NCBI RefSeq assembly: GCF_011299095.1
Contig: NZ_CP049889.1
Span: 1,344,501 to 1,408,500 of the forward strand
Origin: Jeotgalibaca porci
GTDB taxonomy: Bacteria; Bacillota; Bacilli; Lactobacillales; Aerococcaceae
DNA: 64,000 bases
Reading direction: 5' to 3'
The notes below the pieces were generated by a model. It did no database searches and was not told where the DNA came from. It was given only the letters and a program-made list of their open reading frames with translations. A program made the translations under genes and the position numbers. Shown piece after piece: positions 1 through 64,000 of the stretch; positions within the stretch are counted from its first letter, which is position 1, and the number at the start of each line of letters is the position of its first letter.

Positions 1-32
1 GCGGTTCTTTTGTCGTTATTTAGATGTGGAAT

Positions 33-66
33 GGGGAATGATTGGTGTATCATTCCCCGTTTTCGT
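33..66 (+). terminator. Terminator of a gene left of the window
   Basis: A perfect 10-bp stem (GGGGAATGAT / ATCATTCCCC, 6-nt loop) is followed by a T-rich tail. It would end a + strand gene lying before base 1. Confidence 0.7.
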
Positions 67-131
67 TCTAAAGTGAGCAATGGTTGGCAATTCATTCCCC
101 CAATTCTTCAAAATCACACCACCAAATAGAA

Positions 132-161
132 ACTGCCCTCCCAACTAGTGGAGAGGGCAGT
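132..161 (-). terminator. Terminator of degV
   Basis: Stem ACTGCCCTC / GAGGGCAGT just past the degV stop codon. On the minus strand it is followed by only a short T-containing tail, so it may be a weak or bidirectional terminator. Confidence 0.5.
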
Positions 162-173
162 AACCAAAAGAGG

Positions 174-1028
174 CTATTTTTTCTTTTCGATTGCAATAAT
201 ACCAAATGCGCCTGGACCACCGTGACTTGAAATCACGGCACCCGCATCGAAGGTGTGCGCTGTAGCAAAGCCATGAGATTTGACTTCGTTCAAAGCGAAA
301 TCTGTATCAGCTTGGCTGAGTCCATCCGTACCACCAATTGTTAATGTTTCCGGAATGATATCATACGTCTTAAAGAAATCATTTATTACATTTTTGATGC
401 AGCGCTGGAAAGAACCGCGGTACTTTTTAGCCGCGAGCAGTTTGCCGTCTGTTAAGGCAATCGTTGGGTGGATATTCAACAAACTTGCTCCGAAAAATTG
501 CACGTTGGAAACCCGTCCGCCTGCTTTCAGATACGTCAAGGTTTGTGGTAGGAATACGAAACGCGTACGTTCACGGACATCCTCTACAAAAGCAATGATT
601 TCTTCTGGTGTGGCAGTGGGATTCTCTTCAACAAACTGTGCCGTCGCAACCACAACCGCAGTCAAACCACCACTTACGTTTTTGCTGTCTACAAGATGGA
701 TGTTATTGAAATCTTCTGCTGCAATTCGGCCTGAGTTATAAGAAACAGTCGTAATTGCGGAATAAGCGACATGAATGATGGTCGCATCAGGTGTTTCCGA
801 AAAAATCTTTTCGAACATCACTCGGAAATCTTCTGGAGTCGAGCCGGAAGTTTTTGGCAAGGTACCTGTTTCATCATAAAAATCATATATTTCACTAACA
901 GGAATACTACCATCGTCGACAGTGCGTTCTCCAAGTGTGACATGCATCGGGATAACTTTAATATTGAAGCGTTCAATCAACTCTTGCGAAATGTCTGAAC
1001 CACTTTCGGTTGTAATTACATAGGGCAT
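174..1028 (-). CDS. DegV family fatty-acid-binding protein
   Basis: 284-aa protein of the DegV/FakB family. These proteins bind a fatty acid in the cytosol and, as FakB, present it to the kinase FakA for phosphorylation before use in membrane lipid synthesis. The N-terminus (ITTESGSDIS) is the usual DegV opening, and a VSGGLTAVV stretch and a C-terminal SSHGGPGAFGI motif are typical of the family. The start was set at the ATG preceded by GGAGGA, which removes 25 residues from the longest frame. It is divergent from rpmE2. No FakA gene is nearby, so the partner is not shown here. Length and motifs fit well; the lipid preference cannot be told. Confidence 0.9.
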   Translation of the reverse strand: MPYVITTESGSDISQELIERFNIKVIPMHVTLGERTVDDGSIPVSEIYDFYDETGTLPKTSGSTPEDFRVMFEKIFSETPDATIIHVAYSAITTVSYNSGRIAAEDFNNIHLVDSKNVSGGLTAVVVATAQFVEENPTATPEEIIAFVEDVRERTRFVFLPQTLTYLKAGGRVSNVQFFGASLLNIHPTIALTDGKLLAAKKYRGSFQRCIKNVINDFFKTYDIIPETLTIGGTDGLSQADTDFALNEVKSHGFATAHTFDAGAVISSHGGPGAFGIIAIEKKK

Positions 1029-1057
1029 ATTTTGTTCCTCCATTAAACCTTTTTTTA

Positions 1058-1086
1058 ATTTTACCACACTCCTTACCTGCTGACAG
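1058..1086 (-). promoter_or_regulatory. Candidate promoter of degV
   Basis: On the minus strand CTGTCA, 17 nt, then TAAAAT, with an upstream TG giving an extended -10. It lies 30 nt before the degV start. Confidence 0.55.
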
Positions 1087-1135
1087 TAAGGGTCTGCAAC
1101 CATTTGAAAAGAACAAAATCGTCACTATTTTAGCC

Positions 1136-1164
1136 TTGCAAATAAAAAAGATGCGTGGTATTAT
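1136..1164 (+). promoter_or_regulatory. Promoter of rpmE2
   Basis: TTGCAA, 17 nt, TATTAT, with TGG just before the -10. It leaves a leader of about 70 nt before the L31 start. Confidence 0.75.
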
Positions 1165-1240
1165 CTTAATGTTATAGACGCAAGTCAAAAAATATCTCTG
1201 ATATAGGAAATATCTCAGGGCGCAAAGGAGAGAAATAACG

Positions 1241-1504
1241 ATGAAACAAGAAATCCATCCAAAATACCAACAAGTAGTTTTCATGGACACTTCAACAGGG
1301 TTCAAATTCATGTCTGGTTCAACTAAAGGATCTAACGAAACTGTTGAATGGGAAGACGGAAACACATACCCATTAATCCGTATGGAAGTTACTTCAGATT
1401 CTCATCCGTTCTACACTGGTCGTCAAAAGTTTGCACAAGCAGAAGGACGCGTGGGCCGTTTCAACAAGAAATACGGTTTCAAAACAGAAACAGAAGAAGC
1501 ATAA
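1241..1504 (+). CDS. rpmE2: 50S ribosomal protein L31 type B
   Basis: 87-aa ribosomal protein bL31 of the large subunit, located at the intersubunit bridge. It lacks the CxxC pairs that bind zinc in the other L31 type, so it is the zinc-independent (C-) form. Family residues HPFYTG and [11 protein letters not shown] are present. Start ATG has AAGGAG upstream, and a strong promoter and a terminator make it a single-gene unit. In organisms with both L31 forms the C- form is under zinc control by Zur. No clear Zur site was recognised here, and in many Lactobacillales this is the only L31. Confidence 0.97.
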
Positions 1505-1516
1505 TTTTCAAACGAA

Positions 1517-1547
1517 AAACCAGTCCTTGCGGGCTGGTTTTTTTATT
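1517..1547 (+). terminator. Terminator of rpmE2
   Basis: Stem AAACCAGTCC / GGGCTGGTTT with a 4-nt loop and a run of T. It can also serve the convergent SUKH gene. Confidence 0.9.
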
Positions 1548-1557
1548 AAATAAAATT

Positions 1558-2298
1558 CTAAAAGTCCGCCGCCAGCTCCGTTTCAATCCATTCTTGTTTC
1601 TCGGGGAATAAATCAAATACAGCCTGGGCATTATCCGGCAATACTAATCTAAAATACAAAATTTGCGTCTCCAAGGCACGAAAGGCTACTTCCCGCATTT
1701 CTGCCATTTGAGCAAAATGATTGATCCAAGCGAAATACCACTCTTTATCCGCGGTACCTTCCAAATGCTCAAATAATTCCTCTAAATCGGCATGGTCGGT
1801 TACTAACAAAAAAGCATGCTCGGCTTCGGTTCGAGATAAATATCCCTCCAAAGGCAAATAAATCTTCCCATAACGCAAAAGTTGTAAAAATGAATCAAAG
1901 TCCGACGCCACTTCCTGCCAATTATCTGTTTCAGTGTCCAAGTAACGAATCGCAGGCTCCGTTCCAGAAATTGAGTAATCAAAAGCAAAATAACAAGCTT
2001 CATGGGCACTAAAAATGATAAAATAATCTGGTAGAAAATCTTGGTAAGGAATTGACTTTTCACTATCGGAGCTCAAGCCATAAATGTAGTGCAAATGGGC
2101 GCAGTCCAAGCCGTCAGAGGTCGGCTCTAACGTTGGAACGACCATGTTTTTCACATAACCGCCGTTTTGATCAGCTAGAAGTTGCAGGTAACGTGCGGGT
2201 AAATCAGCTGTCGTTAGGGTAGGGGTTAAGGCTCTTTTTTCCAAAATAACGGGTGTTTCTTTCTCAAAGGGAGTAGGAATAAAATACGGGTTCATCAT
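1558..2298 (-). CDS. SUKH (SMI1/KNR4) family protein
   Basis: 246-aa cytosolic protein resembling the SMI1/KNR4 (SUKH) superfamily: the stretch around LPDYFIIFSAHEACYFAFDYS followed by a predicted strand, a W and FDSFL is the typical SUKH core. Many bacterial SUKH proteins are immunity proteins against secreted or contact-delivered nuclease toxins, but others have no known toxin. The C-terminal 80 residues are helical and not assigned. The start follows AAAGGA with 7-nt spacing. No toxin gene is adjacent: the neighbours are a ribosomal protein and an unknown gene, so an immunity role is not supported by context. Confidence 0.7.
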   Translation of the reverse strand: MMNPYFIPTPFEKETPVILEKRALTPTLTTADLPARYLQLLADQNGGYVKNMVVPTLEPTSDGLDCAHLHYIYGLSSDSEKSIPYQDFLPDYFIIFSAHEACYFAFDYSISGTEPAIRYLDTETDNWQEVASDFDSFLQLLRYGKIYLPLEGYLSRTEAEHAFLLVTDHADLEELFEHLEGTADKEWYFAWINHFAQMAEMREVAFRALETQILYFRLVLPDNAQAVFDLFPEKQEWIETELAADF

Positions 2299-2396
2299 TC
2301 ATCATTCCTTTCAGTAACTAGTTTTCGTAAATTTAATGAATTCTTTCTGCATAAATCTATAAAAAGATATATAATTGTAATAATATTAACACGTAG

Positions 2397-2425
2397 TTGA
2401 GACGTGAGCCCGGTATTGGTATAGT
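2397..2425 (+). promoter_or_regulatory. Promoter of the unknown gene at 2464
   Basis: TTGAGA, 17 nt, TATAGT with TGG before the -10. Confidence 0.75.
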
Positions 2426-2463
2426 AAAATAGAGGGTGCAGTAAAATGGGAGGGGATAAATAA

Positions 2464-3213
2464 ATGCCAGAAAAAATTGTTTATGTTTATTATGATACAG
2501 TCGGTAATAATGTTCTCAGCAAGGGAATTGTAAACATTATAGAAAATATCTCCCTAAAACGTATCCCCCACAACTTACTATTACTGAACAATCGTAAACA
2601 TGAACTCAGTACATATGATAACTATACAGGATTACACATTGTTAAAGAGCAAGATACTGTCATTCGTTATTTAAAGTCAATTTCCAATGAAGCGAATAAA
2701 CCAAGTTGGATTGATTTTTCAAATATAGAAATGTTACACCAACTAACACCGGTTGAAATTTCCGAAATTCTTTATATTGCGCATGCGCATAACTACCTTC
2801 ATTCACCATTCTATTATAAGTTACAAAACAATTATATCTATTTAACACTTCCAAATAATTTTACTAAAGTCTATTATCGTCATTTGGAAGAATTCTTGGA
2901 CCAGTTCACGGATTCCATTACACTGCGTATGAAAGAAAAAGTGAATGAGAAACGCCGCTTCTATCAAAAGGAAAGAACTATTGCACCTTTTATTGTTCCG
3001 GAAAAAAACGACTTGATTCGGTTATTTAAAGAAGGAATTTGCATTTCATTCCGCCAGATGACAGTCATCGGCGACACGTATTCAGCGCCATTATTTATCG
3101 TAGAAGACCAATTAAGTATGCTGGACGGGCAGTTTGACGAACGCACAGCAATTGGAGACCTTATTTACGATGCGAACAATGAAACATGGAAGTTAAATTA
3201 CAAAATAAAATAA
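2464..3213 (+). CDS. Conserved-looking hypothetical protein
   Basis: 249-aa protein whose function I do not recognise. It has no signal peptide or membrane segment and is rich in Tyr, Asn and Ile. The middle third is a predicted helical, charged segment (KEKVNEKRRFYQKER), and the C-terminal 70 residues look beta-rich. It is a real gene: it has its own promoter, GGGAGGGG before the ATG, even codon use and its own terminator. It sits as a single-gene unit between the SUKH gene and ddl; position alone says nothing firm about its role. Confidence 0.75.
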   Translation: MPEKIVYVYYDTVGNNVLSKGIVNIIENISLKRIPHNLLLLNNRKHELSTYDNYTGLHIVKEQDTVIRYLKSISNEANKPSWIDFSNIEMLHQLTPVEISEILYIAHAHNYLHSPFYYKLQNNYIYLTLPNNFTKVYYRHLEEFLDQFTDSITLRMKEKVNEKRRFYQKERTIAPFIVPEKNDLIRLFKEGICISFRQMTVIGDTYSAPLFIVEDQLSMLDGQFDERTAIGDLIYDANNETWKLNYKIK

Positions 3214-3244
3214 GAACCTGTCTCAAAAATGGCGGGTTCTTTTC
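3214..3244 (+). terminator. Terminator of the gene at 2464
   Basis: Stem AGAACCTGTC / GGCGGGTTCT (two G-T pairs) followed by TTTT. Confidence 0.75.
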
Positions 3245-3247
3245 TAA

Positions 3248-3276
3248 TGTTATCGCGAAACGGATTGTGGTACAAT
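3248..3276 (+). promoter_or_regulatory. Extended -10 promoter of ddl
   Basis: TACAAT with TGTGG directly before it (extended -10); the -35 is weak. It lies 35 nt before the ddl start. Confidence 0.55.
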
Positions 3277-3311
3277 AACGGTGTTCATTTTAAAAGTTAA
3301 GGAGAAAACCT

Positions 3312-4397
3312 ATGAAAGTCTTTCTTATATACGGCGGCAAAAGTGCGGAACATGATATTTCCATTTTGACTGCCCACTCCATCGTGAAAGAGATTTATTA
3401 TAATTATTATGATGTGATTCCTGTTTACATTACGCGTAATGGTGAATGGATTCAAGGTGAGACATTGCTGGAGCCAGTTAAGTATTCTGATTTCCTGCGT
3501 CTAACACCAGGGGACACTAAACAAATGGCACTTGAAAAAGATCAGCAATCTACTGGTATCATCATTTCTCCAGCTGAGGTAAAATCTGATGATGCAGTTA
3601 TCTTCCCGGTCTTACATGGACCAAACGGTGAAGATGGGACGGTTCAAGGGTTATTTGAAGTGTTAGATATGCCTTACGTCGGTTGCGGCGTATTAGCAAG
3701 TGCAGCCGGGATGGATAAAATCGTCTCAAAACAGCTCTTCCAACAAGTCGGCTTACCACAAGTTCCTTACGTTCCAGTGACGAGATTCGATTGGCAAAAC
3801 CAACAAGAAGAATTTTTACAACGTTGTGAAGGATCACTTATTTATCCAATGTTTGTTAAACCAGCTAATATGGGATCAAGTGTTGGTATTTCTAAAGCGA
3901 ATGACAAAGATGAATTGTTGGCAGCAATCGAAGTTGCCTTTGAATACGATTCACGTGTTGTCGTTGAACAAGGAATTGAAGCACGCGAAGTTGAGATTGC
4001 CATTTTAGGTAACTCTGACGTTCACGCTTCTGTTCCGGGCGAAATTGTTAAAAAAGTTGATTTTTATGACTATGAAGAAAAGTATATTAACAATTCAGTT
4101 GATTTGAATATTCCAGCTGAGCTACCTGATGAATTAGTTGAAAAACTACAAGAATATGCAGCAACTGCATTTCGGGCGTTGGACGGCAGCGGCTTGAGCC
4201 GTTGTGACTTCTTTGTTACTAGCAACAATGAAATCTATATCAACGAAGTGAACACCATGCCAGGTTTCACACAATTCTCCATGTACCCACTTTTATGGGA
4301 GCATGCAGGCTTGAAGTACAGCGATTTGGTCGAAGAGTTAATTCAACTCGCCCTTAAACGTTACTCTGGGAAAACGACCCGTGTTCAAGTAAACTAA
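3312..4397 (+). CDS. ddl: D-alanine--D-alanine ligase
   Basis: 361-aa ATP-grasp enzyme that joins two D-Ala for the peptidoglycan stem peptide. Visible are HGPNGEDGTVQG (102-113), FVKPANMGSSVGISK (181-195), SRCDF (296-300) and the Mg/ATP site NEVNTMPGFT (311-320). The omega-loop residue that decides the product is Tyr258 (EEKY), the D-Ala-D-Ala type, not the Phe of D-Ala-D-lactate ligases of intrinsically vancomycin-resistant lactobacilli and leuconostocs. This predicts a normal, vancomycin-sensitive wall. SD AAGGAG; murF follows after a terminator-like hairpin, and alr lies 5 kb away. Confidence 0.97.
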   Translation: MKVFLIYGGKSAEHDISILTAHSIVKEIYYNYYDVIPVYITRNGEWIQGETLLEPVKYSDFLRLTPGDTKQMALEKDQQSTGIIISPAEVKSDDAVIFPVLHGPNGEDGTVQGLFEVLDMPYVGCGVLASAAGMDKIVSKQLFQQVGLPQVPYVPVTRFDWQNQQEEFLQRCEGSLIYPMFVKPANMGSSVGISKANDKDELLAAIEVAFEYDSRVVVEQGIEAREVEIAILGNSDVHASVPGEIVKKVDFYDYEEKYINNSVDLNIPAELPDELVEKLQEYAATAFRALDGSGLSRCDFFVTSNNEIYINEVNTMPGFTQFSMYPLLWEHAGLKYSDLVEELIQLALKRYSGKTTRVQVN

Positions 4398-4411
4398 ATG
4401 TATAAAATGGA

Positions 4412-4440
4412 AAGCCGTTCTCCAAAGAGACGGTTTTTCT
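4412..4440 (+). terminator. Hairpin between ddl and murF
   Basis: CCGTTCTC / GAGACGG (one bulge) followed by TTTTT. Since no promoter is visible before murF, it may act as an attenuating terminator with read-through. Confidence 0.6.
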
Positions 4441-4461
4441 TGTAGAGAAGGGACGATAGCA

Positions 4462-5838
4462 ATGAAGCCAATCCGAATTATTGATGTTGTAAAAGCAGTG
4501 AAAGCAATCGATTACAGCTCGCCTAATCGTTTCGCAGAAATTACACGCGTCGTTTTTGATTCCCGTGAAGCGGGAATTGATAGTTTGTTTGTACCATTAA
4601 AAGGGGAAACAGACGGCCATGATTATATTCAGTCTGCTATAAAAAACGGCGCGACGGCTGCATTATGGAGCCGACCAGAATCTGAAGCACCGGATGATAT
4701 CGCGATTATCCTCGTGGATGACACTTTAACGGCATTGCAAGATTTAGCGAAGTACTACCTGAATGAAATAAAACCCAAAGTTGTTGCTATTACAGGCAGT
4801 AACGGTAAAACGACAACGAAAGATATGACTGCAGCTGTTTTGAACGCGAAGTTTAACGTGCATAAAACAAAAGGAAACTATAATAATGAAATAGGTCTAC
4901 CGTTCACCATTCTTGAAATGCCGGAAGAAACAGAGATTTTGGTATTGGAAATGGGTATGTCCGGTCCAGGAGAGATTTCATTCTTGAGCCAGTTGGCAAC
5001 ACCTGATGTTGCAGCGATTACTATTATTGGCGAAAGTCACTTGGAACATTTAGGCAGCCGCCGTAATATTGCCAAAGCAAAATTAGAGATACTTGAAGGC
5101 TTGAAAGCAGACGGGCTCTTTATTTATCCAATCGATGAACCGTTGATTCGTGAAGAGATGCCGATTGATGGAGATTATCATAAACGTACCTTCGGGATTG
5201 ATCACACAGCCACGGTCTATGCTTATGGCGTGCAAAGTGGGAAAAATTCAACCTCATTCAAGGTAAGTCTGGATGATAGGGAAATATTAGAAATTCCTAT
5301 TATCGGAGAATATAATGTCCAAAATGCTTTGGTAGCTTTAACGATTGCGGACTATTTCGGTTTATCCATGTTGGAAGTGAAAGCATACTTGGAGCATTTC
5401 GAGTTGACAGAAAACCGTAGTCAATGGATGGACGGCGTAAATGGCTCACAAATCTTAAACGATGCCTATAATGCGAGTCCGACTTCTATGACCGCAGTCT
5501 TGGAAGCATACGCTGCTTTGCCACGCGAAGGGCGGAAGTTTGTGTTGTTGGGTGATATCCGTGAATTGGGAGAGAAATCTTCAGAATTGCATGCGAGTCT
5601 GTCTGCATCAGTGAAGCCGGAAGATTTTGATGAAGTGTATTTGTACGGTGAAGAAATTGCGCCCTTATATCAGGCACTTGAAGGTTCATTCCCGGCTGAT
5701 CGCCTGCATCATTTCAAAGGTGAAAAAGCGCCATTGATTGAAGCATTGAGAGAAAAAATAACTCATACCGACCAAATCCTGATTAAATCGAGCTTTGGTA
5801 CCGACCTCCTTTCAGTTGTAAAAGCTCTGAAAGAATAA
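4462..5838 (+). CDS. murF: UDP-MurNAc-tripeptide--D-Ala-D-Ala ligase
   Basis: 458-aa Mur ligase that adds the D-Ala-D-Ala made by Ddl to UDP-MurNAc-tripeptide in the cytosol, completing the pentapeptide precursor. Domain 1 recognises the UDP part. The ATP-binding P-loop TGSNGKTT is at 111-118, followed by KGNYNNEIGLP (137-147). The C-terminal Rossmann domain has DAYNASP (334-340) and LGDIRELG (363-370). Length is normal. It starts 64 nt after ddl, the usual ddl-murF pairing, and is followed by a very strong terminator. Confidence 0.97.
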   Translation: MKPIRIIDVVKAVKAIDYSSPNRFAEITRVVFDSREAGIDSLFVPLKGETDGHDYIQSAIKNGATAALWSRPESEAPDDIAIILVDDTLTALQDLAKYYLNEIKPKVVAITGSNGKTTTKDMTAAVLNAKFNVHKTKGNYNNEIGLPFTILEMPEETEILVLEMGMSGPGEISFLSQLATPDVAAITIIGESHLEHLGSRRNIAKAKLEILEGLKADGLFIYPIDEPLIREEMPIDGDYHKRTFGIDHTATVYAYGVQSGKNSTSFKVSLDDREILEIPIIGEYNVQNALVALTIADYFGLSMLEVKAYLEHFELTENRSQWMDGVNGSQILNDAYNASPTSMTAVLEAYAALPREGRKFVLLGDIRELGEKSSELHASLSASVKPEDFDEVYLYGEEIAPLYQALEGSFPADRLHHFKGEKAPLIEALREKITHTDQILIKSSFGTDLLSVVKALKE

Positions 5839-5875
5839 TGAGAGTGACAAATCAATATTGTTAATGAAATTTCAT

Positions 5876-5915
5876 GCAAGCCCAGCCTGTATTTCTTAGG
5901 CTGGGCTTGCGTTTT
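5876..5915 (+). terminator. Terminator of murF
   Basis: Perfect 13-bp stem (GCAAGCCCAGCCT / AGGCTGGGCTTGC, 9-nt loop) then GTTTTG. Confidence 0.85.
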
Positions 5916-5980
5916 GCATAAAGTCGGGATTTCTGAAAACGAAATCAACTAAAAGGTTTTCACTTTCATAAGGATAAGAT

Positions 5981-6009
5981 TTGTAAAAAAATGAAAGGCA
6001 TGGTATGAT
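5981..6009 (+). promoter_or_regulatory. Promoter of cshA
   Basis: TTGTAA, 17 nt, TATGAT with TGG before the -10. Transcription from here gives a leader of about 200 nt, which holds a small hairpin (TTCTTCG / CGAAGAA, about 6044-6061). Confidence 0.7.
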
Positions 6010-6215
6010 TACAACTGTTAAAAATAGAGGAATAAAGAGGGTTTTCTTCGCGAACGAAGAATGTGACCAGTAACTTACTATTCAAACGATTAAATAATCA
6101 TTTGCATATGATTTATGATATCAATCAATTTAGAGGATTAGGAACGCAGAGAAAGACGCCTTCCTACGATTTTATAAAAAACTCTCTTAATGTTTCTCAA
6201 AAACTAGGAGGAAAC

Positions 6216-7796
6216 ATGAAATTTACAGAACTGGGATTATCTCCCGAACTACTAAAATCCATCGAAGCTATGGGATTTGAAGAAGCAACGCCGATCCAGG
6301 AGCAAACGATTCCGTTGGGACTACAAGGATTAGACGTAATTGGACAAGCGCAAACAGGTACAGGTAAAACGGCTGCATTCGGTCTACCAATGTTGGAAAA
6401 AATCAATCGTAACAACCGTGCAATTCAAGGATTGGTAATTGCACCAACACGTGAATTAGCTATCCAAACGCAAGAAGAATTGTACCGTTTAGGTCGCGAA
6501 AAACGTATTACTACACAAGTTGTTTACGGTGGAGCAGACATTAGTCGTCAAATCCGCGCAATCAAAAACAACCCACATATTATTGTAGGTACACCTGGCC
6601 GTCTATTAGACCTTATCCGTCGTAAAGCACTTAAATTGCAAAACGTTGAAACACTAGTCTTGGACGAAGCAGACGAAATGCTAAACATGGGCTTCTTGGA
6701 AGACATCGAAGCAATTATTTCGGAGACACCTACTGAATCACGTCAAACACTCTTGTTCTCAGCTACAATGCCACCAGCTATCAAGCGTATCGGTGTTCAA
6801 TTTATGAAGAGCCCAGAGCACGTTCAAATTAAAGCGTCAGAAATGACTGCTAACTTGATCGATCAATATTTCGTGAAATGTAAAGATTTCGAGAAATTTG
6901 ATAACATGACTCGTTTATTCGACGTTCAAAACCCTAAATTGACAATCATCTTCGGTCGTACAAAACGCCGTGTTGATGAATTGGCTAAAGGATTGGAACT
7001 GCGTGGTTACCGTGCAGAAGGAATCCATGGCGACCTGACTCAGAAAAAACGTATGAGCGTTTTGAATGACTTCAAGAACGGAAACTTGGATATCTTGGTT
7101 GCAACTGACGTTGCAGCACGTGGTTTGGATATCTCAGGTGTTACTCACGTTTATAACTACGATATTCCACAAGATCCAGAAAGCTATGTTCACCGTATTG
7201 GTCGTACAGGCCGTGCTGGTAAGGAAGGTATGTCTGTAACATTCGTTACTCCAAACGAAATGGACTACCTACGTACAATCGAAAGATTAACGCGTAAACC
7301 AATGTCACCACTTCGCCCACCTTCAGATGAAGAGGCAATGGTAGGACAATTGAAGAACGCAATTGACACAATCGAAGGCATCGTTAAAGATACAGAAGCT
7401 GATAAATACGAGCGTGCAATCAAACATCTATTAGAAAAGTATACAGCTGAAGAATTAGCTGCAGCTTTCTTGAAGAGCCAAACGAAAGAAGCATCTGAAG
7501 TTCCAGTTAACATCACTCCAGAGCGTCCATTACCATCCCGTAAAGGTGGTAAAGGCGGATACCGTGGTAAGAGCGGTGGCGGATACAAAGGTAAATCTGG
7601 CGGCGGAAGTCGTTCAGGAGACCGTCGTCATTCCGGTGGTGGCGAACGTAGTGGCGGTGGAAACCGTTCATGGAGCAAAGATCGCGACAATAATCGTTCA
7701 GGTGGAGGCGGCAAACGCCGTGACGACCGTAACAAAGGCGGAAACGCTAAAAGTGGCGGAAGCAAACCAAGCTTCAAAATCAGAAGCAACGACTAA
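6216..7796 (+). CDS. cshA: DEAD-box RNA helicase CshA
   Basis: 526-aa ATP-dependent RNA helicase; CshA works in mRNA turnover with the degradosome, in ribosome assembly and in cold adaptation. Motifs: Q motif around PIQEQT, motif I AQTGTGKT (45-52), PTREL (77-81), TPGR (126-129), DEAD (150-153), SAT (182-184) and motif [12 protein letters not shown]. The last 80 residues are a Gly/Arg/Ser-rich basic tail, an RNA-binding extension usual for this family. I chose the ATG behind AGGAGG; an in-frame extension of 51 residues upstream is leader RNA without family similarity. It is a single-gene unit with its own promoter and terminator. Confidence 0.95.
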
Positions 7797-7810
7797 TTAA
7801 ATCGTTTTGG

Positions 7811-7843
7811 GAGGTCCGGATATAAATCCGGACCTCTTTTTTT
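7811..7843 (+). terminator. Terminator of cshA
   Basis: Stem GAGGTCCGGAT / ATCCGGACCTC followed by seven T. Confidence 0.93.
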
Positions 7844-7878
7844 GGTGCGCGGAGGGTAGAATATAGGTTTTTACCGCA

Positions 7879-8073
7879 AAAGGGCTCACTCAGCTCGTAA
7901 AAGTGGTTTGAGTGAGCTGTTTTTCCATAAAGGGCTCACTCAGGTCGAAAAATTGTTTTGAGTGAGCTGTTTTTCCGTAAAGGGCTCACTCAGATTGAAA
8001 AATTGTTTTGAGTGAGCTGTTTTTCCGTAAAGGGCTCACTCAAGCTTGTAAAATCGTTTTGAGTGAGCTGTTT
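7879..8073 (+). repeat. Four tandem 50-bp hairpin units
   Basis: Four copies spaced exactly 50 bp (GGGCTCACT at 7882, 7932, 7982 and 8032). Each copy is an inverted repeat (GCTCACTCA / TGAGTGAGC) flanked by AAAGG on the left and TTTTT on the right, so each looks like a small terminator. The loop between the arms varies from copy to copy. The array fills most of the cshA to phosphoesterase gap. Related arrays occur at 16.9, 28.4 and 36.6 kb. Confidence 0.9.
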
Positions 8074-8126
8074 AGTTGGATAAGGAGGGAAGTGTGTAAT
8101 GACAATCGAATCTCAGTTGGATTTGT

Positions 8127-8155
8127 TTGCAGTGCTCCTTGTTTTTTGCCATAAT
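8127..8155 (+). promoter_or_regulatory. Promoter of the phosphoesterase gene
   Basis: TTGCAG, 17 nt, CATAAT, 31 nt before the chosen start. Confidence 0.55.
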
Positions 8156-8186
8156 AAGTCGATATTGTATGAAAGAAGGAAATAGG

Positions 8187-9524
8187 ATGAAGAAAGTAGC
8201 AATTTTATTCGTGCTCATTTTATCAGGTGGATTTATCTATCGTTTATCCAGTGCGGGCAACAACGAAGAATTACAAAATAAAGAAATCAGCCCTCTTGTA
8301 GAGGCAAATGAAGATTTAACTATTTGGATGGTAACGGACATTCATTATATAGCTCCGGAGCTTCATGATAATGGCGCGGCTTTTGCAGAGATGAAACAAA
8401 CAGCAGTTGGAAAAGATATTGCACGTATTGATTCCATCATGCAGGCGCTTGTCTGGGAAGCAGCAAAAGAGAAACCTGAATTACTCATTGTCAGTGGTGA
8501 CCTCACTTTCAACGGTGAATACGAAAGTATGGTTGGTTTGGCAAAGTATTTCAAACAAATTGAAGAAAACGGCACGCAAGTGAGCGTGATTCCGGGTAAC
8601 CACGATATTCATAGCAGTTGGGCACGCCGTTTTGTCGGTTCTGAAATGGAAAAAGCCAAACAAATTTCACCGACAGCTTTCCGAGAAACGTTTGCTGATT
8701 TTGGATACGATTTGGCAACCCACCAGGATCCCGATTCACTCAGTTATGTAATCGAACCGAAGCCGAATTATCCGATCATGATGATGGATAACAATATTTA
8801 CAGTGATACCGAAACATCTAAATCACCTACCACAGAAGGTAAGATAAAAATCGAAACGGCTGCGTGGTTGGCGAAGTATTTTGAAGAGAATGCACCTGCA
8901 ATCTGGGTTGGGCACCATCCCATCCTCGCGCATGCTAAATCAGAACGTACCGGGAATACTTTGGAAAATGCAGACGAAATTAATCCGCTGCTAAAGGAAC
9001 AAGGGATTAATGCACTATTCGCTGGCCATATCCATGCACAAAATATCTCTTCTGATGGCTTAACACGCGAAATCATTACCGGAGCACTATCGATTTTCCC
9101 AAATAGTATCGGTGAAATAACGCTTAACGCCGACGGATTGACATATAATCACCGTGAGTTAGCTGTTGAAGCGTGGGCAGAAGCGACGAATCAAACAGAT
9201 CCAGATTTACTTTCCTACAGTCAGACTTCTTATGATATTTTCTATGATTACGGTGCAACGCTCGGACTCATGCAAATGTTTGAAGAGCAGTGGTATCAAG
9301 TAGAATACGAAGAAGATGTGATGGATTTTGTAGGATTATTGAACGTCCGTTACTTCTCGGGCCTCGATTTTGGTAAAGACGAAGAACTGGCGAATCATCC
9401 CGGGTACAAGATTATTCAAGAAAATAGCAAAGGGTTCTTGAAAGAGTATTCGACCCGTTCGTTGGAAGATAATGACTTAGATGACCGTAAACTGTTTATC
9501 CCTAACGAATATCTGGTAAAATAA
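8187..9524 (+). CDS. Membrane-anchored metallophosphoesterase
   Basis: 445-aa calcineurin-like phosphoesterase, probably held on the outside of the membrane by an N-terminal hydrophobic segment (residues 4-20); there is no lipobox Cys. Metal-site motifs in order: DIH (51-53), GDLTFNG (104-110), GNHDIH (137-142), GHHP and GHIH. These bind a two-metal centre that cleaves phosphoesters; the substrate cannot be read from the sequence. The last third is not part of the catalytic fold. The start was placed at the ATG after AGAAGGAAATAGG, giving a normal signal-anchor. acpS follows closely, so it may be read into the acpS-alr unit. Confidence 0.85.
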   Translation: MKKVAILFVLILSGGFIYRLSSAGNNEELQNKEISPLVEANEDLTIWMVTDIHYIAPELHDNGAAFAEMKQTAVGKDIARIDSIMQALVWEAAKEKPELLIVSGDLTFNGEYESMVGLAKYFKQIEENGTQVSVIPGNHDIHSSWARRFVGSEMEKAKQISPTAFRETFADFGYDLATHQDPDSLSYVIEPKPNYPIMMMDNNIYSDTETSKSPTTEGKIKIETAAWLAKYFEENAPAIWVGHHPILAHAKSERTGNTLENADEINPLLKEQGINALFAGHIHAQNISSDGLTREIITGALSIFPNSIGEITLNADGLTYNHRELAVEAWAEATNQTDPDLLSYSQTSYDIFYDYGATLGLMQMFEEQWYQVEYEEDVMDFVGLLNVRYFSGLDFGKDEELANHPGYKIIQENSKGFLKEYSTRSLEDNDLDDRKLFIPNEYLVK

Positions 9525-9551
9525 GGGTATTAAATACAAGAGGTGACGTGT

Positions 9552-9902
9552 ATGATTATGGGAATTGGTTTGGATGTGACGGAACTGGATCGCATCACGC
9601 AAGCTTACGATAAGCGGCCGCAGTTCGCGAGTCGCGTCTTAACAGAAAAAGAGTTTGCTCTTTTTGGTCAAATGACCGGTACCCGGAAGATGGAATTTCT
9701 GGCGGGTCGTTTTGCGGTCAAAGAAGCTTTTTCAAAAGCGTATGGCACCGGGATCGGTAAGTTATCTTTCCAAGACATGGAGGTTCTGCCAGGTGAACGT
9801 GGGAAGCCCGTTGTGACGAAATCGCCTTTTGAAGGCAATGTCTGGGTTTCCATTTCACATTCATCGAATACAATAGTTGCGCAAGTAATCTTAGAAAAGT
9901 AA
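9552..9902 (+). CDS. acpS: Holo-[acyl-carrier-protein] synthase
   Basis: 116-aa phosphopantetheinyl transferase that moves 4'-phosphopantetheine from CoA to acyl carrier protein, activating it for fatty-acid synthesis. The magnesium ligands Asp8 (GIGLDV) and Glu58 (FAVKEAFSKA) are at the classic positions. ATG chosen over an in-frame GTG 9 nt upstream because AGGTG is 6 nt before it. alr follows 13 nt after the stop, the common acpS-alr gene pair of Firmicutes. Confidence 0.96.
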   Translation: MIMGIGLDVTELDRITQAYDKRPQFASRVLTEKEFALFGQMTGTRKMEFLAGRFAVKEAFSKAYGTGIGKLSFQDMEVLPGERGKPVVTKSPFEGNVWVSISHSSNTIVAQVILEK

Positions 9903-9915
9903 GGGGTTTTTGTTA

Positions 9916-11052
9916 ATGGCGCGAGGAACACACCGTCCCACAGTGGCGAAGGTCGATTTAGGGGCAATTAAGTGGAATATTAATCAAATACGAAATCATA
10001 TCAGACCCGGTAAGAAATTACTGGCGGTTGTAAAAGCAGATGGGTATGGGCATGGCGCTGTTCCCATTGCGAATGCTGCGAAAGAGGCAGGCGTGGATGG
10101 ATTTTGTGTCGCGATACTGGATGAAGCGATTGAGTTGCGCCAAAATGGATTTACAGAAGACTTCTTATTAGTGATGGGTGTAACGGAAGTCCGTGATGTT
10201 GCCCTTATGGCTGATTCAAATATTAGTGTGACCGTTTCTTCTTTCGAATGGTTGGAAGCAGCGTTACCGCTATTGAATCTAAGAAAAACAATGAATCCGT
10301 TACGAATCCATTTGGCTGTTGATACCGGCATGGGCCGGATTGGTTTACGGACAAAAGAAGAGGTCCAAGCTTTTGAAGCGTTTTGCGAAAAGTATGAATC
10401 TCTTCATTTAGAAGGAATCTTTACGCACTTTGCGACCGCGGATGGGGAAGACGATATCCAAGTAGAACGCCAATATGAGACGTTCAAAGAACTTGTTAAG
10501 AGTATGACGACACGCCCGGATATGGTTCATTTGGCGAATTCGGCCATGACTTTGTGGCATGAAGATTTTGAAACTGACGCAACGCGTGTGGGAATTGCGA
10601 TGTATGGCTACAACCCATCCGATTTGACGATTCCTTTACCTTATGAATTAAAACCGGCCTTTACTCTGGAAACAGAAATCAGCTATGTGAAACAGATGCA
10701 CGAAGGCGATACGATTAGCTATGGCGCGCGCTACAAGGCATATGAAGGTGAGTGGTTAGCTACGTTACCGATTGGTTATGCAGATGGCTGGCGCCGTGAT
10801 TTAGGCAACCAAACGCTATTGGTCGACGGCCATCGCTGTCCTGTCCGTGGCGTCGTATGTATGGACCAATTAATGATTAGTTTGCCGCACGCATATCCAA
10901 TTGGCACAAAAGTGACGCTGTTAGGCGAGAATAACGGAGAGTGGAACAATCCTTCCGAGATGGCGGTTGAACTAGGTACGATTGGTTACGAGATTCTATG
11001 TGGAATTTCTGATCGCGTTCCACGCATTTATAACGACTCAAAAGGGGAGTGA
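9916..11052 (+). CDS. alr: Alanine racemase
   Basis: 378-aa PLP enzyme that converts L-Ala to D-Ala for Ddl and for teichoic acid D-alanylation. Lys40 (AVVKADGYGHG) is the PLP-binding lysine, and the second catalytic base is the Tyr in ISYGARY near residue 262. IGYADGW is the usual C-terminal motif. ATG chosen behind AAGGGG; a TTG 6 nt upstream is too close to the SD. Only 7 nt separate it from the response regulator gene, so acpS, alr and the bceRS pair are probably one transcript. Confidence 0.97.
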   Translation: MARGTHRPTVAKVDLGAIKWNINQIRNHIRPGKKLLAVVKADGYGHGAVPIANAAKEAGVDGFCVAILDEAIELRQNGFTEDFLLVMGVTEVRDVALMADSNISVTVSSFEWLEAALPLLNLRKTMNPLRIHLAVDTGMGRIGLRTKEEVQAFEAFCEKYESLHLEGIFTHFATADGEDDIQVERQYETFKELVKSMTTRPDMVHLANSAMTLWHEDFETDATRVGIAMYGYNPSDLTIPLPYELKPAFTLETEISYVKQMHEGDTISYGARYKAYEGEWLATLPIGYADGWRRDLGNQTLLVDGHRCPVRGVVCMDQLMISLPHAYPIGTKVTLLGENNGEWNNPSEMAVELGTIGYEILCGISDRVPRIYNDSKGE

Positions 11053-11059
11053 AGGTACG

Positions 11060-11740
11060 ATGAAAATCATGATTGTTGAAGATGACCGTACGATAGCTTC
11101 TATCTTGGCCGCAGAACTCACGAAGTGGGGGTACTCGCCTTTTATAATCAGTGATTTTCAAAACGTCCTCGACCGCTTTCGTGAGGAATCACCGCAACTT
11201 GTCTTAATGGATATTCAGTTGCCGGCCTTTAATGGGTATTACTGGTGTCAAGAAATCCGTAAAATTTCCCAAGTACCCTTGATATTTATATCGAGTCGGA
11301 CGGAAAACATGGATATCGTGATGGCGATTCAAATGGGAGGCGACGATTATATCCAAAAACCTTTTGATTTGAACGTCGCAGTGGCGAAAGTCCAGGCTCT
11401 TTTACGCCGGACATATGACTTTACCGAAAATGAAAATTATTTGAACGTAGGATCGGTTATCCTAAAAACCGGTGAATCCAAGTTACTGTATGAAGAAAAT
11501 GAGTTAGACCTCACTCGCAACGAATTGCGGACCCTCGAACTGCTTTTTCAAAAGAAAGGCACCTTTGTAGCACGCGAAGAAATCATGGTGCGTCTTTGGG
11601 AGGACGAATCCTTTATTGATGACAACACGTTGGCGGTAACAATCGCGCGGTTACGCAAGAAGCTAAAGAATATCGGCTTGGATCAGTTGATTGTGACGAA
11701 AAAGGGTATGGGTTATTCAGTAACAGAGGAGGAACTGTAA
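11060..11740 (+). CDS. BceR-type response regulator
   Basis: 226-aa OmpR-family regulator: receiver domain with acidic pocket EDD (7-9) and phosphoacceptor Asp51 (LVLMDIQLP), then a winged-helix DNA-binding domain. With the intramembrane-sensing kinase next to it and the ABC transporter downstream, it matches the BceRS/BraRS/VraRS-like systems that sense peptide antibiotics acting on lipid II cycle intermediates. Its likely target is the operator at 12719-12734. A much longer frame beginning inside alr was rejected; the ATG after GGAGTGAAGG gives a normal N-terminus. Confidence 0.9.
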   Translation: MKIMIVEDDRTIASILAAELTKWGYSPFIISDFQNVLDRFREESPQLVLMDIQLPAFNGYYWCQEIRKISQVPLIFISSRTENMDIVMAIQMGGDDYIQKPFDLNVAVAKVQALLRRTYDFTENENYLNVGSVILKTGESKLLYEENELDLTRNELRTLELLFQKKGTFVAREEIMVRLWEDESFIDDNTLAVTIARLRKKLKNIGLDQLIVTKKGMGYSVTEEEL

Positions 11741-11741
11741 T

Positions 11742-12710
11742 ATGACGATTTTCAAATCCTTTTTAAGCAGTATCCGACCGCAAGCCGTTATCTTCGGCGT
11801 TGCGGTTCTTTGCTTTGGAATCGTTTCTCTCCTACTTCGCTTCCCGTCAGCATTCTTTTGGTATAGTTTTCTTCTATTGATTGCTTTTACAATGCTTTAC
11901 TGGGTTTTTCAATGGTTGCGTTATTCAGAAAAATACCGGAATGTGCAGCATGAGTATGCACTGGAAGGTGATTATACCGCCCTCGAGCAGCTCTATTTAG
12001 CTAAAGTCGCACAATTAGAAGAAGTGTTGCGTGACCAAGAACAAGCGGATTACGAAAGTAAACAGGAGCAGTTGGACTATTTTACGCTCTGGCTGCATCA
12101 AATAAAAACGCCGATTGCTGTTATGAGCCTGTTGCAACAACAATTACCGCATTCAGAATCAAAAAAACAGATTGAGCAGGAATTAATTCGGGTGGAAGAC
12201 TATACGCATATGGCACTGAGCTACTTGAAACTCGAAGGTTCGACCCAAGAGTTGGAGTTAGTAGAAGTAGAGTTGGATGCAGTTATTCGGAAAGTGATAA
12301 AGAAATACGCCAGTCTCTTTATTTATAATCATATCCAGTTAGAGTATGAACCGCTAAAGCTGAAGGTCGTTTCCGATGGGAAGTGGTTGGAAGTCATTGT
12401 CGAACAACTTCTCTCCAACAGTTTGAAATATGCGGTTAAAGGAAAGATTAGTATTTATGCAGAAGGTGCCAGTCTCGTTATTGCTGATAACGGCCCGGGA
12501 ATTCGCTCGGAGGATTTACCGAAAGTATTTGAAAAAGGCTATACAGGCTTATCCGGACGTTTGCACGAGAAGTCGACCGGATTGGGATTGTTTTTAAGCC
12601 GGAAAATTTGTAAACGACTGGGACACCGTTTGGAAATCGAGTCCGAAGTCGGGAAATATACGAAGGCCATTTTGCATTTGGATCAAACAGAAATGCGATT
12701 ATTCGATTAA
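11742..12710 (+). CDS. BceS-type intramembrane-sensing histidine kinase
   Basis: 322-aa sensor kinase with two N-terminal membrane helices (about 14-32 and 38-56) and almost no extracellular loop, the hallmark of kinases that cannot bind a ligand themselves but read the activity of their ABC transporter. Phospho-acceptor His119 lies in LHQIKTP; N-box NSLKYA, G1 ADNGPGI and GLGLFLSRKI form the ATP domain. Start is 1 nt after the regulator stop, with GAGGAGG upstream, so translation is coupled. Confidence 0.93.
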   Translation: MTIFKSFLSSIRPQAVIFGVAVLCFGIVSLLLRFPSAFFWYSFLLLIAFTMLYWVFQWLRYSEKYRNVQHEYALEGDYTALEQLYLAKVAQLEEVLRDQEQADYESKQEQLDYFTLWLHQIKTPIAVMSLLQQQLPHSESKKQIEQELIRVEDYTHMALSYLKLEGSTQELELVEVELDAVIRKVIKKYASLFIYNHIQLEYEPLKLKVVSDGKWLEVIVEQLLSNSLKYAVKGKISIYAEGASLVIADNGPGIRSEDLPKVFEKGYTGLSGRLHEKSTGLGLFLSRKICKRLGHRLEIESEVGKYTKAILHLDQTEMRLFD

Positions 12711-12713
12711 TTG

Positions 12714-12745
12714 AGAATCTTACAAAAATGTAAGGTTCTTTTCTT
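12714..12745 (+). terminator. Terminator-like hairpin after bceS-type gene
   Basis: 11-bp stem AGAATCTTACA / TGTAAGGTTCT with AAAA loop and a TTTCTTT tail. Its core is identical with the proposed BceR operator. Confidence 0.6.
12719..12734 (+). promoter_or_regulatory. BceR-type operator for the ABC transporter
   Basis: CTTACA-AAAA-TGTAAG, a perfect inverted repeat that matches the TNACA-N4-TGTAA binding motif described for BceR-like regulators. It lies about 56 nt before a TATTAT -10 (12788-12793) whose -35 is poor, as expected for an activator-dependent promoter of the transporter operon. Confidence 0.75.
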
Positions 12746-12814
12746 TGATTGTAAGGAAAAGTAAAGGCTGCGCGTGGAGGAATCCTCTATTATAGTAAGC
12801 AAGGAGGAATTACT

Positions 12815-13585
12815 ATGACATTTATCGAAGTTAAAAACATAAAAAAAGTTTACCGTGCGAAGTTAGCAACTAAAGGGACCGAGGCATTAAGCGACGTCAA
12901 TTTTTCAGTGAATAAAGGGGAATTCATTGCGATCATGGGTGAGTCCGGATCAGGTAAGACGACCCTATTGAATATTTTATCGACATTGGACAAGCCCTCT
13001 TCAGGGGAAGTTTACCTTGAAGGACAACCGTTATCTAAAATCAAAGACAAAGAAATCTCTCGTTTCCGTCGTGACACCTTAGGGTTTGTGTTCCAGGACT
13101 TTAACTTATTGGATACGTTCAATTTGAAGGATAATATTTTCTTGCCGCTTGTTTTATCTGGAACACCTGTTATTGAAATGGAGAAACGCTTGTTGCCAAT
13201 CGCCAAAAATTTAGGAATCCATGAGCAAATCGAACGCTTTCCTTATGAAGTTTCGGGTGGCCAAAAACAACGAGCAGCGGTAGCGCGTGCGTTGATTACC
13301 CAACCAAAAGTACTTTTGGCTGACGAACCGACCGGCGCTTTGGATTCGAAAGCATCACAAAATTTGTTGGAAACTTTTGAGCGTATTAATGAAGAAGGGC
13401 AAACGATTATGATGGTAACGCACAGTGTGCAGGCAGCGAGCTACTCAAACCGCGTTTTATTCATTCGCGATGGGATTGTATACCATGAATTGTACCGGGG
13501 GAATCTTTCAGTGGATGATTTCCGTGACAAAATTGCCCAATCGATGTTGGTTGTGACCAATCGAGGTGAGCAGCATGAAGAATAA
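12815..13585 (+). CDS. BceA-type ABC transporter ATPase
   Basis: 256-aa ATP-binding subunit of a MacB/Bce-type exporter-like complex. Walker A GESGSGKT (42-49), signature VSGGQKQR, Walker B VLLADEPTGALD and an H-loop (VTHS) are intact. With the permease it frees the membrane target from peptide antibiotics such as bacitracin and signals to the kinase. SD AAGGAGG. It overlaps the permease gene by 11 nt. Confidence 0.94.
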   Translation: MTFIEVKNIKKVYRAKLATKGTEALSDVNFSVNKGEFIAIMGESGSGKTTLLNILSTLDKPSSGEVYLEGQPLSKIKDKEISRFRRDTLGFVFQDFNLLDTFNLKDNIFLPLVLSGTPVIEMEKRLLPIAKNLGIHEQIERFPYEVSGGQKQRAAVARALITQPKVLLADEPTGALDSKASQNLLETFERINEEGQTIMMVTHSVQAASYSNRVLFIRDGIVYHELYRGNLSVDDFRDKIAQSMLVVTNRGEQHEE

Positions 13586-15542
13586 TTTTTATTTTAAGAT
13601 GGCACTGCGTAATATTCGTGCCAACAAACAGCTCTATCTTCCTTATGGCATCTCTGCACTTTTGACTGTATCTATGCTATTTCAAATGCTCTCGCTTATG
13701 TCTAATAAATTTGAGGGAATGCGCGGAGTCGATTCACTGATACTCTTGTTCCGTTTTGGATCGGTAATTATTGGGATCTTTTCCCTCATTTTCCTACTCT
13801 ATACAAACAGTTTTCTGATTAAAAGACGTAAAAAAGAAGTAGGATTATATGGTATTTTAGGACTCGAAAAACGCCATGTTGCACGGATTCTTTTCCTCGA
13901 ATCGCTTCTCGTCGGAACAGTGACGATTCTGTCGGGACTTGGCTTGGGAGCGCTCCTCGGCCAATTATTGTTTCTCTTCTTGAATTATTTGCTGAAATTA
14001 CCGATTCAAATGGCCTATTCGTTAGAACCTCTGAACTTTGTGCTGACAGCAGCCGTCTTTACAGGTATTTTCTTTATCGCCTATCTCTATAATGTGAGCC
14101 AAGTGACTTTTTCAAATCCGATCCAATTGTTGCGCGGTGAGAAAGAGGGCGAGAAAGAACCAAAGAGTAATGTCCTTCTTTTCATTTTAGGTCTTTTGCT
14201 ATTGGGAGCAGGTTATTATATTTCCTTGACGATTTCTGATCCAATCGCTGCGTTGCTTCATTTCTTTGTAGCAGTCGTATTGGTTATTGGCGGAACGTAT
14301 CTCTTATTCACATCCGGTTCTATTTATATCTTAAAACGCATGAAAAAGAATCAAAAACTGTATTACCAACCGCGTGCGTTTATTTCAATCTCCGGGATGC
14401 TTTATCGTATGAAACAAAATGCGATGGGTCTCGCAAACATTGCTATTCTATCTTGTATGGTAATTATCGCTTTAGCGACCACGACTGCAATTTATGTGGG
14501 TTCTGAGAATGCACTGGGAAGTCATATCGCTACGGATCATCAAGCGACGGTCTATTATGATGAAGAAAAAACAATTGATGCTGTTCAAGCAGACCTTGGA
14601 AAAGTAACAGAACGTATTCAAACAGATACATTTGGGTTAACGATTTCGGACTTGAAAAGTTTTACTTATGTGAACATTTTTGGAATCTTTGATGGCAACG
14701 AGCTGAAACAGGGTGAAGGTCCTACTTTTACCGGAACAACGCTATTAACAGCAGAAGCGATGAATGGGTTGGAAAATCTCTCGCTAACCTTGGAACCGAA
14801 CGAACTCTATCTTCATGAAGCAGCACATTATCCCTACGATACAGTTGTGATTGCCGGAGAAACCTTTAACGTAAAGATCTTCGATAATGAACTGGAAAAC
14901 TTTATGGTAGACACAGAAGTAGGAGAAATCTATCTCTTCGTAGCACCAAATAAAGAAACTTTGAATAGAATACTTCAAAAATATGAAGATACCGGTCAAG
15001 GTTATGATGCGAGCGTAACGGGTAGTGTTATTTGGAATACGAATACTTCGGCTGAAGGAGAGATGGCTTATGCCGATAAGCTGCGTCCGTTGATTGAAAA
15101 AGAAGCGATTGTTAATTACCAACCGCGGGCTGAAATGCGCGAAGAGTGGTATGCGATGACAGGTGGTTTCCTATTCTTAGGTATTTTCTTGGGCGGCTTG
15201 TTTACAATCGGGACTATCTTGATTACGTACTTCAAGCAAGTTTCAGAAGGTTATGAAGACCGGACGCGTTTCCAAATTATGCAGAAAGTCGGATTGGACA
15301 AAGAAATGATTCGTGACACCAGTCGCAGCCAGGTAGTTTGGATGTTCATGCTACCGATTATCGTTGCAACGACCCATATGGCTTTTGCCTACCCAATTCT
15401 GTACAAAATGTTACTCATCTTCGGTTTGAATTCACATGTTATTTTGATTGGAAGTATGGCGGGCATCGTGGTTCTATTTGCTTTAATCTACTGGGTTATC
15501 TACCGTCTGACTGCTCGGGTTTATTATTCAATCGTTCAATAG
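13575..15542 (+). CDS. BceB-type ABC transporter permease
   Basis: 655-aa permease with the Bce layout: about ten membrane helices in FtsX-like sets and a large extracellular domain (roughly residues 310-520) between helices VII and VIII, which in this family sets drug specificity. It starts at an ATG inside the 3' end of the ATPase gene (SD GAGGTGAG), so the two are coupled. Together with the regulator and kinase just upstream it forms a complete self-contained resistance module. Which peptide it handles cannot be predicted from the sequence alone. Confidence 0.93.
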   Translation: MKNNFYFKMALRNIRANKQLYLPYGISALLTVSMLFQMLSLMSNKFEGMRGVDSLILLFRFGSVIIGIFSLIFLLYTNSFLIKRRKKEVGLYGILGLEKRHVARILFLESLLVGTVTILSGLGLGALLGQLLFLFLNYLLKLPIQMAYSLEPLNFVLTAAVFTGIFFIAYLYNVSQVTFSNPIQLLRGEKEGEKEPKSNVLLFILGLLLLGAGYYISLTISDPIAALLHFFVAVVLVIGGTYLLFTSGSIYILKRMKKNQKLYYQPRAFISISGMLYRMKQNAMGLANIAILSCMVIIALATTTAIYVGSENALGSHIATDHQATVYYDEEKTIDAVQADLGKVTERIQTDTFGLTISDLKSFTYVNIFGIFDGNELKQGEGPTFTGTTLLTAEAMNGLENLSLTLEPNELYLHEAAHYPYDTVVIAGETFNVKIFDNELENFMVDTEVGEIYLFVAPNKETLNRILQKYEDTGQGYDASVTGSVIWNTNTSAEGEMAYADKLRPLIEKEAIVNYQPRAEMREEWYAMTGGFLFLGIFLGGLFTIGTILITYFKQVSEGYEDRTRFQIMQKVGLDKEMIRDTSRSQVVWMFMLPIIVATTHMAFAYPILYKMLLIFGLNSHVILIGSMAGIVVLFALIYWVIYRLTARVYYSIVQ

Positions 15543-15585
15543 TTGAGAAGGAGGGGGCGGGACAGATGTCTTGGCCTCTTGTTTC

Positions 15586-15614
15586 TTGTTGCCCCAAGTT
15601 TGTTGTGCTAAACT
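15586..15614 (+). promoter_or_regulatory. Promoter of queT
   Basis: TTGTTG, 17 nt, TAAACT; the transcript would start about 20 nt before the riboswitch. Confidence 0.6.
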
Positions 15615-15638
15615 AGTAAAGCTTGTTAAAAAGCATAG

Positions 15639-15677
15639 CGTGGTTCGTCGACCATCCCACGTAAAAAAACTAGGAGG
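15639..15677 (+). promoter_or_regulatory. preQ1-I-type riboswitch
   Basis: A small aptamer: stem CGTGG / CCACG (15639-15643 with 15657-15661), a 12-13 nt loop beginning TTCGTCGACC, then the A-rich tail TAAAAAAACTAGGAGG. It aligns with the short preQ1-I class, whose tail AAAAAACTA folds back on the loop. The Shine-Dalgarno AGGAGG is part of that tail, so preQ1 binding should hide it (translational control). The loop-tail pseudoknot pairs are not as clear as in the Bacillus example, so the class is an inference; the downstream QueT gene supports it. Confidence 0.72.
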
Positions 15678-15686
15678 AAGATAAAT

Positions 15687-16175
15687 ATGGGAACAAGGAA
15701 AATGGTGATAAACACCATCATCGCAGCCCTGTATGTAGCTATGACAGGGATTTTTGGTTTTATGTCGTTTGGAGCAGTCCAATTCCGTGTGTCGGAAATG
15801 CTCAATCATCTTGTTGGGTATCACAAAAATTATAAGTACGGGGTTTTAGCAGGTGTTTTTATCTCGAACCTGATATTCTCAACTTTGGGTATGTGGGACT
15901 TAGTGTTTGGTTTCGGTCAAACCTTGTTTGCATTCCTCATTTTAGAGCGTCTTTTTAAACCGGGCGATTCTGAAATGAAACGAATGATGAAAGTAGCGGC
16001 TGTATTTACGATTACGATGGCTTTCGTGGCTGTGGAGCTGTATATCGTTTTAGATTTACCGTTCTGGTTCAGTTACGCAACGACAGCGTTTGGAGAAGCC
16101 GTGGTTTTAATCGTCACTGCACCTCTTATCAAATATTTAAATAAAATCATTGGGTTTACTGAAAAAATGGCATAA
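15687..16175 (+). CDS. queT: QueT family queuosine-precursor transporter
   Basis: 162-aa membrane protein of the QueT family (COG4708), the substrate-binding S component of an energy-coupling-factor transporter that imports queuosine precursors such as preQ1. It has about five hydrophobic helices and the family motif around FGAVQFRVSEML near residues 28-39. Start ATG follows the AGGAGG that belongs to the riboswitch tail. No ECF ATPase or T component is nearby; these are normally shared and encoded elsewhere. Confidence 0.92.
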   Translation: MGTRKMVINTIIAALYVAMTGIFGFMSFGAVQFRVSEMLNHLVGYHKNYKYGVLAGVFISNLIFSTLGMWDLVFGFGQTLFAFLILERLFKPGDSEMKRMMKVAAVFTITMAFVAVELYIVLDLPFWFSYATTAFGEAVVLIVTAPLIKYLNKIIGFTEKMA

Positions 16176-16229
16176 TCATGACCTCTTCTATATAATTGGA
16201 ACATAATGAAAAATAGGGAGGACACAACT

Positions 16230-16871
16230 ATGGAATTACTTGCCCTAGCGGTAGGTCCCGTTCAAGCGAACTGTTACTTCTTGATTGCAGATAACCGTGA
16301 TACGATTATTTTCGATCCAGGCGCTGAACCGGATGAAATAAAAAATATTATTGAGGCGAATGACCTCAAACCCTTTGCAATTATTTTGACACACGCGCAT
16401 TACGACCATATCGGCGCAGTGAATGAAATTCGCGAAGCGTACGACATTCCTTTGTATCAAAGTTCAATCGAAAAAGAATGGCTGGAGGATGCATCTCTAA
16501 ATGGATCTGGCCGACACCCGCTTATTCCGGAAATTGTCATCGACAAGCCCGCCGATTTTTATCTTGATACAATGGGTCCAACCCAAGTAGGCTCATTTAA
16601 TTTTGAAGTTCAACATATTCCTGGGCATTCACCAGGCAGCCTTGTTTTCCTATTTAAGGAAAATGGCTTTGCGATGGTAGGAGATGTGGTTTTCCAAGGT
16701 AGCATTGGACGTACTGATTTCCCATACGGCAGTCAAGACTCACTCTTAAAAGGAATCAAAGAGCACATTCTAACGCTTCAAGGTGAAACGGTTTTATTCC
16801 CGGGACACGGTAATCCGACGACTGTTGAAGATGAAATTCTAAGAAACCCATTTATTAATGGCGATATGTAA
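16230..16871 (+). CDS. Metallo-beta-lactamase-fold hydrolase (YqgX/glyoxalase II-like)
   Basis: 213-aa cytosolic hydrolase with the zinc motif THAHYDHIG (His55, His57, Asp59, His60), GHSPGSLVF, GDVVFQGSIGRTD and FPGHGNPT. This pattern belongs to the YqgX/YcbL group related to glyoxalase II, which hydrolyse thioesters; the substrate is not known here. ATG chosen after GGGAGGACACAACT, removing 8 residues. It is convergent with the CBS-ACT gene; a hairpin array lies between. Confidence 0.88.
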   Translation: MELLALAVGPVQANCYFLIADNRDTIIFDPGAEPDEIKNIIEANDLKPFAIILTHAHYDHIGAVNEIREAYDIPLYQSSIEKEWLEDASLNGSGRHPLIPEIVIDKPADFYLDTMGPTQVGSFNFEVQHIPGHSPGSLVFLFKENGFAMVGDVVFQGSIGRTDFPYGSQDSLLKGIKEHILTLQGETVLFPGHGNPTTVEDEILRNPFINGDM

Positions 16872-16875
16872 TCAA

Positions 16876-16917
16876 AAAACTCACTCAAAACCAGAAATGG
16901 CCGAGTGAGTTTTTTTG
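16876..16917 (+). terminator. Terminator of the MBL hydrolase gene
   Basis: AAAAAACTCACTC / GAGTGAGTTTTTTT, a strong intrinsic terminator. Its stem shares the ACTCACTC arm with the hairpin arrays. Confidence 0.9.
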
Positions 16918-16920
16918 GAT

Positions 16921-17271
16921 AAAAATGACGACTCAAACGTGAAATCATCTTTGAGTCAGCGTTTTTGGTAAAAAGTGACGACTCAAACGTGAAATCGTCT
17001 TTGAGTCAGCGTTTCTGGTCAAAAGTGACGACTCAAACGTGAAATCGTCTTTGAGTCAGCGTTTCTGGTCAAAAGTGACGACTCAAACGAGAAATCGCTT
17101 TTGAGTCAGCGTTTCTGGTCAAAAGTGACGACTCAAACGTGAAATCGTCTTTGAGTCAGCGTTTCTGGTCAAAAGTGACGACTCAAACGAGAAATCGCTT
17201 TTGAGTCAGCGTTTCTGGTCAAAAGTGACGACTCAAACAGAAAATCGCTTTTGAGTCAGCGTATTTAGAAC
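16921..17271. repeat. Seven near-identical tandem 50-bp hairpin units
   Basis: ACTCAAAC at 16931, 16981, 17031, 17081, 17131, 17181 and 17231, exactly 50 bp apart. The units differ at only a few positions. Each holds GACTCAAA / TTTGAGTC (12-nt loop). In most copies an alternative short stem GACGA / TCGTC overlaps it, so two folds compete. An eighth, diverged unit (17272-17319) follows and serves as terminator. The array sits between convergent genes. Confidence 0.95.
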
Positions 17272-17319
17272 AAAACTGCTAACTCAGAAACGAAATCGTC
17301 TTTGAGTTAGCAGTTTTCT
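17272..17319 (-). terminator. Terminator of the CBS-ACT gene; eighth array unit
   Basis: Stem AAAACTGCTAACTCA / TGAGTTAGCAGTTTT, the 50-bp unit changed so that the arms pair over 15 bp. The T run on the minus strand lies beyond the stop codon of the gene at 17327. Confidence 0.8.
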
Positions 17320-17326
17320 TATTTAT

Positions 17327-17965
17327 CTATTCGTTTCTTAAATCTTCGATGGAGACAACTTTAAACGCTTGTTTTTCTAGTCCAGTGATTACTGTTTCCA
17401 GCTCAACTTTTGTTGTATCTGCTGGTAATGTAACAAGAACACGACGTAATACGTCATCGCGTGAAACATCCAATGTAATCACGTTTGCGATCGAAGTTGT
17501 TTTGTTAATAATTTTAGTGATTTGGAACAAGTCGCCTTTACGGCTTGGCGCTACAATAGTTAAAACGTAGCTGCCGGCATCCACACTCCAAGATTGCGCC
17601 AGCATGTTTAGCAGGCTGCTGTGTGTTAAAATACCAAAGAACGTATTGTCTTTGTTCAGTACAGCTATATATGGCAATTCTTTGATTGTAAAGAATATTT
17701 TAAAGAATGAGCTGTCGATAGAAATAAATTTAGTCGCGTTCTTTAATAAGTGCGTTACCGGAAGGCTCATGTCACCTCCGTTTGCTTTATGACGGTAGAT
17801 ATGCATTTTATAAATATTTCCTCTAAAGAGCGTGCCCGTCTCGTCAAGAATCGGAACACAACGATATCCAGATTCTTCCAAGATGTCGATTGCCTCTTGC
17901 AAAGTGGCAGACTCTTTCACGACAGTAAGGTCTCTTTTAGGAATGGCAAGCGAGCGAATAAGCAT
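17327..17965 (-). CDS. CBS-ACT domain protein, CbpA-like
   Basis: 212-aa cytosolic protein with a CBS domain pair (about 1-130: LTVVKESATLQEAI and the second repeat around FISIDSSFFKIFF) and a C-terminal ACT-like domain (about 135-210). The same order and length are seen in Listeria CbpA, which binds cyclic di-AMP. Ligand binding here is inferred from that similarity. c-di-AMP controls K+ uptake, and five K+ transport genes lie at 49.6-56.4 kb. Start chosen after GGAGG. The promoter side faces the CNNM gene divergently. Confidence 0.8.
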   Translation of the reverse strand: MLIRSLAIPKRDLTVVKESATLQEAIDILEESGYRCVPILDETGTLFRGNIYKMHIYRHKANGGDMSLPVTHLLKNATKFISIDSSFFKIFFTIKELPYIAVLNKDNTFFGILTHSSLLNMLAQSWSVDAGSYVLTIVAPSRKGDLFQITKIINKTTSIANVITLDVSRDDVLRRVLVTLPADTTKVELETVITGLEKQAFKVVSIEDLRNE

Positions 17966-18165
17966 GGGTGGTTCCTCCAATCTAATTTATATAACGATAA
18001 TAACATTAAAATGAGAAAATGCAACGAAATTTCAGAAAGTCATTACAATCAAGAAACGTTTGAAAACACTTAAGAAAACCCTTTCAAATTGTTTTGTTTA
18101 ATGAAATATGAGAAATAAAATGAGAAGGTCCAATCACGCTCATTCAAAATACCTTGCATTTTAGC

Positions 18166-18193
18166 TTGATATTTTCTATTATAGTTGTAGAAT
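18166..18193 (+). promoter_or_regulatory. Promoter of the CNNM/CorC gene
   Basis: TTGATA, 16 nt, TAGAAT; 48 nt before the start codon. Confidence 0.6.
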
Positions 18194-18241
18194 AGCGATA
18201 TTGTATAAAAAATTAATCAAAAAAAAGGAGAAAAGATTTAA

Positions 18242-19573
18242 ATGAACCCAGACCCCGAAGCCCAGAGGTTATTATCTGATATTTTAGTTGTTGTTGTCTT
18301 GACGGCTATCAACGCTTTTTTTGCTTCTGCAGAATTAGCCTTTGTATCAATTAACCGCCAGAAAATGAATGCGATGGCCGAAGAAGGTGACCGAAAAGCG
18401 CAGAGAGTATTAAAGTTACTGGATAACTCTGATGACTTCTTGGCAACGATTCAAGTAGCCATTACGCTTGCTGGCTTCTTCAACAGTGCGTCCGCATCGA
18501 CTAACTTTGTTCCCTATTTGGAGCCATTGTTAGGAAGTATCTCTGGTTGGGAAACGATAGCCACAGTAGTGGTTACACTCGTACTTTCTTACATCACCCT
18601 TGTTCTTGGTGAACTTTATCCAAAACAAGTAGCGCTTCAAATGCCAGAACAAATTGCGCGCTTCACTTCCGGACCGATTTCCATGGTCAAAACAGTGTCG
18701 AGACCGTTTGTGTGGTTGCTGTCAGCATCTACAAATATTTTGAAAAAGTTATCACCAATTGATTTTACCCAACAAGAAGAAAAGTTGACGCGTGATGAGA
18801 TGCGTCAAATTCTTGCCCAGAGCCGTGGTCAAGGCGCAATTGATCCTTCCGAATTTACGATGATGGAAGGTGTATTGTCGTTGGATACACGTTTGGCGCG
18901 TGAACTGATGGTGCCGCGTACAGATACATTAATGATTGATTTAGATGATACTTTGGATGAGAACTTGGAATTAGTATTGAACAGTCCGTATTCGCGGATG
19001 CCGGTATACGAAGGCGACAAAGACAATGTTATTGGTGTCTTACATATGAAGAACGTATTGAAGGCTTCCAAAGATATTGGTTTTGATGCACTTGATTTCA
19101 GGACTTTGGTCAATGAACCGTTATTTGTACCATCGACTATTTTCATCGATGATTTATTAATCGAATTCCGTAAGAAACATACGCACATGGCCATTCTAAA
19201 AGATGAATATGGCGGTGTAGAAGGAATTGTAACGCTGGAAGATTTGTTAGAAGAAATCGTCGGCGATATTGAAGATGAATACGATGAGATTCAGCGTCTA
19301 TCACGTAAGGTGGACGAGAAGAATTATTCTATTAATGGTAAAATGAATCTGCAGAAATTTAATACCCTTTTCAACACAGACCTTGAATCAAGCGAAGTAG
19401 ACACAATTGGTGGCTACATGATTGAAGAAGCGGGTTACTTCCCGGAAGATGACGAGAAGTTATCCGTGCGTGTCGGACCTTACTTATTGACGACATCAAA
19501 AGTCGAAAGTGGCCGTATTCGCTCAATCCATGTGGAACGCAAACCGCAAGACGAAGAAAACGAAAACGAATAA
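18242..19573 (+). CDS. CNNM/CorC-type transporter (DUF21-CBS pair-CorC domain)
   Basis: 443-aa membrane protein often named hemolysin-family or UPF0053. Residues about 10-190 form the DUF21 domain with four hydrophobic segments (ELAFVSI near the start is typical). CBS pair at about 205-335 (ELMVPRTDTLMI, GGVEGIVTLEDLLEEIVGDIEDEYD), then a C-terminal CorC domain. Characterised relatives export Mg2+ or Na+-coupled Mg2+. SD AAAGGAG; its own promoter. It shares CBS domains with the neighbouring CBS-ACT protein, but the two are on opposite strands. Confidence 0.9.
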   Translation: MNPDPEAQRLLSDILVVVVLTAINAFFASAELAFVSINRQKMNAMAEEGDRKAQRVLKLLDNSDDFLATIQVAITLAGFFNSASASTNFVPYLEPLLGSISGWETIATVVVTLVLSYITLVLGELYPKQVALQMPEQIARFTSGPISMVKTVSRPFVWLLSASTNILKKLSPIDFTQQEEKLTRDEMRQILAQSRGQGAIDPSEFTMMEGVLSLDTRLARELMVPRTDTLMIDLDDTLDENLELVLNSPYSRMPVYEGDKDNVIGVLHMKNVLKASKDIGFDALDFRTLVNEPLFVPSTIFIDDLLIEFRKKHTHMAILKDEYGGVEGIVTLEDLLEEIVGDIEDEYDEIQRLSRKVDEKNYSINGKMNLQKFNTLFNTDLESSEVDTIGGYMIEEAGYFPEDDEKLSVRVGPYLLTTSKVESGRIRSIHVERKPQDEENENE

Positions 19574-19582
19574 TAATAAGAG

Positions 19583-19635
19583 AAGGCTTAGTCTCAAGCG
19601 TGCGGGCATCCCGACGCTTAGATGGGCCTTTTTAT
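19583..19635 (+). terminator. Terminator of the CNNM/CorC gene
   Basis: Branched-looking hairpin: inner stem AAGCGTGCGGG / CCCGACGCTT, outer AAGGC / GGCCTT, followed by TTTTT. Confidence 0.75.
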
Positions 19636-19654
19636 TTGGGAGAGATAGAAAGAA

Positions 19655-20359
19655 ATGGAAAAGAATCCAATGATGAGCCGTCCGGTCGTAAAACCGGAGT
19701 TAGTAGATTTTATGCGTAAAGAACTAAAACCTTTCTCAGGAGGTTTGGCAGAAATAGAAGCATACGCGAATGAGCGCGGTATTCCCATCATTCCACATGA
19801 AACAGCTGTATTCCTGAATATGATTGTCGGTATGCTGAAGCCTCAACGAATATTGGAAATTGGGACAGCGATTGGTTTCTCAGGCAGTATGATGGCGCAA
19901 CATCTAGGCGAAGAAGGTCATTTGACGACGATTGATCGTTTTGACATTATGATTGAACGTGCCAAAAACAATTTTGAAAAAATGGGATTATCGGACAAAG
20001 TGACATTACTTGAAGGGGATGCTGCAAATATTCTGCCTACTTTGGATGAGACGTTTGACCTTATCTTCATGGACAGTGCTAAAGCGAAATACTACGAATT
20101 TCTGCCGCATTGTATGCGTGTCTTGGAAAAGGGCGGGATGTTAATTATTGATGACGTCTTCCAAGGTGGAACGATTCTAGAAGACGAAAAAGAAATTCCG
20201 CGTCGTGTTCGCAAAATCCACCGCCGCTTGAATTTACTGATGGATACGGTTTTGAATCATCCATCCTTGGAAACGTCACTCGTTCCATTAGGGGACGGCT
20301 TGTTAATGATTAAGAAAATCGCACCGCATGATTTCAGTTATATATTAGAAGAGATTTAA
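19655..20359 (+). CDS. SAM-dependent O-methyltransferase (YrrM-like)
   Basis: 234-aa class I methyltransferase of the O-methyltransferase 3 family. SAM site ILEIGTAIGFSG (66-77), then IDRFD, FMDSAKAKYYEF and IIDDVF. In Bacillus the homologue YrrM (TrmR) forms 5-methoxyuridine in tRNA, so a tRNA target is possible. SD GGGAGAG, monocistronic by the terminator before and the WalR-controlled gene after. Assignment to the family is firm, the substrate inferred. Confidence 0.85.
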   Translation: MEKNPMMSRPVVKPELVDFMRKELKPFSGGLAEIEAYANERGIPIIPHETAVFLNMIVGMLKPQRILEIGTAIGFSGSMMAQHLGEEGHLTTIDRFDIMIERAKNNFEKMGLSDKVTLLEGDAANILPTLDETFDLIFMDSAKAKYYEFLPHCMRVLEKGGMLIIDDVFQGGTILEDEKEIPRRVRKIHRRLNLLMDTVLNHPSLETSLVPLGDGLLMIKKIAPHDFSYILEEI

Positions 20360-20422
20360 TTAAAATAAGCAAAAATATAGTAATAATGTTTTTTTTGCGT
20401 TACAATAGGCAAATAGGAAGCT

Positions 20423-20439
20423 TGTAACACAATTGTAAT
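20423..20439 (+). promoter_or_regulatory. WalR box
   Basis: TGTAAC-ACAAT-TGTAAT, an exact match to the WalR consensus TGTWAH-N5-TGTWAH, 56 nt before the L,D-transpeptidase start. The walRK genes themselves begin 1.5 kb downstream. Confidence 0.85.
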
Positions 20440-20494
20440 GTTTGAGTAACAATTTGAAATATATGGGTTTTCCATGATACATGGAGGGATACTA

Positions 20495-21871
20495 ATGAAA
20501 AACAAACCGCTAATCTTTACAGGTATTGGAATTTTCCTACTTTTAATTCTTGCATACTTCGGAGGAAGTAAATACTATGATAGTCGTTTCTTACCCAATA
20601 CTACAATGGGTGACACCGAATTATCGGGTGTGACGGTTGCAGAAGCAAAGCGTGTCGTAACGCAAGAGTTGCATGCCAATACAGTAACGGTAACGGAAGA
20701 TGGAGAGACTGTAACAACATTCACGCCTTTTGATTTAGACGCTAAAGTTGACAGTGATGCTTTCCTAACAAAAGTTAAAGACGAACAAAATAGTTGGGCG
20801 TGGCCACTGGCTTTCTTTAACAAGTATGAAGTCGAAACGTCAGAAGTAAATGTTCAATTTGATGAAGATGCTTTGGCCAAACTCGTCGAAACACTGACTT
20901 TATCAAAACCAGACCGTGTCGCACCAATGAGTGCCAATGTCCAAAGTAAAGACGGCGCTTTTGTAATTGAACCTGAAGTGCCCGGTACAATCATTGATAC
21001 GGAGCGCTTGAAAGAGCAACTTGTACAAACTGTTTTGTCCAGTGAAGATACGCTCACATTGGAGGATGCTTATGTTCTGCCTGCTTTAACAGCGGAGAGT
21101 AACGAGCTGAAGCAAGTTGTTGAAAAGTTGCAAAGCTTGGCAGATGTTACCATCACTTACACGCTGATGGGCGACGAGATTGTCGTTCCGAAAGAGCAAA
21201 TTGCTACATGGCTTTCTTTAGACAATAACGGCGAGCCAACTGTTTCAGTTGAAGCAGCGAAGGCTTATTTACAAACACTACATGACAAATATGCTACCTA
21301 CGAAAAAACGCGGACGTTTAAAAGTACAAACCGTGGTGAAGTGCAAGTGCCACCCGGTGAATATGGTTGGTCACTGGCAATGGAAGCTGAGTCACAAAAC
21401 TTGGCAGGCTACATTTTAGCCGGAGAAGACGTTAAAACAACACCTGAAATTCTCGGTTCCGGTTACCATGAAGATGGAACAGATATCGGCAATACGTATG
21501 TCGAGGTCGATCTTCAAAGCCAAATAATGTATTTCTATAAAAATGGTGAACGTCTATTGGAGACGCCCATCGTTTCCGGACATACAACGACACCAACTCC
21601 AGTTGGCGTATTCTACGCTTGGAATAAAGAAGAGAATGCAGAGCTGGTCGGGTACAATCCAAGACGTGGCAATGAGTATGCACAACCTGTTAATTACTGG
21701 ATACCAGTGGATTGGACGGGTGTCGGTATTCATGATGCAGGTTGGCAATCATCATTCGCTTCTAATCAATGGGTAAATAATGGCTCTAACGGCTGTATCA
21801 ATACCCCACCAGGCGCAATGGAAAAATTATTCTCACTGATGGAAGTAGGAACACCAGTCGTATTCTTTTAA
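20495..21871 (+). CDS. L,D-transpeptidase (YkuD domain)
   Basis: 458-aa cell-wall enzyme anchored by an N-terminal helix (7-24). Outside it has two repeated peptidoglycan-binding-like domains (about 40-320) and a C-terminal YkuD domain (335-458), as in Enterococcus faecium Ldt(fm), which makes 3-3 crosslinks that resist ampicillin. Catalytic Cys434 and His413 are present. The usual SHGC motif reads SNGC here (Asn432), which removes the second His of the active site. ATG chosen after GGAGGG. A WalR box upstream links it to wall stress. Export to the surface is inferred from the anchor. Confidence 0.92.
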   Translation: MKNKPLIFTGIGIFLLLILAYFGGSKYYDSRFLPNTTMGDTELSGVTVAEAKRVVTQELHANTVTVTEDGETVTTFTPFDLDAKVDSDAFLTKVKDEQNSWAWPLAFFNKYEVETSEVNVQFDEDALAKLVETLTLSKPDRVAPMSANVQSKDGAFVIEPEVPGTIIDTERLKEQLVQTVLSSEDTLTLEDAYVLPALTAESNELKQVVEKLQSLADVTITYTLMGDEIVVPKEQIATWLSLDNNGEPTVSVEAAKAYLQTLHDKYATYEKTRTFKSTNRGEVQVPPGEYGWSLAMEAESQNLAGYILAGEDVKTTPEILGSGYHEDGTDIGNTYVEVDLQSQIMYFYKNGERLLETPIVSGHTTTPTPVGVFYAWNKEENAELVGYNPRRGNEYAQPVNYWIPVDWTGVGIHDAGWQSSFASNQWVNNGSNGCINTPPGAMEKLFSLMEVGTPVVFF

Positions 21872-21881
21872 TCGCTTATAG

Positions 21882-21928
21882 CAATCCGGGGTTTGGCACA
21901 ATTAAAAAATGAGCCGAGCACCGGATTG
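21882..21928 (+). terminator. Hairpin after the L,D-transpeptidase gene
   Basis: CAATCCGG / CCGGATTG with a 31-nt loop; outer CGCT / AGCG can add pairs. No long T run, so termination is uncertain. Confidence 0.45.
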
Positions 21929-21948
21929 TAGCGTTTACACAAAGTGTT

Positions 21949-21977
21949 TTGCACTTGGCTTTCAACACCTGTATAAT
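21949..21977 (+). promoter_or_regulatory. Promoter of the walRK operon
   Basis: TTGCAC, 17 nt, TATAAT; 49 nt before walR. Confidence 0.8.
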
Positions 21978-22026
21978 GTAAGAGAAGCACTGAGAAAAGG
22001 AATCAATCCTTTAAGGAGTCTGATAA

Positions 22027-22737
22027 ATGATGAAAAAAATACTTGTGGTCGATGACGAAAAACCAATTTCCGATATTATTCGCTTTAACCTGGAAAAAGA
22101 GGGATATGATGTATCCGTTGCTTTTGATGGAGAAGAAGCGGTTGAGCAGTTTGAGACAGTTGGACCAGATTTAATCTTGTTAGACTTAATGTTGCCGAAA
22201 ATGGATGGGCTAGAAGTCTGCCGCCAAATTCGTAAATCAAGTGATGTTCCAATTATTATGCTGACTGCCAAAGATTCAGAAATTGATAAAGTATTAGGTT
22301 TAGAATTAGGAGCGGACGATTATATTACAAAGCCGTTCTCCAATCGTGAGCTTGCAGCGCGTGTGAAAGCGAACTTACGTCGTGTGGGTTCATCTGCGCA
22401 AGCACAGCCTGAAGAAGAAGTTCTTAATGAAATTTATGTTGGCGCACTGACGATTCATGAAGATGCGTATGTTGTCTCTAAACGTGGAGAAGAAATTGAA
22501 CTGACGCACCGTGAGTTTGAATTATTACACTATTTAGCAAAACATTTAGGACAAGTTATGACCCGTGAACACCTGCTCCAAACGGTATGGGGATATGATT
22601 ACTTTGGTGATGTTCGTACTGTGGACGTAACCGTCCGTCGTCTGCGTGAAAAGATTGAAGACACACCGAGTCATCCATCTTGGTTAATTACACGTAGAGG
22701 AGTCGGCTACTTCTTGAGAAACCCAGATCAGGAGTAA
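22027..22737 (+). CDS. walR: Response regulator WalR
   Basis: 236-aa OmpR-family regulator, the essential controller of cell-wall hydrolases and wall metabolism in low-GC Gram-positives. Acidic pocket VVDDEKP, phospho-acceptor Asp53 (LLDLMLP), KPF near residue 101, then a winged helix with [14 protein letters not shown]. The sequence is very close to Bacillus/Enterococcus WalR. AAGGAG lies 8 nt before the first of two ATG codons. First gene of walR-walK-yycH-yycI, with its own strong promoter; likely target sites include the WalR box at 20423. Confidence 0.97.
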
Positions 22738-22741
22738 TGCG

Positions 22742-24589
22742 ATGCAAAAAAAAATAAATGGAATTCAATCCATACACTTTAAGATACCAATGCTGTTTAT
22801 TTTTCTGCTATTGGTATCTTTACAAATTATTGGGGCTTATTTTATTCGCCAACTGGAAACAGACTTGATTGATAACTTCGACAACCAAATGAGTTTGAAT
22901 GTCCGTTTCTTGGAAAATTCACTTGTTCCGGTTATTGAAGACGAAGATCAAAGCGAAACCCCCGCAACTGTTCAAAATATTTTAGAGGATTATATCGGCG
23001 GTGATTTCTTAGAAATCCAAGTAGTGGATGCTGAAGGGTATATCTTGGGGACGAATGATCAAACCCGACAATCTGTCGTCGGTACAAAATCGACGGACCG
23101 GGATGTCCAACAAGCGCTTCTTTTAGAAAGCGACCGGAAGTATCAATATGTGGATGAAGACAGAATGGACCGTGTCTTAAAAGTCGTCTCACCGATGTTT
23201 GCCACGACGAGTCCAGGCGAAGTAATCGGTGTTGTTATAATGGAATCGAATATTGAAACGGTCTACTCCCAAATCAGCGAAATCGTAAAAATATTCTTGA
23301 ACGCGTCTTTATTTGCGATTGTGATTACGATTATCTTAGCGATTATCATTTCGCAGGGGATTTCGAAGCCGATTGCGGAAATGCGGACCAAGACACTTGC
23401 AATTGCCCAGGGAGACTATTCAGGCAGAATCCGTATTTACGGGAATGACGAATTGGGACAACTGGCTGATACGATTAATGACCTCTCTACAAAAGTAAAA
23501 GAAGCACAAGAGACCACCGAATCGGAACGCCAGCGTCTGGATAGCGTCTTGAAACACATGTCAGACGGGGTTATTGCGACGGACCGCCGCGGAAAAATTG
23601 TTATTGTGAATAACCGTGCTGTTGATTTATTGGGATTGAACCGCGAAGAAGCGGTTGGAAAATCAATTATGAAGGTCTTGGATTTAAGTAAGGAATTCAC
23701 TTTCCGCCAGTTGTTGGAAACAAATGAAGACTTAATTCTGCATATTGACGAAGGCGAAGGGAAGGCCGACAGTATTTTGCAAGGAGAGTTCTCTGTTATT
23801 CAACGTGACACCGGCTTTATCAGCGGGGTGGTGTGTGTATTGACGGATATCACCGAGCAGGAGAAAGTCGAACAAGAGCGCCGAAACTTCGTATCAAACG
23901 TGTCACATGAGTTGCGGACACCTTTAACGAGCGTGAAGAGCTACACCGAATCTTTACAAGATGGTGCGTGGAAAGATCCCGATATCGCGCCGCAATTCCT
24001 GCAAGTTATTTCCACAGAGACGGAACGGATGATTCGCATGATTACGGACCTTCTAAACTTATCGCGGATGGACCAAGGTAAGTTGCAGCTGGAACGTGAG
24101 TATGTCAGCATGAACGATTTGTTCTCACATATCTTGGACCGCTTCGATATGGTTCTCCAATCAGAAGCGTATCGCAATAAAAACTACAAGATTCAACGCG
24201 ATCTAACGCAGCGAACATTGTGGGTAGATATTGACCAGGATAAAGTTACACAAGTGATTGATAATATTATGAATAATGCTTTGAAATACTCTCCGGATGG
24301 TGGAACGATTACGTGTCGCCTGATGGAAACGCACAACAGTGTGGTCTTGAGTATAACGGATGAAGGAATGGGTATTCCGCGTAAGGACCTCCAGCATATC
24401 TTCGAGCGTTTCTACCGCGTTGATAAAGCGCGTGCACGTTCAATGGGTGGAACGGGGCTGGGCTTGGCGATTTCCCGAGAAGTTTTGATGCTTCATGGCG
24501 GCCGTATTTGGGCAACCAGTGTGGAAAATAAAGGGTCAACCTTCTTCATCTCCTTACCTTACGAATCATTTGAAGAGGAGGAATGGTAA
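22742..24589 (+). CDS. walK: Sensor histidine kinase WalK
   Basis: 615-aa kinase partner of WalR. TM1 about 16-34, extracellular Cache-like domain to about 183, TM2 184-205, HAMP, a cytoplasmic PAS domain (about 265-370), dimerisation domain with phospho-acceptor His389 (SNVSHELRTPLTS), and an ATP domain with NNALKYS, DEGMGIP and GTGLGLAIS. It is the full-length staphylococcal/bacillus type, unlike the short streptococcal VicK that lacks the extracellular domain. Starts 4 nt after walR; its stop overlaps the yycH start (TAATG). Confidence 0.97.
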   Translation: MQKKINGIQSIHFKIPMLFIFLLLVSLQIIGAYFIRQLETDLIDNFDNQMSLNVRFLENSLVPVIEDEDQSETPATVQNILEDYIGGDFLEIQVVDAEGYILGTNDQTRQSVVGTKSTDRDVQQALLLESDRKYQYVDEDRMDRVLKVVSPMFATTSPGEVIGVVIMESNIETVYSQISEIVKIFLNASLFAIVITIILAIIISQGISKPIAEMRTKTLAIAQGDYSGRIRIYGNDELGQLADTINDLSTKVKEAQETTESERQRLDSVLKHMSDGVIATDRRGKIVIVNNRAVDLLGLNREEAVGKSIMKVLDLSKEFTFRQLLETNEDLILHIDEGEGKADSILQGEFSVIQRDTGFISGVVCVLTDITEQEKVEQERRNFVSNVSHELRTPLTSVKSYTESLQDGAWKDPDIAPQFLQVISTETERMIRMITDLLNLSRMDQGKLQLEREYVSMNDLFSHILDRFDMVLQSEAYRNKNYKIQRDLTQRTLWVDIDQDKVTQVIDNIMNNALKYSPDGGTITCRLMETHNSVVLSITDEGMGIPRKDLQHIFERFYRVDKARARSMGGTGLGLAISREVLMLHGGRIWATSVENKGSTFFISLPYESFEEEEW

Positions 24590-25905
24590 TGAAACAGGTA
24601 GACTCAAAATGGATTAGTTTCATACTCTATGCTCTGGTAGCGACTAGTTTAGTTTTAACGTGGCGCATCATGAGTGTTCCTTCAGGGGCGAAGAATATTC
24701 AAACCATCGCACCGACCCAAACTTCGACGAGTATATCAAATGTTAAAAGTATGGAAGAGATCTTTTCGCCGCATCGTCTCACTTTCCACACCCAGTCGAA
24801 TACGTTCGTGGCCTCCGATGAGCGCATCATCAAACATGCGGATTCATTTTTTAAGGATAACCCAATGGGCGAAATTGTTTTTGATTCGACTTATGCTAAA
24901 GAAACATATGATGAATTTATTTTGAAAAGAAACCGTATCGAACTGCGCTTTCCGGCGGCTGTTCCAATCGAAATGATTTCCCGTTACTTTAACAGTGTTC
25001 CGGAGGGGATGGGAAAGAATAGTATCAACCGTATTTTGATTTCGACCGCCGTGGAAGAACCGATCTATCTCTTGGATGATGAGAGTCGGAATGTCTATAC
25101 GGCAGAGCGTTTCGAAGGGTCAATAGAGCCATTGATGCGTCTCTATTCAGCCAATAAAGACTACTATGTGAATGCCAATGCGTATTCATTTAAAGACACA
25201 ATAAAGTTTTTACCGCAATCAGATGTTACTCTGAATCGCGTAGATTATTTGGTTGAAAAACAACCAAACAGCTTTTTTATTGGGCAGCTGTTCGAGGATA
25301 CAACAGAATTACGGGACGATAGTAATGATGTTTTTACGATTTATAGTGATAATATCTCGGAATTGCGAATTCACAAGGAAACGGGAATTCTTTATTACTA
25401 CCGTAACAGTGTTGAACAAGATGATCTAACTGCGTTTCAACAAATACGCGATAGCTTCCATACACTGAAGTTTATCGATACTTGGACACAAGCCTCTCAC
25501 TTCGAAGGCTACGATAAAGAGAACGGGCAAGTTACGTACCGCCGTTACTTAAACGGGATGCCCATTTCAGGCGCTTTAGATCGTGGTTTGATTCGCATGG
25601 AAATGAAGAACAGTGGCTTGGTTGACTTGTATTATCCAACGGAAATTATTCAGACACCATTGGAAGACCGGGAACAACAAATTGTACTGCCGGACGCTCA
25701 AGAATTAATCGTGCAGCTGAACGGGGCAGGGATTCCCTACAGTGCGATTGAAGACATGGGATTGGGATATGAATGGATTAGCAATGACGAGAGTACACGC
25801 GTCGCAAGTCTGGTCCCGCGTTGGTTCGTGAAGTTGGATGGAACGTGGAGTACAGTCGACGACGCAATTGATGCAAGACAAAGAGGTGATGCGGATGGAT
25901 TATAA
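24589..25905 (+). CDS. yycH: WalK regulatory protein YycH (WalH)
   Basis: 438-aa membrane-anchored protein with one N-terminal helix (about 8-28) and an extracytoplasmic domain. YycH and YycI form a complex with WalK that tunes its activity (inhibiting in Bacillus, activating in Staphylococcus). Recognised by position and by the helix-plus-large-domain layout and residues such as PTEIIQTP; primary sequence is weakly conserved in this family. The start at 24589 has AGGAGG 7 nt upstream; another ATG 6 nt earlier is too near the SD. Confidence 0.88.
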   Translation: MKQVDSKWISFILYALVATSLVLTWRIMSVPSGAKNIQTIAPTQTSTSISNVKSMEEIFSPHRLTFHTQSNTFVASDERIIKHADSFFKDNPMGEIVFDSTYAKETYDEFILKRNRIELRFPAAVPIEMISRYFNSVPEGMGKNSINRILISTAVEEPIYLLDDESRNVYTAERFEGSIEPLMRLYSANKDYYVNANAYSFKDTIKFLPQSDVTLNRVDYLVEKQPNSFFIGQLFEDTTELRDDSNDVFTIYSDNISELRIHKETGILYYYRNSVEQDDLTAFQQIRDSFHTLKFIDTWTQASHFEGYDKENGQVTYRRYLNGMPISGALDRGLIRMEMKNSGLVDLYYPTEIIQTPLEDREQQIVLPDAQELIVQLNGAGIPYSAIEDMGLGYEWISNDESTRVASLVPRWFVKLDGTWSTVDDAIDARQRGDADGL

Positions 25906-26830
25906 AAGAGTACAAATCATTTTAATCATTACGTTCTCTATTTTGAATCTGTATCTTTTGACGGTTTTCCTGGAAAAGGATGACGCATTTAACTTTGGTG
26001 ACTCGAGTACGACCGTCAACCTGGAAGAAGGGTTGCGCAACGATAATATCCAGAGTCCAGAATTAAGTCGCGAAAATGAAGAAATCGCGGTTATCAAAAC
26101 AGATAAAAATATGTTTCTTCGTGAAAATGCCTCATCATTAAAGAATCAAACAACACGTATGGATAATAACCTGTTGTTCAGTATTCTCTCTGAACCCATT
26201 GAATTGGATTTTGAAACGAAGGACCTAACGTTGACGAACCGTCTAAAACCACTGCAAGAATTTAAGGATAGCGGGAATGTTTTAGAGGGTGCGAAGTACG
26301 ATTTTATTTCCTACCAAGAACTCAATCAGCGTATTTATTACGTTCAGCATTCTGACGACGGAGTTCCGATTGCGGATGGAACGGCAACACTCGTTTTCCA
26401 TTTGAATGCGGACAATGAAGTTATTTCCTACGAACAAACTTACGTGGGAGATTCCGAAGCGCAAGGGCGTTTACGAACGGTTATTTCTGAGCAGACGGCG
26501 ATTGAGTCCTTGTACCTGAACAATCAAATACCGGATGACTCTACGATTAGGTTACTGACGCTCTCTTACTATCAAACCTTGAGTTTGAAGGATATGAATA
26601 TCTACAGTCCGATGTGGTATGTTGAAATCGCGCGCGAGAATGTGGGGATTCAAGTGAAGCGGGTAGATGCTTTGACAGGCAGTATTATATCTGCGCCAGT
26701 TGTACAGGAAGATAATGCAGATACGATGGAATCAGAAAGTTTCTCTGACCAAGATGACGTCGTAACGGATCTTCAATTATCCTCCGAAGCAGAAGCCGGC
26801 TTATCGGAACGGAAACTAATCAGTGAATAG
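25895..26830 (+). CDS. yycI: WalK regulatory protein YycI (WalI)
   Basis: 311-aa protein with a single N-terminal helix (MDYKRVQIILIITFSILNLY region, residues 1-25) and an outer YycI domain. The opening MDYKR.Q.ILI is characteristic. It acts with YycH on WalK. It overlaps the yycH end by 11 nt, with AGAGGTG before the chosen ATG. The C-terminus has an acidic tail. A strong terminator follows, so the wal operon ends here rather than running on into yycJ as in many relatives. Confidence 0.9.
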   Translation: MDYKRVQIILIITFSILNLYLLTVFLEKDDAFNFGDSSTTVNLEEGLRNDNIQSPELSRENEEIAVIKTDKNMFLRENASSLKNQTTRMDNNLLFSILSEPIELDFETKDLTLTNRLKPLQEFKDSGNVLEGAKYDFISYQELNQRIYYVQHSDDGVPIADGTATLVFHLNADNEVISYEQTYVGDSEAQGRLRTVISEQTAIESLYLNNQIPDDSTIRLLTLSYYQTLSLKDMNIYSPMWYVEIARENVGIQVKRVDALTGSIISAPVVQEDNADTMESESFSDQDDVVTDLQLSSEAEAGLSERKLISE

Positions 26831-26839
26831 CTTGAAACT

Positions 26840-26874
26840 AAGAAGCGCGGCCCTTGTGGCCGGCTTCTTTTTAG
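26840..26874 (+). terminator. Terminator of the walRK operon
   Basis: AAGAAGCGCGGCC / GGCCGGCTTCTT followed by TTTT. Confidence 0.9.
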
Positions 26875-26965
26875 TTGAAAATGAAAGAGATAAAAGAATG
26901 TTGACACAATCGTTTTCAATATGCCGTGATAGTGAGGACTTAACTGAGAGGAGAAAAATAATAAA

Positions 26966-28189
26966 GTGTTCTATGGTTGGTGGCTTGTACTATTTTCAGC
27001 AATTTCCTTGGCAGTTATGGGCCCTGCATCTGTTGCAGTTGCGAATTTATTTCAAAACCCAGTTACACATGAATTTGGAATTACGAATAGTCAATTTGCT
27101 ATCAGTAACTCATTAGTGTTGGGAATGGGTATATTCTTATCACCTTTTATATCTAAAAAATTAGCGTTTGGAAATTTTCGTTTGGTTTATATTGTAGGGG
27201 TAATGATTTACGGGCTTGCCTACATCGGCTTCGGTTTTGCTCCGAATATGTATGTGTTCTATGCGTTGGCGCTGTTGGTGGGTGTAGGGAACGTGTCTAC
27301 AACAATCATCCCGGTCAGTATGCTGGTGAACAACTGGTTCGTTAAGAAACGAGGACTGGCTTTAAGTTTGAGTTTTACAGGTTTGGGAGTTGGCGGGGTT
27401 ATATTTAGTCAGGCCGTTACTTTTCTAATTACGAATGTAGGCTGGCGCTATACGTACCTCATTTATGGACTGATTATTTTGCTTGTCGGTATTCCAATTG
27501 GTTGGTTTGTATTCCGGGCGAGACCGGAAGATATGGGAATGACTGCATATGGGGCGGAAGAGCCTGTGTCTCTTAAAGAAGGAGAAAAAGAGGTTGCAGC
27601 TACAACACCGCCAGCTAGTGGCGTCGTGGTGACGAAACCATACTTTATTCTCTTATTAATCGGGGGCGTTATGGTTGGTCTGGCCAATAACGGCGGCTTG
27701 GGACAGTTCCCTCCCGTGTTGGCAGATTTACATGGACCGATTCGTGCAGCCACACTTATTTCGCTCTACTCTGCTGTAGGTATCGTTGGGAAGATTACTT
27801 TAGGGAACATCACGGACCGTTTCGGGACTGTCTTCAGTACGATTTATGCAGCAGTGTTGCTAACGGTGACGTATTTAGTCATGACGCTTGCGGAAAATTA
27901 TTCTCTAGCGATTGTGATGGCTGTTTTGTTTGGACTTGGTAACGCCGTTGGAACAGTGGCGCCACCACTGATTACTGCAGCGATTTATGCCCCGGAAGAT
28001 TTCTCAAAAGCATATGGTTATCTGCAAAGTGCGCTTCTACTAGGTATGACAGCCGGTTCGTTATTTGCAGCAGGCGTCGCAGATTTAACAGGCTCTTATA
28101 ACTATTCCTGGATCGCTCTTGCAATCGCATCCGCCTTCATTGGTGTCTCGTGGGTGGGAGCATATCGCAGTGCTCAGAAAGATAAATAA
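26966..28189 (+). CDS. MFS transporter, OFA (oxalate/formate antiporter-like) family
   Basis: 407-aa major facilitator protein with about 12 membrane helices and a cytosolic loop near residues 195-215. The opening FYGWWLVLFSA and the loop NNWFVKKRGLALSL resemble the oxalate/formate and monocarboxylate transporter group, so a small carboxylate is a plausible substrate, but this is inference. GTG start, with AGGAG about 12 nt upstream (long spacing); no better start exists in frame. A TTGACA (26901) suggests its own promoter. It lies between yycI and yycJ. Confidence 0.85.
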   Translation: MFYGWWLVLFSAISLAVMGPASVAVANLFQNPVTHEFGITNSQFAISNSLVLGMGIFLSPFISKKLAFGNFRLVYIVGVMIYGLAYIGFGFAPNMYVFYALALLVGVGNVSTTIIPVSMLVNNWFVKKRGLALSLSFTGLGVGGVIFSQAVTFLITNVGWRYTYLIYGLIILLVGIPIGWFVFRARPEDMGMTAYGAEEPVSLKEGEKEVAATTPPASGVVVTKPYFILLLIGGVMVGLANNGGLGQFPPVLADLHGPIRAATLISLYSAVGIVGKITLGNITDRFGTVFSTIYAAVLLTVTYLVMTLAENYSLAIVMAVLFGLGNAVGTVAPPLITAAIYAPEDFSKAYGYLQSALLLGMTAGSLFAAGVADLTGSYNYSWIALAIASAFIGVSWVGAYRSAQKDK

Positions 28190-28194
28190 ATAAC

Positions 28195-28244
28195 AAAAAA
28201 ATCCGACAATGCGGCCAAGAATCAGGCCGCGTGTCGGATTTTTT
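28195..28244 (+). terminator. Terminator of the MFS gene
   Basis: Long stem AAAAAATCCGACA..GCGGCC / GGCCGC..TGTCGGATTTTTT. Confidence 0.93.
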
Positions 28245-28312
28245 AGTGCAGGGTTTTATAAATTTCTGGGGGAACGTCATTCATTCGTGTAGACGCATTC
28301 ATTAGTATAGAC

Positions 28313-28399
28313 GTGCAAAGGTCAGTAAAAAAGTGAAGACCTTCGCACTAAAAACTCCAAAAAAGTGCAAAGGTCAGTTAAAAAAGTCCAACTCTTGCA
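28313..28399. repeat. Two hairpins with GTGCAAAGGTC arms
   Basis: First unit 28313-28348: GTGCAAAGGTC / GACCTTCGCAC. Second unit from 28365, 52 bp on: GTGCAAAGGTC with a weaker right arm AACTCTTGCAC. The same arm occurs at 63554-63589 before the nucleoside hydrolase gene, so it is a dispersed family. Confidence 0.75.
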
Positions 28400-28410
28400 C
28401 TATTTACCGC

Positions 28411-28553
28411 AAAAGGCTCACTCGAAACTGTTGAGTAGGCTCTTTTGCAGGAAAGAGCTCACTCAGCATGAAATTTGGGTTTGAGTAGGCTCTTTTGTTG
28501 GAAATGGCTCACTCAAATCGTAAAACCGGTTTGAGTGAGCTGTTTTAGTTAAA
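28411..28553. repeat. Three GCTCACTC hairpin units
   Basis: Copies of the 7.9-kb array unit (GCTCAC at 28415, 28456 and 28507), each with left arm GCTCACTC and right arm TTGAGT(A/G)(G/A)GC followed by TTTT. Spacing is 41 then 51 bp; the first unit has a shortened loop. The rest of the gap 28245-28839 holds the repeats at 28313 and a decayed reading frame. Confidence 0.85.
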
Positions 28554-28575
28554 TTTTTCTCTGTTCCTGTTGCCT

Positions 28576-28790
28576 TTATGGGGCCGCATCCTTATGTACA
28601 GACGCATGGTAAATATAAGTAATGGCTTCGTCGGCGAGTGTTTGGTTAAACTCAGTAATGGATTGTGTACTACGCAAGTGTTCCATCAGAGTCTGCATAA
28701 CTCCATATCTTTAGTACTGTCGCCACTCTTGTCCAAAGCAGCGATGAATCCTTTTCTAGTGCGTATCCGCTCTCTTTTTTACGAATTTAT
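28576..28790 (-). pseudogene. Possible gene remnant, frameshifted
   Basis: On the minus strand two open stretches in different frames read like the C-terminal part of one protein. The first ends ..GFIAALDKSGDSTKDMEL and then meets a stop. The second (28698 to 28576, 40 codons) starts MQTLMEHLRSTQSITEFNQ and ends ..SVHKDAAP. Upstream frames are all closed, and there is no SD or promoter. I do not recognise the family. The same DNA has a 77-codon + strand frame with a poor, Cys/Arg-rich translation that I consider spurious. Confidence 0.4.
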
Positions 28791-28839
28791 TCGCGCTGAA
28801 TAGTTCTTTCCACTATAATTTAATAAAGGAGGCAGTTCA

Positions 28840-30648
28840 ATGAAAAAGATAGTGGCTATTATTAGTTTTGTAAGTTTCTTTTTACTCAGTATTTCCTCTC
28901 CCAAAGTTGCCGCACGCTCCTACGACATCGATAACTACGATGTCCTTGTAGAAATACAAGAGGACGGCAGTGCGTTTTTTACAGAACGGATTACTTATTA
29001 TTTTGATGGCGAGTTTAATGGTGTCTTGTTTAATCTGGACTATGCCTCACATCCATCACCTACTGATATTTCGGTAACGGTTGAAGGTGAAGGGCAAGCG
29101 GGAGAATTGTTCAGACAGGCTACTTCTCAAGAACCTGGTACGTATGAACTGATAAATGAAGCAGATTTTTTACGTTTCACAGTTTATAAACCTATTTCCG
29201 ATGATGAAATGACGGTCGTATATGCGTACCGGATTCCGGAGATGGTGACGAATTATAACGACACAGCGCAGTTTAATCGCCGCGTTATTGGTTCGGCATG
29301 GGATGATGTTCTTTCTGATGTGGATGTGCGGATTGAATTGCCGATGCCGGTTGAACCCGGCGAGTTAAAAGCATGGGGACATGGCGACGCAACGGGCGAA
29401 GTCACGTTGCAGGATAATCAAGTAGTCTTATTGGAAGTCGGAAGGAATCCGGAAAATACGTTTGTCGAGGCAAACGTGGTGTTCCCGACTTATGTGACGT
29501 GGAATAATCCGAATAAGGTCGCGGAAGACCGTTTGGAACAGATCATCGGGACCGAAGAAAAATTGGAACGTGATGAAATCGAAAGCCGCCGTAATATTTT
29601 GATTGGTGGTACGCTTCTGGGGCTGTTTGGGCCCTTGGTCGCTCTGCTGACTTTAGTATGGATGCAACGAAAAAATAAAAAAAGCAACCCGGATCCATAT
29701 GATGAACCGGAATACGTGTATCAACTACCCGCTCCTCTAGCACCGGCAGTTATGAATAAAGCAATTTTTGGTCAACGTCCGAATCCCGACACGGTTACGG
29801 CAACTCTTCTTGATTTGGTCCGCCGGGGTTATTTGAAAATGGATGAGATAGAACTGGAAAACGGCTTTGATTATCTCATCAGCAAAACCAAAGAATCGGA
29901 TACAGACCTTTCTGACCAAGAATGGCACTTGTTGAAATGGTTCTTGGATACAGCAGGAGACGGGGAGTCCGTTACTCTGGGCGAAGTAGAAGCAATTGAA
30001 GCAGATACAAAACTTGGAGAAGCCTTTTATAAAGAGCACTTAGCTTGGGAAAAGGCGGTTCTGAAAGAAGCGAAGACCTACGAGAAACGCTATCAGGCAC
30101 CGCATGCGAAAGCTGCGAGCATATGGGTGATTCTATCGCTTATAGCGAACATCGCGTTATTAATTCTCCTTCTAACACAACTACGGTGGTTATTGTTCTT
30201 ACTCGGTTTGACTGGCCTTCTACTGGCTATTTATGGCGTTGTTTATTATGTGATGCATCCGGCACTGACACCGGAAGGGGACCGCGCGATGAAAGATTGG
30301 CGGGCTTTCAAGCGGATGCTGACCGATGTCGGTACATTTTCTATGGCAGACGTTGGTTCCGTGGAAATGTGGGATACTTACGTTGTCTATGCGGCTGCGA
30401 TGGGAATCGCTGATGAAGTTTTAGATCAGATGGCGATTCAGTATCCAAACGATACGCTCTATGAGGATTCTTATTTCTATCCGTACTACTACCGGAACCC
30501 GGCTTATCTCTATGGCGTGAGAGAGCCGATTTCCCGAGGGATTGTATCCTCCACTCCCCAATCCGATTCATCCAGTGGCTCGGGCGGCGGTTTCAGCGGC
30601 GGCTCGTCGGGCGGTTCAGGTGGTGGATCCGGCGGCGGGGCCTTTTAA
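28840..30648 (+). CDS. DUF2207 membrane protein
   Basis: 602-aa protein with a signal peptide (1-25, ending near VAARS), an extracytoplasmic DUF2207 domain (about 26-240), a membrane helix (about 250-272), a cytosolic domain, a pair of helices near 425-465, and a C-terminal tail of Gly/Ser repeats (from GSGGGFSGG on). This layout is standard for DUF2207 proteins, whose role is unknown. SD AAAGGAGG. It stands between the MFS gene and yycJ, inside what is usually an unbroken wal neighbourhood. Confidence 0.9.
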   Translation: MKKIVAIISFVSFFLLSISSPKVAARSYDIDNYDVLVEIQEDGSAFFTERITYYFDGEFNGVLFNLDYASHPSPTDISVTVEGEGQAGELFRQATSQEPGTYELINEADFLRFTVYKPISDDEMTVVYAYRIPEMVTNYNDTAQFNRRVIGSAWDDVLSDVDVRIELPMPVEPGELKAWGHGDATGEVTLQDNQVVLLEVGRNPENTFVEANVVFPTYVTWNNPNKVAEDRLEQIIGTEEKLERDEIESRRNILIGGTLLGLFGPLVALLTLVWMQRKNKKSNPDPYDEPEYVYQLPAPLAPAVMNKAIFGQRPNPDTVTATLLDLVRRGYLKMDEIELENGFDYLISKTKESDTDLSDQEWHLLKWFLDTAGDGESVTLGEVEAIEADTKLGEAFYKEHLAWEKAVLKEAKTYEKRYQAPHAKAASIWVILSLIANIALLILLLTQLRWLLFLLGLTGLLLAIYGVVYYVMHPALTPEGDRAMKDWRAFKRMLTDVGTFSMADVGSVEMWDTYVVYAAAMGIADEVLDQMAIQYPNDTLYEDSYFYPYYYRNPAYLYGVREPISRGIVSSTPQSDSSSGSGGGFSGGSSGGSGGGSGGGAF

Positions 30649-30716
30649 AAGTAAAAGACAGTGATTTTTTTACTCAGATGCGTTAGAATAGATAGGAAAT
30701 ATTGGAGGGAATCTGA

Positions 30717-31532
30717 GTGAATGAATTAGATCATACGAGCGGCTTCAAGGTTAGTATACTGGCCAGTGGCAGCTCGGGTAACTGTACCTATATCGAAACA
30801 CCGAAACGGAAGATTCTGGTCGATTGTGGCTTGAGCGGTAAGAAGATTCAGGCTCTCATGAATGAAGTGGGTCGTGATTTATCTGACGTGGATACTGTAT
30901 TAGTAACCCACGAACACCGCGACCACATCAATGGCCTGGGTGTCTTAGCGCGTCGCTATGGTTTTGATATTTATGCAAACGAAGCAACCTGGCAATCTCT
31001 ACCTACATCAGTAGGTGTCATAAAAAATGAACAAAAACATATTTTTGAAATGGGCGAAGTATTAACTCTTGGCGATATAGATATTCAGAGCTTCGGCGTC
31101 TCACACGACGCAGCAGCGCCGCAGTTTTATTCTTTCCATTATGAAAATAAACAATTTGTTATGCTGACGGATACCGGTTATGTCAGTGACCGCTTGCGGG
31201 CGCTGTTACGGAATGCCGATGCTTATTTGATAGAAAGTAACCATGATTTAGAATTATTGCGAATGGGCCGTTATCCGTGGTCTCTGAAACAACGTATTTT
31301 GGGAGATCATGGGCATTTATCCAATGATGATGGCGCATTGGCAATTTCTGAAATGATTGGTGACCAAACAAAACGTATTTTCTTGGGCCACTTAAGCCAA
31401 GACAATAACATCAAAGCTTTGGCGCACGAGACTGCGGAAAGCATCTTACTTTCAAAAGGACATGGCGTTAATGACGCGTTTCGTGTTCTAGATACCGATC
31501 CTGTCACACCGACCGAACTCTTCACAGTTTAA
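30717..31532 (+). CDS. yycJ: MBL-fold hydrolase YycJ (WalJ)
   Basis: 271-aa metallo-beta-lactamase-fold protein with zinc motif THEHRDHINGL (His65, His67, Asp69, His70), an N-terminal SGSSGNCTYIE and GDHGHLSN. YycJ/WalJ belongs to the WalRK gene cluster in most Firmicutes and resembles 5'-3' exonucleases; a role in DNA repair or replication-division coordination has been proposed. GTG start with GGAGG 8 nt before it. Here it is 3.9 kb from yycI, with two genes between. Confidence 0.93.
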   Translation: MNELDHTSGFKVSILASGSSGNCTYIETPKRKILVDCGLSGKKIQALMNEVGRDLSDVDTVLVTHEHRDHINGLGVLARRYGFDIYANEATWQSLPTSVGVIKNEQKHIFEMGEVLTLGDIDIQSFGVSHDAAAPQFYSFHYENKQFVMLTDTGYVSDRLRALLRNADAYLIESNHDLELLRMGRYPWSLKQRILGDHGHLSNDDGALAISEMIGDQTKRIFLGHLSQDNNIKALAHETAESILLSKGHGVNDAFRVLDTDPVTPTELFTV

Positions 31533-31539
31533 AAATGAA

Positions 31540-31580
31540 ACCGGAAAATGCTTGTAATAAGCTTTTTTTCGGTTTTTTTC
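31540..31580 (+). terminator. Terminator of yycJ
   Basis: AAACCGGAAAATGCTT / AAGCTTTTTTTCGGTTT with long T runs. Confidence 0.8.
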
Positions 31581-31686
31581 GTATACTAGTAAGTGTAGAG
31601 GAAACGTAATTTTACCCAGAATATTCATAATTTTTTCAAAATTGTCATTTATACTAAAGGAGAAAAGAAGAGAGAGGAGCACGCAC

Positions 31687-32928
31687 ATGAGCGAGAGATA
31701 TAATAAACAACTAAAGAAACAGTCTGGAATAAAAAATGGGATTGTTGGAGGAATTATCGGTGGCGCAACGGTTGCTTTGTTGGGAACGGGTATTTTATTT
31801 GGTTCCGGTACTTTAGAAATGTCAAAGGACGATGTCGACATGAATAAGCCTGTTGTGACAGAAGAGGCGACAAGCGATTCTGGAACAACCAATGTCAGCC
31901 TAAACATTACGACAGCTACAACAGAAGCAGTGGAAAGTGTCCAAGAAGCCGTCGTGTCCGTTATTAATTTGAAACAGAACGCGGGGAATCCATTCGGGTT
32001 TGTTATTCCACAAACGGAATCCAGTGACGATGATGATCTCGTTACCAATGGAACAGGAAGTGGGGTTATTTACAAAAAAGAGGATGGGACGGCGTATGTC
32101 GTAACCAATAATCACGTTATTAGCGGCGCCGATGCAGTCGAAGTGCTAATGAAGGATGGGACGAAAATAGAAGCAGAGATTGTCGGCGCCGATGTCTGGA
32201 CCGACTTGGCAGTCCTTGCGATTTCGTCAGAACATGTGGATGTTATAGCGGAATTTGGTAATTCAGACAACTTAAATGTCGGTGAACCGGCCATTGCTAT
32301 TGGGTCACCGCTTGGGACAGAATTTGCGACTTCAGTTACGCAAGGGATTGTCTCTGCAACGGAAAGAACAGTCGAAACAGATATTAATGGGGACGGGGTT
32401 GTGGATTGGGATGTCACAGCCATTCAAACGGATGCCTCTATTAACCCGGGAAATTCGGGCGGTGCCTTGATAAATATTGGCGGCCAAGTAATCGGGATTA
32501 ACTCTATGAAGATTGCGTCATCAAATGTCGAAGGAATGGGCTTTGCTATTCCGAGTAACGATGTGGTGCGAATTATCGCTGAATTAGAAGCGAACGGTGA
32601 AGTTATTCGTCCAGTTCTCGGTGTCAGCATGATGGACTTGCAACAAGTTTCTGTTTCCCAACAACGAAACATTTTGAAATTGCCGGAAGACGTTACGACA
32701 GGTGTCGTTGTATCAGATGTTCAAGGCCTTTCTGCAGCAAGTGAAGCAGGGATTGAGCAATATGATGTGATTGTCGGAATGGATGGCGATGAGATTACCA
32801 ATATGGTTGAACTCCGTAAGATTCTTTACCGTCAAGAAGTCGGTGCTACCGTACCAGTCGATCTTTACCGTAATGGTGAACGGATGACGATTTCGGTCAA
32901 ATTGACTGACGGGCAGGAACAACTGTAG
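31687..32928 (+). CDS. htrA: Serine protease HtrA (DegP-like)
   Basis: 413-aa membrane-anchored surface protease and chaperone. An N-terminal helix (about 18-40) is followed by an acidic linker, a trypsin-like domain with catalytic His143 (TNNHVISG), Asp173 (TDLAVL) and Ser257 (NPGNSGGA), and one PDZ domain (about 310-410). All catalytic residues are intact. The chosen ATG follows GAGAGGAG; 15 upstream residues in frame are excluded. Its place after yycJ is the standard wal gene order. Confidence 0.96.
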   Translation: MSERYNKQLKKQSGIKNGIVGGIIGGATVALLGTGILFGSGTLEMSKDDVDMNKPVVTEEATSDSGTTNVSLNITTATTEAVESVQEAVVSVINLKQNAGNPFGFVIPQTESSDDDDLVTNGTGSGVIYKKEDGTAYVVTNNHVISGADAVEVLMKDGTKIEAEIVGADVWTDLAVLAISSEHVDVIAEFGNSDNLNVGEPAIAIGSPLGTEFATSVTQGIVSATERTVETDINGDGVVDWDVTAIQTDASINPGNSGGALINIGGQVIGINSMKIASSNVEGMGFAIPSNDVVRIIAELEANGEVIRPVLGVSMMDLQQVSVSQQRNILKLPEDVTTGVVVSDVQGLSAASEAGIEQYDVIVGMDGDEITNMVELRKILYRQEVGATVPVDLYRNGERMTISVKLTDGQEQL

Positions 32929-32937
32929 GATGATGTA

Positions 32938-32978
32938 AAAAAAGCAACTGAGGAAATCCGTCCCCAGTTGCTTTTTTG
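32938..32978. terminator. Bidirectional terminator, htrA and LysR gene
   Basis: AAAAAAGCAACTG / CAGTTGCTTTTTT between convergent genes, with T runs in both directions. Confidence 0.88.
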
Positions 32979-33001
32979 TACTGTAAATTTGGCAGAGTCG
33001 G

Positions 33002-33895
33002 TTATTTGTTTTCCGATAATTCTTTCGCGAGTGCCATCATCATTTCATTGAATTCATTTTGAAAAGGATTGTCCTGACTTTCTTTATTAAGAATGAGACT
33101 GATATAAAACTCAGGTGGATCTATAAGAGGTATTTTCACTAAATCTTTTGATTCCTTTACGAGAATATCAATCATAAAGGCCACCATGTGAGTGGAAGAA
33201 GCAATCGAAAGCGCAGTTTGAATTTCTTTCGTATACAAAGTTTGCGGTGGTTGATCGAATTTACTTTGAGCCCAGCGGTCGAAAATACGTTCATGAGTAT
33301 AGCCTTTTTCTAAAGAAATAAAAACCGTATCTTTTAAATCCTGAGAAGTAATCTGTTTCTGCCTCGTTAAAGGATGATCGGGCGCAGCCCATAAAGATAG
33401 CTTTTGCGTTGCAATTGGTATCTGGATGAGATTCTCGTCGTTGAAATGCGGCAAGTCACTCCCTGTAATAGCAATCGGAACTTCGCCGGAACGCACCAAT
33501 TCGTACATAATATCAGAGCTTTCTTCCTCGACGAATTTAACCGAAGAAGTAAATTTCCCTAAACGGGGGAGCAGAGTCGACATAAAGTGCCCGCCGATTG
33601 TCGGTAGGAAGCCGAAGTAAACAATTTGATTTTTATAGTCATGGATGTCATCCTTAATTTGCGATAACGAGTCAAGGATAACGCCTGCATGTCTATGAAG
33701 GATTTCACCGGAACGGGTCAAACTCATTCGCTTATGGAATCTTTTCCGATCGATAAGCGTTGTTTTGAGTTCCGTTTCCAATCGCTTCAAAGACATCGAA
33801 ATGGAGGGCTGAGAAACAAAAAAATGCGCGGCCGTATCCGTGAAGCTGAGGCTTTCAGCTAAATGGTAAAAGTAAATAATATCTTGTAGGTTCAT
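33002..33895 (-). CDS. LysR-type regulator, CidR-like context
   Basis: 297-aa transcription regulator: N-terminal helix-turn-helix (SFTDTAAHFFVSQPSISMSL, about 18-37) and a LysR effector domain. It is divergent from lrgA-lrgB-lactate oxidase, the usual arrangement for a LysR protein that controls its neighbour. In staphylococci a LysR protein (CidR) activates cid/lrg-type genes in response to carbohydrate metabolism; the same link is plausible here. ATG chosen after AAGGAGGG; a TTG 3 nt upstream is too close to the SD. Confidence 0.85.
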   Translation of the reverse strand: MNLQDIIYFYHLAESLSFTDTAAHFFVSQPSISMSLKRLETELKTTLIDRKRFHKRMSLTRSGEILHRHAGVILDSLSQIKDDIHDYKNQIVYFGFLPTIGGHFMSTLLPRLGKFTSSVKFVEEESSDIMYELVRSGEVPIAITGSDLPHFNDENLIQIPIATQKLSLWAAPDHPLTRQKQITSQDLKDTVFISLEKGYTHERIFDRWAQSKFDQPPQTLYTKEIQTALSIASSTHMVAFMIDILVKESKDLVKIPLIDPPEFYISLILNKESQDNPFQNEFNEMMMALAKELSENK

Positions 33896-34121
33896 CAAAG
33901 CCCTCCTTAATTGTTTGAATCCGGTATCATGACAAGTATATAACCTTTTGGCCTAAACTACCATCTTTACAACATTTAAAAAAAGAATGTTGCTTAAAGC
34001 GTTGGAAAAAAGGAGGATTAATAAGGGTTTTTTTGGTGCATTTTCATAAGTTTGTGAATTCGCTAGTATGAAGTAATCACGATTATTAATAGGCTCTTAT
34101 GTTACTTATTTGCAAAGTTTG

Positions 34122-34152
34122 TGAAATCGTTACCATAAACAAAACGTATAAT
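34122..34152 (+). promoter_or_regulatory. Candidate cre site and -10 of lrgAB-lctO
   Basis: TGAAATCGTTACCA (34122-34135) matches the core TGNAANCGNWNNCW of catabolite-responsive elements. It lies where the -35 should be, 11 nt before TATAAT (34147-34152). CcpA bound here would block transcription, so repression by sugar is expected. The rest of the divergent region 33896-34280 is AT-rich with no clear LysR box. Confidence 0.55.
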
Positions 34153-34280
34153 TAGGCGACCTTATATAAATAATATTTATAAGTACATAAGAAAAGAGTA
34201 TTTATCTCTATTTCGAATCAAGTGCTATAGTGTAACTACAACAGCAACTTGTAATTAAGAAGTTGGAAGGAGTAACAATT

Positions 34281-34676
34281 TTGAAAATATACAAACAGCT
34301 ATTTTGGATCTTCCTTTTCTCATTCATTGGTGAAATTGTATCCGCAATCATTGCTTCTTTTATAGCGATACCAGGTAGTGTTATTGGTATGGTTCTTCTG
34401 TTTATCGCGCTACACACAAAGATTCTACGTTTAGAACAAGTAGATGAAATAGGAACGTGGTTAACAGATAATATGGGAATCTTTTTCGTACCAGCCGGTG
34501 TCGGTCTGATGGCCAACTTTGGTATACTCGCGGACACTTGGTGGCAATTGCTTATCATTATGGTCGTCACAACGATTCTGATGATGGCATTCGTTGGAAG
34601 AATCGTTCAGTTTGTTAAACGTAAAGTTGAAAAAGGTTTACCGAAGAATCAAGGAGGTGGCACACATGCTGGATAA
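34281..34676 (+). CDS. lrgA: LrgA/CidA family membrane protein
   Basis: 131-aa holin-like protein with four membrane helices (PGSVIGMVLLF motif). LrgA works with LrgB; in Bacillus the pair homologue PftAB carries pyruvate, in staphylococci it affects autolysis. TTG start chosen because AAGGAG lies 8 nt upstream; an upstream TTG in frame has no SD. It overlaps lrgB by 11 nt. Its neighbour makes pyruvate from lactate, which favours a pyruvate transport role. Confidence 0.88.
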   Translation: MKIYKQLFWIFLFSFIGEIVSAIIASFIAIPGSVIGMVLLFIALHTKILRLEQVDEIGTWLTDNMGIFFVPAGVGLMANFGILADTWWQLLIIMVVTTILMMAFVGRIVQFVKRKVEKGLPKNQGGGTHAG

Positions 34677-35376
34677 GTTAATTACGAGCCCATTAATGTG
34701 GATCACTCTGACAGTTGGTCTTTATCTGCTAGCAGCGCGATTAAAAGCAAAGTGGCCGAAAAATCCATTATTCACACCACTCGTGTTTGCGATTATTATG
34801 GTCATTCTCATTTTATTGGTAACAGGTACACCGTTGGAAACATACAATGCAGGTGGACAATTCATCGGCTTGTTTGTAACACCTGCGACCGTAGCCTTAG
34901 CCATTAAATTGGAAAAGAATTTTGTTTACTTAAAACAATACTACTCAGCAATCTTAACGGGAATCTTCTCGGGGGTTATCTTGCATACGATTATGATTTA
35001 CATCTTTGGCTTCATTTTCCAATTTGATACGCAAATGGCAGCAACACTCGTTCCAAAATCTATTACGACTGCCATCGCGGTCGGTGTATCTGAATCGCTT
35101 GGCGGTATTGTTTCACTAACGGTAGCGGTGGTTGTTTTCACCGGGGTTATCGGTGCAGTAATCGGCCCTACAGTCTTTAAACTCTTTAAGATTGATGACC
35201 CTGTTGCACAAGGTGTTGCTCTGGGGAGTTCATCCCACGCGATGGGTACAACAAAAGCAATTGAAATGGGAGACGTCCAAGGGGCAATGTCCGGACTGTC
35301 CATCGTCGTAACAGGTATCGTCGTCGTTATCTTGGCACCATTAACGCAGCCATTAACGCAACTATTCTTTGGGTAA
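34666..35376 (+). CDS. lrgB: LrgB family membrane protein
   Basis: 236-aa partner of LrgA with about seven membrane helices; motifs ALSIKL-like VALAIKLEKN, PKSITTAIAVGVSE and GSSSHAMGTTKA are typical LrgB. Start ATG after AAGGAGGTGG, inside the end of lrgA. The pair probably forms one membrane complex. The gene is followed after 40 nt by lactate oxidase, so all three should be co-transcribed. Confidence 0.93.
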   Translation: MLDKLITSPLMWITLTVGLYLLAARLKAKWPKNPLFTPLVFAIIMVILILLVTGTPLETYNAGGQFIGLFVTPATVALAIKLEKNFVYLKQYYSAILTGIFSGVILHTIMIYIFGFIFQFDTQMAATLVPKSITTAIAVGVSESLGGIVSLTVAVVVFTGVIGAVIGPTVFKLFKIDDPVAQGVALGSSSHAMGTTKAIEMGDVQGAMSGLSIVVTGIVVVILAPLTQPLTQLFFG

Positions 35377-35416
35377 TAAAACTTAAACAAAACTAAAAAA
35401 AGGGAAGTGTAAATCA

Positions 35417-36529
35417 ATGACAACAGTAGATACGAATCATTATGCAGCACCAACTGAAATTAAAGAGATCACGGTTGTAAATACATACGACTTAGAGGAA
35501 GCAGCGAGTAAAATCGTACCAAAAGGCGGCTTTGATTATATTTCAGGCGCTTCTGGAGACGAATTTACATTACGTCAAAATATTGAAGCATGGAACAAAA
35601 AAGGAATCGTACCACGCGTTCTAGCTGACGTTGAGAATCCAGATTTATCCACATCCATTTTTGGTCACGACATAAAGGTACCATTTATTATGGCCCCAAT
35701 CGCAGCACACGGTCTGGCTCACGAAACGAAAGAAGCCGGAACAGCAAAAGGTATTTCTGAATTCGGAACAATTATGTCAATCAGTGCTTACTCAGGCGCA
35801 TCATTTGATGAAATTGATAAAGGGTTGAACGGCAGCCCGCGTTGGTTCCAAATTTACATGAGTAAAGATGATGAATTAAATAAAAATATCTTGGATGAAG
35901 CCAAAGCAGATGGCGCGACAGCAATCATTTTGACAGCTGATGCAACGTTGAGCGGGAATCGTCATAAAGATGAGCGTAACAAGTTCGTATATCCGTTTGG
36001 CATGCCAATCGTATCGCGTTACTTGACGGGAACAGGTAAGAATATGTCATTGAATAATATCTACGCGCAATCCAAACAAAAGATTGCTCCGGCAGATGTG
36101 AAATTCATTTCCGAGTATTCAGGTCTTCCTGTATTCGTTAAAGGTGTACAGTCAGCAGAAGATGCATTGCTGGCAATCGGAGCGGGCGCAGCAGGAATCT
36201 GGGTTTCTAACCACGGTGGTCGTCAGTTGGATGGCGCTCCTGGCTCATTCGAAATGTTGGAGGAAATTTCCAAAGCAGTTGCGGGCCGTGTTCCAATCGT
36301 ATTTGACAGCGGTGTCCGTCGCGGCGAGCATATCTTTAAAGCACTTGCTAGTGGAGCAGACATTGTCGCATTAGGTCGCCCAGTTCTTTACGGACTAGCT
36401 CTTGGTGGTTGGAAAGGTGTCCAATCCGTTCTCGAGTACTTCGAACGCGACTTGAAACGTGTCATGCAATTAGCAGGAACACAAACAATCGAAGATGTGA
36501 AAAAATCACGCCTAGTTGATATCAAATAA
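35417..36529 (+). CDS. lctO: L-lactate oxidase
   Basis: 370-aa FMN-dependent alpha-hydroxy-acid oxidase that turns L-lactate and O2 into pyruvate and H2O2. It aligns closely with Aerococcus viridans lactate oxidase: active-site Tyr41, Tyr147, Asp175, His266 (SNHGGRQ) and Arg269 fall one residue after the Aerococcus numbers. Length is normal. SD GGGAAGTG. In the operon with lrgAB under a candidate cre site, it probably serves lactate re-use under oxygen once sugar is spent. Confidence 0.95.
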
Positions 36530-36543
36530 GAGCAGTTAGAACG

Positions 36544-36578
36544 AAGACAGCCTCGAAAGCGAGAGGCTGTCTTTTTTT
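36544..36578 (+). terminator. Terminator of lctO
   Basis: AAGACAGCCTC / GAGGCTGTCTT followed by T7. Confidence 0.92.
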
Positions 36579-36589
36579 GGTGGGTAAAA

Positions 36590-36771
36590 TGGCTCACTCA
36601 AACGCGTGAGTGATCCATTTGGAGCAGAAAGGCCTACTCAAACGCGAAAATGAATCTGAGTGAGCCATTTAGACCGGAAAGTGCTCACTCAAACGAGAAA
36701 ACCGATTTGAGTTAGCGATTTAGCGAAGAAAGTGCTCACTCACTCCAAAAACACCATCTGAGTTAGCACCC
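36590..36771. repeat. Four diverged hairpin units of the GCTCACTC family
   Basis: Left arms at 36591, 36631, 36682 and 36733 (spacing about 40, 50 and 51 bp), right arms TGAGTGA(G/T)CC or TGAGTTAGC. More diverged than the arrays at 7.9 and 16.9 kb. The rest of the gap up to 37084 is AT-rich promoter DNA. Confidence 0.8.
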
Positions 36772-37050
36772 CCATACCCATAACAGGTCCTTATGACGAA
36801 ACGCCGCATATCTCAATCAATCATCACTTTTGTTTTCATGACTAAGACGAATTTCTATAATGTGCACTACTACATCTAACTTTGCAAGCATATTTTTAAT
36901 TAGAAATCAATGAAGATTATTAAACATTATCTTATGTAAACCTTATGAAAGCCCTATTTAATAATACTATAACCAAGACTTATAGATGCTTTAATTTTAA
37001 GTAAGTTGTGAAGTGACGTGAGGGACCTTAAAATTGAGACATAGACAACA

Positions 37051-37067
37051 TTGGAAGCGATTTCCAA
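37051..37067 (+). promoter_or_regulatory. cre-like palindrome before the acyl-CoA operon
   Basis: TTGGAAGCGATTTCCAA, an inverted repeat TTGGAA/TTCCAA around GCGAT, similar to a catabolite-responsive element (one mismatch to WTGNAANCGNWNNCW). It lies 18 nt before the first start codon, where CcpA would block elongation or initiation. Confidence 0.6.
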
Positions 37068-37084
37068 AACAAAAAAGGGGATTA

Positions 37085-38296
37085 ATGAAAATGAACGCAA
37101 AAATTCAAACATTAAAAGAACTTTATCCAGAGGATCTATTGGGCTACTCACACAAATTGACTGAAGGCGAAGTTGCTGTACTTAGCGAACTACGTGTTTC
37201 ATTGGAAAAACACCTACGCCCAGTTCTAACTGACTTCTATGAAAGAGGAACATTCCCATTTGACGAATTCTACAAAGTAGTAGCTGACGTTAACTTCATG
37301 AACGATGATCGTATTTTCGAAGGACGCGAAAACAAACTTAAAACAAGCGAATTGTTTAACGCATTCCTATACCTAGAATTGGCACGTTTTGATGCTTCAA
37401 TCGCTACATTCTTTACAGTACACGGCGGACTATGCTTGAACACAATCCTAGTAGGTGGTTCTGAAGAGCAAATCAATGAATTCGTTCCAAAACTACGCTC
37501 ATTCGAATACCAAGGATGTTTCGGTTTAACTGAACCAGATCACGGTTCTGACATTGCAGGTGGCTTGGCTACTTCAGCAAAACGCGTTGGCGACAAATGG
37601 ATCTTGAACGGCGAAAAACGTTGGATCGGTGGATCTGACACAGCTGACATTATTCCAATCTTCGCTCGTGATACAGAAGACAACAAAATCAAATGTTTCA
37701 TCGTTCGTAAAGGCGCTCCAGGATACAAAGCAGAAGTTATCCCGCATAAAGGTTCTCTACGTATGATTCATAACGGACACATCACTTTAGATAACGTAGA
37801 AGTTTCTGAAGCAGACCGTCTACCAAACATTGAAGGATTCAAATCTGTAAACGACATCCTAACATTCACACGTGCAGACATCGCTCACTTGGCTATGGGT
37901 GTATCAGCTGGTTCATTCATCGCTGCTCACAAATATGTTACAGAGCGCGAGCAATTCGGTAAAAAATTAGCAAGCTTCCAATTAGTACAAGAGAAATTGG
38001 TTCGTATGCAATCAAACTTTGTTGCTAACTTAGGTTACTCCGTTCAATTGTCTCACCTACAAGAAGAAGGCGATGCATTGATGACTAACTCAGCACTAGC
38101 TAAAATGCACAACTCACTAAACATGCGTGAAAACGTAGCTCTAGGACGCGAAATCTGTGGTGGTAACGGAATTACACTAGAAGCAGACGTTATGCGTTTC
38201 TTCCTAGACGCAGAAGCAGTTTACACTTACGAAGGAACACACGAAATCAACGCATTGATCGTTGGACGTGCAATCACTGGCGTAGGCGCATTCTAA
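37085..38296 (+). CDS. Acyl-CoA dehydrogenase (first copy)
   Basis: 403-aa FAD enzyme that introduces the alpha-beta double bond into an acyl-CoA, passing electrons to an electron-transfer flavoprotein. Signature GLTEPDHGSDIAGG, FAD/dimer segment REQFGKKLASFQLVQEKL, and catalytic Glu383 in TYEGTHE are all present; the C-terminal pattern resembles glutaryl-CoA/short-chain members. Start: ATG after AAGGGG (a second ATG 6 nt on is possible). First gene of an eight-gene operon. Codon use is strongly biased, like highly expressed genes. The gene at 44083 is a close paralogue. Confidence 0.9.
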   Translation: MKMNAKIQTLKELYPEDLLGYSHKLTEGEVAVLSELRVSLEKHLRPVLTDFYERGTFPFDEFYKVVADVNFMNDDRIFEGRENKLKTSELFNAFLYLELARFDASIATFFTVHGGLCLNTILVGGSEEQINEFVPKLRSFEYQGCFGLTEPDHGSDIAGGLATSAKRVGDKWILNGEKRWIGGSDTADIIPIFARDTEDNKIKCFIVRKGAPGYKAEVIPHKGSLRMIHNGHITLDNVEVSEADRLPNIEGFKSVNDILTFTRADIAHLAMGVSAGSFIAAHKYVTEREQFGKKLASFQLVQEKLVRMQSNFVANLGYSVQLSHLQEEGDALMTNSALAKMHNSLNMRENVALGREICGGNGITLEADVMRFFLDAEAVYTYEGTHEINALIVGRAITGVGAF

Positions 38297-38333
38297 TTCT
38301 GACTGGCATTTATAAAAGAAAGTAGTGAATGAA

Positions 38334-39188
38334 ATGGAAATTAAAAACGTAATGGTAATTGGCGCAGGCCAAATGGGTAACGGGATTGCGCAAGTATTTG
38401 CGCAAGCTGGTTACAGCGTATACCTAAATGATATTAAAGAAGAGTTTGTTCAAAAAGGTTTGGCAAATATCGACAAAAACCTTGACCGTCTTGTTAAGAA
38501 AGAAAAAATTTCTGAAGCAGACAAAGCTGAAATCGTAGGACGCATTACAGCTTCTACAAGCTATGAAGATGCTAAAGAATGTCAATTGGTTGTTGAAGCA
38601 GCAACTGAAAATCCAACAATTAAATTCGAAATCTTCAAACAATTGGATGCAATTACATCTGAAGATACAATCTTGGCATCTAATACATCTTCGATTTCTA
38701 TTACTTCTATTGGAGCAGCTACAAGCCGCCCAGAAAAAGTTGTAGGACTACACTTCTTCAATCCCGTTCCAGTTATGAAACTGATTGAAGTAAACATGGG
38801 TCTATTGACTTCAGACGAAACACTAACAGCAATGCGTAAAGTCGGCGAAGACTTGAACAAAACAGTAGTAGTTGTTAAAGACTCAGCAGGTTTTGTTGTA
38901 AACCGTATTCTTGTACCAATGATTAACGAAGCAATCTTCGTACTAAGCGAAGGCATCTCTACTGCTGAAGAAATCGACGAAGCAATGAAATTGGGAGCAA
39001 ACCACCCAATGGGACCAATTACACTGGCTGACTACATCGGCTTGGATGTTGTATTGGCAGTCATGAACACTCTTTATAACGAATTCAAAGATACAAAATA
39101 CCGCCCAGCACCATTATTGGTTAAATACGTACAAGCTGGACAACTAGGACGTAAAACTGGTAAAGGTTTCTACGACTACACGAAATAA
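38334..39188 (+). CDS. hbd: 3-hydroxybutyryl-CoA dehydrogenase
   Basis: 284-aa NAD(P)-dependent enzyme that interconverts 3-hydroxyacyl-CoA and 3-ketoacyl-CoA. Rossmann motif GAGQMG (10-15) and the catalytic region [16 protein letters not shown] with His140. The single-domain length fits the Hbd/PaaH type rather than the large FadB fusion. ATG chosen; an in-frame GTG 9 nt upstream has no better SD, and the SD here is weak, suggesting translation coupled with the gene before. Confidence 0.93.
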
Positions 39189-39200
39189 AGGAGCATCATC

Positions 39201-39977
39201 ATGACATTTGAATCAATTATCTATGAAGTTAAAAATTCATTGGCATACATTACGCTCAATCGCCCGAAAGCTCTAAATGCTCTGAACCAACAATTGTTGA
39301 CAGAACTTAACGAAGCAATCGAGATGATCCAAAATGACGACACAGTGAAAGCTGTAATCGTCACTGGGTCAGGCGAAAAAGCTTTTGCAGCAGGCGCTGA
39401 CATTACTGAATTGAAAGATTTAGACCGTGAAGCAGCTGCGAAGCAATCAGAATTTGGAAATGCAATTTTCTCTAAATTGGGTGCTTTACCACAACCGGTT
39501 ATCGCTGCAGTAAATGGTTTTGCTTTGGGAGGCGGAATGGAACTTGCGTTGGCTTGTGACATGCGCTTTGTTTCTACAAATGCAAAATTAGGCTTGCCGG
39601 AAGTCGGACTGGGAATTATGCCTGGCTACGGTGGAACACAACGCCTGGGCCGCTTAATTGGCTGGGGAAGAGCGAAACAGCTTGTTCTTGCAACAGATAC
39701 AATTGATGCAGAAGAAGCATACCGTTTAGGAATTGCCAACAAAGTGGTTGTTCAAAGCGAGCTAATGACTGAAGTTGAGAAGCTAGCATCTAAAATTATC
39801 AGCAAATCTTCTGCAGGTGTTCAAATGGCTAAGAAAACGATGGAAATCGGAAGTGACTTAACATTAGAAGACGCGTTGGCGCTTGAAGCAAAAAACTTTG
39901 GTTCTTTGTTCGCAAGTCCACACCAAGAAGAAGGAATGGCTGCCTTTTTAGAGAAACGTCCCGCTAACTTTAATTAA
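39201..39977 (+). CDS. Enoyl-CoA hydratase (crotonase)
   Basis: 258-aa hydratase that adds water to trans-2-enoyl-CoA. The oxyanion-hole segments AAGADITEL and NGFALGGG and both catalytic glutamates, Glu114 and Glu134 (20 apart as in rat mitochondrial hydratase), are present. SD AAGGAG. It lies 12 nt after hbd, giving consecutive beta-oxidation (or butyrate-synthesis) steps. Confidence 0.94.
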   Translation: MTFESIIYEVKNSLAYITLNRPKALNALNQQLLTELNEAIEMIQNDDTVKAVIVTGSGEKAFAAGADITELKDLDREAAAKQSEFGNAIFSKLGALPQPVIAAVNGFALGGGMELALACDMRFVSTNAKLGLPEVGLGIMPGYGGTQRLGRLIGWGRAKQLVLATDTIDAEEAYRLGIANKVVVQSELMTEVEKLASKIISKSSAGVQMAKKTMEIGSDLTLEDALALEAKNFGSLFASPHQEEGMAAFLEKRPANFN

Positions 39978-40005
39978 CACAGATTTACCAAGGAGGTAAT
40001 GATTA

Positions 40006-41004
40006 GTGAAACCATTTAAAAGTTATGTAGTGAGAACGAACGAAGAGAATCAAGTTACACACCAAGTTGAAGAAGTAACAGAATCATTTCTAGGTGAAGG
40101 AAATACAACAATTGCTGTTGAATATTCTTCAATCAACTACAAAGATATGTTAGGTCTGCAAACAAAGGGTGGCGTTATCCGTAACTATCCTATGATTCCA
40201 GGGATTGACTTGGCTGGAACGATTATCTCTTCAGAAGATCCTTCATTATCACCAGGAGATCCTGTATTGATAACAGGCTACAAGCTTGGAACAGAGCACA
40301 CGGGCGGATTCAGTGAAGTTGCCCGTGTACCAAGTGAGTGGGTTGTTAAATTACCGGAGAACCTATCTGCTAAAGAAGCAATGATGTATGGAACAGCTGG
40401 ATTTACCGCAGCTCTGTCTATCGCAGCTCTTGAGAAGAACGGCATGAAAGTGGAAGACCAACCAGAAATATTAGTAACAGGTGCTACAGGTGGAGTAGGA
40501 AGCGTTGCGACTCAAATTCTACGTAAGTTAGGATATGAGAACATCACAGCTACTATTCGTAAAGATTACCAAGTTGAAAGTGCTAAAGAATTTGGAGCTA
40601 CTAAAATTTGGAATATCACTGAGAATGAATCAAACGGACGTCCTCTTAACCGTCGCGAATACAAATATGTAGTCGACACGGTAGGCGGCGACTTGACCGC
40701 AGATGTTTTATCAAAAGTAGACGAGTACGGAAGCGTTGCAATCAGTGGAAACGCTGGTGGCGTGAAGTTGAATACAACCGTATTGCCGTTTATCTTACGC
40801 GGCGTTAACCTTTTGGGAATTAACTCGGTCAGCACTGATATGGCTGAACGTGAACAACTGTGGAACAAATTGGCAAACGAATGGAATATTGTCGCTGTTC
40901 TACACCACACAGAAATAGCTCTTCAAGATATACCAGAAACAGCTGCTAAGTTGAAAGATGGACAACATCTTGGCAGAACAATAATAAAAATAAACGGCAC
41001 ATGA
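40006..41004 (+). CDS. YhdH/AcuI-type quinone oxidoreductase
   Basis: 332-aa zinc-free medium-chain dehydrogenase of the YhdH/YhfP family, NADPH-dependent. The family includes acryloyl-CoA reductase AcuI, so reduction of a short 2-enoyl-CoA is a good guess in this operon. Seen: MIPGIDLAGT near residue 60 and NADPH site VTGATGGVGSVA near residue 155. GTG start behind AAGGAGGTAATG. It is the only member of the operon that is not a standard beta-oxidation enzyme. Confidence 0.85.
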   Translation: MKPFKSYVVRTNEENQVTHQVEEVTESFLGEGNTTIAVEYSSINYKDMLGLQTKGGVIRNYPMIPGIDLAGTIISSEDPSLSPGDPVLITGYKLGTEHTGGFSEVARVPSEWVVKLPENLSAKEAMMYGTAGFTAALSIAALEKNGMKVEDQPEILVTGATGGVGSVATQILRKLGYENITATIRKDYQVESAKEFGATKIWNITENESNGRPLNRREYKYVVDTVGGDLTADVLSKVDEYGSVAISGNAGGVKLNTTVLPFILRGVNLLGINSVSTDMAEREQLWNKLANEWNIVAVLHHTEIALQDIPETAAKLKDGQHLGRTIIKINGT

Positions 41005-41020
41005 GTGAAAGGTGAATAGT

Positions 41021-42355
41021 ATGCAATTTGTAAATGAGTATAGACAGAAACTTGTATCTGCAGATGTAGCAGCTAAAGCTGTAAAATCTGGCGATTGGGT
41101 AGATTACGGACAATTTGTTTGTCAAACACAAGTAGTAGATGAAGCATTAGCAAAACGTAAAGATGAACTTCAAGATGTTAAGATTCGTGCAACAACACGT
41201 ACAACACCGCTTGCAGTCGTTCAAGCAGATCCACATCAAGAAGTATTTACTTACAACAACTTCCATTACAGTGGGTATGACCGTAAATTGCAAGACCAAG
41301 GCTCAGCATTCTTTATTCCTATTTTCTATCACGAAAAACCAGGCTATTACAAAAACTTCCTGGACGTAGACGTGGCAATCTTGGCAGTAACGCCAATGGA
41401 TGACTTTGGTTACTTTAACTTTAGTACATCTGTTGCAACAAGCCGTGCGATTGTTGAAAAAGCTAAAATCGTTATCTTAGAAGTGAACCCGAACTTACCG
41501 CGTGTTATGGGTGGTAACAACGAAACGGTTCATATTTCTGAAATTGACTACATTGTAGAAGCAAACTGGGCTGTTCCTGAAATCCCAAATGCATTGCCTT
41601 CTAAAGAAGACGAACAAATCGCTTCACTCATTATCCCAGAAATCAGAAACGGTTCTTGTATTCAACTAGGTATTGGTGGTATGCCAAACGCAGTCGGATC
41701 ATTAATTGCCAAATCAGACTTGAAAGACTTAGGCGTACATACAGAAATGTTTGTAGATGCTTTTGTTGATATGTATGAAGCTGGTAACCTGAACGGAAGC
41801 CAAAAGCAATTGGATAAAGGCAAAATCGTTTATACCTTTGCAATGGGAACAAACAAAACATACGAATTCCTACACAACAACCCTGCAGCAGCAGCATACA
41901 GCGTTGATTATGTAAACGACCCAATGATTATCAGACAACAAGATAACATGGTTGGAATTAACAACTGTATGGAAATCGACCTATATGGTCAAGTAAGTTC
42001 AGAGTCAGTTGGTACGCGTCAAATCTCAGGTACAGGTGGACAAGGAGACTTTACAATCGGTTCATATGAATCTAAAGGCGGTCAATCCTATATCGCGATG
42101 ACTTCTTCTTACGTAGACCGTGCAGGACAACGTCACTCACGTATCAAGAACTTCTTGAGCCAAGGATCAATCGTTACAATCCCACGCTCACTTGTATCAA
42201 ATATCGTTACAGAATACGGTATCGTGAACCTAAAAGGTAAATCCACTTGGGAACGTGCTGAAGGCATTATCTCACTTGCTCACCCGGACTTCCGTGATGA
42301 CCTTATCAAACAAGCAGAACAAATGAATATTTGGAGACGCTCAAACAAACGTTAA
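41021..42355 (+). CDS. Acetyl-CoA hydrolase/transferase family CoA-transferase
   Basis: 444-aa family I CoA-transferase of the 4-hydroxybutyrate / butyryl-CoA:acetate type. It has GIGGMPNAV (217-225), the active-site Glu242 (VHTEMFVDA) that forms the CoA thioester, and the GTGGQGDF motif near residue 335. It would exchange CoA between a short acid and acetate or activate an incoming acid without ATP. Start ATG 6 nt after AAAGGTG. This may replace an acyl-CoA synthetase, which is missing from the operon. Confidence 0.88.
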
Positions 42356-42394
42356 TAACTCACTAATCTTAAACAGAAAAGGAAGTAATTTAAA

Positions 42395-43573
42395 ATGACA
42401 GAAGTAGTAATTGTAGCAGCAAAACGTACAGCTATCGGAAGCTTTGGTGGCGTATTTAAAGATGTATCTGCAGTAGACTTAGGAACAGCAGTTATTAAAG
42501 GTGCTATGGAATCTATTAACCTAGACCCTAAAGAAGTTAAAGAAGTTGTTTTCGGTAACGTTTATAGTGCAGGTCTTAAAGGAAACGTAGCACGTCAAGT
42601 AGCAATCTACGCTGGAATCCCTGAAGAAGCACACGCAACAAGCGTAAACATTCTATGTGGTTCAGGTCTACGTGCTGTAGTAAGTGGTATTCAATCCGTA
42701 TTACTAGGCGACAGCGACGTTGTTGTTGTTGGTGGTACAGAAAGCATGTCTCGTGCAGCTTACGTTCTACCTAACTACCGTTTCGGCGGACGTATGGGCG
42801 ATGACACAATCATCGATACAATGCTTAACGACGGTTTACACGATGCATTCCATGACTACCATATGGGAGTAACAGCAGAAAACATTGTTGAAAAATACAA
42901 CTTCACGCGTGAGCAACAAGATGACTTGGCTGCAGACAGCCAAAACCGTGCTGAAGCAGCAGTTAAATCAGGTCGTTTCAAAGACGAAATCGTTCCTGTA
43001 GCTGTTCCACAAAGACGTGGCGAAGATATTATCGTTGATACAGACGAAGGTCCACGTTTTGGAACAACAAAAGAAACATTGGCTAAACTACGTCCAGTAT
43101 TCAAAAAAGACGGTACTGTTACAGCAGGTAACGCATCTGGAATCAACGACGGTGCAGCAGCATTGATCTTGATGACACGTGAAAAAGCGGAAGAATTAGG
43201 ATTAGAAGTTCTAGCTACAGTTGCTTCTTACGGAATCGGCGGCGTTGACCCACGTATCATGGGTACAGGTCCAATCCCAGCTACTAAGAAAGCATTGGCT
43301 AAAGCGAACATGACTGTTGCTGACCTAGACTTGATCGAATCAAACGAAGCATTTGCTGCACAAGCGTTGAGCGTAATTGAAGAATTAGGTTTCGACCGTT
43401 CAATCACTAACGTTAACGGTGGCGCAATTGCATTAGGTCACCCAGTTGGAGCAAGTGGCGCAAGAATTTTAGTATCTCTTGTAAATGAAATGCAAAAACG
43501 TGACAGCAAAACAGGTCTAGCTACACTATGTGTTGGTGGTGGACAAGGGGTTTCTGTAATCGTTAAACGTTAA
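42395..43573 (+). CDS. Acetyl-CoA acetyltransferase (thiolase)
   Basis: 392-aa thiolase that cleaves 3-ketoacyl-CoA or condenses two acetyl-CoA. Catalytic Cys88 (NILCGSG), His349 ([10 protein letters not shown]) and Cys379 (LCVGGGQG) are intact. SD AAGGAAG. With hbd, crotonase, acyl-CoA dehydrogenase and CoA-transferase it completes the set for turning acetyl-CoA into butyrate or the reverse. Confidence 0.95.
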
Positions 43574-43602
43574 TCTAATCTCTTAATAAGAGCAGGAGTG
43601 TA

Positions 43603-44058
43603 ATGAAAATGAAAGATAACGCTATTTGGCTCGGTGAGTGTGAAGTCGGGGACTCTTATGTCTCCGACACATATGAAGTGACCGAAGAAGAAATTATCGC
43701 CTTTGCGAAGCAATACGACCCGCAATATTTCCATACAGATCCTGAAAAAGCAAAAGATTCCTTTTTCAAGGGATTAGCATCGAGCGGCTGGTTAACAGCC
43801 GCTATTATGATGAAATTGCAAGTTGCTTCTAATCCATTTGGTTTCGATTTAGTTGGAGTGGAAGTAAAACTGGAATGGCCAAGTCCGACAAGAGCAGGCG
43901 ATATTCTTCACATTCGTACCGAAATTAAGGATATCAAGATGTCCCGTTCGAAGCCGAATCAAGGTATTCTAACAGTTGAAACAATCACTAAAAATCAAAA
44001 AGATGAAGTTCGCATGGTTATGCAGAACAAAATACTTGGTTTTACCAGACCAAAATAA
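43603..44058 (+). CDS. MaoC-like hot-dog dehydratase
   Basis: 151-aa single hot-dog protein of the MaoC/(R)-specific enoyl-CoA hydratase family. The active-site pattern YDPQYFHTDPEKA (Asp and His) is present at about 40-52. It would hydrate 2-enoyl-CoA to the (R)-hydroxy form or act on related acyl-CoAs, a second stereochemistry beside crotonase. SD AGGAG; ATG 43603 chosen, though ATG 43609 would give more usual spacing. Confidence 0.85.
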   Translation: MKMKDNAIWLGECEVGDSYVSDTYEVTEEEIIAFAKQYDPQYFHTDPEKAKDSFFKGLASSGWLTAAIMMKLQVASNPFGFDLVGVEVKLEWPSPTRAGDILHIRTEIKDIKMSRSKPNQGILTVETITKNQKDEVRMVMQNKILGFTRPK

Positions 44059-44082
44059 ATTGAATGAAGGCAGGTTATACAA

Positions 44083-45300
44083 TTGACAACACTTACTAAA
44101 AACGAAAAATTATCTCAACTATTTCCTGAAGATTTATTCTTACAAGCAGTAACTTTAACGGACGGCGAAATCGATGTTTTGATGGAGCTTGAAGAAGCAA
44201 TGGAAAAACATTTGCGTCCTGTTCTTGCAGCGCACTCTGAAAAAGGAGAATTTCCTTTTGAAGCATTTTCTAAAGTCGTTGCAGACGTTAAAATGCTATC
44301 TGACGAGCGTCTATTCGCTGACAAGACAGCAGAAAACTACGTACATTCACAATACTACAATACATACTTATACTATGTAATGGCACGTTTTGATGTATCA
44401 ATTGCAACATTTATGGCAGTTCATGCTGGTCTTGGTTACTACACATTCTTATTTGGTGGATCAGACGAGCAAAAAGCAAAATGGTTACCGAAATTCCAAA
44501 GCTTCGATTTACAAACATGTTTTGCATTGACTGAACCAGATCACGGTTCTGATATTGCTGGTGGATTAGCAACTTCTGCTAAGCGCGATGGCGACAAATG
44601 GATCCTAAACGGCGAAAAACGTTGGATCGGTGGCGCTGGTTCAGCAGACCTAATCCCAGTATTTGCACGTGACATTGAAGATAACAAAATCAAATGTTTT
44701 GTTGTTAAAAAAGGTCAAGCAGGTCTACGCGTAGACAAAATCGAAAACAAAATTGGTTTGAGAATGGTTCAAAATGGCCATATCTACCTTGAAGATGTAG
44801 AAGTGCTGGAATCAGATCGTTTGCCACACATCAACGGTTTCCGTGATGTAGCGAACATTCTTTACGCAACACGTGCGATTATCGGCGTATTGGCTGCTGG
44901 AAACTCTGGTGGTGCTTACCGCGCTGCTCTATCTTACACATCACAACGTGTACAATTTGGTAAAAAATTGACGAACTTCCAATTGGTTCAAGAAAAATTA
45001 GCACGTATCGTGTCTAACTTGCAATCGCAATTGGCAGTCAACGCACGTGTCGCTGACCTACAAACAGAAGGTCAATACGACGAAGTTCGTTCTTCTATTG
45101 CAAAAATGCAAAACTCTAAATTAATGCGTGAAAATGCTGCCCTAGCACGTGAAATATGTGGTGGGAACGGTATTGTATATGAGTACGATGTTGCGCGTTT
45201 CTTTACAGACGCAGAAGCAATCTACACATACGAAGGAACACACGAAGTTAACTCACTTGTAATCGGACGCGCTATTACAGGCGAAAGTGCATTTGTATAA
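44083..45300 (+). CDS. Acyl-CoA dehydrogenase (second copy)
   Basis: 405-aa paralogue of the gene at 37085: the same opening (PEDL..LT.GE), the same LTEPDHGSDIAGGLATSAKR block and catalytic Glu384 in TYEGTHE. The closest matches, at DNA level too, are around the GSDIAGG and NGEKRWIGG segments, so the two arose by duplication and now bracket the operon. They differ in the substrate-lining middle part. TTG start with AAGGCAGG upstream. A strong terminator ends the operon. Confidence 0.9.
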   Translation: MTTLTKNEKLSQLFPEDLFLQAVTLTDGEIDVLMELEEAMEKHLRPVLAAHSEKGEFPFEAFSKVVADVKMLSDERLFADKTAENYVHSQYYNTYLYYVMARFDVSIATFMAVHAGLGYYTFLFGGSDEQKAKWLPKFQSFDLQTCFALTEPDHGSDIAGGLATSAKRDGDKWILNGEKRWIGGAGSADLIPVFARDIEDNKIKCFVVKKGQAGLRVDKIENKIGLRMVQNGHIYLEDVEVLESDRLPHINGFRDVANILYATRAIIGVLAAGNSGGAYRAALSYTSQRVQFGKKLTNFQLVQEKLARIVSNLQSQLAVNARVADLQTEGQYDEVRSSIAKMQNSKLMRENAALAREICGGNGIVYEYDVARFFTDAEAIYTYEGTHEVNSLVIGRAITGESAFV

Positions 45301-45315
45301 CCGGTAATGAAGCTA

Positions 45316-45357
45316 AAGACACTTTCGAGACATGAATCTCGAAAGTGTCTTCTTTTT
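45316..45357 (+). terminator. Terminator of the acyl-CoA operon
   Basis: Perfect 15-bp stem AAGACACTTTCGAGA / TCTCGAAAGTGTCTT, then CTTTTT. Confidence 0.95.
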
Positions 45358-45437
45358 AAGAATTAAAGATAGTAATAAACCTAAAGTTTCGGTAAGATGA
45401 AAGTAACAACAATTCAAATAGTAAAGGCATGATAAGA

Positions 45438-46340
45438 ATGGATATCCAACAATTATATTATTTTATAAACATCGTTGAATGCGACTACAACTTATCCTTG
45501 GCAGCTAAAAAAATTCATATCAGCCAACCTGCGCTCAGTCAGTTTATTTCAAATTTTGAAAATGAAAAAGACGTACAATTATTTAATCGTAAACAAGGAC
45601 GACTAAACAGTCTAACCCGAGCTGGTGAGATGATTTACCAGTACGCACTTCAAATCGTAAAACAACATGAAGAAATGCAAGAAATGGTTCGTGTTGAAGG
45701 TTTGAAGCAAAAAGGAACGATTCGTATCGGATTACCATCCTTGATTTTACGTGTCTATTTTTCTGACTATTTCCCAAATTTGGTTCTCAATAATCCCAAT
45801 GTGCATTTGGAAATTATTGAAAACGGAAGTAACGACTTGCGTAAAAAGCTGATTAATGGTGAAATTGATATTGCAATACTTATTGAACCAACCAGTTTAG
45901 ATACGAAGAACTATGAGCAGCATGTCATCCAGATAGATGAAATGGTTGCCTTCATGGATCCTAAAAATCCACTTGCTCAAAACGAAAAACTGGAATGGCA
46001 AGATCTAAAAGGCTACCCCATTGCGACATTTAATTCGACATTCATGACGAATCATTTGGTTACTCAGAAATTAGAAACGCATTCGACGGCGCATCAAATT
46101 CAATTCACGTCTTCTTCATGGGATTACCTGATTGAAACGACACGTAATAAAGATATCGTTGCTATTTTACCACGTCCAGTAGAAAAGTTTTTCCAGAGTG
46201 AACAGACTGATTTTCGACATTTCCGCGACTATATTCCTTTTAACTTTCATTTGTGCAGATCGTTTAAGAAGAAATATACATCAGTGGAAAACTTTGTATT
46301 CGATGATTTAATCAACTATTTTTATCAGCCGGTTGAATAA
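45438..46340 (+). CDS. LysR-type regulator
   Basis: 300-aa LysR regulator with helix-turn-helix LAAKKIHISQPALSQFIS (about 22-39) and an effector domain. It sits between the acyl-CoA operon and an acyl-CoA dehydrogenase-like gene, so it is the natural candidate to control one or both. ATG 45438 chosen because of the distance to AAAGG; ATG 45429 is nearly on top of the SD. The downstream gene starts 33 nt after the stop, so the two are probably one transcript. Confidence 0.87.
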   Translation: MDIQQLYYFINIVECDYNLSLAAKKIHISQPALSQFISNFENEKDVQLFNRKQGRLNSLTRAGEMIYQYALQIVKQHEEMQEMVRVEGLKQKGTIRIGLPSLILRVYFSDYFPNLVLNNPNVHLEIIENGSNDLRKKLINGEIDIAILIEPTSLDTKNYEQHVIQIDEMVAFMDPKNPLAQNEKLEWQDLKGYPIATFNSTFMTNHLVTQKLETHSTAHQIQFTSSSWDYLIETTRNKDIVAILPRPVEKFFQSEQTDFRHFRDYIPFNFHLCRSFKKKYTSVENFVFDDLINYFYQPVE

Positions 46341-46373
46341 AGTATAAAAAATTTGTAAAGGAAGGTTTGCTTT

Positions 46374-47501
46374 ATGGCAGCTTCAATGCGACTCAATAAT
46401 CCGGAACTCCAACGTAAATTGGAAGAGGTAGAGAACTATACAGAAGATACAATAGCAAGTATCGCGCGGTACTATGATGAAACTGAAGAATTTCCGCATG
46501 AACCGATGGAATACTTTTTCCAAAATGACTTTTTTTCGCTACTGACCTCCAATTCTGAAGAAGACTTGACGGTCTTTTTAGAGACGATTCGGATTGTTTC
46601 AAGTAAATTCGCCGCATTGGGCAGTATTTTGCTGACGCAAGGTTTCTACGCTGTTGTACCTCTGCATCAGTTCGGAACGGACGAGCAAAAGGCTATATAC
46701 TTACCTGACTTAATCAGTGGAACAAGCTATGGTGGGTTTGGTTTATCCGAGGAGAACGATTCCGGCGATCCAACCTACATTCATACCCTGGCGGTTGAAA
46801 CGCCCTTTGGATGGGTTATTAATGGAAATAAGAAGTATATTTCCAATGCGCCACTTGCAAGCGTTTTGCTAGTCGCAGCCCGTACCAAGAGTTTGGACGG
46901 CAGTGACGGGACCGGTATCTTTATTGTTGAAACAGATAGAAAAGGGTTAACTGTAACTGAGCCAATGGAGAAGACAGGTATCACATCGCTCCAAGTCGCT
47001 TCCGTTCAATTGCAACAAATTGAAGTCGCACACGATGCGTTATTGGGAAATACTCTTGAAGGGGTAGACCAAGTTACCTTTACTATGAATCTCATGAAAT
47101 TGTCGGTTGCGATGCAGGCAGTCGGTATCGCGCAAGGAGCATTTGCCAAAGGCCTTGAGCATATGAGTGTGGTCCGTAAGTTTGGAAACCGTCTTATTGA
47201 TAATCAGTCGACCCAAGAAAAAATGGCGGATATGAAGACGAGTATTTATTCTGCTGAAGCTTTCGTTCGTATGGTTATGACGGATACGCAGAATTCAATA
47301 GAAGTGGCGATGGCGAAGTTATTAACAGCCAATATTGCGTTGGAGGTAACGGAATCAATTATTCAACTGACAGGCGGTTATGGTTTCATGAAAGATAGCG
47401 ATATTGAACGTTATATTCGTGACGCAAATGTGACATCCATTTACGGGGGTTCCTCCAGATCGCAACGACGAATGATTACAGAGCCGTGGGTAAACAGCTA
47501 A
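46374..47501 (+). CDS. Acyl-CoA dehydrogenase homologue without catalytic Glu
   Basis: 375-aa protein with the acyl-CoA dehydrogenase fold: GFGLSEENDSGDP in place of the usual T-E-P/GSD motif, ISNAP, MSVVRKFGNRLIDNQ and YIRDANVTSIYGGSS at the end. The catalytic Glu expected in the IYEGT motif is Gly358. The alternative Glu of the isovaleryl/long-chain type (helix G, about residue 241) is also not Glu (MNLMKLSVA). It is therefore likely a non-dehydrogenase member or uses another base. It is co-transcribed with the LysR gene. Distant from the two operon copies in sequence. Confidence 0.8.
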   Translation: MAASMRLNNPELQRKLEEVENYTEDTIASIARYYDETEEFPHEPMEYFFQNDFFSLLTSNSEEDLTVFLETIRIVSSKFAALGSILLTQGFYAVVPLHQFGTDEQKAIYLPDLISGTSYGGFGLSEENDSGDPTYIHTLAVETPFGWVINGNKKYISNAPLASVLLVAARTKSLDGSDGTGIFIVETDRKGLTVTEPMEKTGITSLQVASVQLQQIEVAHDALLGNTLEGVDQVTFTMNLMKLSVAMQAVGIAQGAFAKGLEHMSVVRKFGNRLIDNQSTQEKMADMKTSIYSAEAFVRMVMTDTQNSIEVAMAKLLTANIALEVTESIIQLTGGYGFMKDSDIERYIRDANVTSIYGGSSRSQRRMITEPWVNS

Positions 47502-47515
47502 AAGAACTGAACTGA

Positions 47516-47553
47516 AAAATCGTGCGGAACCAGAACAGTTCGTACGGTTTTTT
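47516..47553 (+). terminator. Terminator after the third ACAD-like gene
   Basis: AATCGTGCGGAAC / GTTCGTACGGTT imperfect stem and T6. Confidence 0.7.
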
Positions 47554-47578
47554 ATTTTGCCCGGGAGTACAGTTCCAA

Positions 47579-47609
47579 CAAAAAAATCCTCGCAGAAGTA
47601 CGAGGATGT
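47579..47609 (-). terminator. Terminator of the Glu-rich protein gene
   Basis: On the minus strand ATCCTCG / CGAGGAT followed by TTTTTT, 13 nt beyond the stop codon. Confidence 0.85.
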
Positions 47610-47621
47610 TGTTTATTTATT

Positions 47622-48190
47622 TTATTCCCAACTGCCCGTCACAGGGTTAAGGTGAAAAGTTGCTTGACCTGTAGCGTCGTATTGGTAAATACCGACTAAA
47701 TTAGCATGCCCACCGTCAGGAGAATCTACGTAGAAATCATATTGGTAAATGTAGTTAGAAGGTGTAGAGACAATAAAATACTCGTAATCGAAAACAGGGT
47801 ACGCAGCCAGGATTGCTTCCAAACCCAAAACTGCAGCATCTTCTACATACCAAGTTGCAGAGACTTCAGGTGGTACCGGGTCTTCTTCTTCGGCAACGTC
47901 CTTTTGATGAATCATATCATATGTTTCGGGTTCTTCAGAAGCTCTGGTTTCCGTGATCTCTTGGACTTCAGGTTCTACATAAACTTCGACTTCTTCAGGT
48001 TCTACATAAATTTCGATTTCCGGCGCAACCTCAATAACTTCGATTTCTTCTTCAATAAACACAACTTGTTCGATGATAGGGGGTTCTACTAGGTACGCAT
48101 GAGCAGAGATGTTGTGTGCATCTTTGCCAGATAAACTCCCCCAGAAAATGAAATGCCAATTAGTGCAGTAAGCAATAAATATGTACGCAT
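47622..48190 (-). pseudogene. Secreted Glu-rich protein, frameshifted near the signal peptide
   Basis: The true start appears to be the ATG at 48190 (minus strand) with AGGAGGG 6 nt before it. It gives a clear signal peptide, MRTYLLLTALIGISFSGG, but that frame stops after 33 codons. The main frame, an acidic Glu/Val/Pro-rich linker with EVYVEPE-like repeats and a compact C-terminal domain ending FHLNPVTGSWE, joins it only if the G5 tract at 48138-48142 had six G. So the gene is interrupted by one missing base: a real mutation, a slipping (phase-variable) tract or a sequencing error. The longer minus frame starting at 48236 has no SD and no signal peptide. Function unknown. Confidence 0.65.
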
Positions 48191-48263
48191 ATCTTTCCCT
48201 CCTAATGAAAAAGTTATAAAATGGGACGATTATCATTCGTTAGTTGAACCTCCTTTAATCAAA

Positions 48264-48278
48264 TTGGAAGCGTTTACA
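48264..48278 (-). promoter_or_regulatory. cre site 1
   Basis: TTGGAAGCGTTTACA matches the full consensus WTGNAANCGNWNNCW at every position. It lies 74 nt before the true start of the frameshifted secreted protein gene. Confidence 0.75.
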
Positions 48279-48359
48279 TAATTGGATACGAAGTAAACTT
48301 CCTCACCTCTATTGTACTCTATTTTTCGCGATTCGTCATCTTTGAATGCAAATGATTCA

Positions 48360-48374
48360 TTGGAAACGTTATCT
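48360..48374 (-). promoter_or_regulatory. cre site 2
   Basis: TTGGAAACGTTATCT, also a full match to WTGNAANCGNWNNCW, 96 bp from the first site. The rest of the divergent gap 48191-48582 is AT-rich; TACAAT preceded by TGA at 48540 is a possible extended -10 for the + strand gene. Confidence 0.7.
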
Positions 48375-48582
48375 TTTTTAAGGTGATTAAAATAGTGTAA
48401 CATCGAGATAGTTATCTAGACAAGCTTCTAAAAAACTCATAAGAAATATGATAACGAATGCGATAGTTTAAATAATAATATTTTAAATAAAAGTGCAATA
48501 ATTTTACTTTCCCTCTTTTTTTTAAAAGGAAATCCATGATACAATTTTTCTTGCTTTACGATAATAAAAGGATGGTGTAAGA

Positions 48583-49389
48583 GTGACAATAAAGAAATTT
48601 TTACCAGTTTTACTTATTATTGTTGGTTTGTTTGGTTTGATCCCCTACAATGCACAAAATGACAAAAAAGAAATAACTATTCAGACACTCAGTCAGACAC
48701 ACGTCAATTACAAAGATGTAGAAACATACACCCAATTCATTGAACAACTCTCCAGCGAAGCACAAGAAACCGAAAAACAAAGACGATTATCCAATACAAA
48801 AATAGAACTTGAAAAAATTGCAAAAGCAAAAGCCGAAGAAGAAAAGAAAGTGGCTGAAGCGAAAAAAGCTGAAGAAGCTAAGAAGGCTCAACAAGCTGAA
48901 GAAGAAAGAATTGCCAAAGAAATTGCCGAAGAAGAAGCACGCGTCGCACAAGAAGTTGCAGCCGCAAGTGAGCCGGCTAATACACAGCCTGTTGTAACTG
49001 AAGTTGTTCAACAAGCCGCACCCGTACAAGCGCGTACAGATGGTTTCAACTTTAATGGTCGACATTTCGATATTGCATGGTTCTCTGGGTCAGGTCAAGT
49101 TCCAGCAGATTCGTATATCTATCGTTGGTCAACAGATCCAAGTCATTATTTAGTGGAAATGATGGGAGCCGCAGGTGGCGTTATTCGTGAGTTACACGTG
49201 GGATCACAAATTGTGATTGACGGACAACGCTATACCATTTTCCATATGCAGTCAGGCGTCGCGAATGATGAGAATGCCTACTACAACATGAAGGACGTGG
49301 GCGCAGCCCTAACCTTCCAAACATGCGACTATCAAATCGGTGCAAACGGCCGATACAATTTAACTATTTGGTATGCAAATCCTAGCTAA
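48583..49389 (+). CDS. Anchored coiled-coil protein with sortase-like C-terminal domain
   Basis: 268-aa surface protein: an N-terminal membrane anchor (6-22), a long charged Ala/Glu/Lys coiled coil (about 55-130), a Pro/Gln/Val linker, and a compact domain (153-268). That domain ends in LTFQTCD..GRYNLTIWYA, which looks like the sortase TLxTC...R active-site pattern (Cys248, Arg257). The sortase His would be expected near GAAGG (195-199), where there is none; His188, His205 and His221 are nearby alternatives. A sortase-related fold is my inference. GTG start with AAAGGATGG. Not an operon with the divergent secreted gene. Confidence 0.65.
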   Translation: MTIKKFLPVLLIIVGLFGLIPYNAQNDKKEITIQTLSQTHVNYKDVETYTQFIEQLSSEAQETEKQRRLSNTKIELEKIAKAKAEEEKKVAEAKKAEEAKKAQQAEEERIAKEIAEEEARVAQEVAAASEPANTQPVVTEVVQQAAPVQARTDGFNFNGRHFDIAWFSGSGQVPADSYIYRWSTDPSHYLVEMMGAAGGVIRELHVGSQIVIDGQRYTIFHMQSGVANDENAYYNMKDVGAALTFQTCDYQIGANGRYNLTIWYANPS

Positions 49390-49418
49390 TTGCTGTTTGC
49401 ATGGTAAAAGAACGAACG

Positions 49419-49456
49419 AAGAGGCCTGCTCAAACTTTTGAGCGGTCTTTTTTTCG
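49419..49456 (+). terminator. Terminator of the coiled-coil protein gene
   Basis: AGGCCTGCTCAAA / TTTGAGCGGTCTT followed by T7. Single hairpin related in its arm to the GCTCACTC family. Confidence 0.85.
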
Positions 49457-49563
49457 TGTTTTGGCCCACTCAGCGCAAATTTTTTTATTTGATAATAAGG
49501 ATGAAAAGTGTATGGCATGTGTGGCATAATACACGTATTGTGTGATTGGAAAGGAAGAATGAG

Positions 49564-50916
49564 ATGAAAATTATCATCGCTGGTGGCGGAAAAGTAGGAT
49601 CCGTTTTATGTGCGGAACTTGCCACCGAAGATAACGATATTATAATAATTGAAAAGAATGAAATGCGTCTCGAGCAGCTCATTAATAAAGTCGATGTTTC
49701 CGGTATTGTCGGGAATGGGGCAAGCATCGATATTCAAAAAGAAGCTGGTGTAGAAAATAGCCATATTTTTATTGCGGTGACACCTCAAGATGAAGTAAAC
49801 ATTATGGCATGTATCCTTGCCCAAAAATTGGGAGCGAAATACACTATTGCGCGTGTTCGTAACCCGGAATACTCCAAACATTTTGATTCATTCCGCGAAA
49901 GTCTTGGCGTTAGTCTAATGATTAACCCAGAAATGGAGTCAGCGCGCAGCATCGCCAAAATTATTAAATTCCCAGATATTTTAAGTATTCAATCATTTGC
50001 GAAAGATCAAGTTGAATTGATTGAATTAGAAGTTCAAAAAGACAGCCCATTGGCAAATATGTCGTTGAATGATTTTAGAACACGGTATGGGGAAATACTC
50101 GTTTGCACCATTCGTCGAAAAGGCGAGACGATTATTCCTTCCGGCCAAAACACTATTCGCATCGGAGACCATATCTATGTTTTAGGTAGTAAAACTACGA
50201 TTCGTAAATTCTATAAAAAAACAAGCCGGAAAACAAAAGACGTTCAGTCTGTCTTGATAATTGGTGGAGGACGTCTGACGTACTATTTATTGGATGTGCT
50301 TAAAGACTATCACATGGCTATCAAAGTAATCGAACAACATCGCGAAATTGCGGAAGATTTGAGTGCGAGTTATCCAAATGTCGAAATTATTCTCGGTGAT
50401 GGAACAGATCAAGATATTTTAATACAAGAAGGAATTGAAAACTATAATGCTTTTGTTAGTTTGACGGGAGTCGATGAAGAGAACATTATTGCCTCTCTCT
50501 ATGCCCTTCAACAAAGCGTTGATAAAGTCGTTACGAAAGTAAACAGAGAGATTCTATTGGGGATTTTCGATTCGTTAGGAATGGAATCAGTCATTACACC
50601 AAAGCGGGTCATTGCGAACTCCATACTCCGTTTTGTACGTAGTTTGGGTAATCCTTCCATTTCCGACGTTGAAGCCCTCTATCGCTTAGCAAATAATGAA
50701 GCAGAAGCCATTCAGTTCAAAGTTAAAAATGGTAGCAAGGCTGTTGGTATTCCCTTGGAAAAACTTGCGACCAGAGACAATCTGTTGGTTGCGTATATCA
50801 TCCGCAACCGTAAATTGATTATCCCTACAGGAAAAGATAGCATTCAGCCTTCTGACCAGGTCATTATCATCACCAAAGATAAATATTTCGATGACATTGA
50901 TGACATTTTAAGATAG
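49564..50916 (+). CDS. trkA: Trk K+ uptake NAD-binding protein TrkA
   Basis: 450-aa cytosolic gating subunit with two tandem RCK units. The first begins with the nucleotide motif GGGKVG (7-12), the second with IIGGGRLTYYLL near residue 230; each is followed by an RCK_C domain (GDHIYVLGSK and SDQVIIITKDK ends). It binds NAD(H)/ATP and opens TrkH. The start after AAGGA was chosen over an extension of 6 residues. trkH follows after 11 nt. Confidence 0.94.
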   Translation: MKIIIAGGGKVGSVLCAELATEDNDIIIIEKNEMRLEQLINKVDVSGIVGNGASIDIQKEAGVENSHIFIAVTPQDEVNIMACILAQKLGAKYTIARVRNPEYSKHFDSFRESLGVSLMINPEMESARSIAKIIKFPDILSIQSFAKDQVELIELEVQKDSPLANMSLNDFRTRYGEILVCTIRRKGETIIPSGQNTIRIGDHIYVLGSKTTIRKFYKKTSRKTKDVQSVLIIGGGRLTYYLLDVLKDYHMAIKVIEQHREIAEDLSASYPNVEIILGDGTDQDILIQEGIENYNAFVSLTGVDEENIIASLYALQQSVDKVVTKVNREILLGIFDSLGMESVITPKRVIANSILRFVRSLGNPSISDVEALYRLANNEAEAIQFKVKNGSKAVGIPLEKLATRDNLLVAYIIRNRKLIIPTGKDSIQPSDQVIIITKDKYFDDIDDILR

Positions 50917-50927
50917 GGGATGCTGGA

Positions 50928-52373
50928 GTGAATATAAAAATTGTTCGTTATGTGGTTGGACGCTTATTGCAAGTCGAAGCGCTCCTTTTAATTCTTCCTT
51001 TAATCGTGAGTTTCATATATGAAGAAGCAATCATCTATAAAATAAGCTTCTTCGCAGTCATTTTATTTTTGTTGATTGTGGGGCAAGTATTGGCATTTAA
51101 AATGCCAGATAATAAGCGCCTCACTGCCCGGGAAGGGTTTGTCATTGTAGCCCTGTCCTGGGTTTTATTCTCATTTTTTGGAGGTCTGCCCTTTGTTATT
51201 AATGGAGATATCCCGTCACTTGTGGATGCTTTTTTTGAAACGAGCAGTGGGTTTACGACGACGGGTTCCAGTATTTTAACGGATGTTGAAATACTGGCAC
51301 ATTCCAGTTTATTCTGGCGTAGTTTTACCCATTTAGTGGGTGGTATGGGAATTTTGGTATTTGCCTTGGCAATATTACCGAAAATCGATTCCCAATCCGT
51401 TAATATCATGAAGGCCGAAACACCCGGTCCCACATTTGGGAAATTGGTTTCGAAATTGTCCACATCTGCACGTATTCTCTATACTATTTATCTTGCCATG
51501 ACAGTTGTAGTTGTAGCACTTCTTTATTTCGGTGGTATGAACCTCTTTGATTCCTTGCTCCATTCATTTGGTGTAGCGGGAACAGGTGGATTTGGCATTC
51601 GAAACGGTAGCATAGCCCCTTACGAAACGCCTTATTTCGAATGGGTTATTGGCATAGGTATGCTCGTCTTCGGGATCAATTTTAATCTCATTTATCTCTT
51701 TTTACTCGGGAAATTCAAGCAAGTGTGGGAAAGCGAAGAATTGAAATGGTACATTTTAATCGTTACAGGTGCGGTTGGTTTGATTTGTATGAATTTATTC
51801 AGTACCTATCACTCTTTTTCAGTACTTATCCGGGATGTATTTTTTACGGTTTCTTCTATTATTACAACGACGGGTTTTTCAACGGCTGACTTTGGTAAAT
51901 GGCCACTCTTTTCCCAAACCATACTATTGTTGTTGATGTTTGTAGGAGCTTGTGCGGGTTCAACAGCAGGGGGATTGAAAGTATCTCGGGTAGTTGTTTA
52001 CGCCAAAATATTTGTTGCAGAAGTGAAAAGAATGGCTAATCCTAGCCGAATCGTTACCGTTTTGTACGATAAAAAACCTTTAAATAAAAACACCAAACAC
52101 AGTGTGGCAAACTACTTGATTATTTATTTCCTTCTTTTTGCAGGAATGCTCGTATTGCTAACATTGGATGTACCGGACTTCCTATCCGCATTTAGCGCAG
52201 TTGCTGCTACATTCAATAATATCGGACCAGCACTTGGGGTAGTAGGACCAGCCCATAGCTTTGCAGAATTAACAGATTTCTCTAAAATTATTCTATCCTT
52301 TGGTATGTTAGCGGGAAGATTAGAAATATTTCCAATATTGATTTTATTTTCGCCACGTACTTGGAAAAAATAA
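50928..52373 (+). CDS. trkH: Trk K+ uptake channel TrkH
   Basis: 481-aa membrane K+ channel of the Trk/Ktr/HKT superfamily. Four repeated M1-P-M2 units; selectivity-filter-like segments TSSGFTTTGSS, FGVAGTGGFG, TTTGFSTADFG and FNNIGPALG can be seen. The long 12-helix form fits TrkH rather than KtrB. GTG start. The trkAH operon ends in a terminator just before the DnaA-box region, facing the Ktr genes. Confidence 0.93.
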   Translation: MNIKIVRYVVGRLLQVEALLLILPLIVSFIYEEAIIYKISFFAVILFLLIVGQVLAFKMPDNKRLTAREGFVIVALSWVLFSFFGGLPFVINGDIPSLVDAFFETSSGFTTTGSSILTDVEILAHSSLFWRSFTHLVGGMGILVFALAILPKIDSQSVNIMKAETPGPTFGKLVSKLSTSARILYTIYLAMTVVVVALLYFGGMNLFDSLLHSFGVAGTGGFGIRNGSIAPYETPYFEWVIGIGMLVFGINFNLIYLFLLGKFKQVWESEELKWYILIVTGAVGLICMNLFSTYHSFSVLIRDVFFTVSSIITTTGFSTADFGKWPLFSQTILLLLMFVGACAGSTAGGLKVSRVVVYAKIFVAEVKRMANPSRIVTVLYDKKPLNKNTKHSVANYLIIYFLLFAGMLVLLTLDVPDFLSAFSAVAATFNNIGPALGVVGPAHSFAELTDFSKIILSFGMLAGRLEIFPILILFSPRTWKK

Positions 52374-52379
52374 CAGAGA

Positions 52380-52410
52380 AAAAGACACTATTATGGTGTC
52401 TTTTTTCTTT
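52380..52410 (+). terminator. Terminator of trkAH
   Basis: AAAAGACAC / GGTGTCTTTTTT with a short loop. Confidence 0.88.
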
Positions 52411-52412
52411 TT

Positions 52413-52760
52413 TGTGGATAAATATGAGGAAAAGTATTTAGCCCATGTGCGTAATCGGTTTAAACCCATCTAATCAGGTGTTTATCTCTCGAATAGTTAT
52501 CCACAGTTTCCCACAACGGATGTGCATAACCGTTGTCCATTTGTGAAAAAACGATGTCAAACGTTATATTATAAGTATAAAGTTTGTGAAAATAAGCTGG
52601 GCATAACTCGGAGATAACGAAAGAAACAAATAATTTCAGAAAACAACATCTTGATTAAAAAACGAAACCTCAACTAAATATGGTGGCGAACATGTGTACA
52701 TGTGGATAAGTATTGTGCATAACTTGTGGGGGAAGGTGGATAACACCAGAGTTATGCACA
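52413..52760. other. Cluster of DnaA boxes between convergent genes
   Basis: Three perfect boxes (TTATCCACA or its complement) at 52413-52421, 52497-52505 and 52701-52709. Three boxes of the form TTATGCACA lie at 52521-52529, 52714-52722 and 52752-52760, and one with a single mismatch at 52735-52743. The DNA is AT-rich and has no gene. It lies between the ends of trkH and ktrA. Gene direction on both sides argues against oriC itself; a DnaA-titrating or regulatory cluster is more likely. Confidence 0.75.
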
Positions 52761-52761
52761 T

Positions 52762-52804
52762 TAAAAAAGCCAGTTATGAACGTTATCAGTCCATAACTGG
52801 CTTT
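52762..52804 (-). terminator. Terminator of the ktrB-ktrA unit
   Basis: Minus-strand stem AAAGCCAGTTATG / CATAACTGGCTTT followed by TTT. Confidence 0.85.
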
Positions 52805-52810
52805 CCAAAA

Positions 52811-53479
52811 TTAATTGAGTTGATTCAAATAATCCACTTGTTCGAATTTATCCGATTCCGTTATACCGACCAATACAAAATCTTTGGCAATCGGTTCATT
52901 CGGGTCAAATGAAACCACGAGCTTGCCCAATTTATTGCGGCGCATACCAATAATGTTAATGTCGTATTTACGACGCAAATCGAGTTGGATCAAACTCTTT
53001 CCAATCCAACGTTCGGGCGGATAGAATTCCACAACTGAAGTGGAGTCGTCCAAACGAACAATATCTTCAATATTCGTACGCAATAGATTCTTGGCAACAC
53101 GCACGCCAGATTCTTTTTCAGGCTGAACCACAATGGTGGAACCAATTTCTTCTAATACTTCGCGGTAGTTTTTATTTTTTGCTTTTGCAATAATATGCTT
53201 AATACCAAGCTTTTTACAGTTCAAAACGCCAAGCACACTTGCCTCTAAATACGTCCCCGTTGCGATAACCACTGCATCACAGTCTTCCAATCCAATCGTA
53301 CGTAGCAACTCGATATCAGTAAAATCACCGACAACACCTTTAGCAATATATGGTTCAATCCGATTGACGTTTTCTTCGTATTTATCAACTGCGATTACAT
53401 CACTACCGAACTCCGACAACGTTTTGGCAATAGTAGATCCGAAGATACCTAGCCCCAGGATACCAATTAATTTACTCAT
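52811..53479 (-). CDS. ktrA: Ktr K+ uptake regulatory subunit KtrA
   Basis: 222-aa RCK protein: N-terminal nucleotide-binding domain with GLGIFGS (9-15) and an acidic strand end VDKYEEN, then an RCK_C domain (about 137-222). It forms an octameric ring on KtrB and gates it with ATP/ADP; in Firmicutes the RCK_C domain also binds c-di-AMP, which closes the channel. SD TTAGGAGAG. It starts 14 nt after ktrB, in the same transcript. Confidence 0.93.
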   Translation of the reverse strand: MSKLIGILGLGIFGSTIAKTLSEFGSDVIAVDKYEENVNRIEPYIAKGVVGDFTDIELLRTIGLEDCDAVVIATGTYLEASVLGVLNCKKLGIKHIIAKAKNKNYREVLEEIGSTIVVQPEKESGVRVAKNLLRTNIEDIVRLDDSTSVVEFYPPERWIGKSLIQLDLRRKYDINIIGMRRNKLGKLVVSFDPNEPIAKDFVLVGITESDKFEQVDYLNQLN

Positions 53480-53493
53480 TGTATGATTCTCTC

Positions 53494-54885
53494 CTAACCA
53501 ATAATTATGCTGCCTTTTGTATAGGCAATATCTTTTACTGCTTTATTTTTTCTGATTAAACTGTCCACTAACGTAATCGGTCCGATTCTTCCAGCGAACA
53601 TCAAGAACATATCCACAATCAGACTCGGTGTATCCAAAGAAGCCGTGACATTAGCAGAAACGCCAACCGTTGCTAAAGCAGATACAGCTTCGAACAATAA
53701 GAACAACGGATTTGTTCCCGGATTAAATAGTAATAACAAGCTCGTACCCACCGTCAATGTGGTTAACAAAGCAACAAAAATAATTAAAGCTTGTCTAACA
53801 ACGTTTTTCGGAATGGTATGATTAAATAAATTGACATTACTTTGTCCCCGTATTTCGTTGTAAATCATGATGAATACAATCGCAAAGGTCGTCGTTTTCA
53901 TACCACCGGCAGTACCACCAGGAGAACCACCAATGAACATAGTAACGACACTCATGAACATGGAGATTGGAGTAATCGTACTGTAATCCAATGAAGCAAA
54001 TCCAGCAGTACGCATGGTTACCGTATGGAAGAAGCTGGCAAGCACTTTATCCCCGAAAGAAAAAGTCCCGATTGAAGCATCGTTTGTATATTCAAATATT
54101 AAGAACAAAAGGGTACCGCCCACTAACAATCCTATTGTCATAAGGATTGCCAAGCGCGTATGCAATGTTAATGAACGAAGACGACGCATTAATGGCGGTT
54201 TTTGTTTCATTTTTGCAGTAGCGTGGAACAAGTTGGTAACATCGAACCACACAGAGAAACCGATTCCGCCTAAAATGATTAACGCTGCGATAACCAGATT
54301 GATCCCCGGATTATGAGCGTATTCAATCAAACTGCTATTACCCATTGTATCGAAGCCTGCATTACAAAAAGCAGAGATTGAAAGGAACATCGAAATAAAC
54401 AAACCTTTTGCAAAACCAAATACTGGAACAAAATAGAAACTCAGTAATACCATTCCTGTTCCTTCTATTATAGCTGTATATTTCATAATTGTTCCAATAT
54501 AGGTTCGAAAATCTTTGGCGTCCCCTCGATTAATTCCTTCTTGAACAGCTAGTTTATTACGAAAGCCAATTTTATTTTTTGAAAGTTGTGTTATAAAATA
54601 GGCGATTAAAGTCATCAGCCCCAGACCACCGACTTGGATGAGCAGCATACAGATAATTTGCCCAAACAGTGTATAAGAGTCGGCAATCGATTCTGTGAAC
54701 AAGCCGGTCACACAGACCATCGATACGGCTGAAAAGAGATTATCAATATAAGTGGCATTCGAAGTAGATAATTGACTGATTGGTAAAGATAGTAAGAGTG
54801 ATCCGATAAAAATAACACTCGCAAAACTGGAAGCAATTTTTTGAGAAGTCGTCCAGCTTCCTATTTTATTTAGCAAAATGAACAT
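53494..54885 (-). CDS. ktrB: Ktr K+ channel subunit KtrB (first copy)
   Basis: 463-aa membrane subunit with eight main helices in four channel repeats and the typical C-terminal end FAGRIGPITLVDSLIRK. Filter segments include VCVTGLFTE, SISAFCNAGFD, TVTMRTAGFAS and SALATVGVSAN, each with the central Gly. SD AAGAAAGGAA. The partner gene ktrA follows directly. A second KtrB-type gene lies upstream of it. Confidence 0.92.
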   Translation of the reverse strand: MFILLNKIGSWTTSQKIASSFASVIFIGSLLLSLPISQLSTSNATYIDNLFSAVSMVCVTGLFTESIADSYTLFGQIICMLLIQVGGLGLMTLIAYFITQLSKNKIGFRNKLAVQEGINRGDAKDFRTYIGTIMKYTAIIEGTGMVLLSFYFVPVFGFAKGLFISMFLSISAFCNAGFDTMGNSSLIEYAHNPGINLVIAALIILGGIGFSVWFDVTNLFHATAKMKQKPPLMRRLRSLTLHTRLAILMTIGLLVGGTLLFLIFEYTNDASIGTFSFGDKVLASFFHTVTMRTAGFASLDYSTITPISMFMSVVTMFIGGSPGGTAGGMKTTTFAIVFIMIYNEIRGQSNVNLFNHTIPKNVVRQALIIFVALLTTLTVGTSLLLLFNPGTNPLFLLFEAVSALATVGVSANVTASLDTPSLIVDMFLMFAGRIGPITLVDSLIRKNKAVKDIAYTKGSIIIG

Positions 54886-54996
54886 TTCCTTTCTTCCTTA
54901 TCATGCTTTAGGATAGACGTATTTTAATACGAATGGCCTGAAAAAGATAGCGAAAAAAAAGTAGAAAAACTAACTAAATTTTGGTGGTAAATATTC

Positions 54997-56376
54997 TTAT
55001 CCCAGGATGACTTTTCCATCCACAAATTGAATATTCTTCGTTTCTTTATCTTTTCGCGCCAGTGTTTCCGCCATCGTAATCGGACCGATTCTTCCCACAA
55101 ACATCAAAATCATTAAGATAACCCGGCTTAACACACCAAGCGTAGGGGTCAACCGTGCTGACATCCCAACAGTCGTAATCGCGGAAACCGATTCAAACAT
55201 TAAGACAATAAAGTCAACTTTCGGATTCAATAACGATAACAATCCTGTTCCACCAATAAAGGTAGCTAGGAATATCAAGAAAATAACAACCGCATTACGC
55301 ACTAAGCTAACCGGTAACGTATAGTTCCAGATGTTTACATTTTTCTGTCCCTTGCTTTCATTTATAATGAGTAAGACAACCATTGCGAACGTGGTTGTTT
55401 TAATCCCACCGGCTGTACTACCCGGCGAACCACCGACGAACATCGATAAAATAAAAGAAAACAGTGTAAAAGAGTGCACTTCAGTAAAATCGATTGTTGT
55501 CATACCGGCTGTTCGCATCGTGATAGTCTGAAAGGAACTGGCCAACAACTTCTGGCCGAAAGTGAAATCGCCAATCGTATTCGGATTGTTAAATTCGACC
55601 AATAAAAAGGTCAGTGTTCCTGAAATGATTAAAAAGAAACTGACGGAAATGGCCAACCGCGAATGCAAGCTTAACTCCCGGAAGAAAAAACGGATGTGTT
55701 TTTTGTTAGTCCGTTGTGACCATCTCTTGATCAACTTCGTGACATCGAACCAGACGTGGAAGCCAATCCCGCCTAAAAAAATCAAAACGGAAATAACAAT
55801 GTTCACTAACGGATCATGCACATAAGCCGCTAAAGAAACCGCGCCAAGTGTGTCAAATCCGCCATTCGTAAAGCCGGAAACCGCGAGGTAGAGGGCGGTG
55901 AAAAGCCCTCGACCCCAACCAAATTCCGGTACGAACCGAAACGACAACAGGATAAATCCCAAGCTTTCAAAAATAAGGACATATCTTAAAATCAACCGCA
56001 TAAATGACCGGAAGTCCGTCGCATCCTCACGGTTAATACTGGCTTGTACTACGAGTTTGTTCTTTAAACTCATCTTTCTTCCCATAAAAGAAACGGCACT
56101 GGCCACGATGGTCATAATTCCTAAACCACCCACCTGCATCAATATGAGCGATATAATCTGCCCAAACAGCGAATACGTCTGTGCAACGGGATGGATGACT
56201 AACCCCGTCACCGTCACTAATGACACCGTATGGAAAAAGTGATCGAACAGCGTGGCTTCCGAACCCGGCGCCTGACTGATTGGTAGAATAAGGAAAATAA
56301 ACCCAATCAGAATCATTACAAGAAAACTGGCACTAATTTTTAAAGATGTATGCCACCCATCTATCCATTTACGCAA
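54997..56376 (-). CDS. Ktr K+ channel subunit KtrB-like (second copy)
   Basis: 459-aa paralogue of the KtrB at 53494, with filter segments VTVTGLVIH, SGFTNGGFD, TITMRTAGMTT and ITTVGMSAR and the same ending VGRIGPITMAETLARKD. A TTG start at 56376 is chosen since AGGGAG lies 8 nt upstream; the in-frame extension to 56406 lacks an SD. It has no ktrA of its own, so it may share the KtrA at 52811 or use another. 111 nt separate it from the first ktrB, so the three may be one transcript. Confidence 0.88.
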   Translation of the reverse strand: MRKWIDGWHTSLKISASFLVMILIGFIFLILPISQAPGSEATLFDHFFHTVSLVTVTGLVIHPVAQTYSLFGQIISLILMQVGGLGIMTIVASAVSFMGRKMSLKNKLVVQASINREDATDFRSFMRLILRYVLIFESLGFILLSFRFVPEFGWGRGLFTALYLAVSGFTNGGFDTLGAVSLAAYVHDPLVNIVISVLIFLGGIGFHVWFDVTKLIKRWSQRTNKKHIRFFFRELSLHSRLAISVSFFLIISGTLTFLLVEFNNPNTIGDFTFGQKLLASSFQTITMRTAGMTTIDFTEVHSFTLFSFILSMFVGGSPGSTAGGIKTTTFAMVVLLIINESKGQKNVNIWNYTLPVSLVRNAVVIFLIFLATFIGGTGLLSLLNPKVDFIVLMFESVSAITTVGMSARLTPTLGVLSRVILMILMFVGRIGPITMAETLARKDKETKNIQFVDGKVILG

Positions 56377-56410
56377 GGTCCTATCTCCCTTCGATTTGTA
56401 TTGCAAGAAT

Positions 56411-56452
56411 GCCCCTTTTTCACTACCATTAGAGTGAGGATGAAAAAGGGGC
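56411..56452. other. Long inverted repeat between ktrB-like and rlmH
   Basis: Perfect 12-bp arms GCCCCTTTTTCA / TGAAAAAGGGGC plus inner CACT / AGTG. The right arm contains the GGGG that should be the rlmH ribosome-binding site, so the folded RNA could hide it. It may equally be an operator for the divergent pair. Confidence 0.6.
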
Positions 56453-56461
56453 GTATTTTAC

Positions 56462-56941
56462 ATGAATATAAAAATTATAACAGTTGGAAAGTTAAAGGAA
56501 AAATATTTGAAGCAAGGCATCGCTGAATATGCCAAACGTTTAGGCAGCTACTGCAAAATGGAAATCATCGAGGTCAACGACGAAAAAGCACCCGAAAATT
56601 TGAGTGACAAAGAAATGGAAATGATCAAAGACAAAGAAGGCGAACGCATCCTCGCCAAAGTCAGCGATCAAAGCTATGTTTTCGCCCTGGCCATTAACGG
56701 CAAACAATACGATTCCGTTGACTTCGCCAAAAAAATCGAAAATCTTGGTATCACCGGAAAAAGTGATATTACCTTCATTATCGGTGGTTCGCTCGGATTA
56801 AGCAAGCAAGTGCTCAAACGCGCCAACGAGGAAATCTCGTTTGGTAAGTTGACGTTCCCGCATCAGTTGATGCGGTTGGTTTTGGTGGAGCAAGTTTATC
56901 GGGCGTTTCGGATTATTAATGGGCATGCTTATCATAAATAA
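56462..56941 (+). CDS. rlmH: 23S rRNA pseudouridine-1915 N3-methyltransferase RlmH
   Basis: 159-aa SPOUT-fold methyltransferase that methylates pseudouridine 1915 of 23S rRNA in helix 69 on the complete 70S ribosome. The trefoil-knot segments [10 protein letters not shown] and the C-terminal [20 protein letters not shown] with GHAYHK at the end are classic. The last codons are the integration site of SCC cassettes in staphylococci (orfX), and here too the 3' end is repeated 2.7 kb downstream. Confidence 0.97.
56924..56939 (+). repeat. att-like direct repeat 1 (rlmH 3' end)
   Basis: CATGCTTATCATAAAT, the last codons of rlmH (reading HAYHK), identical to 59662-59677 and similar to 63455-63470. 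It resembles the staphylococcal SCC attachment core TATCA(T/C)AAATGA at the same place in the same gene. Confidence 0.8.
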
Positions 56942-57099
56942 ATGAGGATCTGATGATCCATCTCCTGTGTGCTAATAGTTAAGCAGAAATCTGATGAATG
57001 GTTTCTACTTTTTTTATACTTCGGGCTTAACTTGAAAAAAATAGTCAACGAACTATACTTATATTTAAAGATTAACCGATTTGGTGAATAGGAGGAAGT

Positions 57100-57198
57100 A
57101 TGATTGAACTACCCCCCCACCTTCTCATTGGGCTGTGCCCTTTTCATTCCAGTATTGACAGGAGTATTCTGGCGGATTTAATAAAACTGATTTTCTGA
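57100..57198 (+). CDS. Possible 32-aa small protein or gene remnant
   Basis: ATG preceded by AGGAGGAAGT, an almost perfect ribosome-binding site, followed by 32 codons (MIELPPHLLIGLCPFHSS...) and a stop. A C7 tract at codons 5-7 could have caused a frameshift, so this may be the start of a decayed gene. No match recognised. The rest of the gap 56942-57285 holds the att end with a short dyad (GGATCTGATGATCC) and an AT-rich stretch. Confidence 0.3.
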   Translation: MIELPPHLLIGLCPFHSSIDRSILADLIKLIF

Positions 57199-57285
57199 AG
57201 TATAGGAAATGTTAATAGAAAAATATGAAGATATGTAAGAGATGCGAGAAAGTAGTAAAAAGTCTGCACATACGGAGGGATTTTT

Positions 57286-58554
57286 ATGAGAATAGCCATA
57301 TTTACACTGGGTTCAAGAGGGGATGTGCAACCGTATGTTGCTCTAGCAAAAGCTGCAATATCAAAAGGGCATAGTGCAGTAATATGTACCGGGAAAAGTT
57401 TTCAACATTTTATTGAAGGAAATGGTGTTGCGTTTGAAGCGGTTACCAGTGATTTGATGGCTATGCTTGAGACTGAAGAAGGGAAAATGGTATTTAATGA
57501 TGCTTTGAAACACCCCATAAAGACTAAGCGCTATTTAAAAGATATGGTGAATCCAGCATTTAGAAAAACATTAGATGACTTTTATAAAAGTGCACAAGGA
57601 GCAGATGTAATTATTTATCATCCTAAAGCTTTTGGAGCGCCTGATATAGCAAAGTTTTTAGGCATTCCTTGTATCAGTATGCCGCCCGTTCCAATAACCT
57701 ATCCAATTGAAGAGTTTCCGAATCTAGCAATATCACCTACCAGAAACTTGGGTAAAGTCATTAATAAATTAACATATAAAGTAATGGATAAGGCAGAAAG
57801 TGCTAGTATTAAGGAAGTAAATGATTTTAGAGAGAAAACATTAAACTTACCTAAGCGAAAAAGTGGTGAGTACACATTTAACATTGATGGTAGAGAGATA
57901 CCTATCATCTATCCTATTAGTTCGTATTTATTTAAAGATGTGAAAAGTTGGGCAGATAAAGTGTATTTACCAGGATTTTTCTATCTTGATACGGAAATTG
58001 AAGTACTTGAGGAAGAAATACTGAAGTTTATTAATTTGGGAAAAGAACCCATTGTAATCTCCTTTAGCAGTATGCCCCTGAAGTCACCAGATCTATTCAA
58101 GGAGAAATTAGTTAAGGCACTAAAAGAAACCGATAATCGTGCAATTATTATAGCGGGTAATAGTGGCATTGCTGTTGAAGGGGAAAAAGAGCTTTTAACA
58201 ATAAAAGCGGCTCCGCATACGTTGTTATTTCCTTTAGCTAAAGGAATAATCCATCATGGTGGAGTCGGAACGATGGCAGCTGCTTTAAAAAGTGGCAAGC
58301 CACAAATAATTATACCTTTTGCAGTGGATCAGCCGTTTTGGGCAAATAGGCTGTATAAGTTAGGGTATGCTTTGGAACCAATAAAAGAAAGTGAAGTAAC
58401 AACTGAAGAACTAATCAGTAGATTTAAAGAATTAGAAAAAGTTGAAGTAAAGCAAAAGGCTCAAAATATAAAAAGTGCTTTATCTGTAGAGAATGGGACA
58501 GAGAACGCTATAAAATATATTGAACGTTATTGTGATGGATATTACAACAAGTAG
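57286..58554 (+). CDS. UDP-glycosyltransferase (GT1, sterol/macrolide-glucosyltransferase-like)
   Basis: 422-aa two-domain GT-B enzyme. The start MRIAIFTLGSRGDVQPYVAL is the acceptor-domain signature of the sterol 3-beta-glucosyltransferase/UGT group. The donor domain has HHGGVGTMAAAL (323-334) and the sugar-binding VDQPFWANRL. It likely transfers a sugar from UDP-sugar to a small hydrophobic acceptor or drug; the acceptor cannot be told. SD ACGGAGGG. Its codon use is more AT-rich than that of the flanking genes, which fits horizontal transfer in the cassette. Only 28 nt separate it from the Arr-like gene, so the two form an operon. Confidence 0.88.
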   Translation: MRIAIFTLGSRGDVQPYVALAKAAISKGHSAVICTGKSFQHFIEGNGVAFEAVTSDLMAMLETEEGKMVFNDALKHPIKTKRYLKDMVNPAFRKTLDDFYKSAQGADVIIYHPKAFGAPDIAKFLGIPCISMPPVPITYPIEEFPNLAISPTRNLGKVINKLTYKVMDKAESASIKEVNDFREKTLNLPKRKSGEYTFNIDGREIPIIYPISSYLFKDVKSWADKVYLPGFFYLDTEIEVLEEEILKFINLGKEPIVISFSSMPLKSPDLFKEKLVKALKETDNRAIIIAGNSGIAVEGEKELLTIKAAPHTLLFPLAKGIIHHGGVGTMAAALKSGKPQIIIPFAVDQPFWANRLYKLGYALEPIKESEVTTEELISRFKELEKVEVKQKAQNIKSALSVENGTENAIKYIERYCDGYYNK

Positions 58555-58582
58555 GATTAATTTTTTACGGAGGAGAAAGTAG

Positions 58583-59242
58583 ATGGATAACCAATTCGAC
58601 CCCAACAACAAGATTATTCAACTGCTTCTTCAGGGGATGGGCATGGAAGACAGCGGCAAACCTGAAGAGGCCAGCCTGCTGTTTTCTAAGGCCTGGAGTG
58701 AAGCGATAGACGATTTTGAAAAATTTATCGCGGCTTATTATGTGGCCCGGCATCAAAAAAATGTATCAGACAAATTAAAATGGTTCGAAACCTCTTTGCA
58801 GTTTGCGCTAGAAGTGAATGATATTGCGGTAAAGAGTGCGTTCCCATATTTATATAGGAACATCGCGAAATGCTATGAGGCGTTATCCGATCCGGACAAG
58901 GCGAAAAAGCATGTTGAATTATCGCATTCGTATAAGGGTACGCCTTCTGATCCAGGCCCTTTTTTTCATGGGACAAGAGCAGATCTGCAGGTAGGTGAGC
59001 TGCTGACAGCAAAAGGAGAATCGAATTACAAATCCGGACTTAAAATGAATCACATTTATTTCACGGCTGTGATTAGTGGGGCTGGACTTGCGGCCGCATT
59101 GGCAAAAGGTGATGGACGAGAACGGGTTTATATTGTAGAACCAACTGGGGATTTCGAAAATGACCCGAATGTTACGGACAAGAAATTCCCAGGAAATCTG
59201 ACCCGTTCCTACCGTTCGCAAGCACCTTTTAGATATTCGTGA
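58583..59242 (+). CDS. TPR-like/Arr rifampin ADP-ribosyltransferase-like protein
   Basis: 219-aa protein in two parts. Residues 1-120 are helical, TPR-like (paired helices such as EEASLLFSKAWSEA and AKCYEALSDPDKAKKH). Residues 124-219 match Arr, which inactivates rifamycins by ADP-ribosylation with NAD+: FFHGT with His129, NHIYFT with Tyr159 and DPNVTDKKFPGN with Asp194, the H-Y-D triad. Normal Arr continues about 30 residues past SYRS..PFR; here it stops at once (FRYS), so the end is short or altered. SD GGAGGAG. Rifamycin resistance is possible but not proven, and another target is possible because of the extra domain. Confidence 0.82.
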   Translation: MDNQFDPNNKIIQLLLQGMGMEDSGKPEEASLLFSKAWSEAIDDFEKFIAAYYVARHQKNVSDKLKWFETSLQFALEVNDIAVKSAFPYLYRNIAKCYEALSDPDKAKKHVELSHSYKGTPSDPGPFFHGTRADLQVGELLTAKGESNYKSGLKMNHIYFTAVISGAGLAAALAKGDGRERVYIVEPTGDFENDPNVTDKKFPGNLTRSYRSQAPFRYS

Positions 59243-59661
59243 ATCAGGTTGTGCAAATGTAGAAGAACAATTAAACGACTGATGAAGAAATATAAATACT
59301 CAGATAACTATAACTAAGCTATCCAGATTGCCTTTAAAATGGGAGAATTCTAGGATTGCATCCTGCATTCCCGAATTGTGTAACGAGAATGGCTGCGAAC
59401 CTTGATATCAGTGGATTTTCCCCTTGTTATAAATGTTGATTATAACGAGGGGGAATTAATCTAAAAAATCTCTTGAAGCCTTTATGTTACTAAGTTTCTA
59501 CAATATCCTCGTTATAAATTTCCGGGAATACAGGTTGCATACAGATGGCGAATAAATAAGACTTTGACCCCATATCCATAATGAAGGATGTGGGGTTAAA
59601 TGTCTATCCTACCCGCAACATCACTAATGCTTTAAAAAACCGCAGTTGAATATGATACGCA
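59243..59661. other. Gene-free cassette end with hairpins
   Basis: No convincing gene. Hairpins: CCCCTTGTTATAA / TTATAACGAGGGG (59420-59452) and ACCCCATATCC / GGATGTGGGGT (59567-59597). A 22-codon frame starting at 59581 lacks an SD. A second CTCGTTATAA copy at 59508 echoes the first hairpin. Likely remnant sequence inside the cassette. Confidence 0.5.
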
Positions 59662-59677
59662 CATGCTTATCATAAAT
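59662..59677 (+). repeat. att-like direct repeat 2
   Basis: CATGCTTATCATAAAT, exact copy of the rlmH end; in the same frame it reads HAYHK-stop, as rlmH does, but no rlmH body precedes it. Followed by GAGG, as at the first copy after an inserted AAAT. Confidence 0.8.
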
Positions 59678-59763
59678 GAGGTCATTTTTTTGGGGAGAAT
59701 GGCGGTGTGATGGCATTCCTGAGTTAGTGACAGAAAAGGTTTGAAAAAGAGAATAGAATCGAT

Positions 59764-59806
59764 AAAGCGGAAAGCCTATGATGACGGGCTTTCCGCTTTT
59801 TTTTAC
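59764..59806 (+). terminator. Strong terminator without a gene before it
   Basis: AAAGCGGAAAGCC / GGGCTTTCCGCTTT followed by T8. No + strand gene ends nearby; it could be the original terminator of rlmH displaced by the cassette. Confidence 0.8.
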
Positions 59807-59824
59807 CTTCCAATTAACCTACGG

Positions 59825-59871
59825 AACTAAGACGCTAATCCTGTAAGAAAGGGTTAGCATCTTAGTTTTTT
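59825..59871 (+). terminator. Second orphan terminator-like hairpin
   Basis: 17-bp stem with one mismatch (AACTAAGACGCTAATCC / GGGTTAGCATCTTAGTT) and TTTT. It lies just outside the IS element. Confidence 0.7.
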
Positions 59872-60020
59872 AAGCTTATCGCGTTCGTAACTTAGGGAAC
59901 TACTCGGCCATGAATGACCGAGCTTCTGGGAACGCCGCTGACTTACTCGATTGTTGTGATAACAGCGAGCAGCGGTTACGGCTATTGACCAAAGCGCGTC
60001 CACACTTATGCCCTTTAACG

Positions 60021-61166
60021 TTAGGCGAACGCTTTGTTGCGGATGTTCACGGCCGCGTTGATATCTCGGTCGATACCGACGGTATGGCAATGCGGGCAAT
60101 TGAACATACGGATGTGCAGCGGTTTCTTACCGGTGTTCATGCCGCAATGCGAACACGTTTGACTTGTGTAGTGCGGTTTAACGAGGATGAGCTCTTTTTT
60201 GTGCCACGCGCACTTGTAGGTCAATAGGTTCTTGATGATGCCCCAGGAGGCATCCGCGATGGAACGCGCCAAATGGTGGTTCTTCATTAGATTTTTGGTT
60301 TTCAAATCCTCCATGACGATGATGTCATGCTCTTTTACCAGTTGGGTTGTGTAGTGATGCAGGTAGTTCAGGCGTTGGTTCTTGATGCGTTTGTTGATGC
60401 GGGCGACCTGCTGCTTGGCTTTCTGCAGGTTCTTGAAGTCAGTCAGTTGGAGTTCGACGCCGTTTGCTTTGGCGGCTGCGATTTCCCGCAGGGCACGCTC
60501 ACGCCGGCGGGCGAACTTGCGCTGCCAGATGCGTTTCTGTTTCGCCAATGCCCGCTCAAACTGCTTGTTTTTCAACTTGTATCCGTCCGACTGGATGACC
60601 AAGTGGGTAATCCCCATGTCCAGCCCCACGGTGGCGCCCGTTTTCGGCAATATCGGAACGGCTTCCTCCACCAGGATAGTCGCCGTATAGGAACCGTCCG
60701 GTTCCTTACGGATGATGGCACGCATAATGCGCCCGGTGATGCGGTGGGCGCCATGGCACTTCACTAACTTCAATTTGGGCATCTGGATGTAATGGTTGTC
60801 CACCACAGTGATGCTGTTGTTGATGCATTTGGTGGTGTAGGTGCTCTTCGGACGCTTCCGCGACTTGAAGCGGGGATAGCCGTTCTGCTTGTTAAAGAAA
60901 CGCTGGAACGCAGCATCCAAATCGTCGGAGGTATACTCCAGGCTGGTACTGTTCGCCTCCTTCAGGAATGGAAATTCCCACTTGAGTGGTTTCATCAGGT
61001 TGTGCATGGCGTACTTGCCCACATACCTGCCACCGTTCTCGTGACGTGCCTGTTGCATCGCCAGCAGCTGGTTCCACACGAAGCGGTTCAGCGCCAGATT
61101 GCGGTCGATGAAAATTTTCTGCTTTTCGGTCGGGTAGAGCTTAATTTTGATGCCTTTCAATACCAT
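60021..61166 (-). CDS. tnpB: RNA-guided nuclease TnpB (IS605 OrfB)
   Basis: 381-aa TnpB, the ancestor-type of Cas12 nucleases, guided by an omega-RNA copied from the element's right end. RuvC residues are intact: Asp183 (VGLDMGITH), Glu286 (IVMEDLKT) and Asp368 (RDINAAVN), with the zinc finger CSHCG...CPHC (338-360) between the last two. The N-terminal helix-turn-helix domain is present. ATG chosen after AAGGAGGGG; it overlaps tnpA by 26 nt. The guide would start just beyond the right end near 59900. Confidence 0.95.
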   Translation of the reverse strand: MVLKGIKIKLYPTEKQKIFIDRNLALNRFVWNQLLAMQQARHENGGRYVGKYAMHNLMKPLKWEFPFLKEANSTSLEYTSDDLDAAFQRFFNKQNGYPRFKSRKRPKSTYTTKCINNSITVVDNHYIQMPKLKLVKCHGAHRITGRIMRAIIRKEPDGSYTATILVEEAVPILPKTGATVGLDMGITHLVIQSDGYKLKNKQFERALAKQKRIWQRKFARRRERALREIAAAKANGVELQLTDFKNLQKAKQQVARINKRIKNQRLNYLHHYTTQLVKEHDIIVMEDLKTKNLMKNHHLARSIADASWGIIKNLLTYKCAWHKKELILVKPHYTSQTCSHCGMNTGKKPLHIRMFNCPHCHTVGIDRDINAAVNIRNKAFA

Positions 61167-61599
61167 CGGGTTGCCCCTCCTTTCTGCGTTGGTCATCGAT
61201 GTACTTGGCGATGGCGTGCTCATTGGTCGTACCGATGCTCTCTACAAAATAACTGGGCGCCCACAGGTGGCGGTCCTCTTTCTTCCAGTAAGACTTCTTC
61301 AGTTCTGGGAACTCGAGGAAGAGTAACCGGGCGCTGGTTCCTTTCAGCCAGCGGACAATATTGGTCACGGACAGCTTGGGTGGAGCGCTCACCATCAGGT
61401 GGATGTGGTCGTCCAACCCCACCTCCAGGTGGGAGATGGTGAAGCCGTACTCAGCCGCAATGTCATAAAGGATGTCCTTCAGGCGGGCGCTGATGGCCGG
61501 GTTGATGACCTGGTTGCGGTACTTGGTCCGCCAGATGATGTGGTAGTTTAGGTTGTAGACAGAGGTTCTGCCATAAGTGAATCGTTCTTCGTCTCTCAT
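61141..61599 (-). CDS. tnpA: IS200/IS605 transposase TnpA (Y1 HUH)
   Basis: 152-aa single-strand transposase of the HUH type. It has the metal motif HIH (65-67 in GLDDHIHLMV) and the catalytic Tyr133 (AIAKYIDDQ). It cuts and joins single-stranded ends by peel-and-paste, recognising the hairpins at both element ends. All key residues are present and the length is normal, so it is probably active. Residues upstream of the chosen ATG are not family-like. Confidence 0.95.
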   Translation of the reverse strand: MRDEERFTYGRTSVYNLNYHIIWRTKYRNQVINPAISARLKDILYDIAAEYGFTISHLEVGLDDHIHLMVSAPPKLSVTNIVRWLKGTSARLLFLEFPELKKSYWKKEDRHLWAPSYFVESIGTTNEHAIAKYIDDQRRKEGQPDGIERHQN

Positions 61600-61797
61600 G
61601 TGTCCATTATACCAATAAACAAGACCATATGCAACCATATGGAAGACCGACATAACATGATATACATCGATTATGTCATCTACCATGTGCGAGACGAGTT
61701 TTACAAGATGGTTTCGTTCATCACGGGTTTGAAAGCCCGTGTTTTCTCTCAACGAATCAGAAAAAGTACGGCTGAAAAGAAGTCATTCCTAAGGAGA

Positions 61798-61809
61798 GAG
61801 TGGTATAAT
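61798..61809 (+). promoter_or_regulatory. Extended -10 promoter of the DUF2254 gene
   Basis: AGTGGTATAAT: perfect -10 with TGG before it; no good -35. 37 nt before the start. Confidence 0.55.
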
Positions 61810-61846
61810 AGAGAAAATAATTCTATCAAGGGAGGGGTTATAGAAC

Positions 61847-63166
61847 ATGGTCAAGGCATTTGGCTTATTTTTTGAAGATAAACGTATTTGGCTTATTCTA
61901 GGAGGGAGCGTGCTCTTTTCTTTCATTTTAGCGATTGGTGTTATCTTGCTCGACACCAGAATGATAAATGTGGTGGACTATTTCCCGACTGTTTTTCTAA
62001 CGAGCGTCAATCTGGCCAAATCAATCTTGAGCCTGCTAGCGGGTTCCCTTTTTTCAGTGGCAACCTTCACGTTTGGGACGATGTTATCGGTCATTTCGTT
62101 CTACTCATCTAATTTCAGTCCCCGGACTGTTGAGAATTTTCTCTTACAGAAAACATCTATGCAAACTTTGGGGATTTTTCTTGGTGGTTTTATTTATTGT
62201 CTTTCCTCTTTGTTTTTTATGCGCAATTCAGAAGATGAATATTTGGTTGTTTCGGCCTCCATTGCCTTATTGTACGCCCTTGCCTGCGTTTTTTATTTTA
62301 CGAAGTTCGTTTATAATGTGGCAACATCCGTACAATTGAACCATCTTGTGACTAAATTGTACAAGGAGGCCGAGTCAGTTGCGGATGAAACGATTGAATA
62401 CTTTCAAGAAATGCCTTTGTTGGATCATCTTCCTCAAATAGACACGCTACACATCTTCACAGTAAAGGCTAACGAGAGTGGTTATGTTGAATATATTAAT
62501 TTTAATCGACTAGTTGAACTGAGCAAGGAATTCAAAGGCACCATAGTGCTACATCTAAGAATAGGAGAGTTTATTTCCGCAAATCAGCCGCTAGTCGATT
62601 TATACACTAACCGAAAAGTTAAAGATGAATCACAGCTCCAAGCGGCAATAAACCGCACCCTAACTTATGAAGAAAAACCTTCTTCTATGTACGATCCAAA
62701 TTTTGCTCGAGCTAAATTGATTGAAGTAGCTCTGAGGGCGGTTTCGCCAGGCATAAATGATCCTAATACCGCCATTTATATCTTAAACTACAAGGCTTTG
62801 TTGGATTCAAAATTTGCCAGTATACCAGGAAGGTTTGTGGTGATGGGCGAAGACACTGATGAGACATTTTCTTCGGGAGGTAACGTGATTTATGATTTCA
62901 ATAATTTTCCAAAAGACTTATATGAAAGTTATTGGCAATTAATTCACTATATGAAGCAAGATATTTCTGGAGTGGTGGCACTGTTTGACTCTTTGTTGAC
63001 AGTTGCTTATTCTGCACATCCGAAGAAGCTAAACTATATTAAGGATTACAGTAATTATCTGTTTAATCTAACGAGTCCCAATTTTACGGAAAGACTAGAT
63101 ATTCAAAATATCGAGGAACGCCAACAACGTATTCTAGGGATTAACCATCCTGAGCTAGAGGAATGA
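61847..63166 (+). CDS. DUF2254 membrane protein
   Basis: 439-aa protein with four N-terminal membrane helices (about 16-36, 55-80, 105-125 and 130-155) and a long cytosolic part. The DUF2254 pattern includes FTFGTMLSVISFYSSNFSPR near residues 75-94 and the cytosolic RAVSPGINDPNTA near residue 300. Function unknown. SD AGGGAGGGG 9 nt before the ATG. Its GC content is like the host, unlike the IS beside it. It lies between the second and third att-like copies. Confidence 0.88.
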   Translation: MVKAFGLFFEDKRIWLILGGSVLFSFILAIGVILLDTRMINVVDYFPTVFLTSVNLAKSILSLLAGSLFSVATFTFGTMLSVISFYSSNFSPRTVENFLLQKTSMQTLGIFLGGFIYCLSSLFFMRNSEDEYLVVSASIALLYALACVFYFTKFVYNVATSVQLNHLVTKLYKEAESVADETIEYFQEMPLLDHLPQIDTLHIFTVKANESGYVEYINFNRLVELSKEFKGTIVLHLRIGEFISANQPLVDLYTNRKVKDESQLQAAINRTLTYEEKPSSMYDPNFARAKLIEVALRAVSPGINDPNTAIYILNYKALLDSKFASIPGRFVVMGEDTDETFSSGGNVIYDFNNFPKDLYESYWQLIHYMKQDISGVVALFDSLLTVAYSAHPKKLNYIKDYSNYLFNLTSPNFTERLDIQNIEERQQRILGINHPELEE

Positions 63167-63210
63167 GCTTGAAACTGAAAACTATCTGTGTTATTTTTCG
63201 CTGAAAGGTT

Positions 63211-63216
63211 TATAAT
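63211..63216 (+). promoter_or_regulatory. -10 element before the tRNA
   Basis: TATAAT 28 nt before the tRNA 5' end; the -35 is weak. Confidence 0.45.
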
Positions 63217-63244
63217 ATTCTCTTTAGTTCAAAACACAAAGAAT

Positions 63245-63317
63245 GCCGGTTTATTTCAGTTGGTAGAGCATCGCACTCGTAACGCGGGGGTCGTAGGTTC
63301 GATCCCTATAGCCGGTA
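63245..63317 (+). tRNA. tRNA-Thr (anticodon CGT), partly unpaired
   Basis: 73-nt cloverleaf: acceptor GCCGGTT / AGCCGGT (two wobbles), D arm with AGTTGGTA loop, anticodon loop CTCGTAA (CGT, reads ACG), variable loop, T arm GTAGG-TTCGATC-CCTAT, discriminator A. Defects: a T10-C25 mismatch in the D stem, an A31-C39 mismatch at the anticodon stem and TCA instead of CCA at the 3' end. It may be a decaying or horizontally moved copy. Followed by a terminator. Confidence 0.8.
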
Positions 63318-63331
63318 TCACATTAATTTAG

Positions 63332-63371
63332 AAAGTACATCAAGGTTTAACCCCTGAGATGTACTTTTTTC
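63332..63371 (+). terminator. Terminator of the tRNA gene
   Basis: AAAGTACATC / GATGTACTTT followed by TTT; 15 nt after the tRNA. Confidence 0.88.
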
Positions 63372-63454
63372 TGGCTAATATTTCCCAAAACCAAACCGTC
63401 ACACATCCGTCGGTAAACTTGCTGGAAAAGAAGGTGTCGCATTACAATGGAACA

Positions 63455-63470
63455 CGCGTATCACAAATGA
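63455..63470 (+). repeat. att-like repeat 3
   Basis: CGCGTATCACAAATGA. It contains the GCGTATCACAAAT of the staphylococcal SCC attachment site and reads EHAYHK-stop in the rlmH-like frame. It is not identical to copies 1 and 2 (several substitutions). Confidence 0.55.
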
Positions 63471-63553
63471 CGACTAAATCACTCATCATTTAAGTGTGAA
63501 CCATGTCTTGTACATACCGTTGAGCTGTTGTGAGCGGAAAGCACCGTCTGATT

Positions 63554-63589
63554 GTGCAAAGGTTTGGATTTTGAGGTGAACCTTTGCAC
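63554..63589. repeat. Hairpin with GTGCAAAGGTT arms
   Basis: Perfect 11-bp arms GTGCAAAGGTT / AACCTTTGCAC, the same family as 28313-28399. The rest of 63371-63693 is AT-rich promoter DNA besides the att-like site. Confidence 0.75.
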
Positions 63590-63693
63590 TAACAGGCGAA
63601 TAGGCTATTTAAAAAGGACTAAAATCCATGCCAAGTATATTTTAGTGCTTATACTTACGAATAAAACAAGCGAAATTAGAGGAGAATGACAAA

Positions 63694-64000
63694 ATGACAC
63701 ATAAAATTATTATTGATTGTGATCCAGGAATAGATGATGCAATGGCTTTGATTTATGCCGTCGCTTCTGAAGAAATTGAAATATTGGCTGTTCATACAGT
63801 AGCGGGAAATGTAAATGTCGATCATACAACCAACAATGCACAGGGTGTATTGGCCTTTTTAAATCGCTATGATATTCCTATTTGTCGAGGAAGTAATATG
63901 CCCTTAGTGGTAGAGCCAAGTTTTGCGGATGATGTTCATGGAGCCAATGGAATGAGCGGCTACGAATTTGACAATTTCGCACCTTTATCAGAAAAAACTG
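63694..64000 (+). CDS. Nucleoside hydrolase, N-terminal part (cut by window end)
   Basis: 102 codons of an inosine-uridine-preferring nucleoside hydrolase family gene that runs past the window end. The calcium and ribose site DCDPGIDDAMAL (8-19) and TVAGNVNVDHTTNNA (35-49) are diagnostic. These enzymes split ribonucleosides to base and ribose for salvage. SD AGAGGAG; ATG at 63694 chosen over one at 63686 in another frame. Confidence 0.92.
   Translation, partial: MTHKIIIDCDPGIDDAMALIYAVASEEIEILAVHTVAGNVNVDHTTNNAQGVLAFLNRYDIPICRGSNMPLVVEPSFADDVHGANGMSGYEFDNFAPLSEKT

Follow-up and report, generated by a model that had tools for sequence, protein, structure and literature searches.

The window, a 64,000-nucleotide stretch of Jeotgalibaca porci (contig NZ_CP049889.1), contains a group of DnaA boxes in the gap between trkH and a ktrA-like gene, which converge on it (Table 1). 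An earlier note, made from the sequence alone, had described three perfect and four near-perfect boxes in about 350 bp of this gap, and our motif scan placed all seven exactly where they had been reported: three copies of TTATCCACA, three of TTATGCACA, and one of TTATCCACC, at 52413-52760. We took TTATNCACA as the accepted DnaA-box consensus, which is also that given for B. subtilis DnaA (PMC4447404). Six of the seven boxes fit this consensus, and TTATCCACC is a near match.

Table 1. Features of the DnaA-box cluster and its surroundings (window positions)
Feature	Positions	Strand	Basis
htrA, ancestral left neighbor of the cluster (walK-yycJ-htrA order)	31642..32928	+	gene order in relatives
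trkH, left convergent neighbor	50928..52373	+	ORF and protein matches
Intergenic DnaA-box cluster region, trkH/ktrA convergent gap	52374..52810	.	scan and shuffles
Terminator-like hairpin of trkH, bidirectional pattern	52378..52406	+	terminator scan
DnaA box TTATCCACA	52413..52421	-	motif scan
DnaA box TTATCCACA	52497..52505	+	motif scan
DnaA box TTATGCACA	52521..52529	-	motif scan
Best-conserved block GGCGAACATGTGTACATGTGGATAA-GTAT-TGTGCATAACTTGTG	52685..52728	+	alignment with relatives
DnaA box TTATCCACA, tandem pair member 1 (conserved, 13-bp step)	52701..52709	-	scan and alignment
DnaA box TTATGCACA, tandem pair member 2 (conserved)	52714..52722	-	scan and alignment
Near-perfect box TTATCCACC, 21 bp past preceding box	52735..52743	-	motif scan
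DnaA box TTATGCACA	52752..52760	+	motif scan
Terminator-like hairpin of ktrA, long loop	52767..52804	-	by eye; not called by scan
ktrA-like TrkA-domain gene, right convergent neighbor	52811..53479	-	ORF and protein matches
Two ktrB/TrkH-family genes; with ktrA, separate cluster from rlmH	53494..56406	-	ORF and protein matches
rlmH (yydA/orfX), ancestral right neighbor of the cluster	56462..56941	+	protein match

The 438-bp gap holds six TTATNCACA matches, compared with a mean of 0.043 and a maximum of two in 2000 dinucleotide shuffles of the same gap. Over the whole window, boxes with at most one mismatch are barely above chance (23 versus 18.3 expected); thus, the striking feature is their clustering rather than their number. 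The genome contains 111 TTATNCACA sites, and among the 100 that were listed no other group reaches six (TTATCCACA sites were listed in full). The other groups among these 100 are oriC, with five boxes upstream of dnaA and two after it, and a set of three boxes 10 kb from dnaA. With six TTATNCACA and one near match packed into 348 bp at 204 kb from dnaA, the locus is a Bacillus-type DnaA-box cluster outside oriC, a kind of locus already known from Bacillus. The set of three near dnaA is located downstream of that gene and follows an ssb-like gene (L032 17892-18075; G000 C1:1202392-1202575), and two congeners (G003 and G005) have pairs of TTATCCACA at a similar distance from dnaA.

The earlier note had argued that the cluster is not the origin and had named dnaA and dnaN just outside the window, together with a GC-skew minimum at 52.5 kb, as what would make it oriC. 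We found dnaA at contig position 1192542 on the forward strand, to the left of the cluster (1396913-1397260), a distance equal to 8.9% of the 2.298-Mb contig. The dnaA locus has a dnaA-dnaN-recF-gyrBA type order (gene names by eye); the two oriC boxes after dnaA lie between dnaA and dnaN, and the same gap contains a DnaA-trio on the other strand (run CTACTACTACTACTA, TAG x5). In the window, GC skew stays positive between 2 kb and 52 kb and is so once more from 56 kb onward; in between, it only dips locally where the ktr genes lie on the minus strand, and it does not switch at the cluster. With dnaA on the left and a positive skew over almost the whole window, the replication fork enters from the left, as had been proposed. 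A second or cryptic origin was considered, as several high-affinity boxes within 350 bp resemble oriC. However, the cluster has no DnaA-trio, no adjacent dnaA or dnaN, and no skew switch, and a complete oriC lies elsewhere. We therefore rejected this reading, which we regard as barely conceivable.

Comparison of the gap with Rfam gave two matches only, both so far under the gathering scores that an RNA element was ruled out. The gap contains no credible small ORF, promoter-like sites occur at near the chance number, and both annotated neighbors end at the cluster. The locus gave no indication of a checkpoint gene like sda. Farther to the left, a block of fatty-acid oxidation-type genes (35417-47501) lies between htrA and trkA; by eye, it encodes acyl-CoA dehydrogenases, a hydroxyacyl-CoA dehydrogenase, an enoyl-CoA hydratase, a thiolase, and a CoA transferase. 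In the congener G005, htrA is only ~3.5 kb from trkA.

We searched five congeners for the cluster and aligned the six that include the window's genome (G000). All six carry 6-9 boxes per cluster (at most one mismatch), and none shows decay of a detached cluster, that is, one separated from rlmH by other genes. The order trkH-cluster-ktrA-ktrB-rlmH is the same in G003 and G005. The cluster lies between trkH and a lacI-like gene in G001, between an ABC transporter and a lacI-like gene in G004 (these names by eye), and between htrA and ktrA in G002 and in G016, which belongs to another genus of the family. In Pisciglobus halotolerans (G036), from another family, it occupies the htrA-rlmH gap with no gene between. 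The distance from dnaA is 160-240 kb within the genus and G016; the cluster is on the dnaN side in G000, G001, G004, and G005, and G002 and G016 have it on the opposite side.

The alignment indicates that the boxes form an alignable element: columns with a box in at least three of the six congeners have a mean identity of 83%, compared with 52% for the rest of the gap. The best block within the genus reads CGAACATGTGTACATGTGGATAACTTTTGTGGATAACCTGTG, and that just before rlmH in Pisciglobus reads GCAACCTGTGGACATGTGTATAACTTTTGTGGATAACTTGTG; the window's block (Table 1) is common to five congeners and the region directly upstream of rlmH in Pisciglobus. A 23-bp tandem, TGTGGATAACTTTTGTGGATAAC, is exact in the detached clusters of G001 and G005; among clusters attached to rlmH, it is exact in G066 and has one mismatch in G036.

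We considered trkH as the partner of the cluster and rejected it: relatives (L008-L030) have trkH without boxes, and G002, G004, G016, and G036 have boxes without an adjacent trkH. Gene order points instead to the htrA-rlmH neighborhood. In five family members (G006, G182, G030, G033, and G023), rlmH directly follows a cluster of 4-10 boxes (at most one mismatch). In the window's genus and in G009, G010, G012, G013, G019, G020, G025, and G016, ktrA, with or without ktrB, lies on the opposite strand between the cluster and rlmH, leaving the cluster in the htrA-ktrA gap. Genus g9 holds both states, attached in G182 and detached in G013. Detachment seems to have happened independently in G166, of a distant family, where a peroxiredoxin-like gene separates the cluster from rlmH. 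Convergent genes flank each of the detached clusters examined, and their identity varies (trkH/ktrA, trkH/lacI-like, ABC transporter/lacI-like, htrA/ktrA, and yyzF-like/peroxiredoxin-like). These orders indicate that, in the host family, an insertion of antisense ktrA-ktrB genes parted the cluster from rlmH and that about nine genera keep the cluster. Since their ancestry is shared, the nine genera represent one or few insertion events with long retention, not nine events. The cluster is lacking at the htrA/rlmH place in G007, G008, G011, G017, G022, G024, G194, and G207, in some cases after rearrangement, and is thus dispensable at least in family genera without it, such as those of G007, G008, and G022. 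These absences are what one would expect if the cluster were chance or inherited noise without function. However, the shuffles refute the chance version, the boxes are conserved in a diverged gap, and the arrangement recurs across the class (below), making noise highly improbable.

To survey the Bacilli, we looked for RlmH in 121 genomes from across the class, located it in 116, and read the surroundings of 80. The 500 bp before the rlmH start contain 159 TTATNCACA in these 80 genomes (1.99 each), compared with 0-0.14 per genome in other 500-bp bins between -8 kb and +6 kb of rlmH. Within 600 bp upstream of rlmH there are 161 TTATNCACA, compared with 3.6 in shuffles, and 45 of the 80 genomes have at least two, compared with 0.08 expected in shuffles; as the genomes are related, these counts are of non-independent events. 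In 15 of the 32 families, at least half of the genomes sampled have boxes, and f12, f15, and f29 are among the families without any TTATNCACA in these 600 bp. In many Bacilli, tandem boxes precede rlmH by ~50-60 bp, the expected place of a promoter. The commonest same-strand box pairs in the class are spaced by 21, 13, and 12 bp. With at most five mismatches, TGTGGATAACTTTTGTGGATAAC occurs in 25 of 80 rlmH-upstream regions versus one of 232 control stretches. Since three of eight dnaA loci also come within four or five mismatches, the motif is not unique to the rlmH locus; 13-bp same-strand pairs are absent from the oriC of relatives. A fixed distance from oriC was ruled out as a rule by the class-wide range of ~30 kb to 404 kb. 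No paper combining "DnaA box" with either rlmH or orfX was returned by our literature search, and neither the class-wide conservation at rlmH nor the detached form was found in the literature searched. Okumura et al. 2012, the key paper on the Bacillus clusters, could itself treat conservation within that genus.

Along its entire length, the window's RlmH matches PDB 1to0 ("UPF0247 protein yyda"; E 1.7e-65), indicating that YydA is the B. subtilis RlmH, and also matches the S. aureus protein SA0023. In vitro, the region upstream of yydA and downstream of yyzF ranks among the eight regions of B. subtilis that DnaA binds most strongly; it has seven sites, and its apparent Kd for ATP-DnaA is 0.16 uM (PMC4447404). 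YyzF-like small proteins precede rlmH in G077, G132, G166, and G110 (by eye and position). Because RlmH matches YydA, clusters lie upstream of rlmH across the Bacilli, and the family holds intermediate gene orders, the window's cluster appears to share its locus with the B. subtilis yydA/rlmH cluster described in PMC4447404. The earlier note had likened it to the Bacillus clusters; the likeness is stronger than was claimed, as the two would derive from one locus. They share a DnaA-box cluster with several high-affinity boxes, the yyzF/rlmH neighborhood, and a position outside oriC. They differ in that the window's cluster has three antisense ktr genes between itself and rlmH, has convergent flanks, and lies 204 kb from oriC in a 2.3-Mb genome.

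The region of rlmH has features of its own. An SCC-like att core (GCTTATCATAA / GCGTATCACAA) occurs in three direct copies (56927, 59665, and 63456), the first of them at the rlmH 3' end and the other two downstream; these copies bound two cassette-like segments. The first carries a glycosyltransferase and a rifampin ADP-ribosyltransferase (Arr) family gene, and the second an IS200/IS605 element and a DUF2254 gene. Positions 61756-63468 are 99.2% identical over 1.7 kb to an rlmH-adjacent stretch of G025 (L296), another genus of the family, although the RlmH of G025 is only 55% identical to the window's. As the match also ends at the third att-like core, recent transfer is suggested. Second full or partial rlmH copies occur in the relatives G003 (C45:49359-49631), G004 (C1:745440-745889), and G185 (C1:1770083-1770556). 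Such copies would be expected of SCC-like cassettes able to carry or duplicate ends of rlmH.

We considered whether the cluster is a DnaA-responsive element for transcription control, originally of rlmH (or yyzF-rlmH), which in the window is a remnant or controls a nearby gene or small RNA. The promoter-like place of the tandem boxes in many Bacilli fits such a role, and DnaA appears to repress yyzF-yydD in B. subtilis (PMC4447404, PMC8203912); clusters attached to rlmH probably do affect its expression. In the window, however, rlmH is 3.7 kb from the cluster with no DnaA boxes in the 700 bp upstream of it, and because three antisense genes intervene and the flanks converge, the cluster cannot easily act directly at the rlmH promoter. 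Nor do the neighboring gene ends, the Rfam and ORF results, or the near-chance number of promoter-like sites point to another target. Boxes that served only rlmH should decay once separated from it; instead, they are the conserved columns of the gap and have been retained in about nine genera, so the cluster outlives its link to the rlmH promoter. We thus consider the transcription-control explanation unlikely: a purely transcriptional role is less likely in the window and may be an added one where the cluster adjoins rlmH.

Conservation of the detached cluster speaks for binding of DnaA rather than for gene regulation; the role would be in titration and the timing of initiation, as with the Bacillus clusters. 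We consider it likely that the window's cluster is a non-origin, Bacillus-type DnaA-binding locus, descended from the htrA(-yyzF)/rlmH gap locus of many Bacilli, with a putative role in limiting early re-initiation. What the sequence provides for this reading is the box cluster, its distance from dnaA, the position and tandem block in common with rlmH-linked clusters, and its retention after separation by the ktr genes. DnaA would bind several of the boxes cooperatively. As the locus is at ~9% of the chromosome from oriC, it would be duplicated soon after each initiation; the doubled sites would take up free DnaA and help to prevent early re-initiation. In B. subtilis, deleting six clusters together caused early initiation, which was partly relieved when one cluster was put back (PMC5295017, PMC13220808), making a limit on free DnaA the best-supported reading. 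Single Bacillus clusters have weak effects, and one review sees no significant role for them (PMC5295017). The earlier note had offered a titrating or a checkpoint cluster; given the conserved boxes, titration is the best inference for this organism.

The cluster might instead set the nucleotide state of DnaA, as a platform like datA or DARS on which boxes spaced by 8/13/21 bp hold a head-to-tail DnaA array. The recurrence of tandem spacing and direction across the class, the commonest pair spacings, and the lack of 13-bp same-strand pairs in the oriC of relatives agree with this idea. E. coli datA is likewise kept close to oriC (PMC4585315) and, like the window's cluster, is a non-coding, non-origin group of boxes, proposed to exert negative control on initiation. 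However, datA promotes ATP hydrolysis and needs IHF, which B. subtilis is reported to lack (PMC13220808), B. subtilis has no known regulator of the nucleotide state of DnaA (PMC5295017), and the distance from oriC varies between groups across the range given above. E. coli DARS1 and DARS2 are also small groups of DnaA boxes outside oriC, but they regenerate ATP-DnaA, with IHF/Fis at DARS2. We regard a nucleotide-state platform as rather improbable. Box clusters near oriC in Streptomyces, another phylum, are mentioned in PMC4585315 as reported to repress untimely initiation.

Whether Gram-positive DnaA-box clusters control replication or the genes that adjoin them is unsettled. At B. subtilis yydA, the two roles are hard to separate because the boxes lie upstream of a gene. 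The host family contains natural examples of boxes that were parted from rlmH yet kept, making the question directly testable. We tentatively suggest, at somewhat less than even confidence, that the old, Bacilli-wide rlmH locus with its recurring head-to-tail box array is a chromosome-encoded brake on initiation, the Gram-positive functional counterpart of datA, and that selection keeps the cluster even after its detachment from rlmH. For the yydA cluster in particular, and for that cluster only, recurrence in ~15 sampled families suggests that it is ancient.
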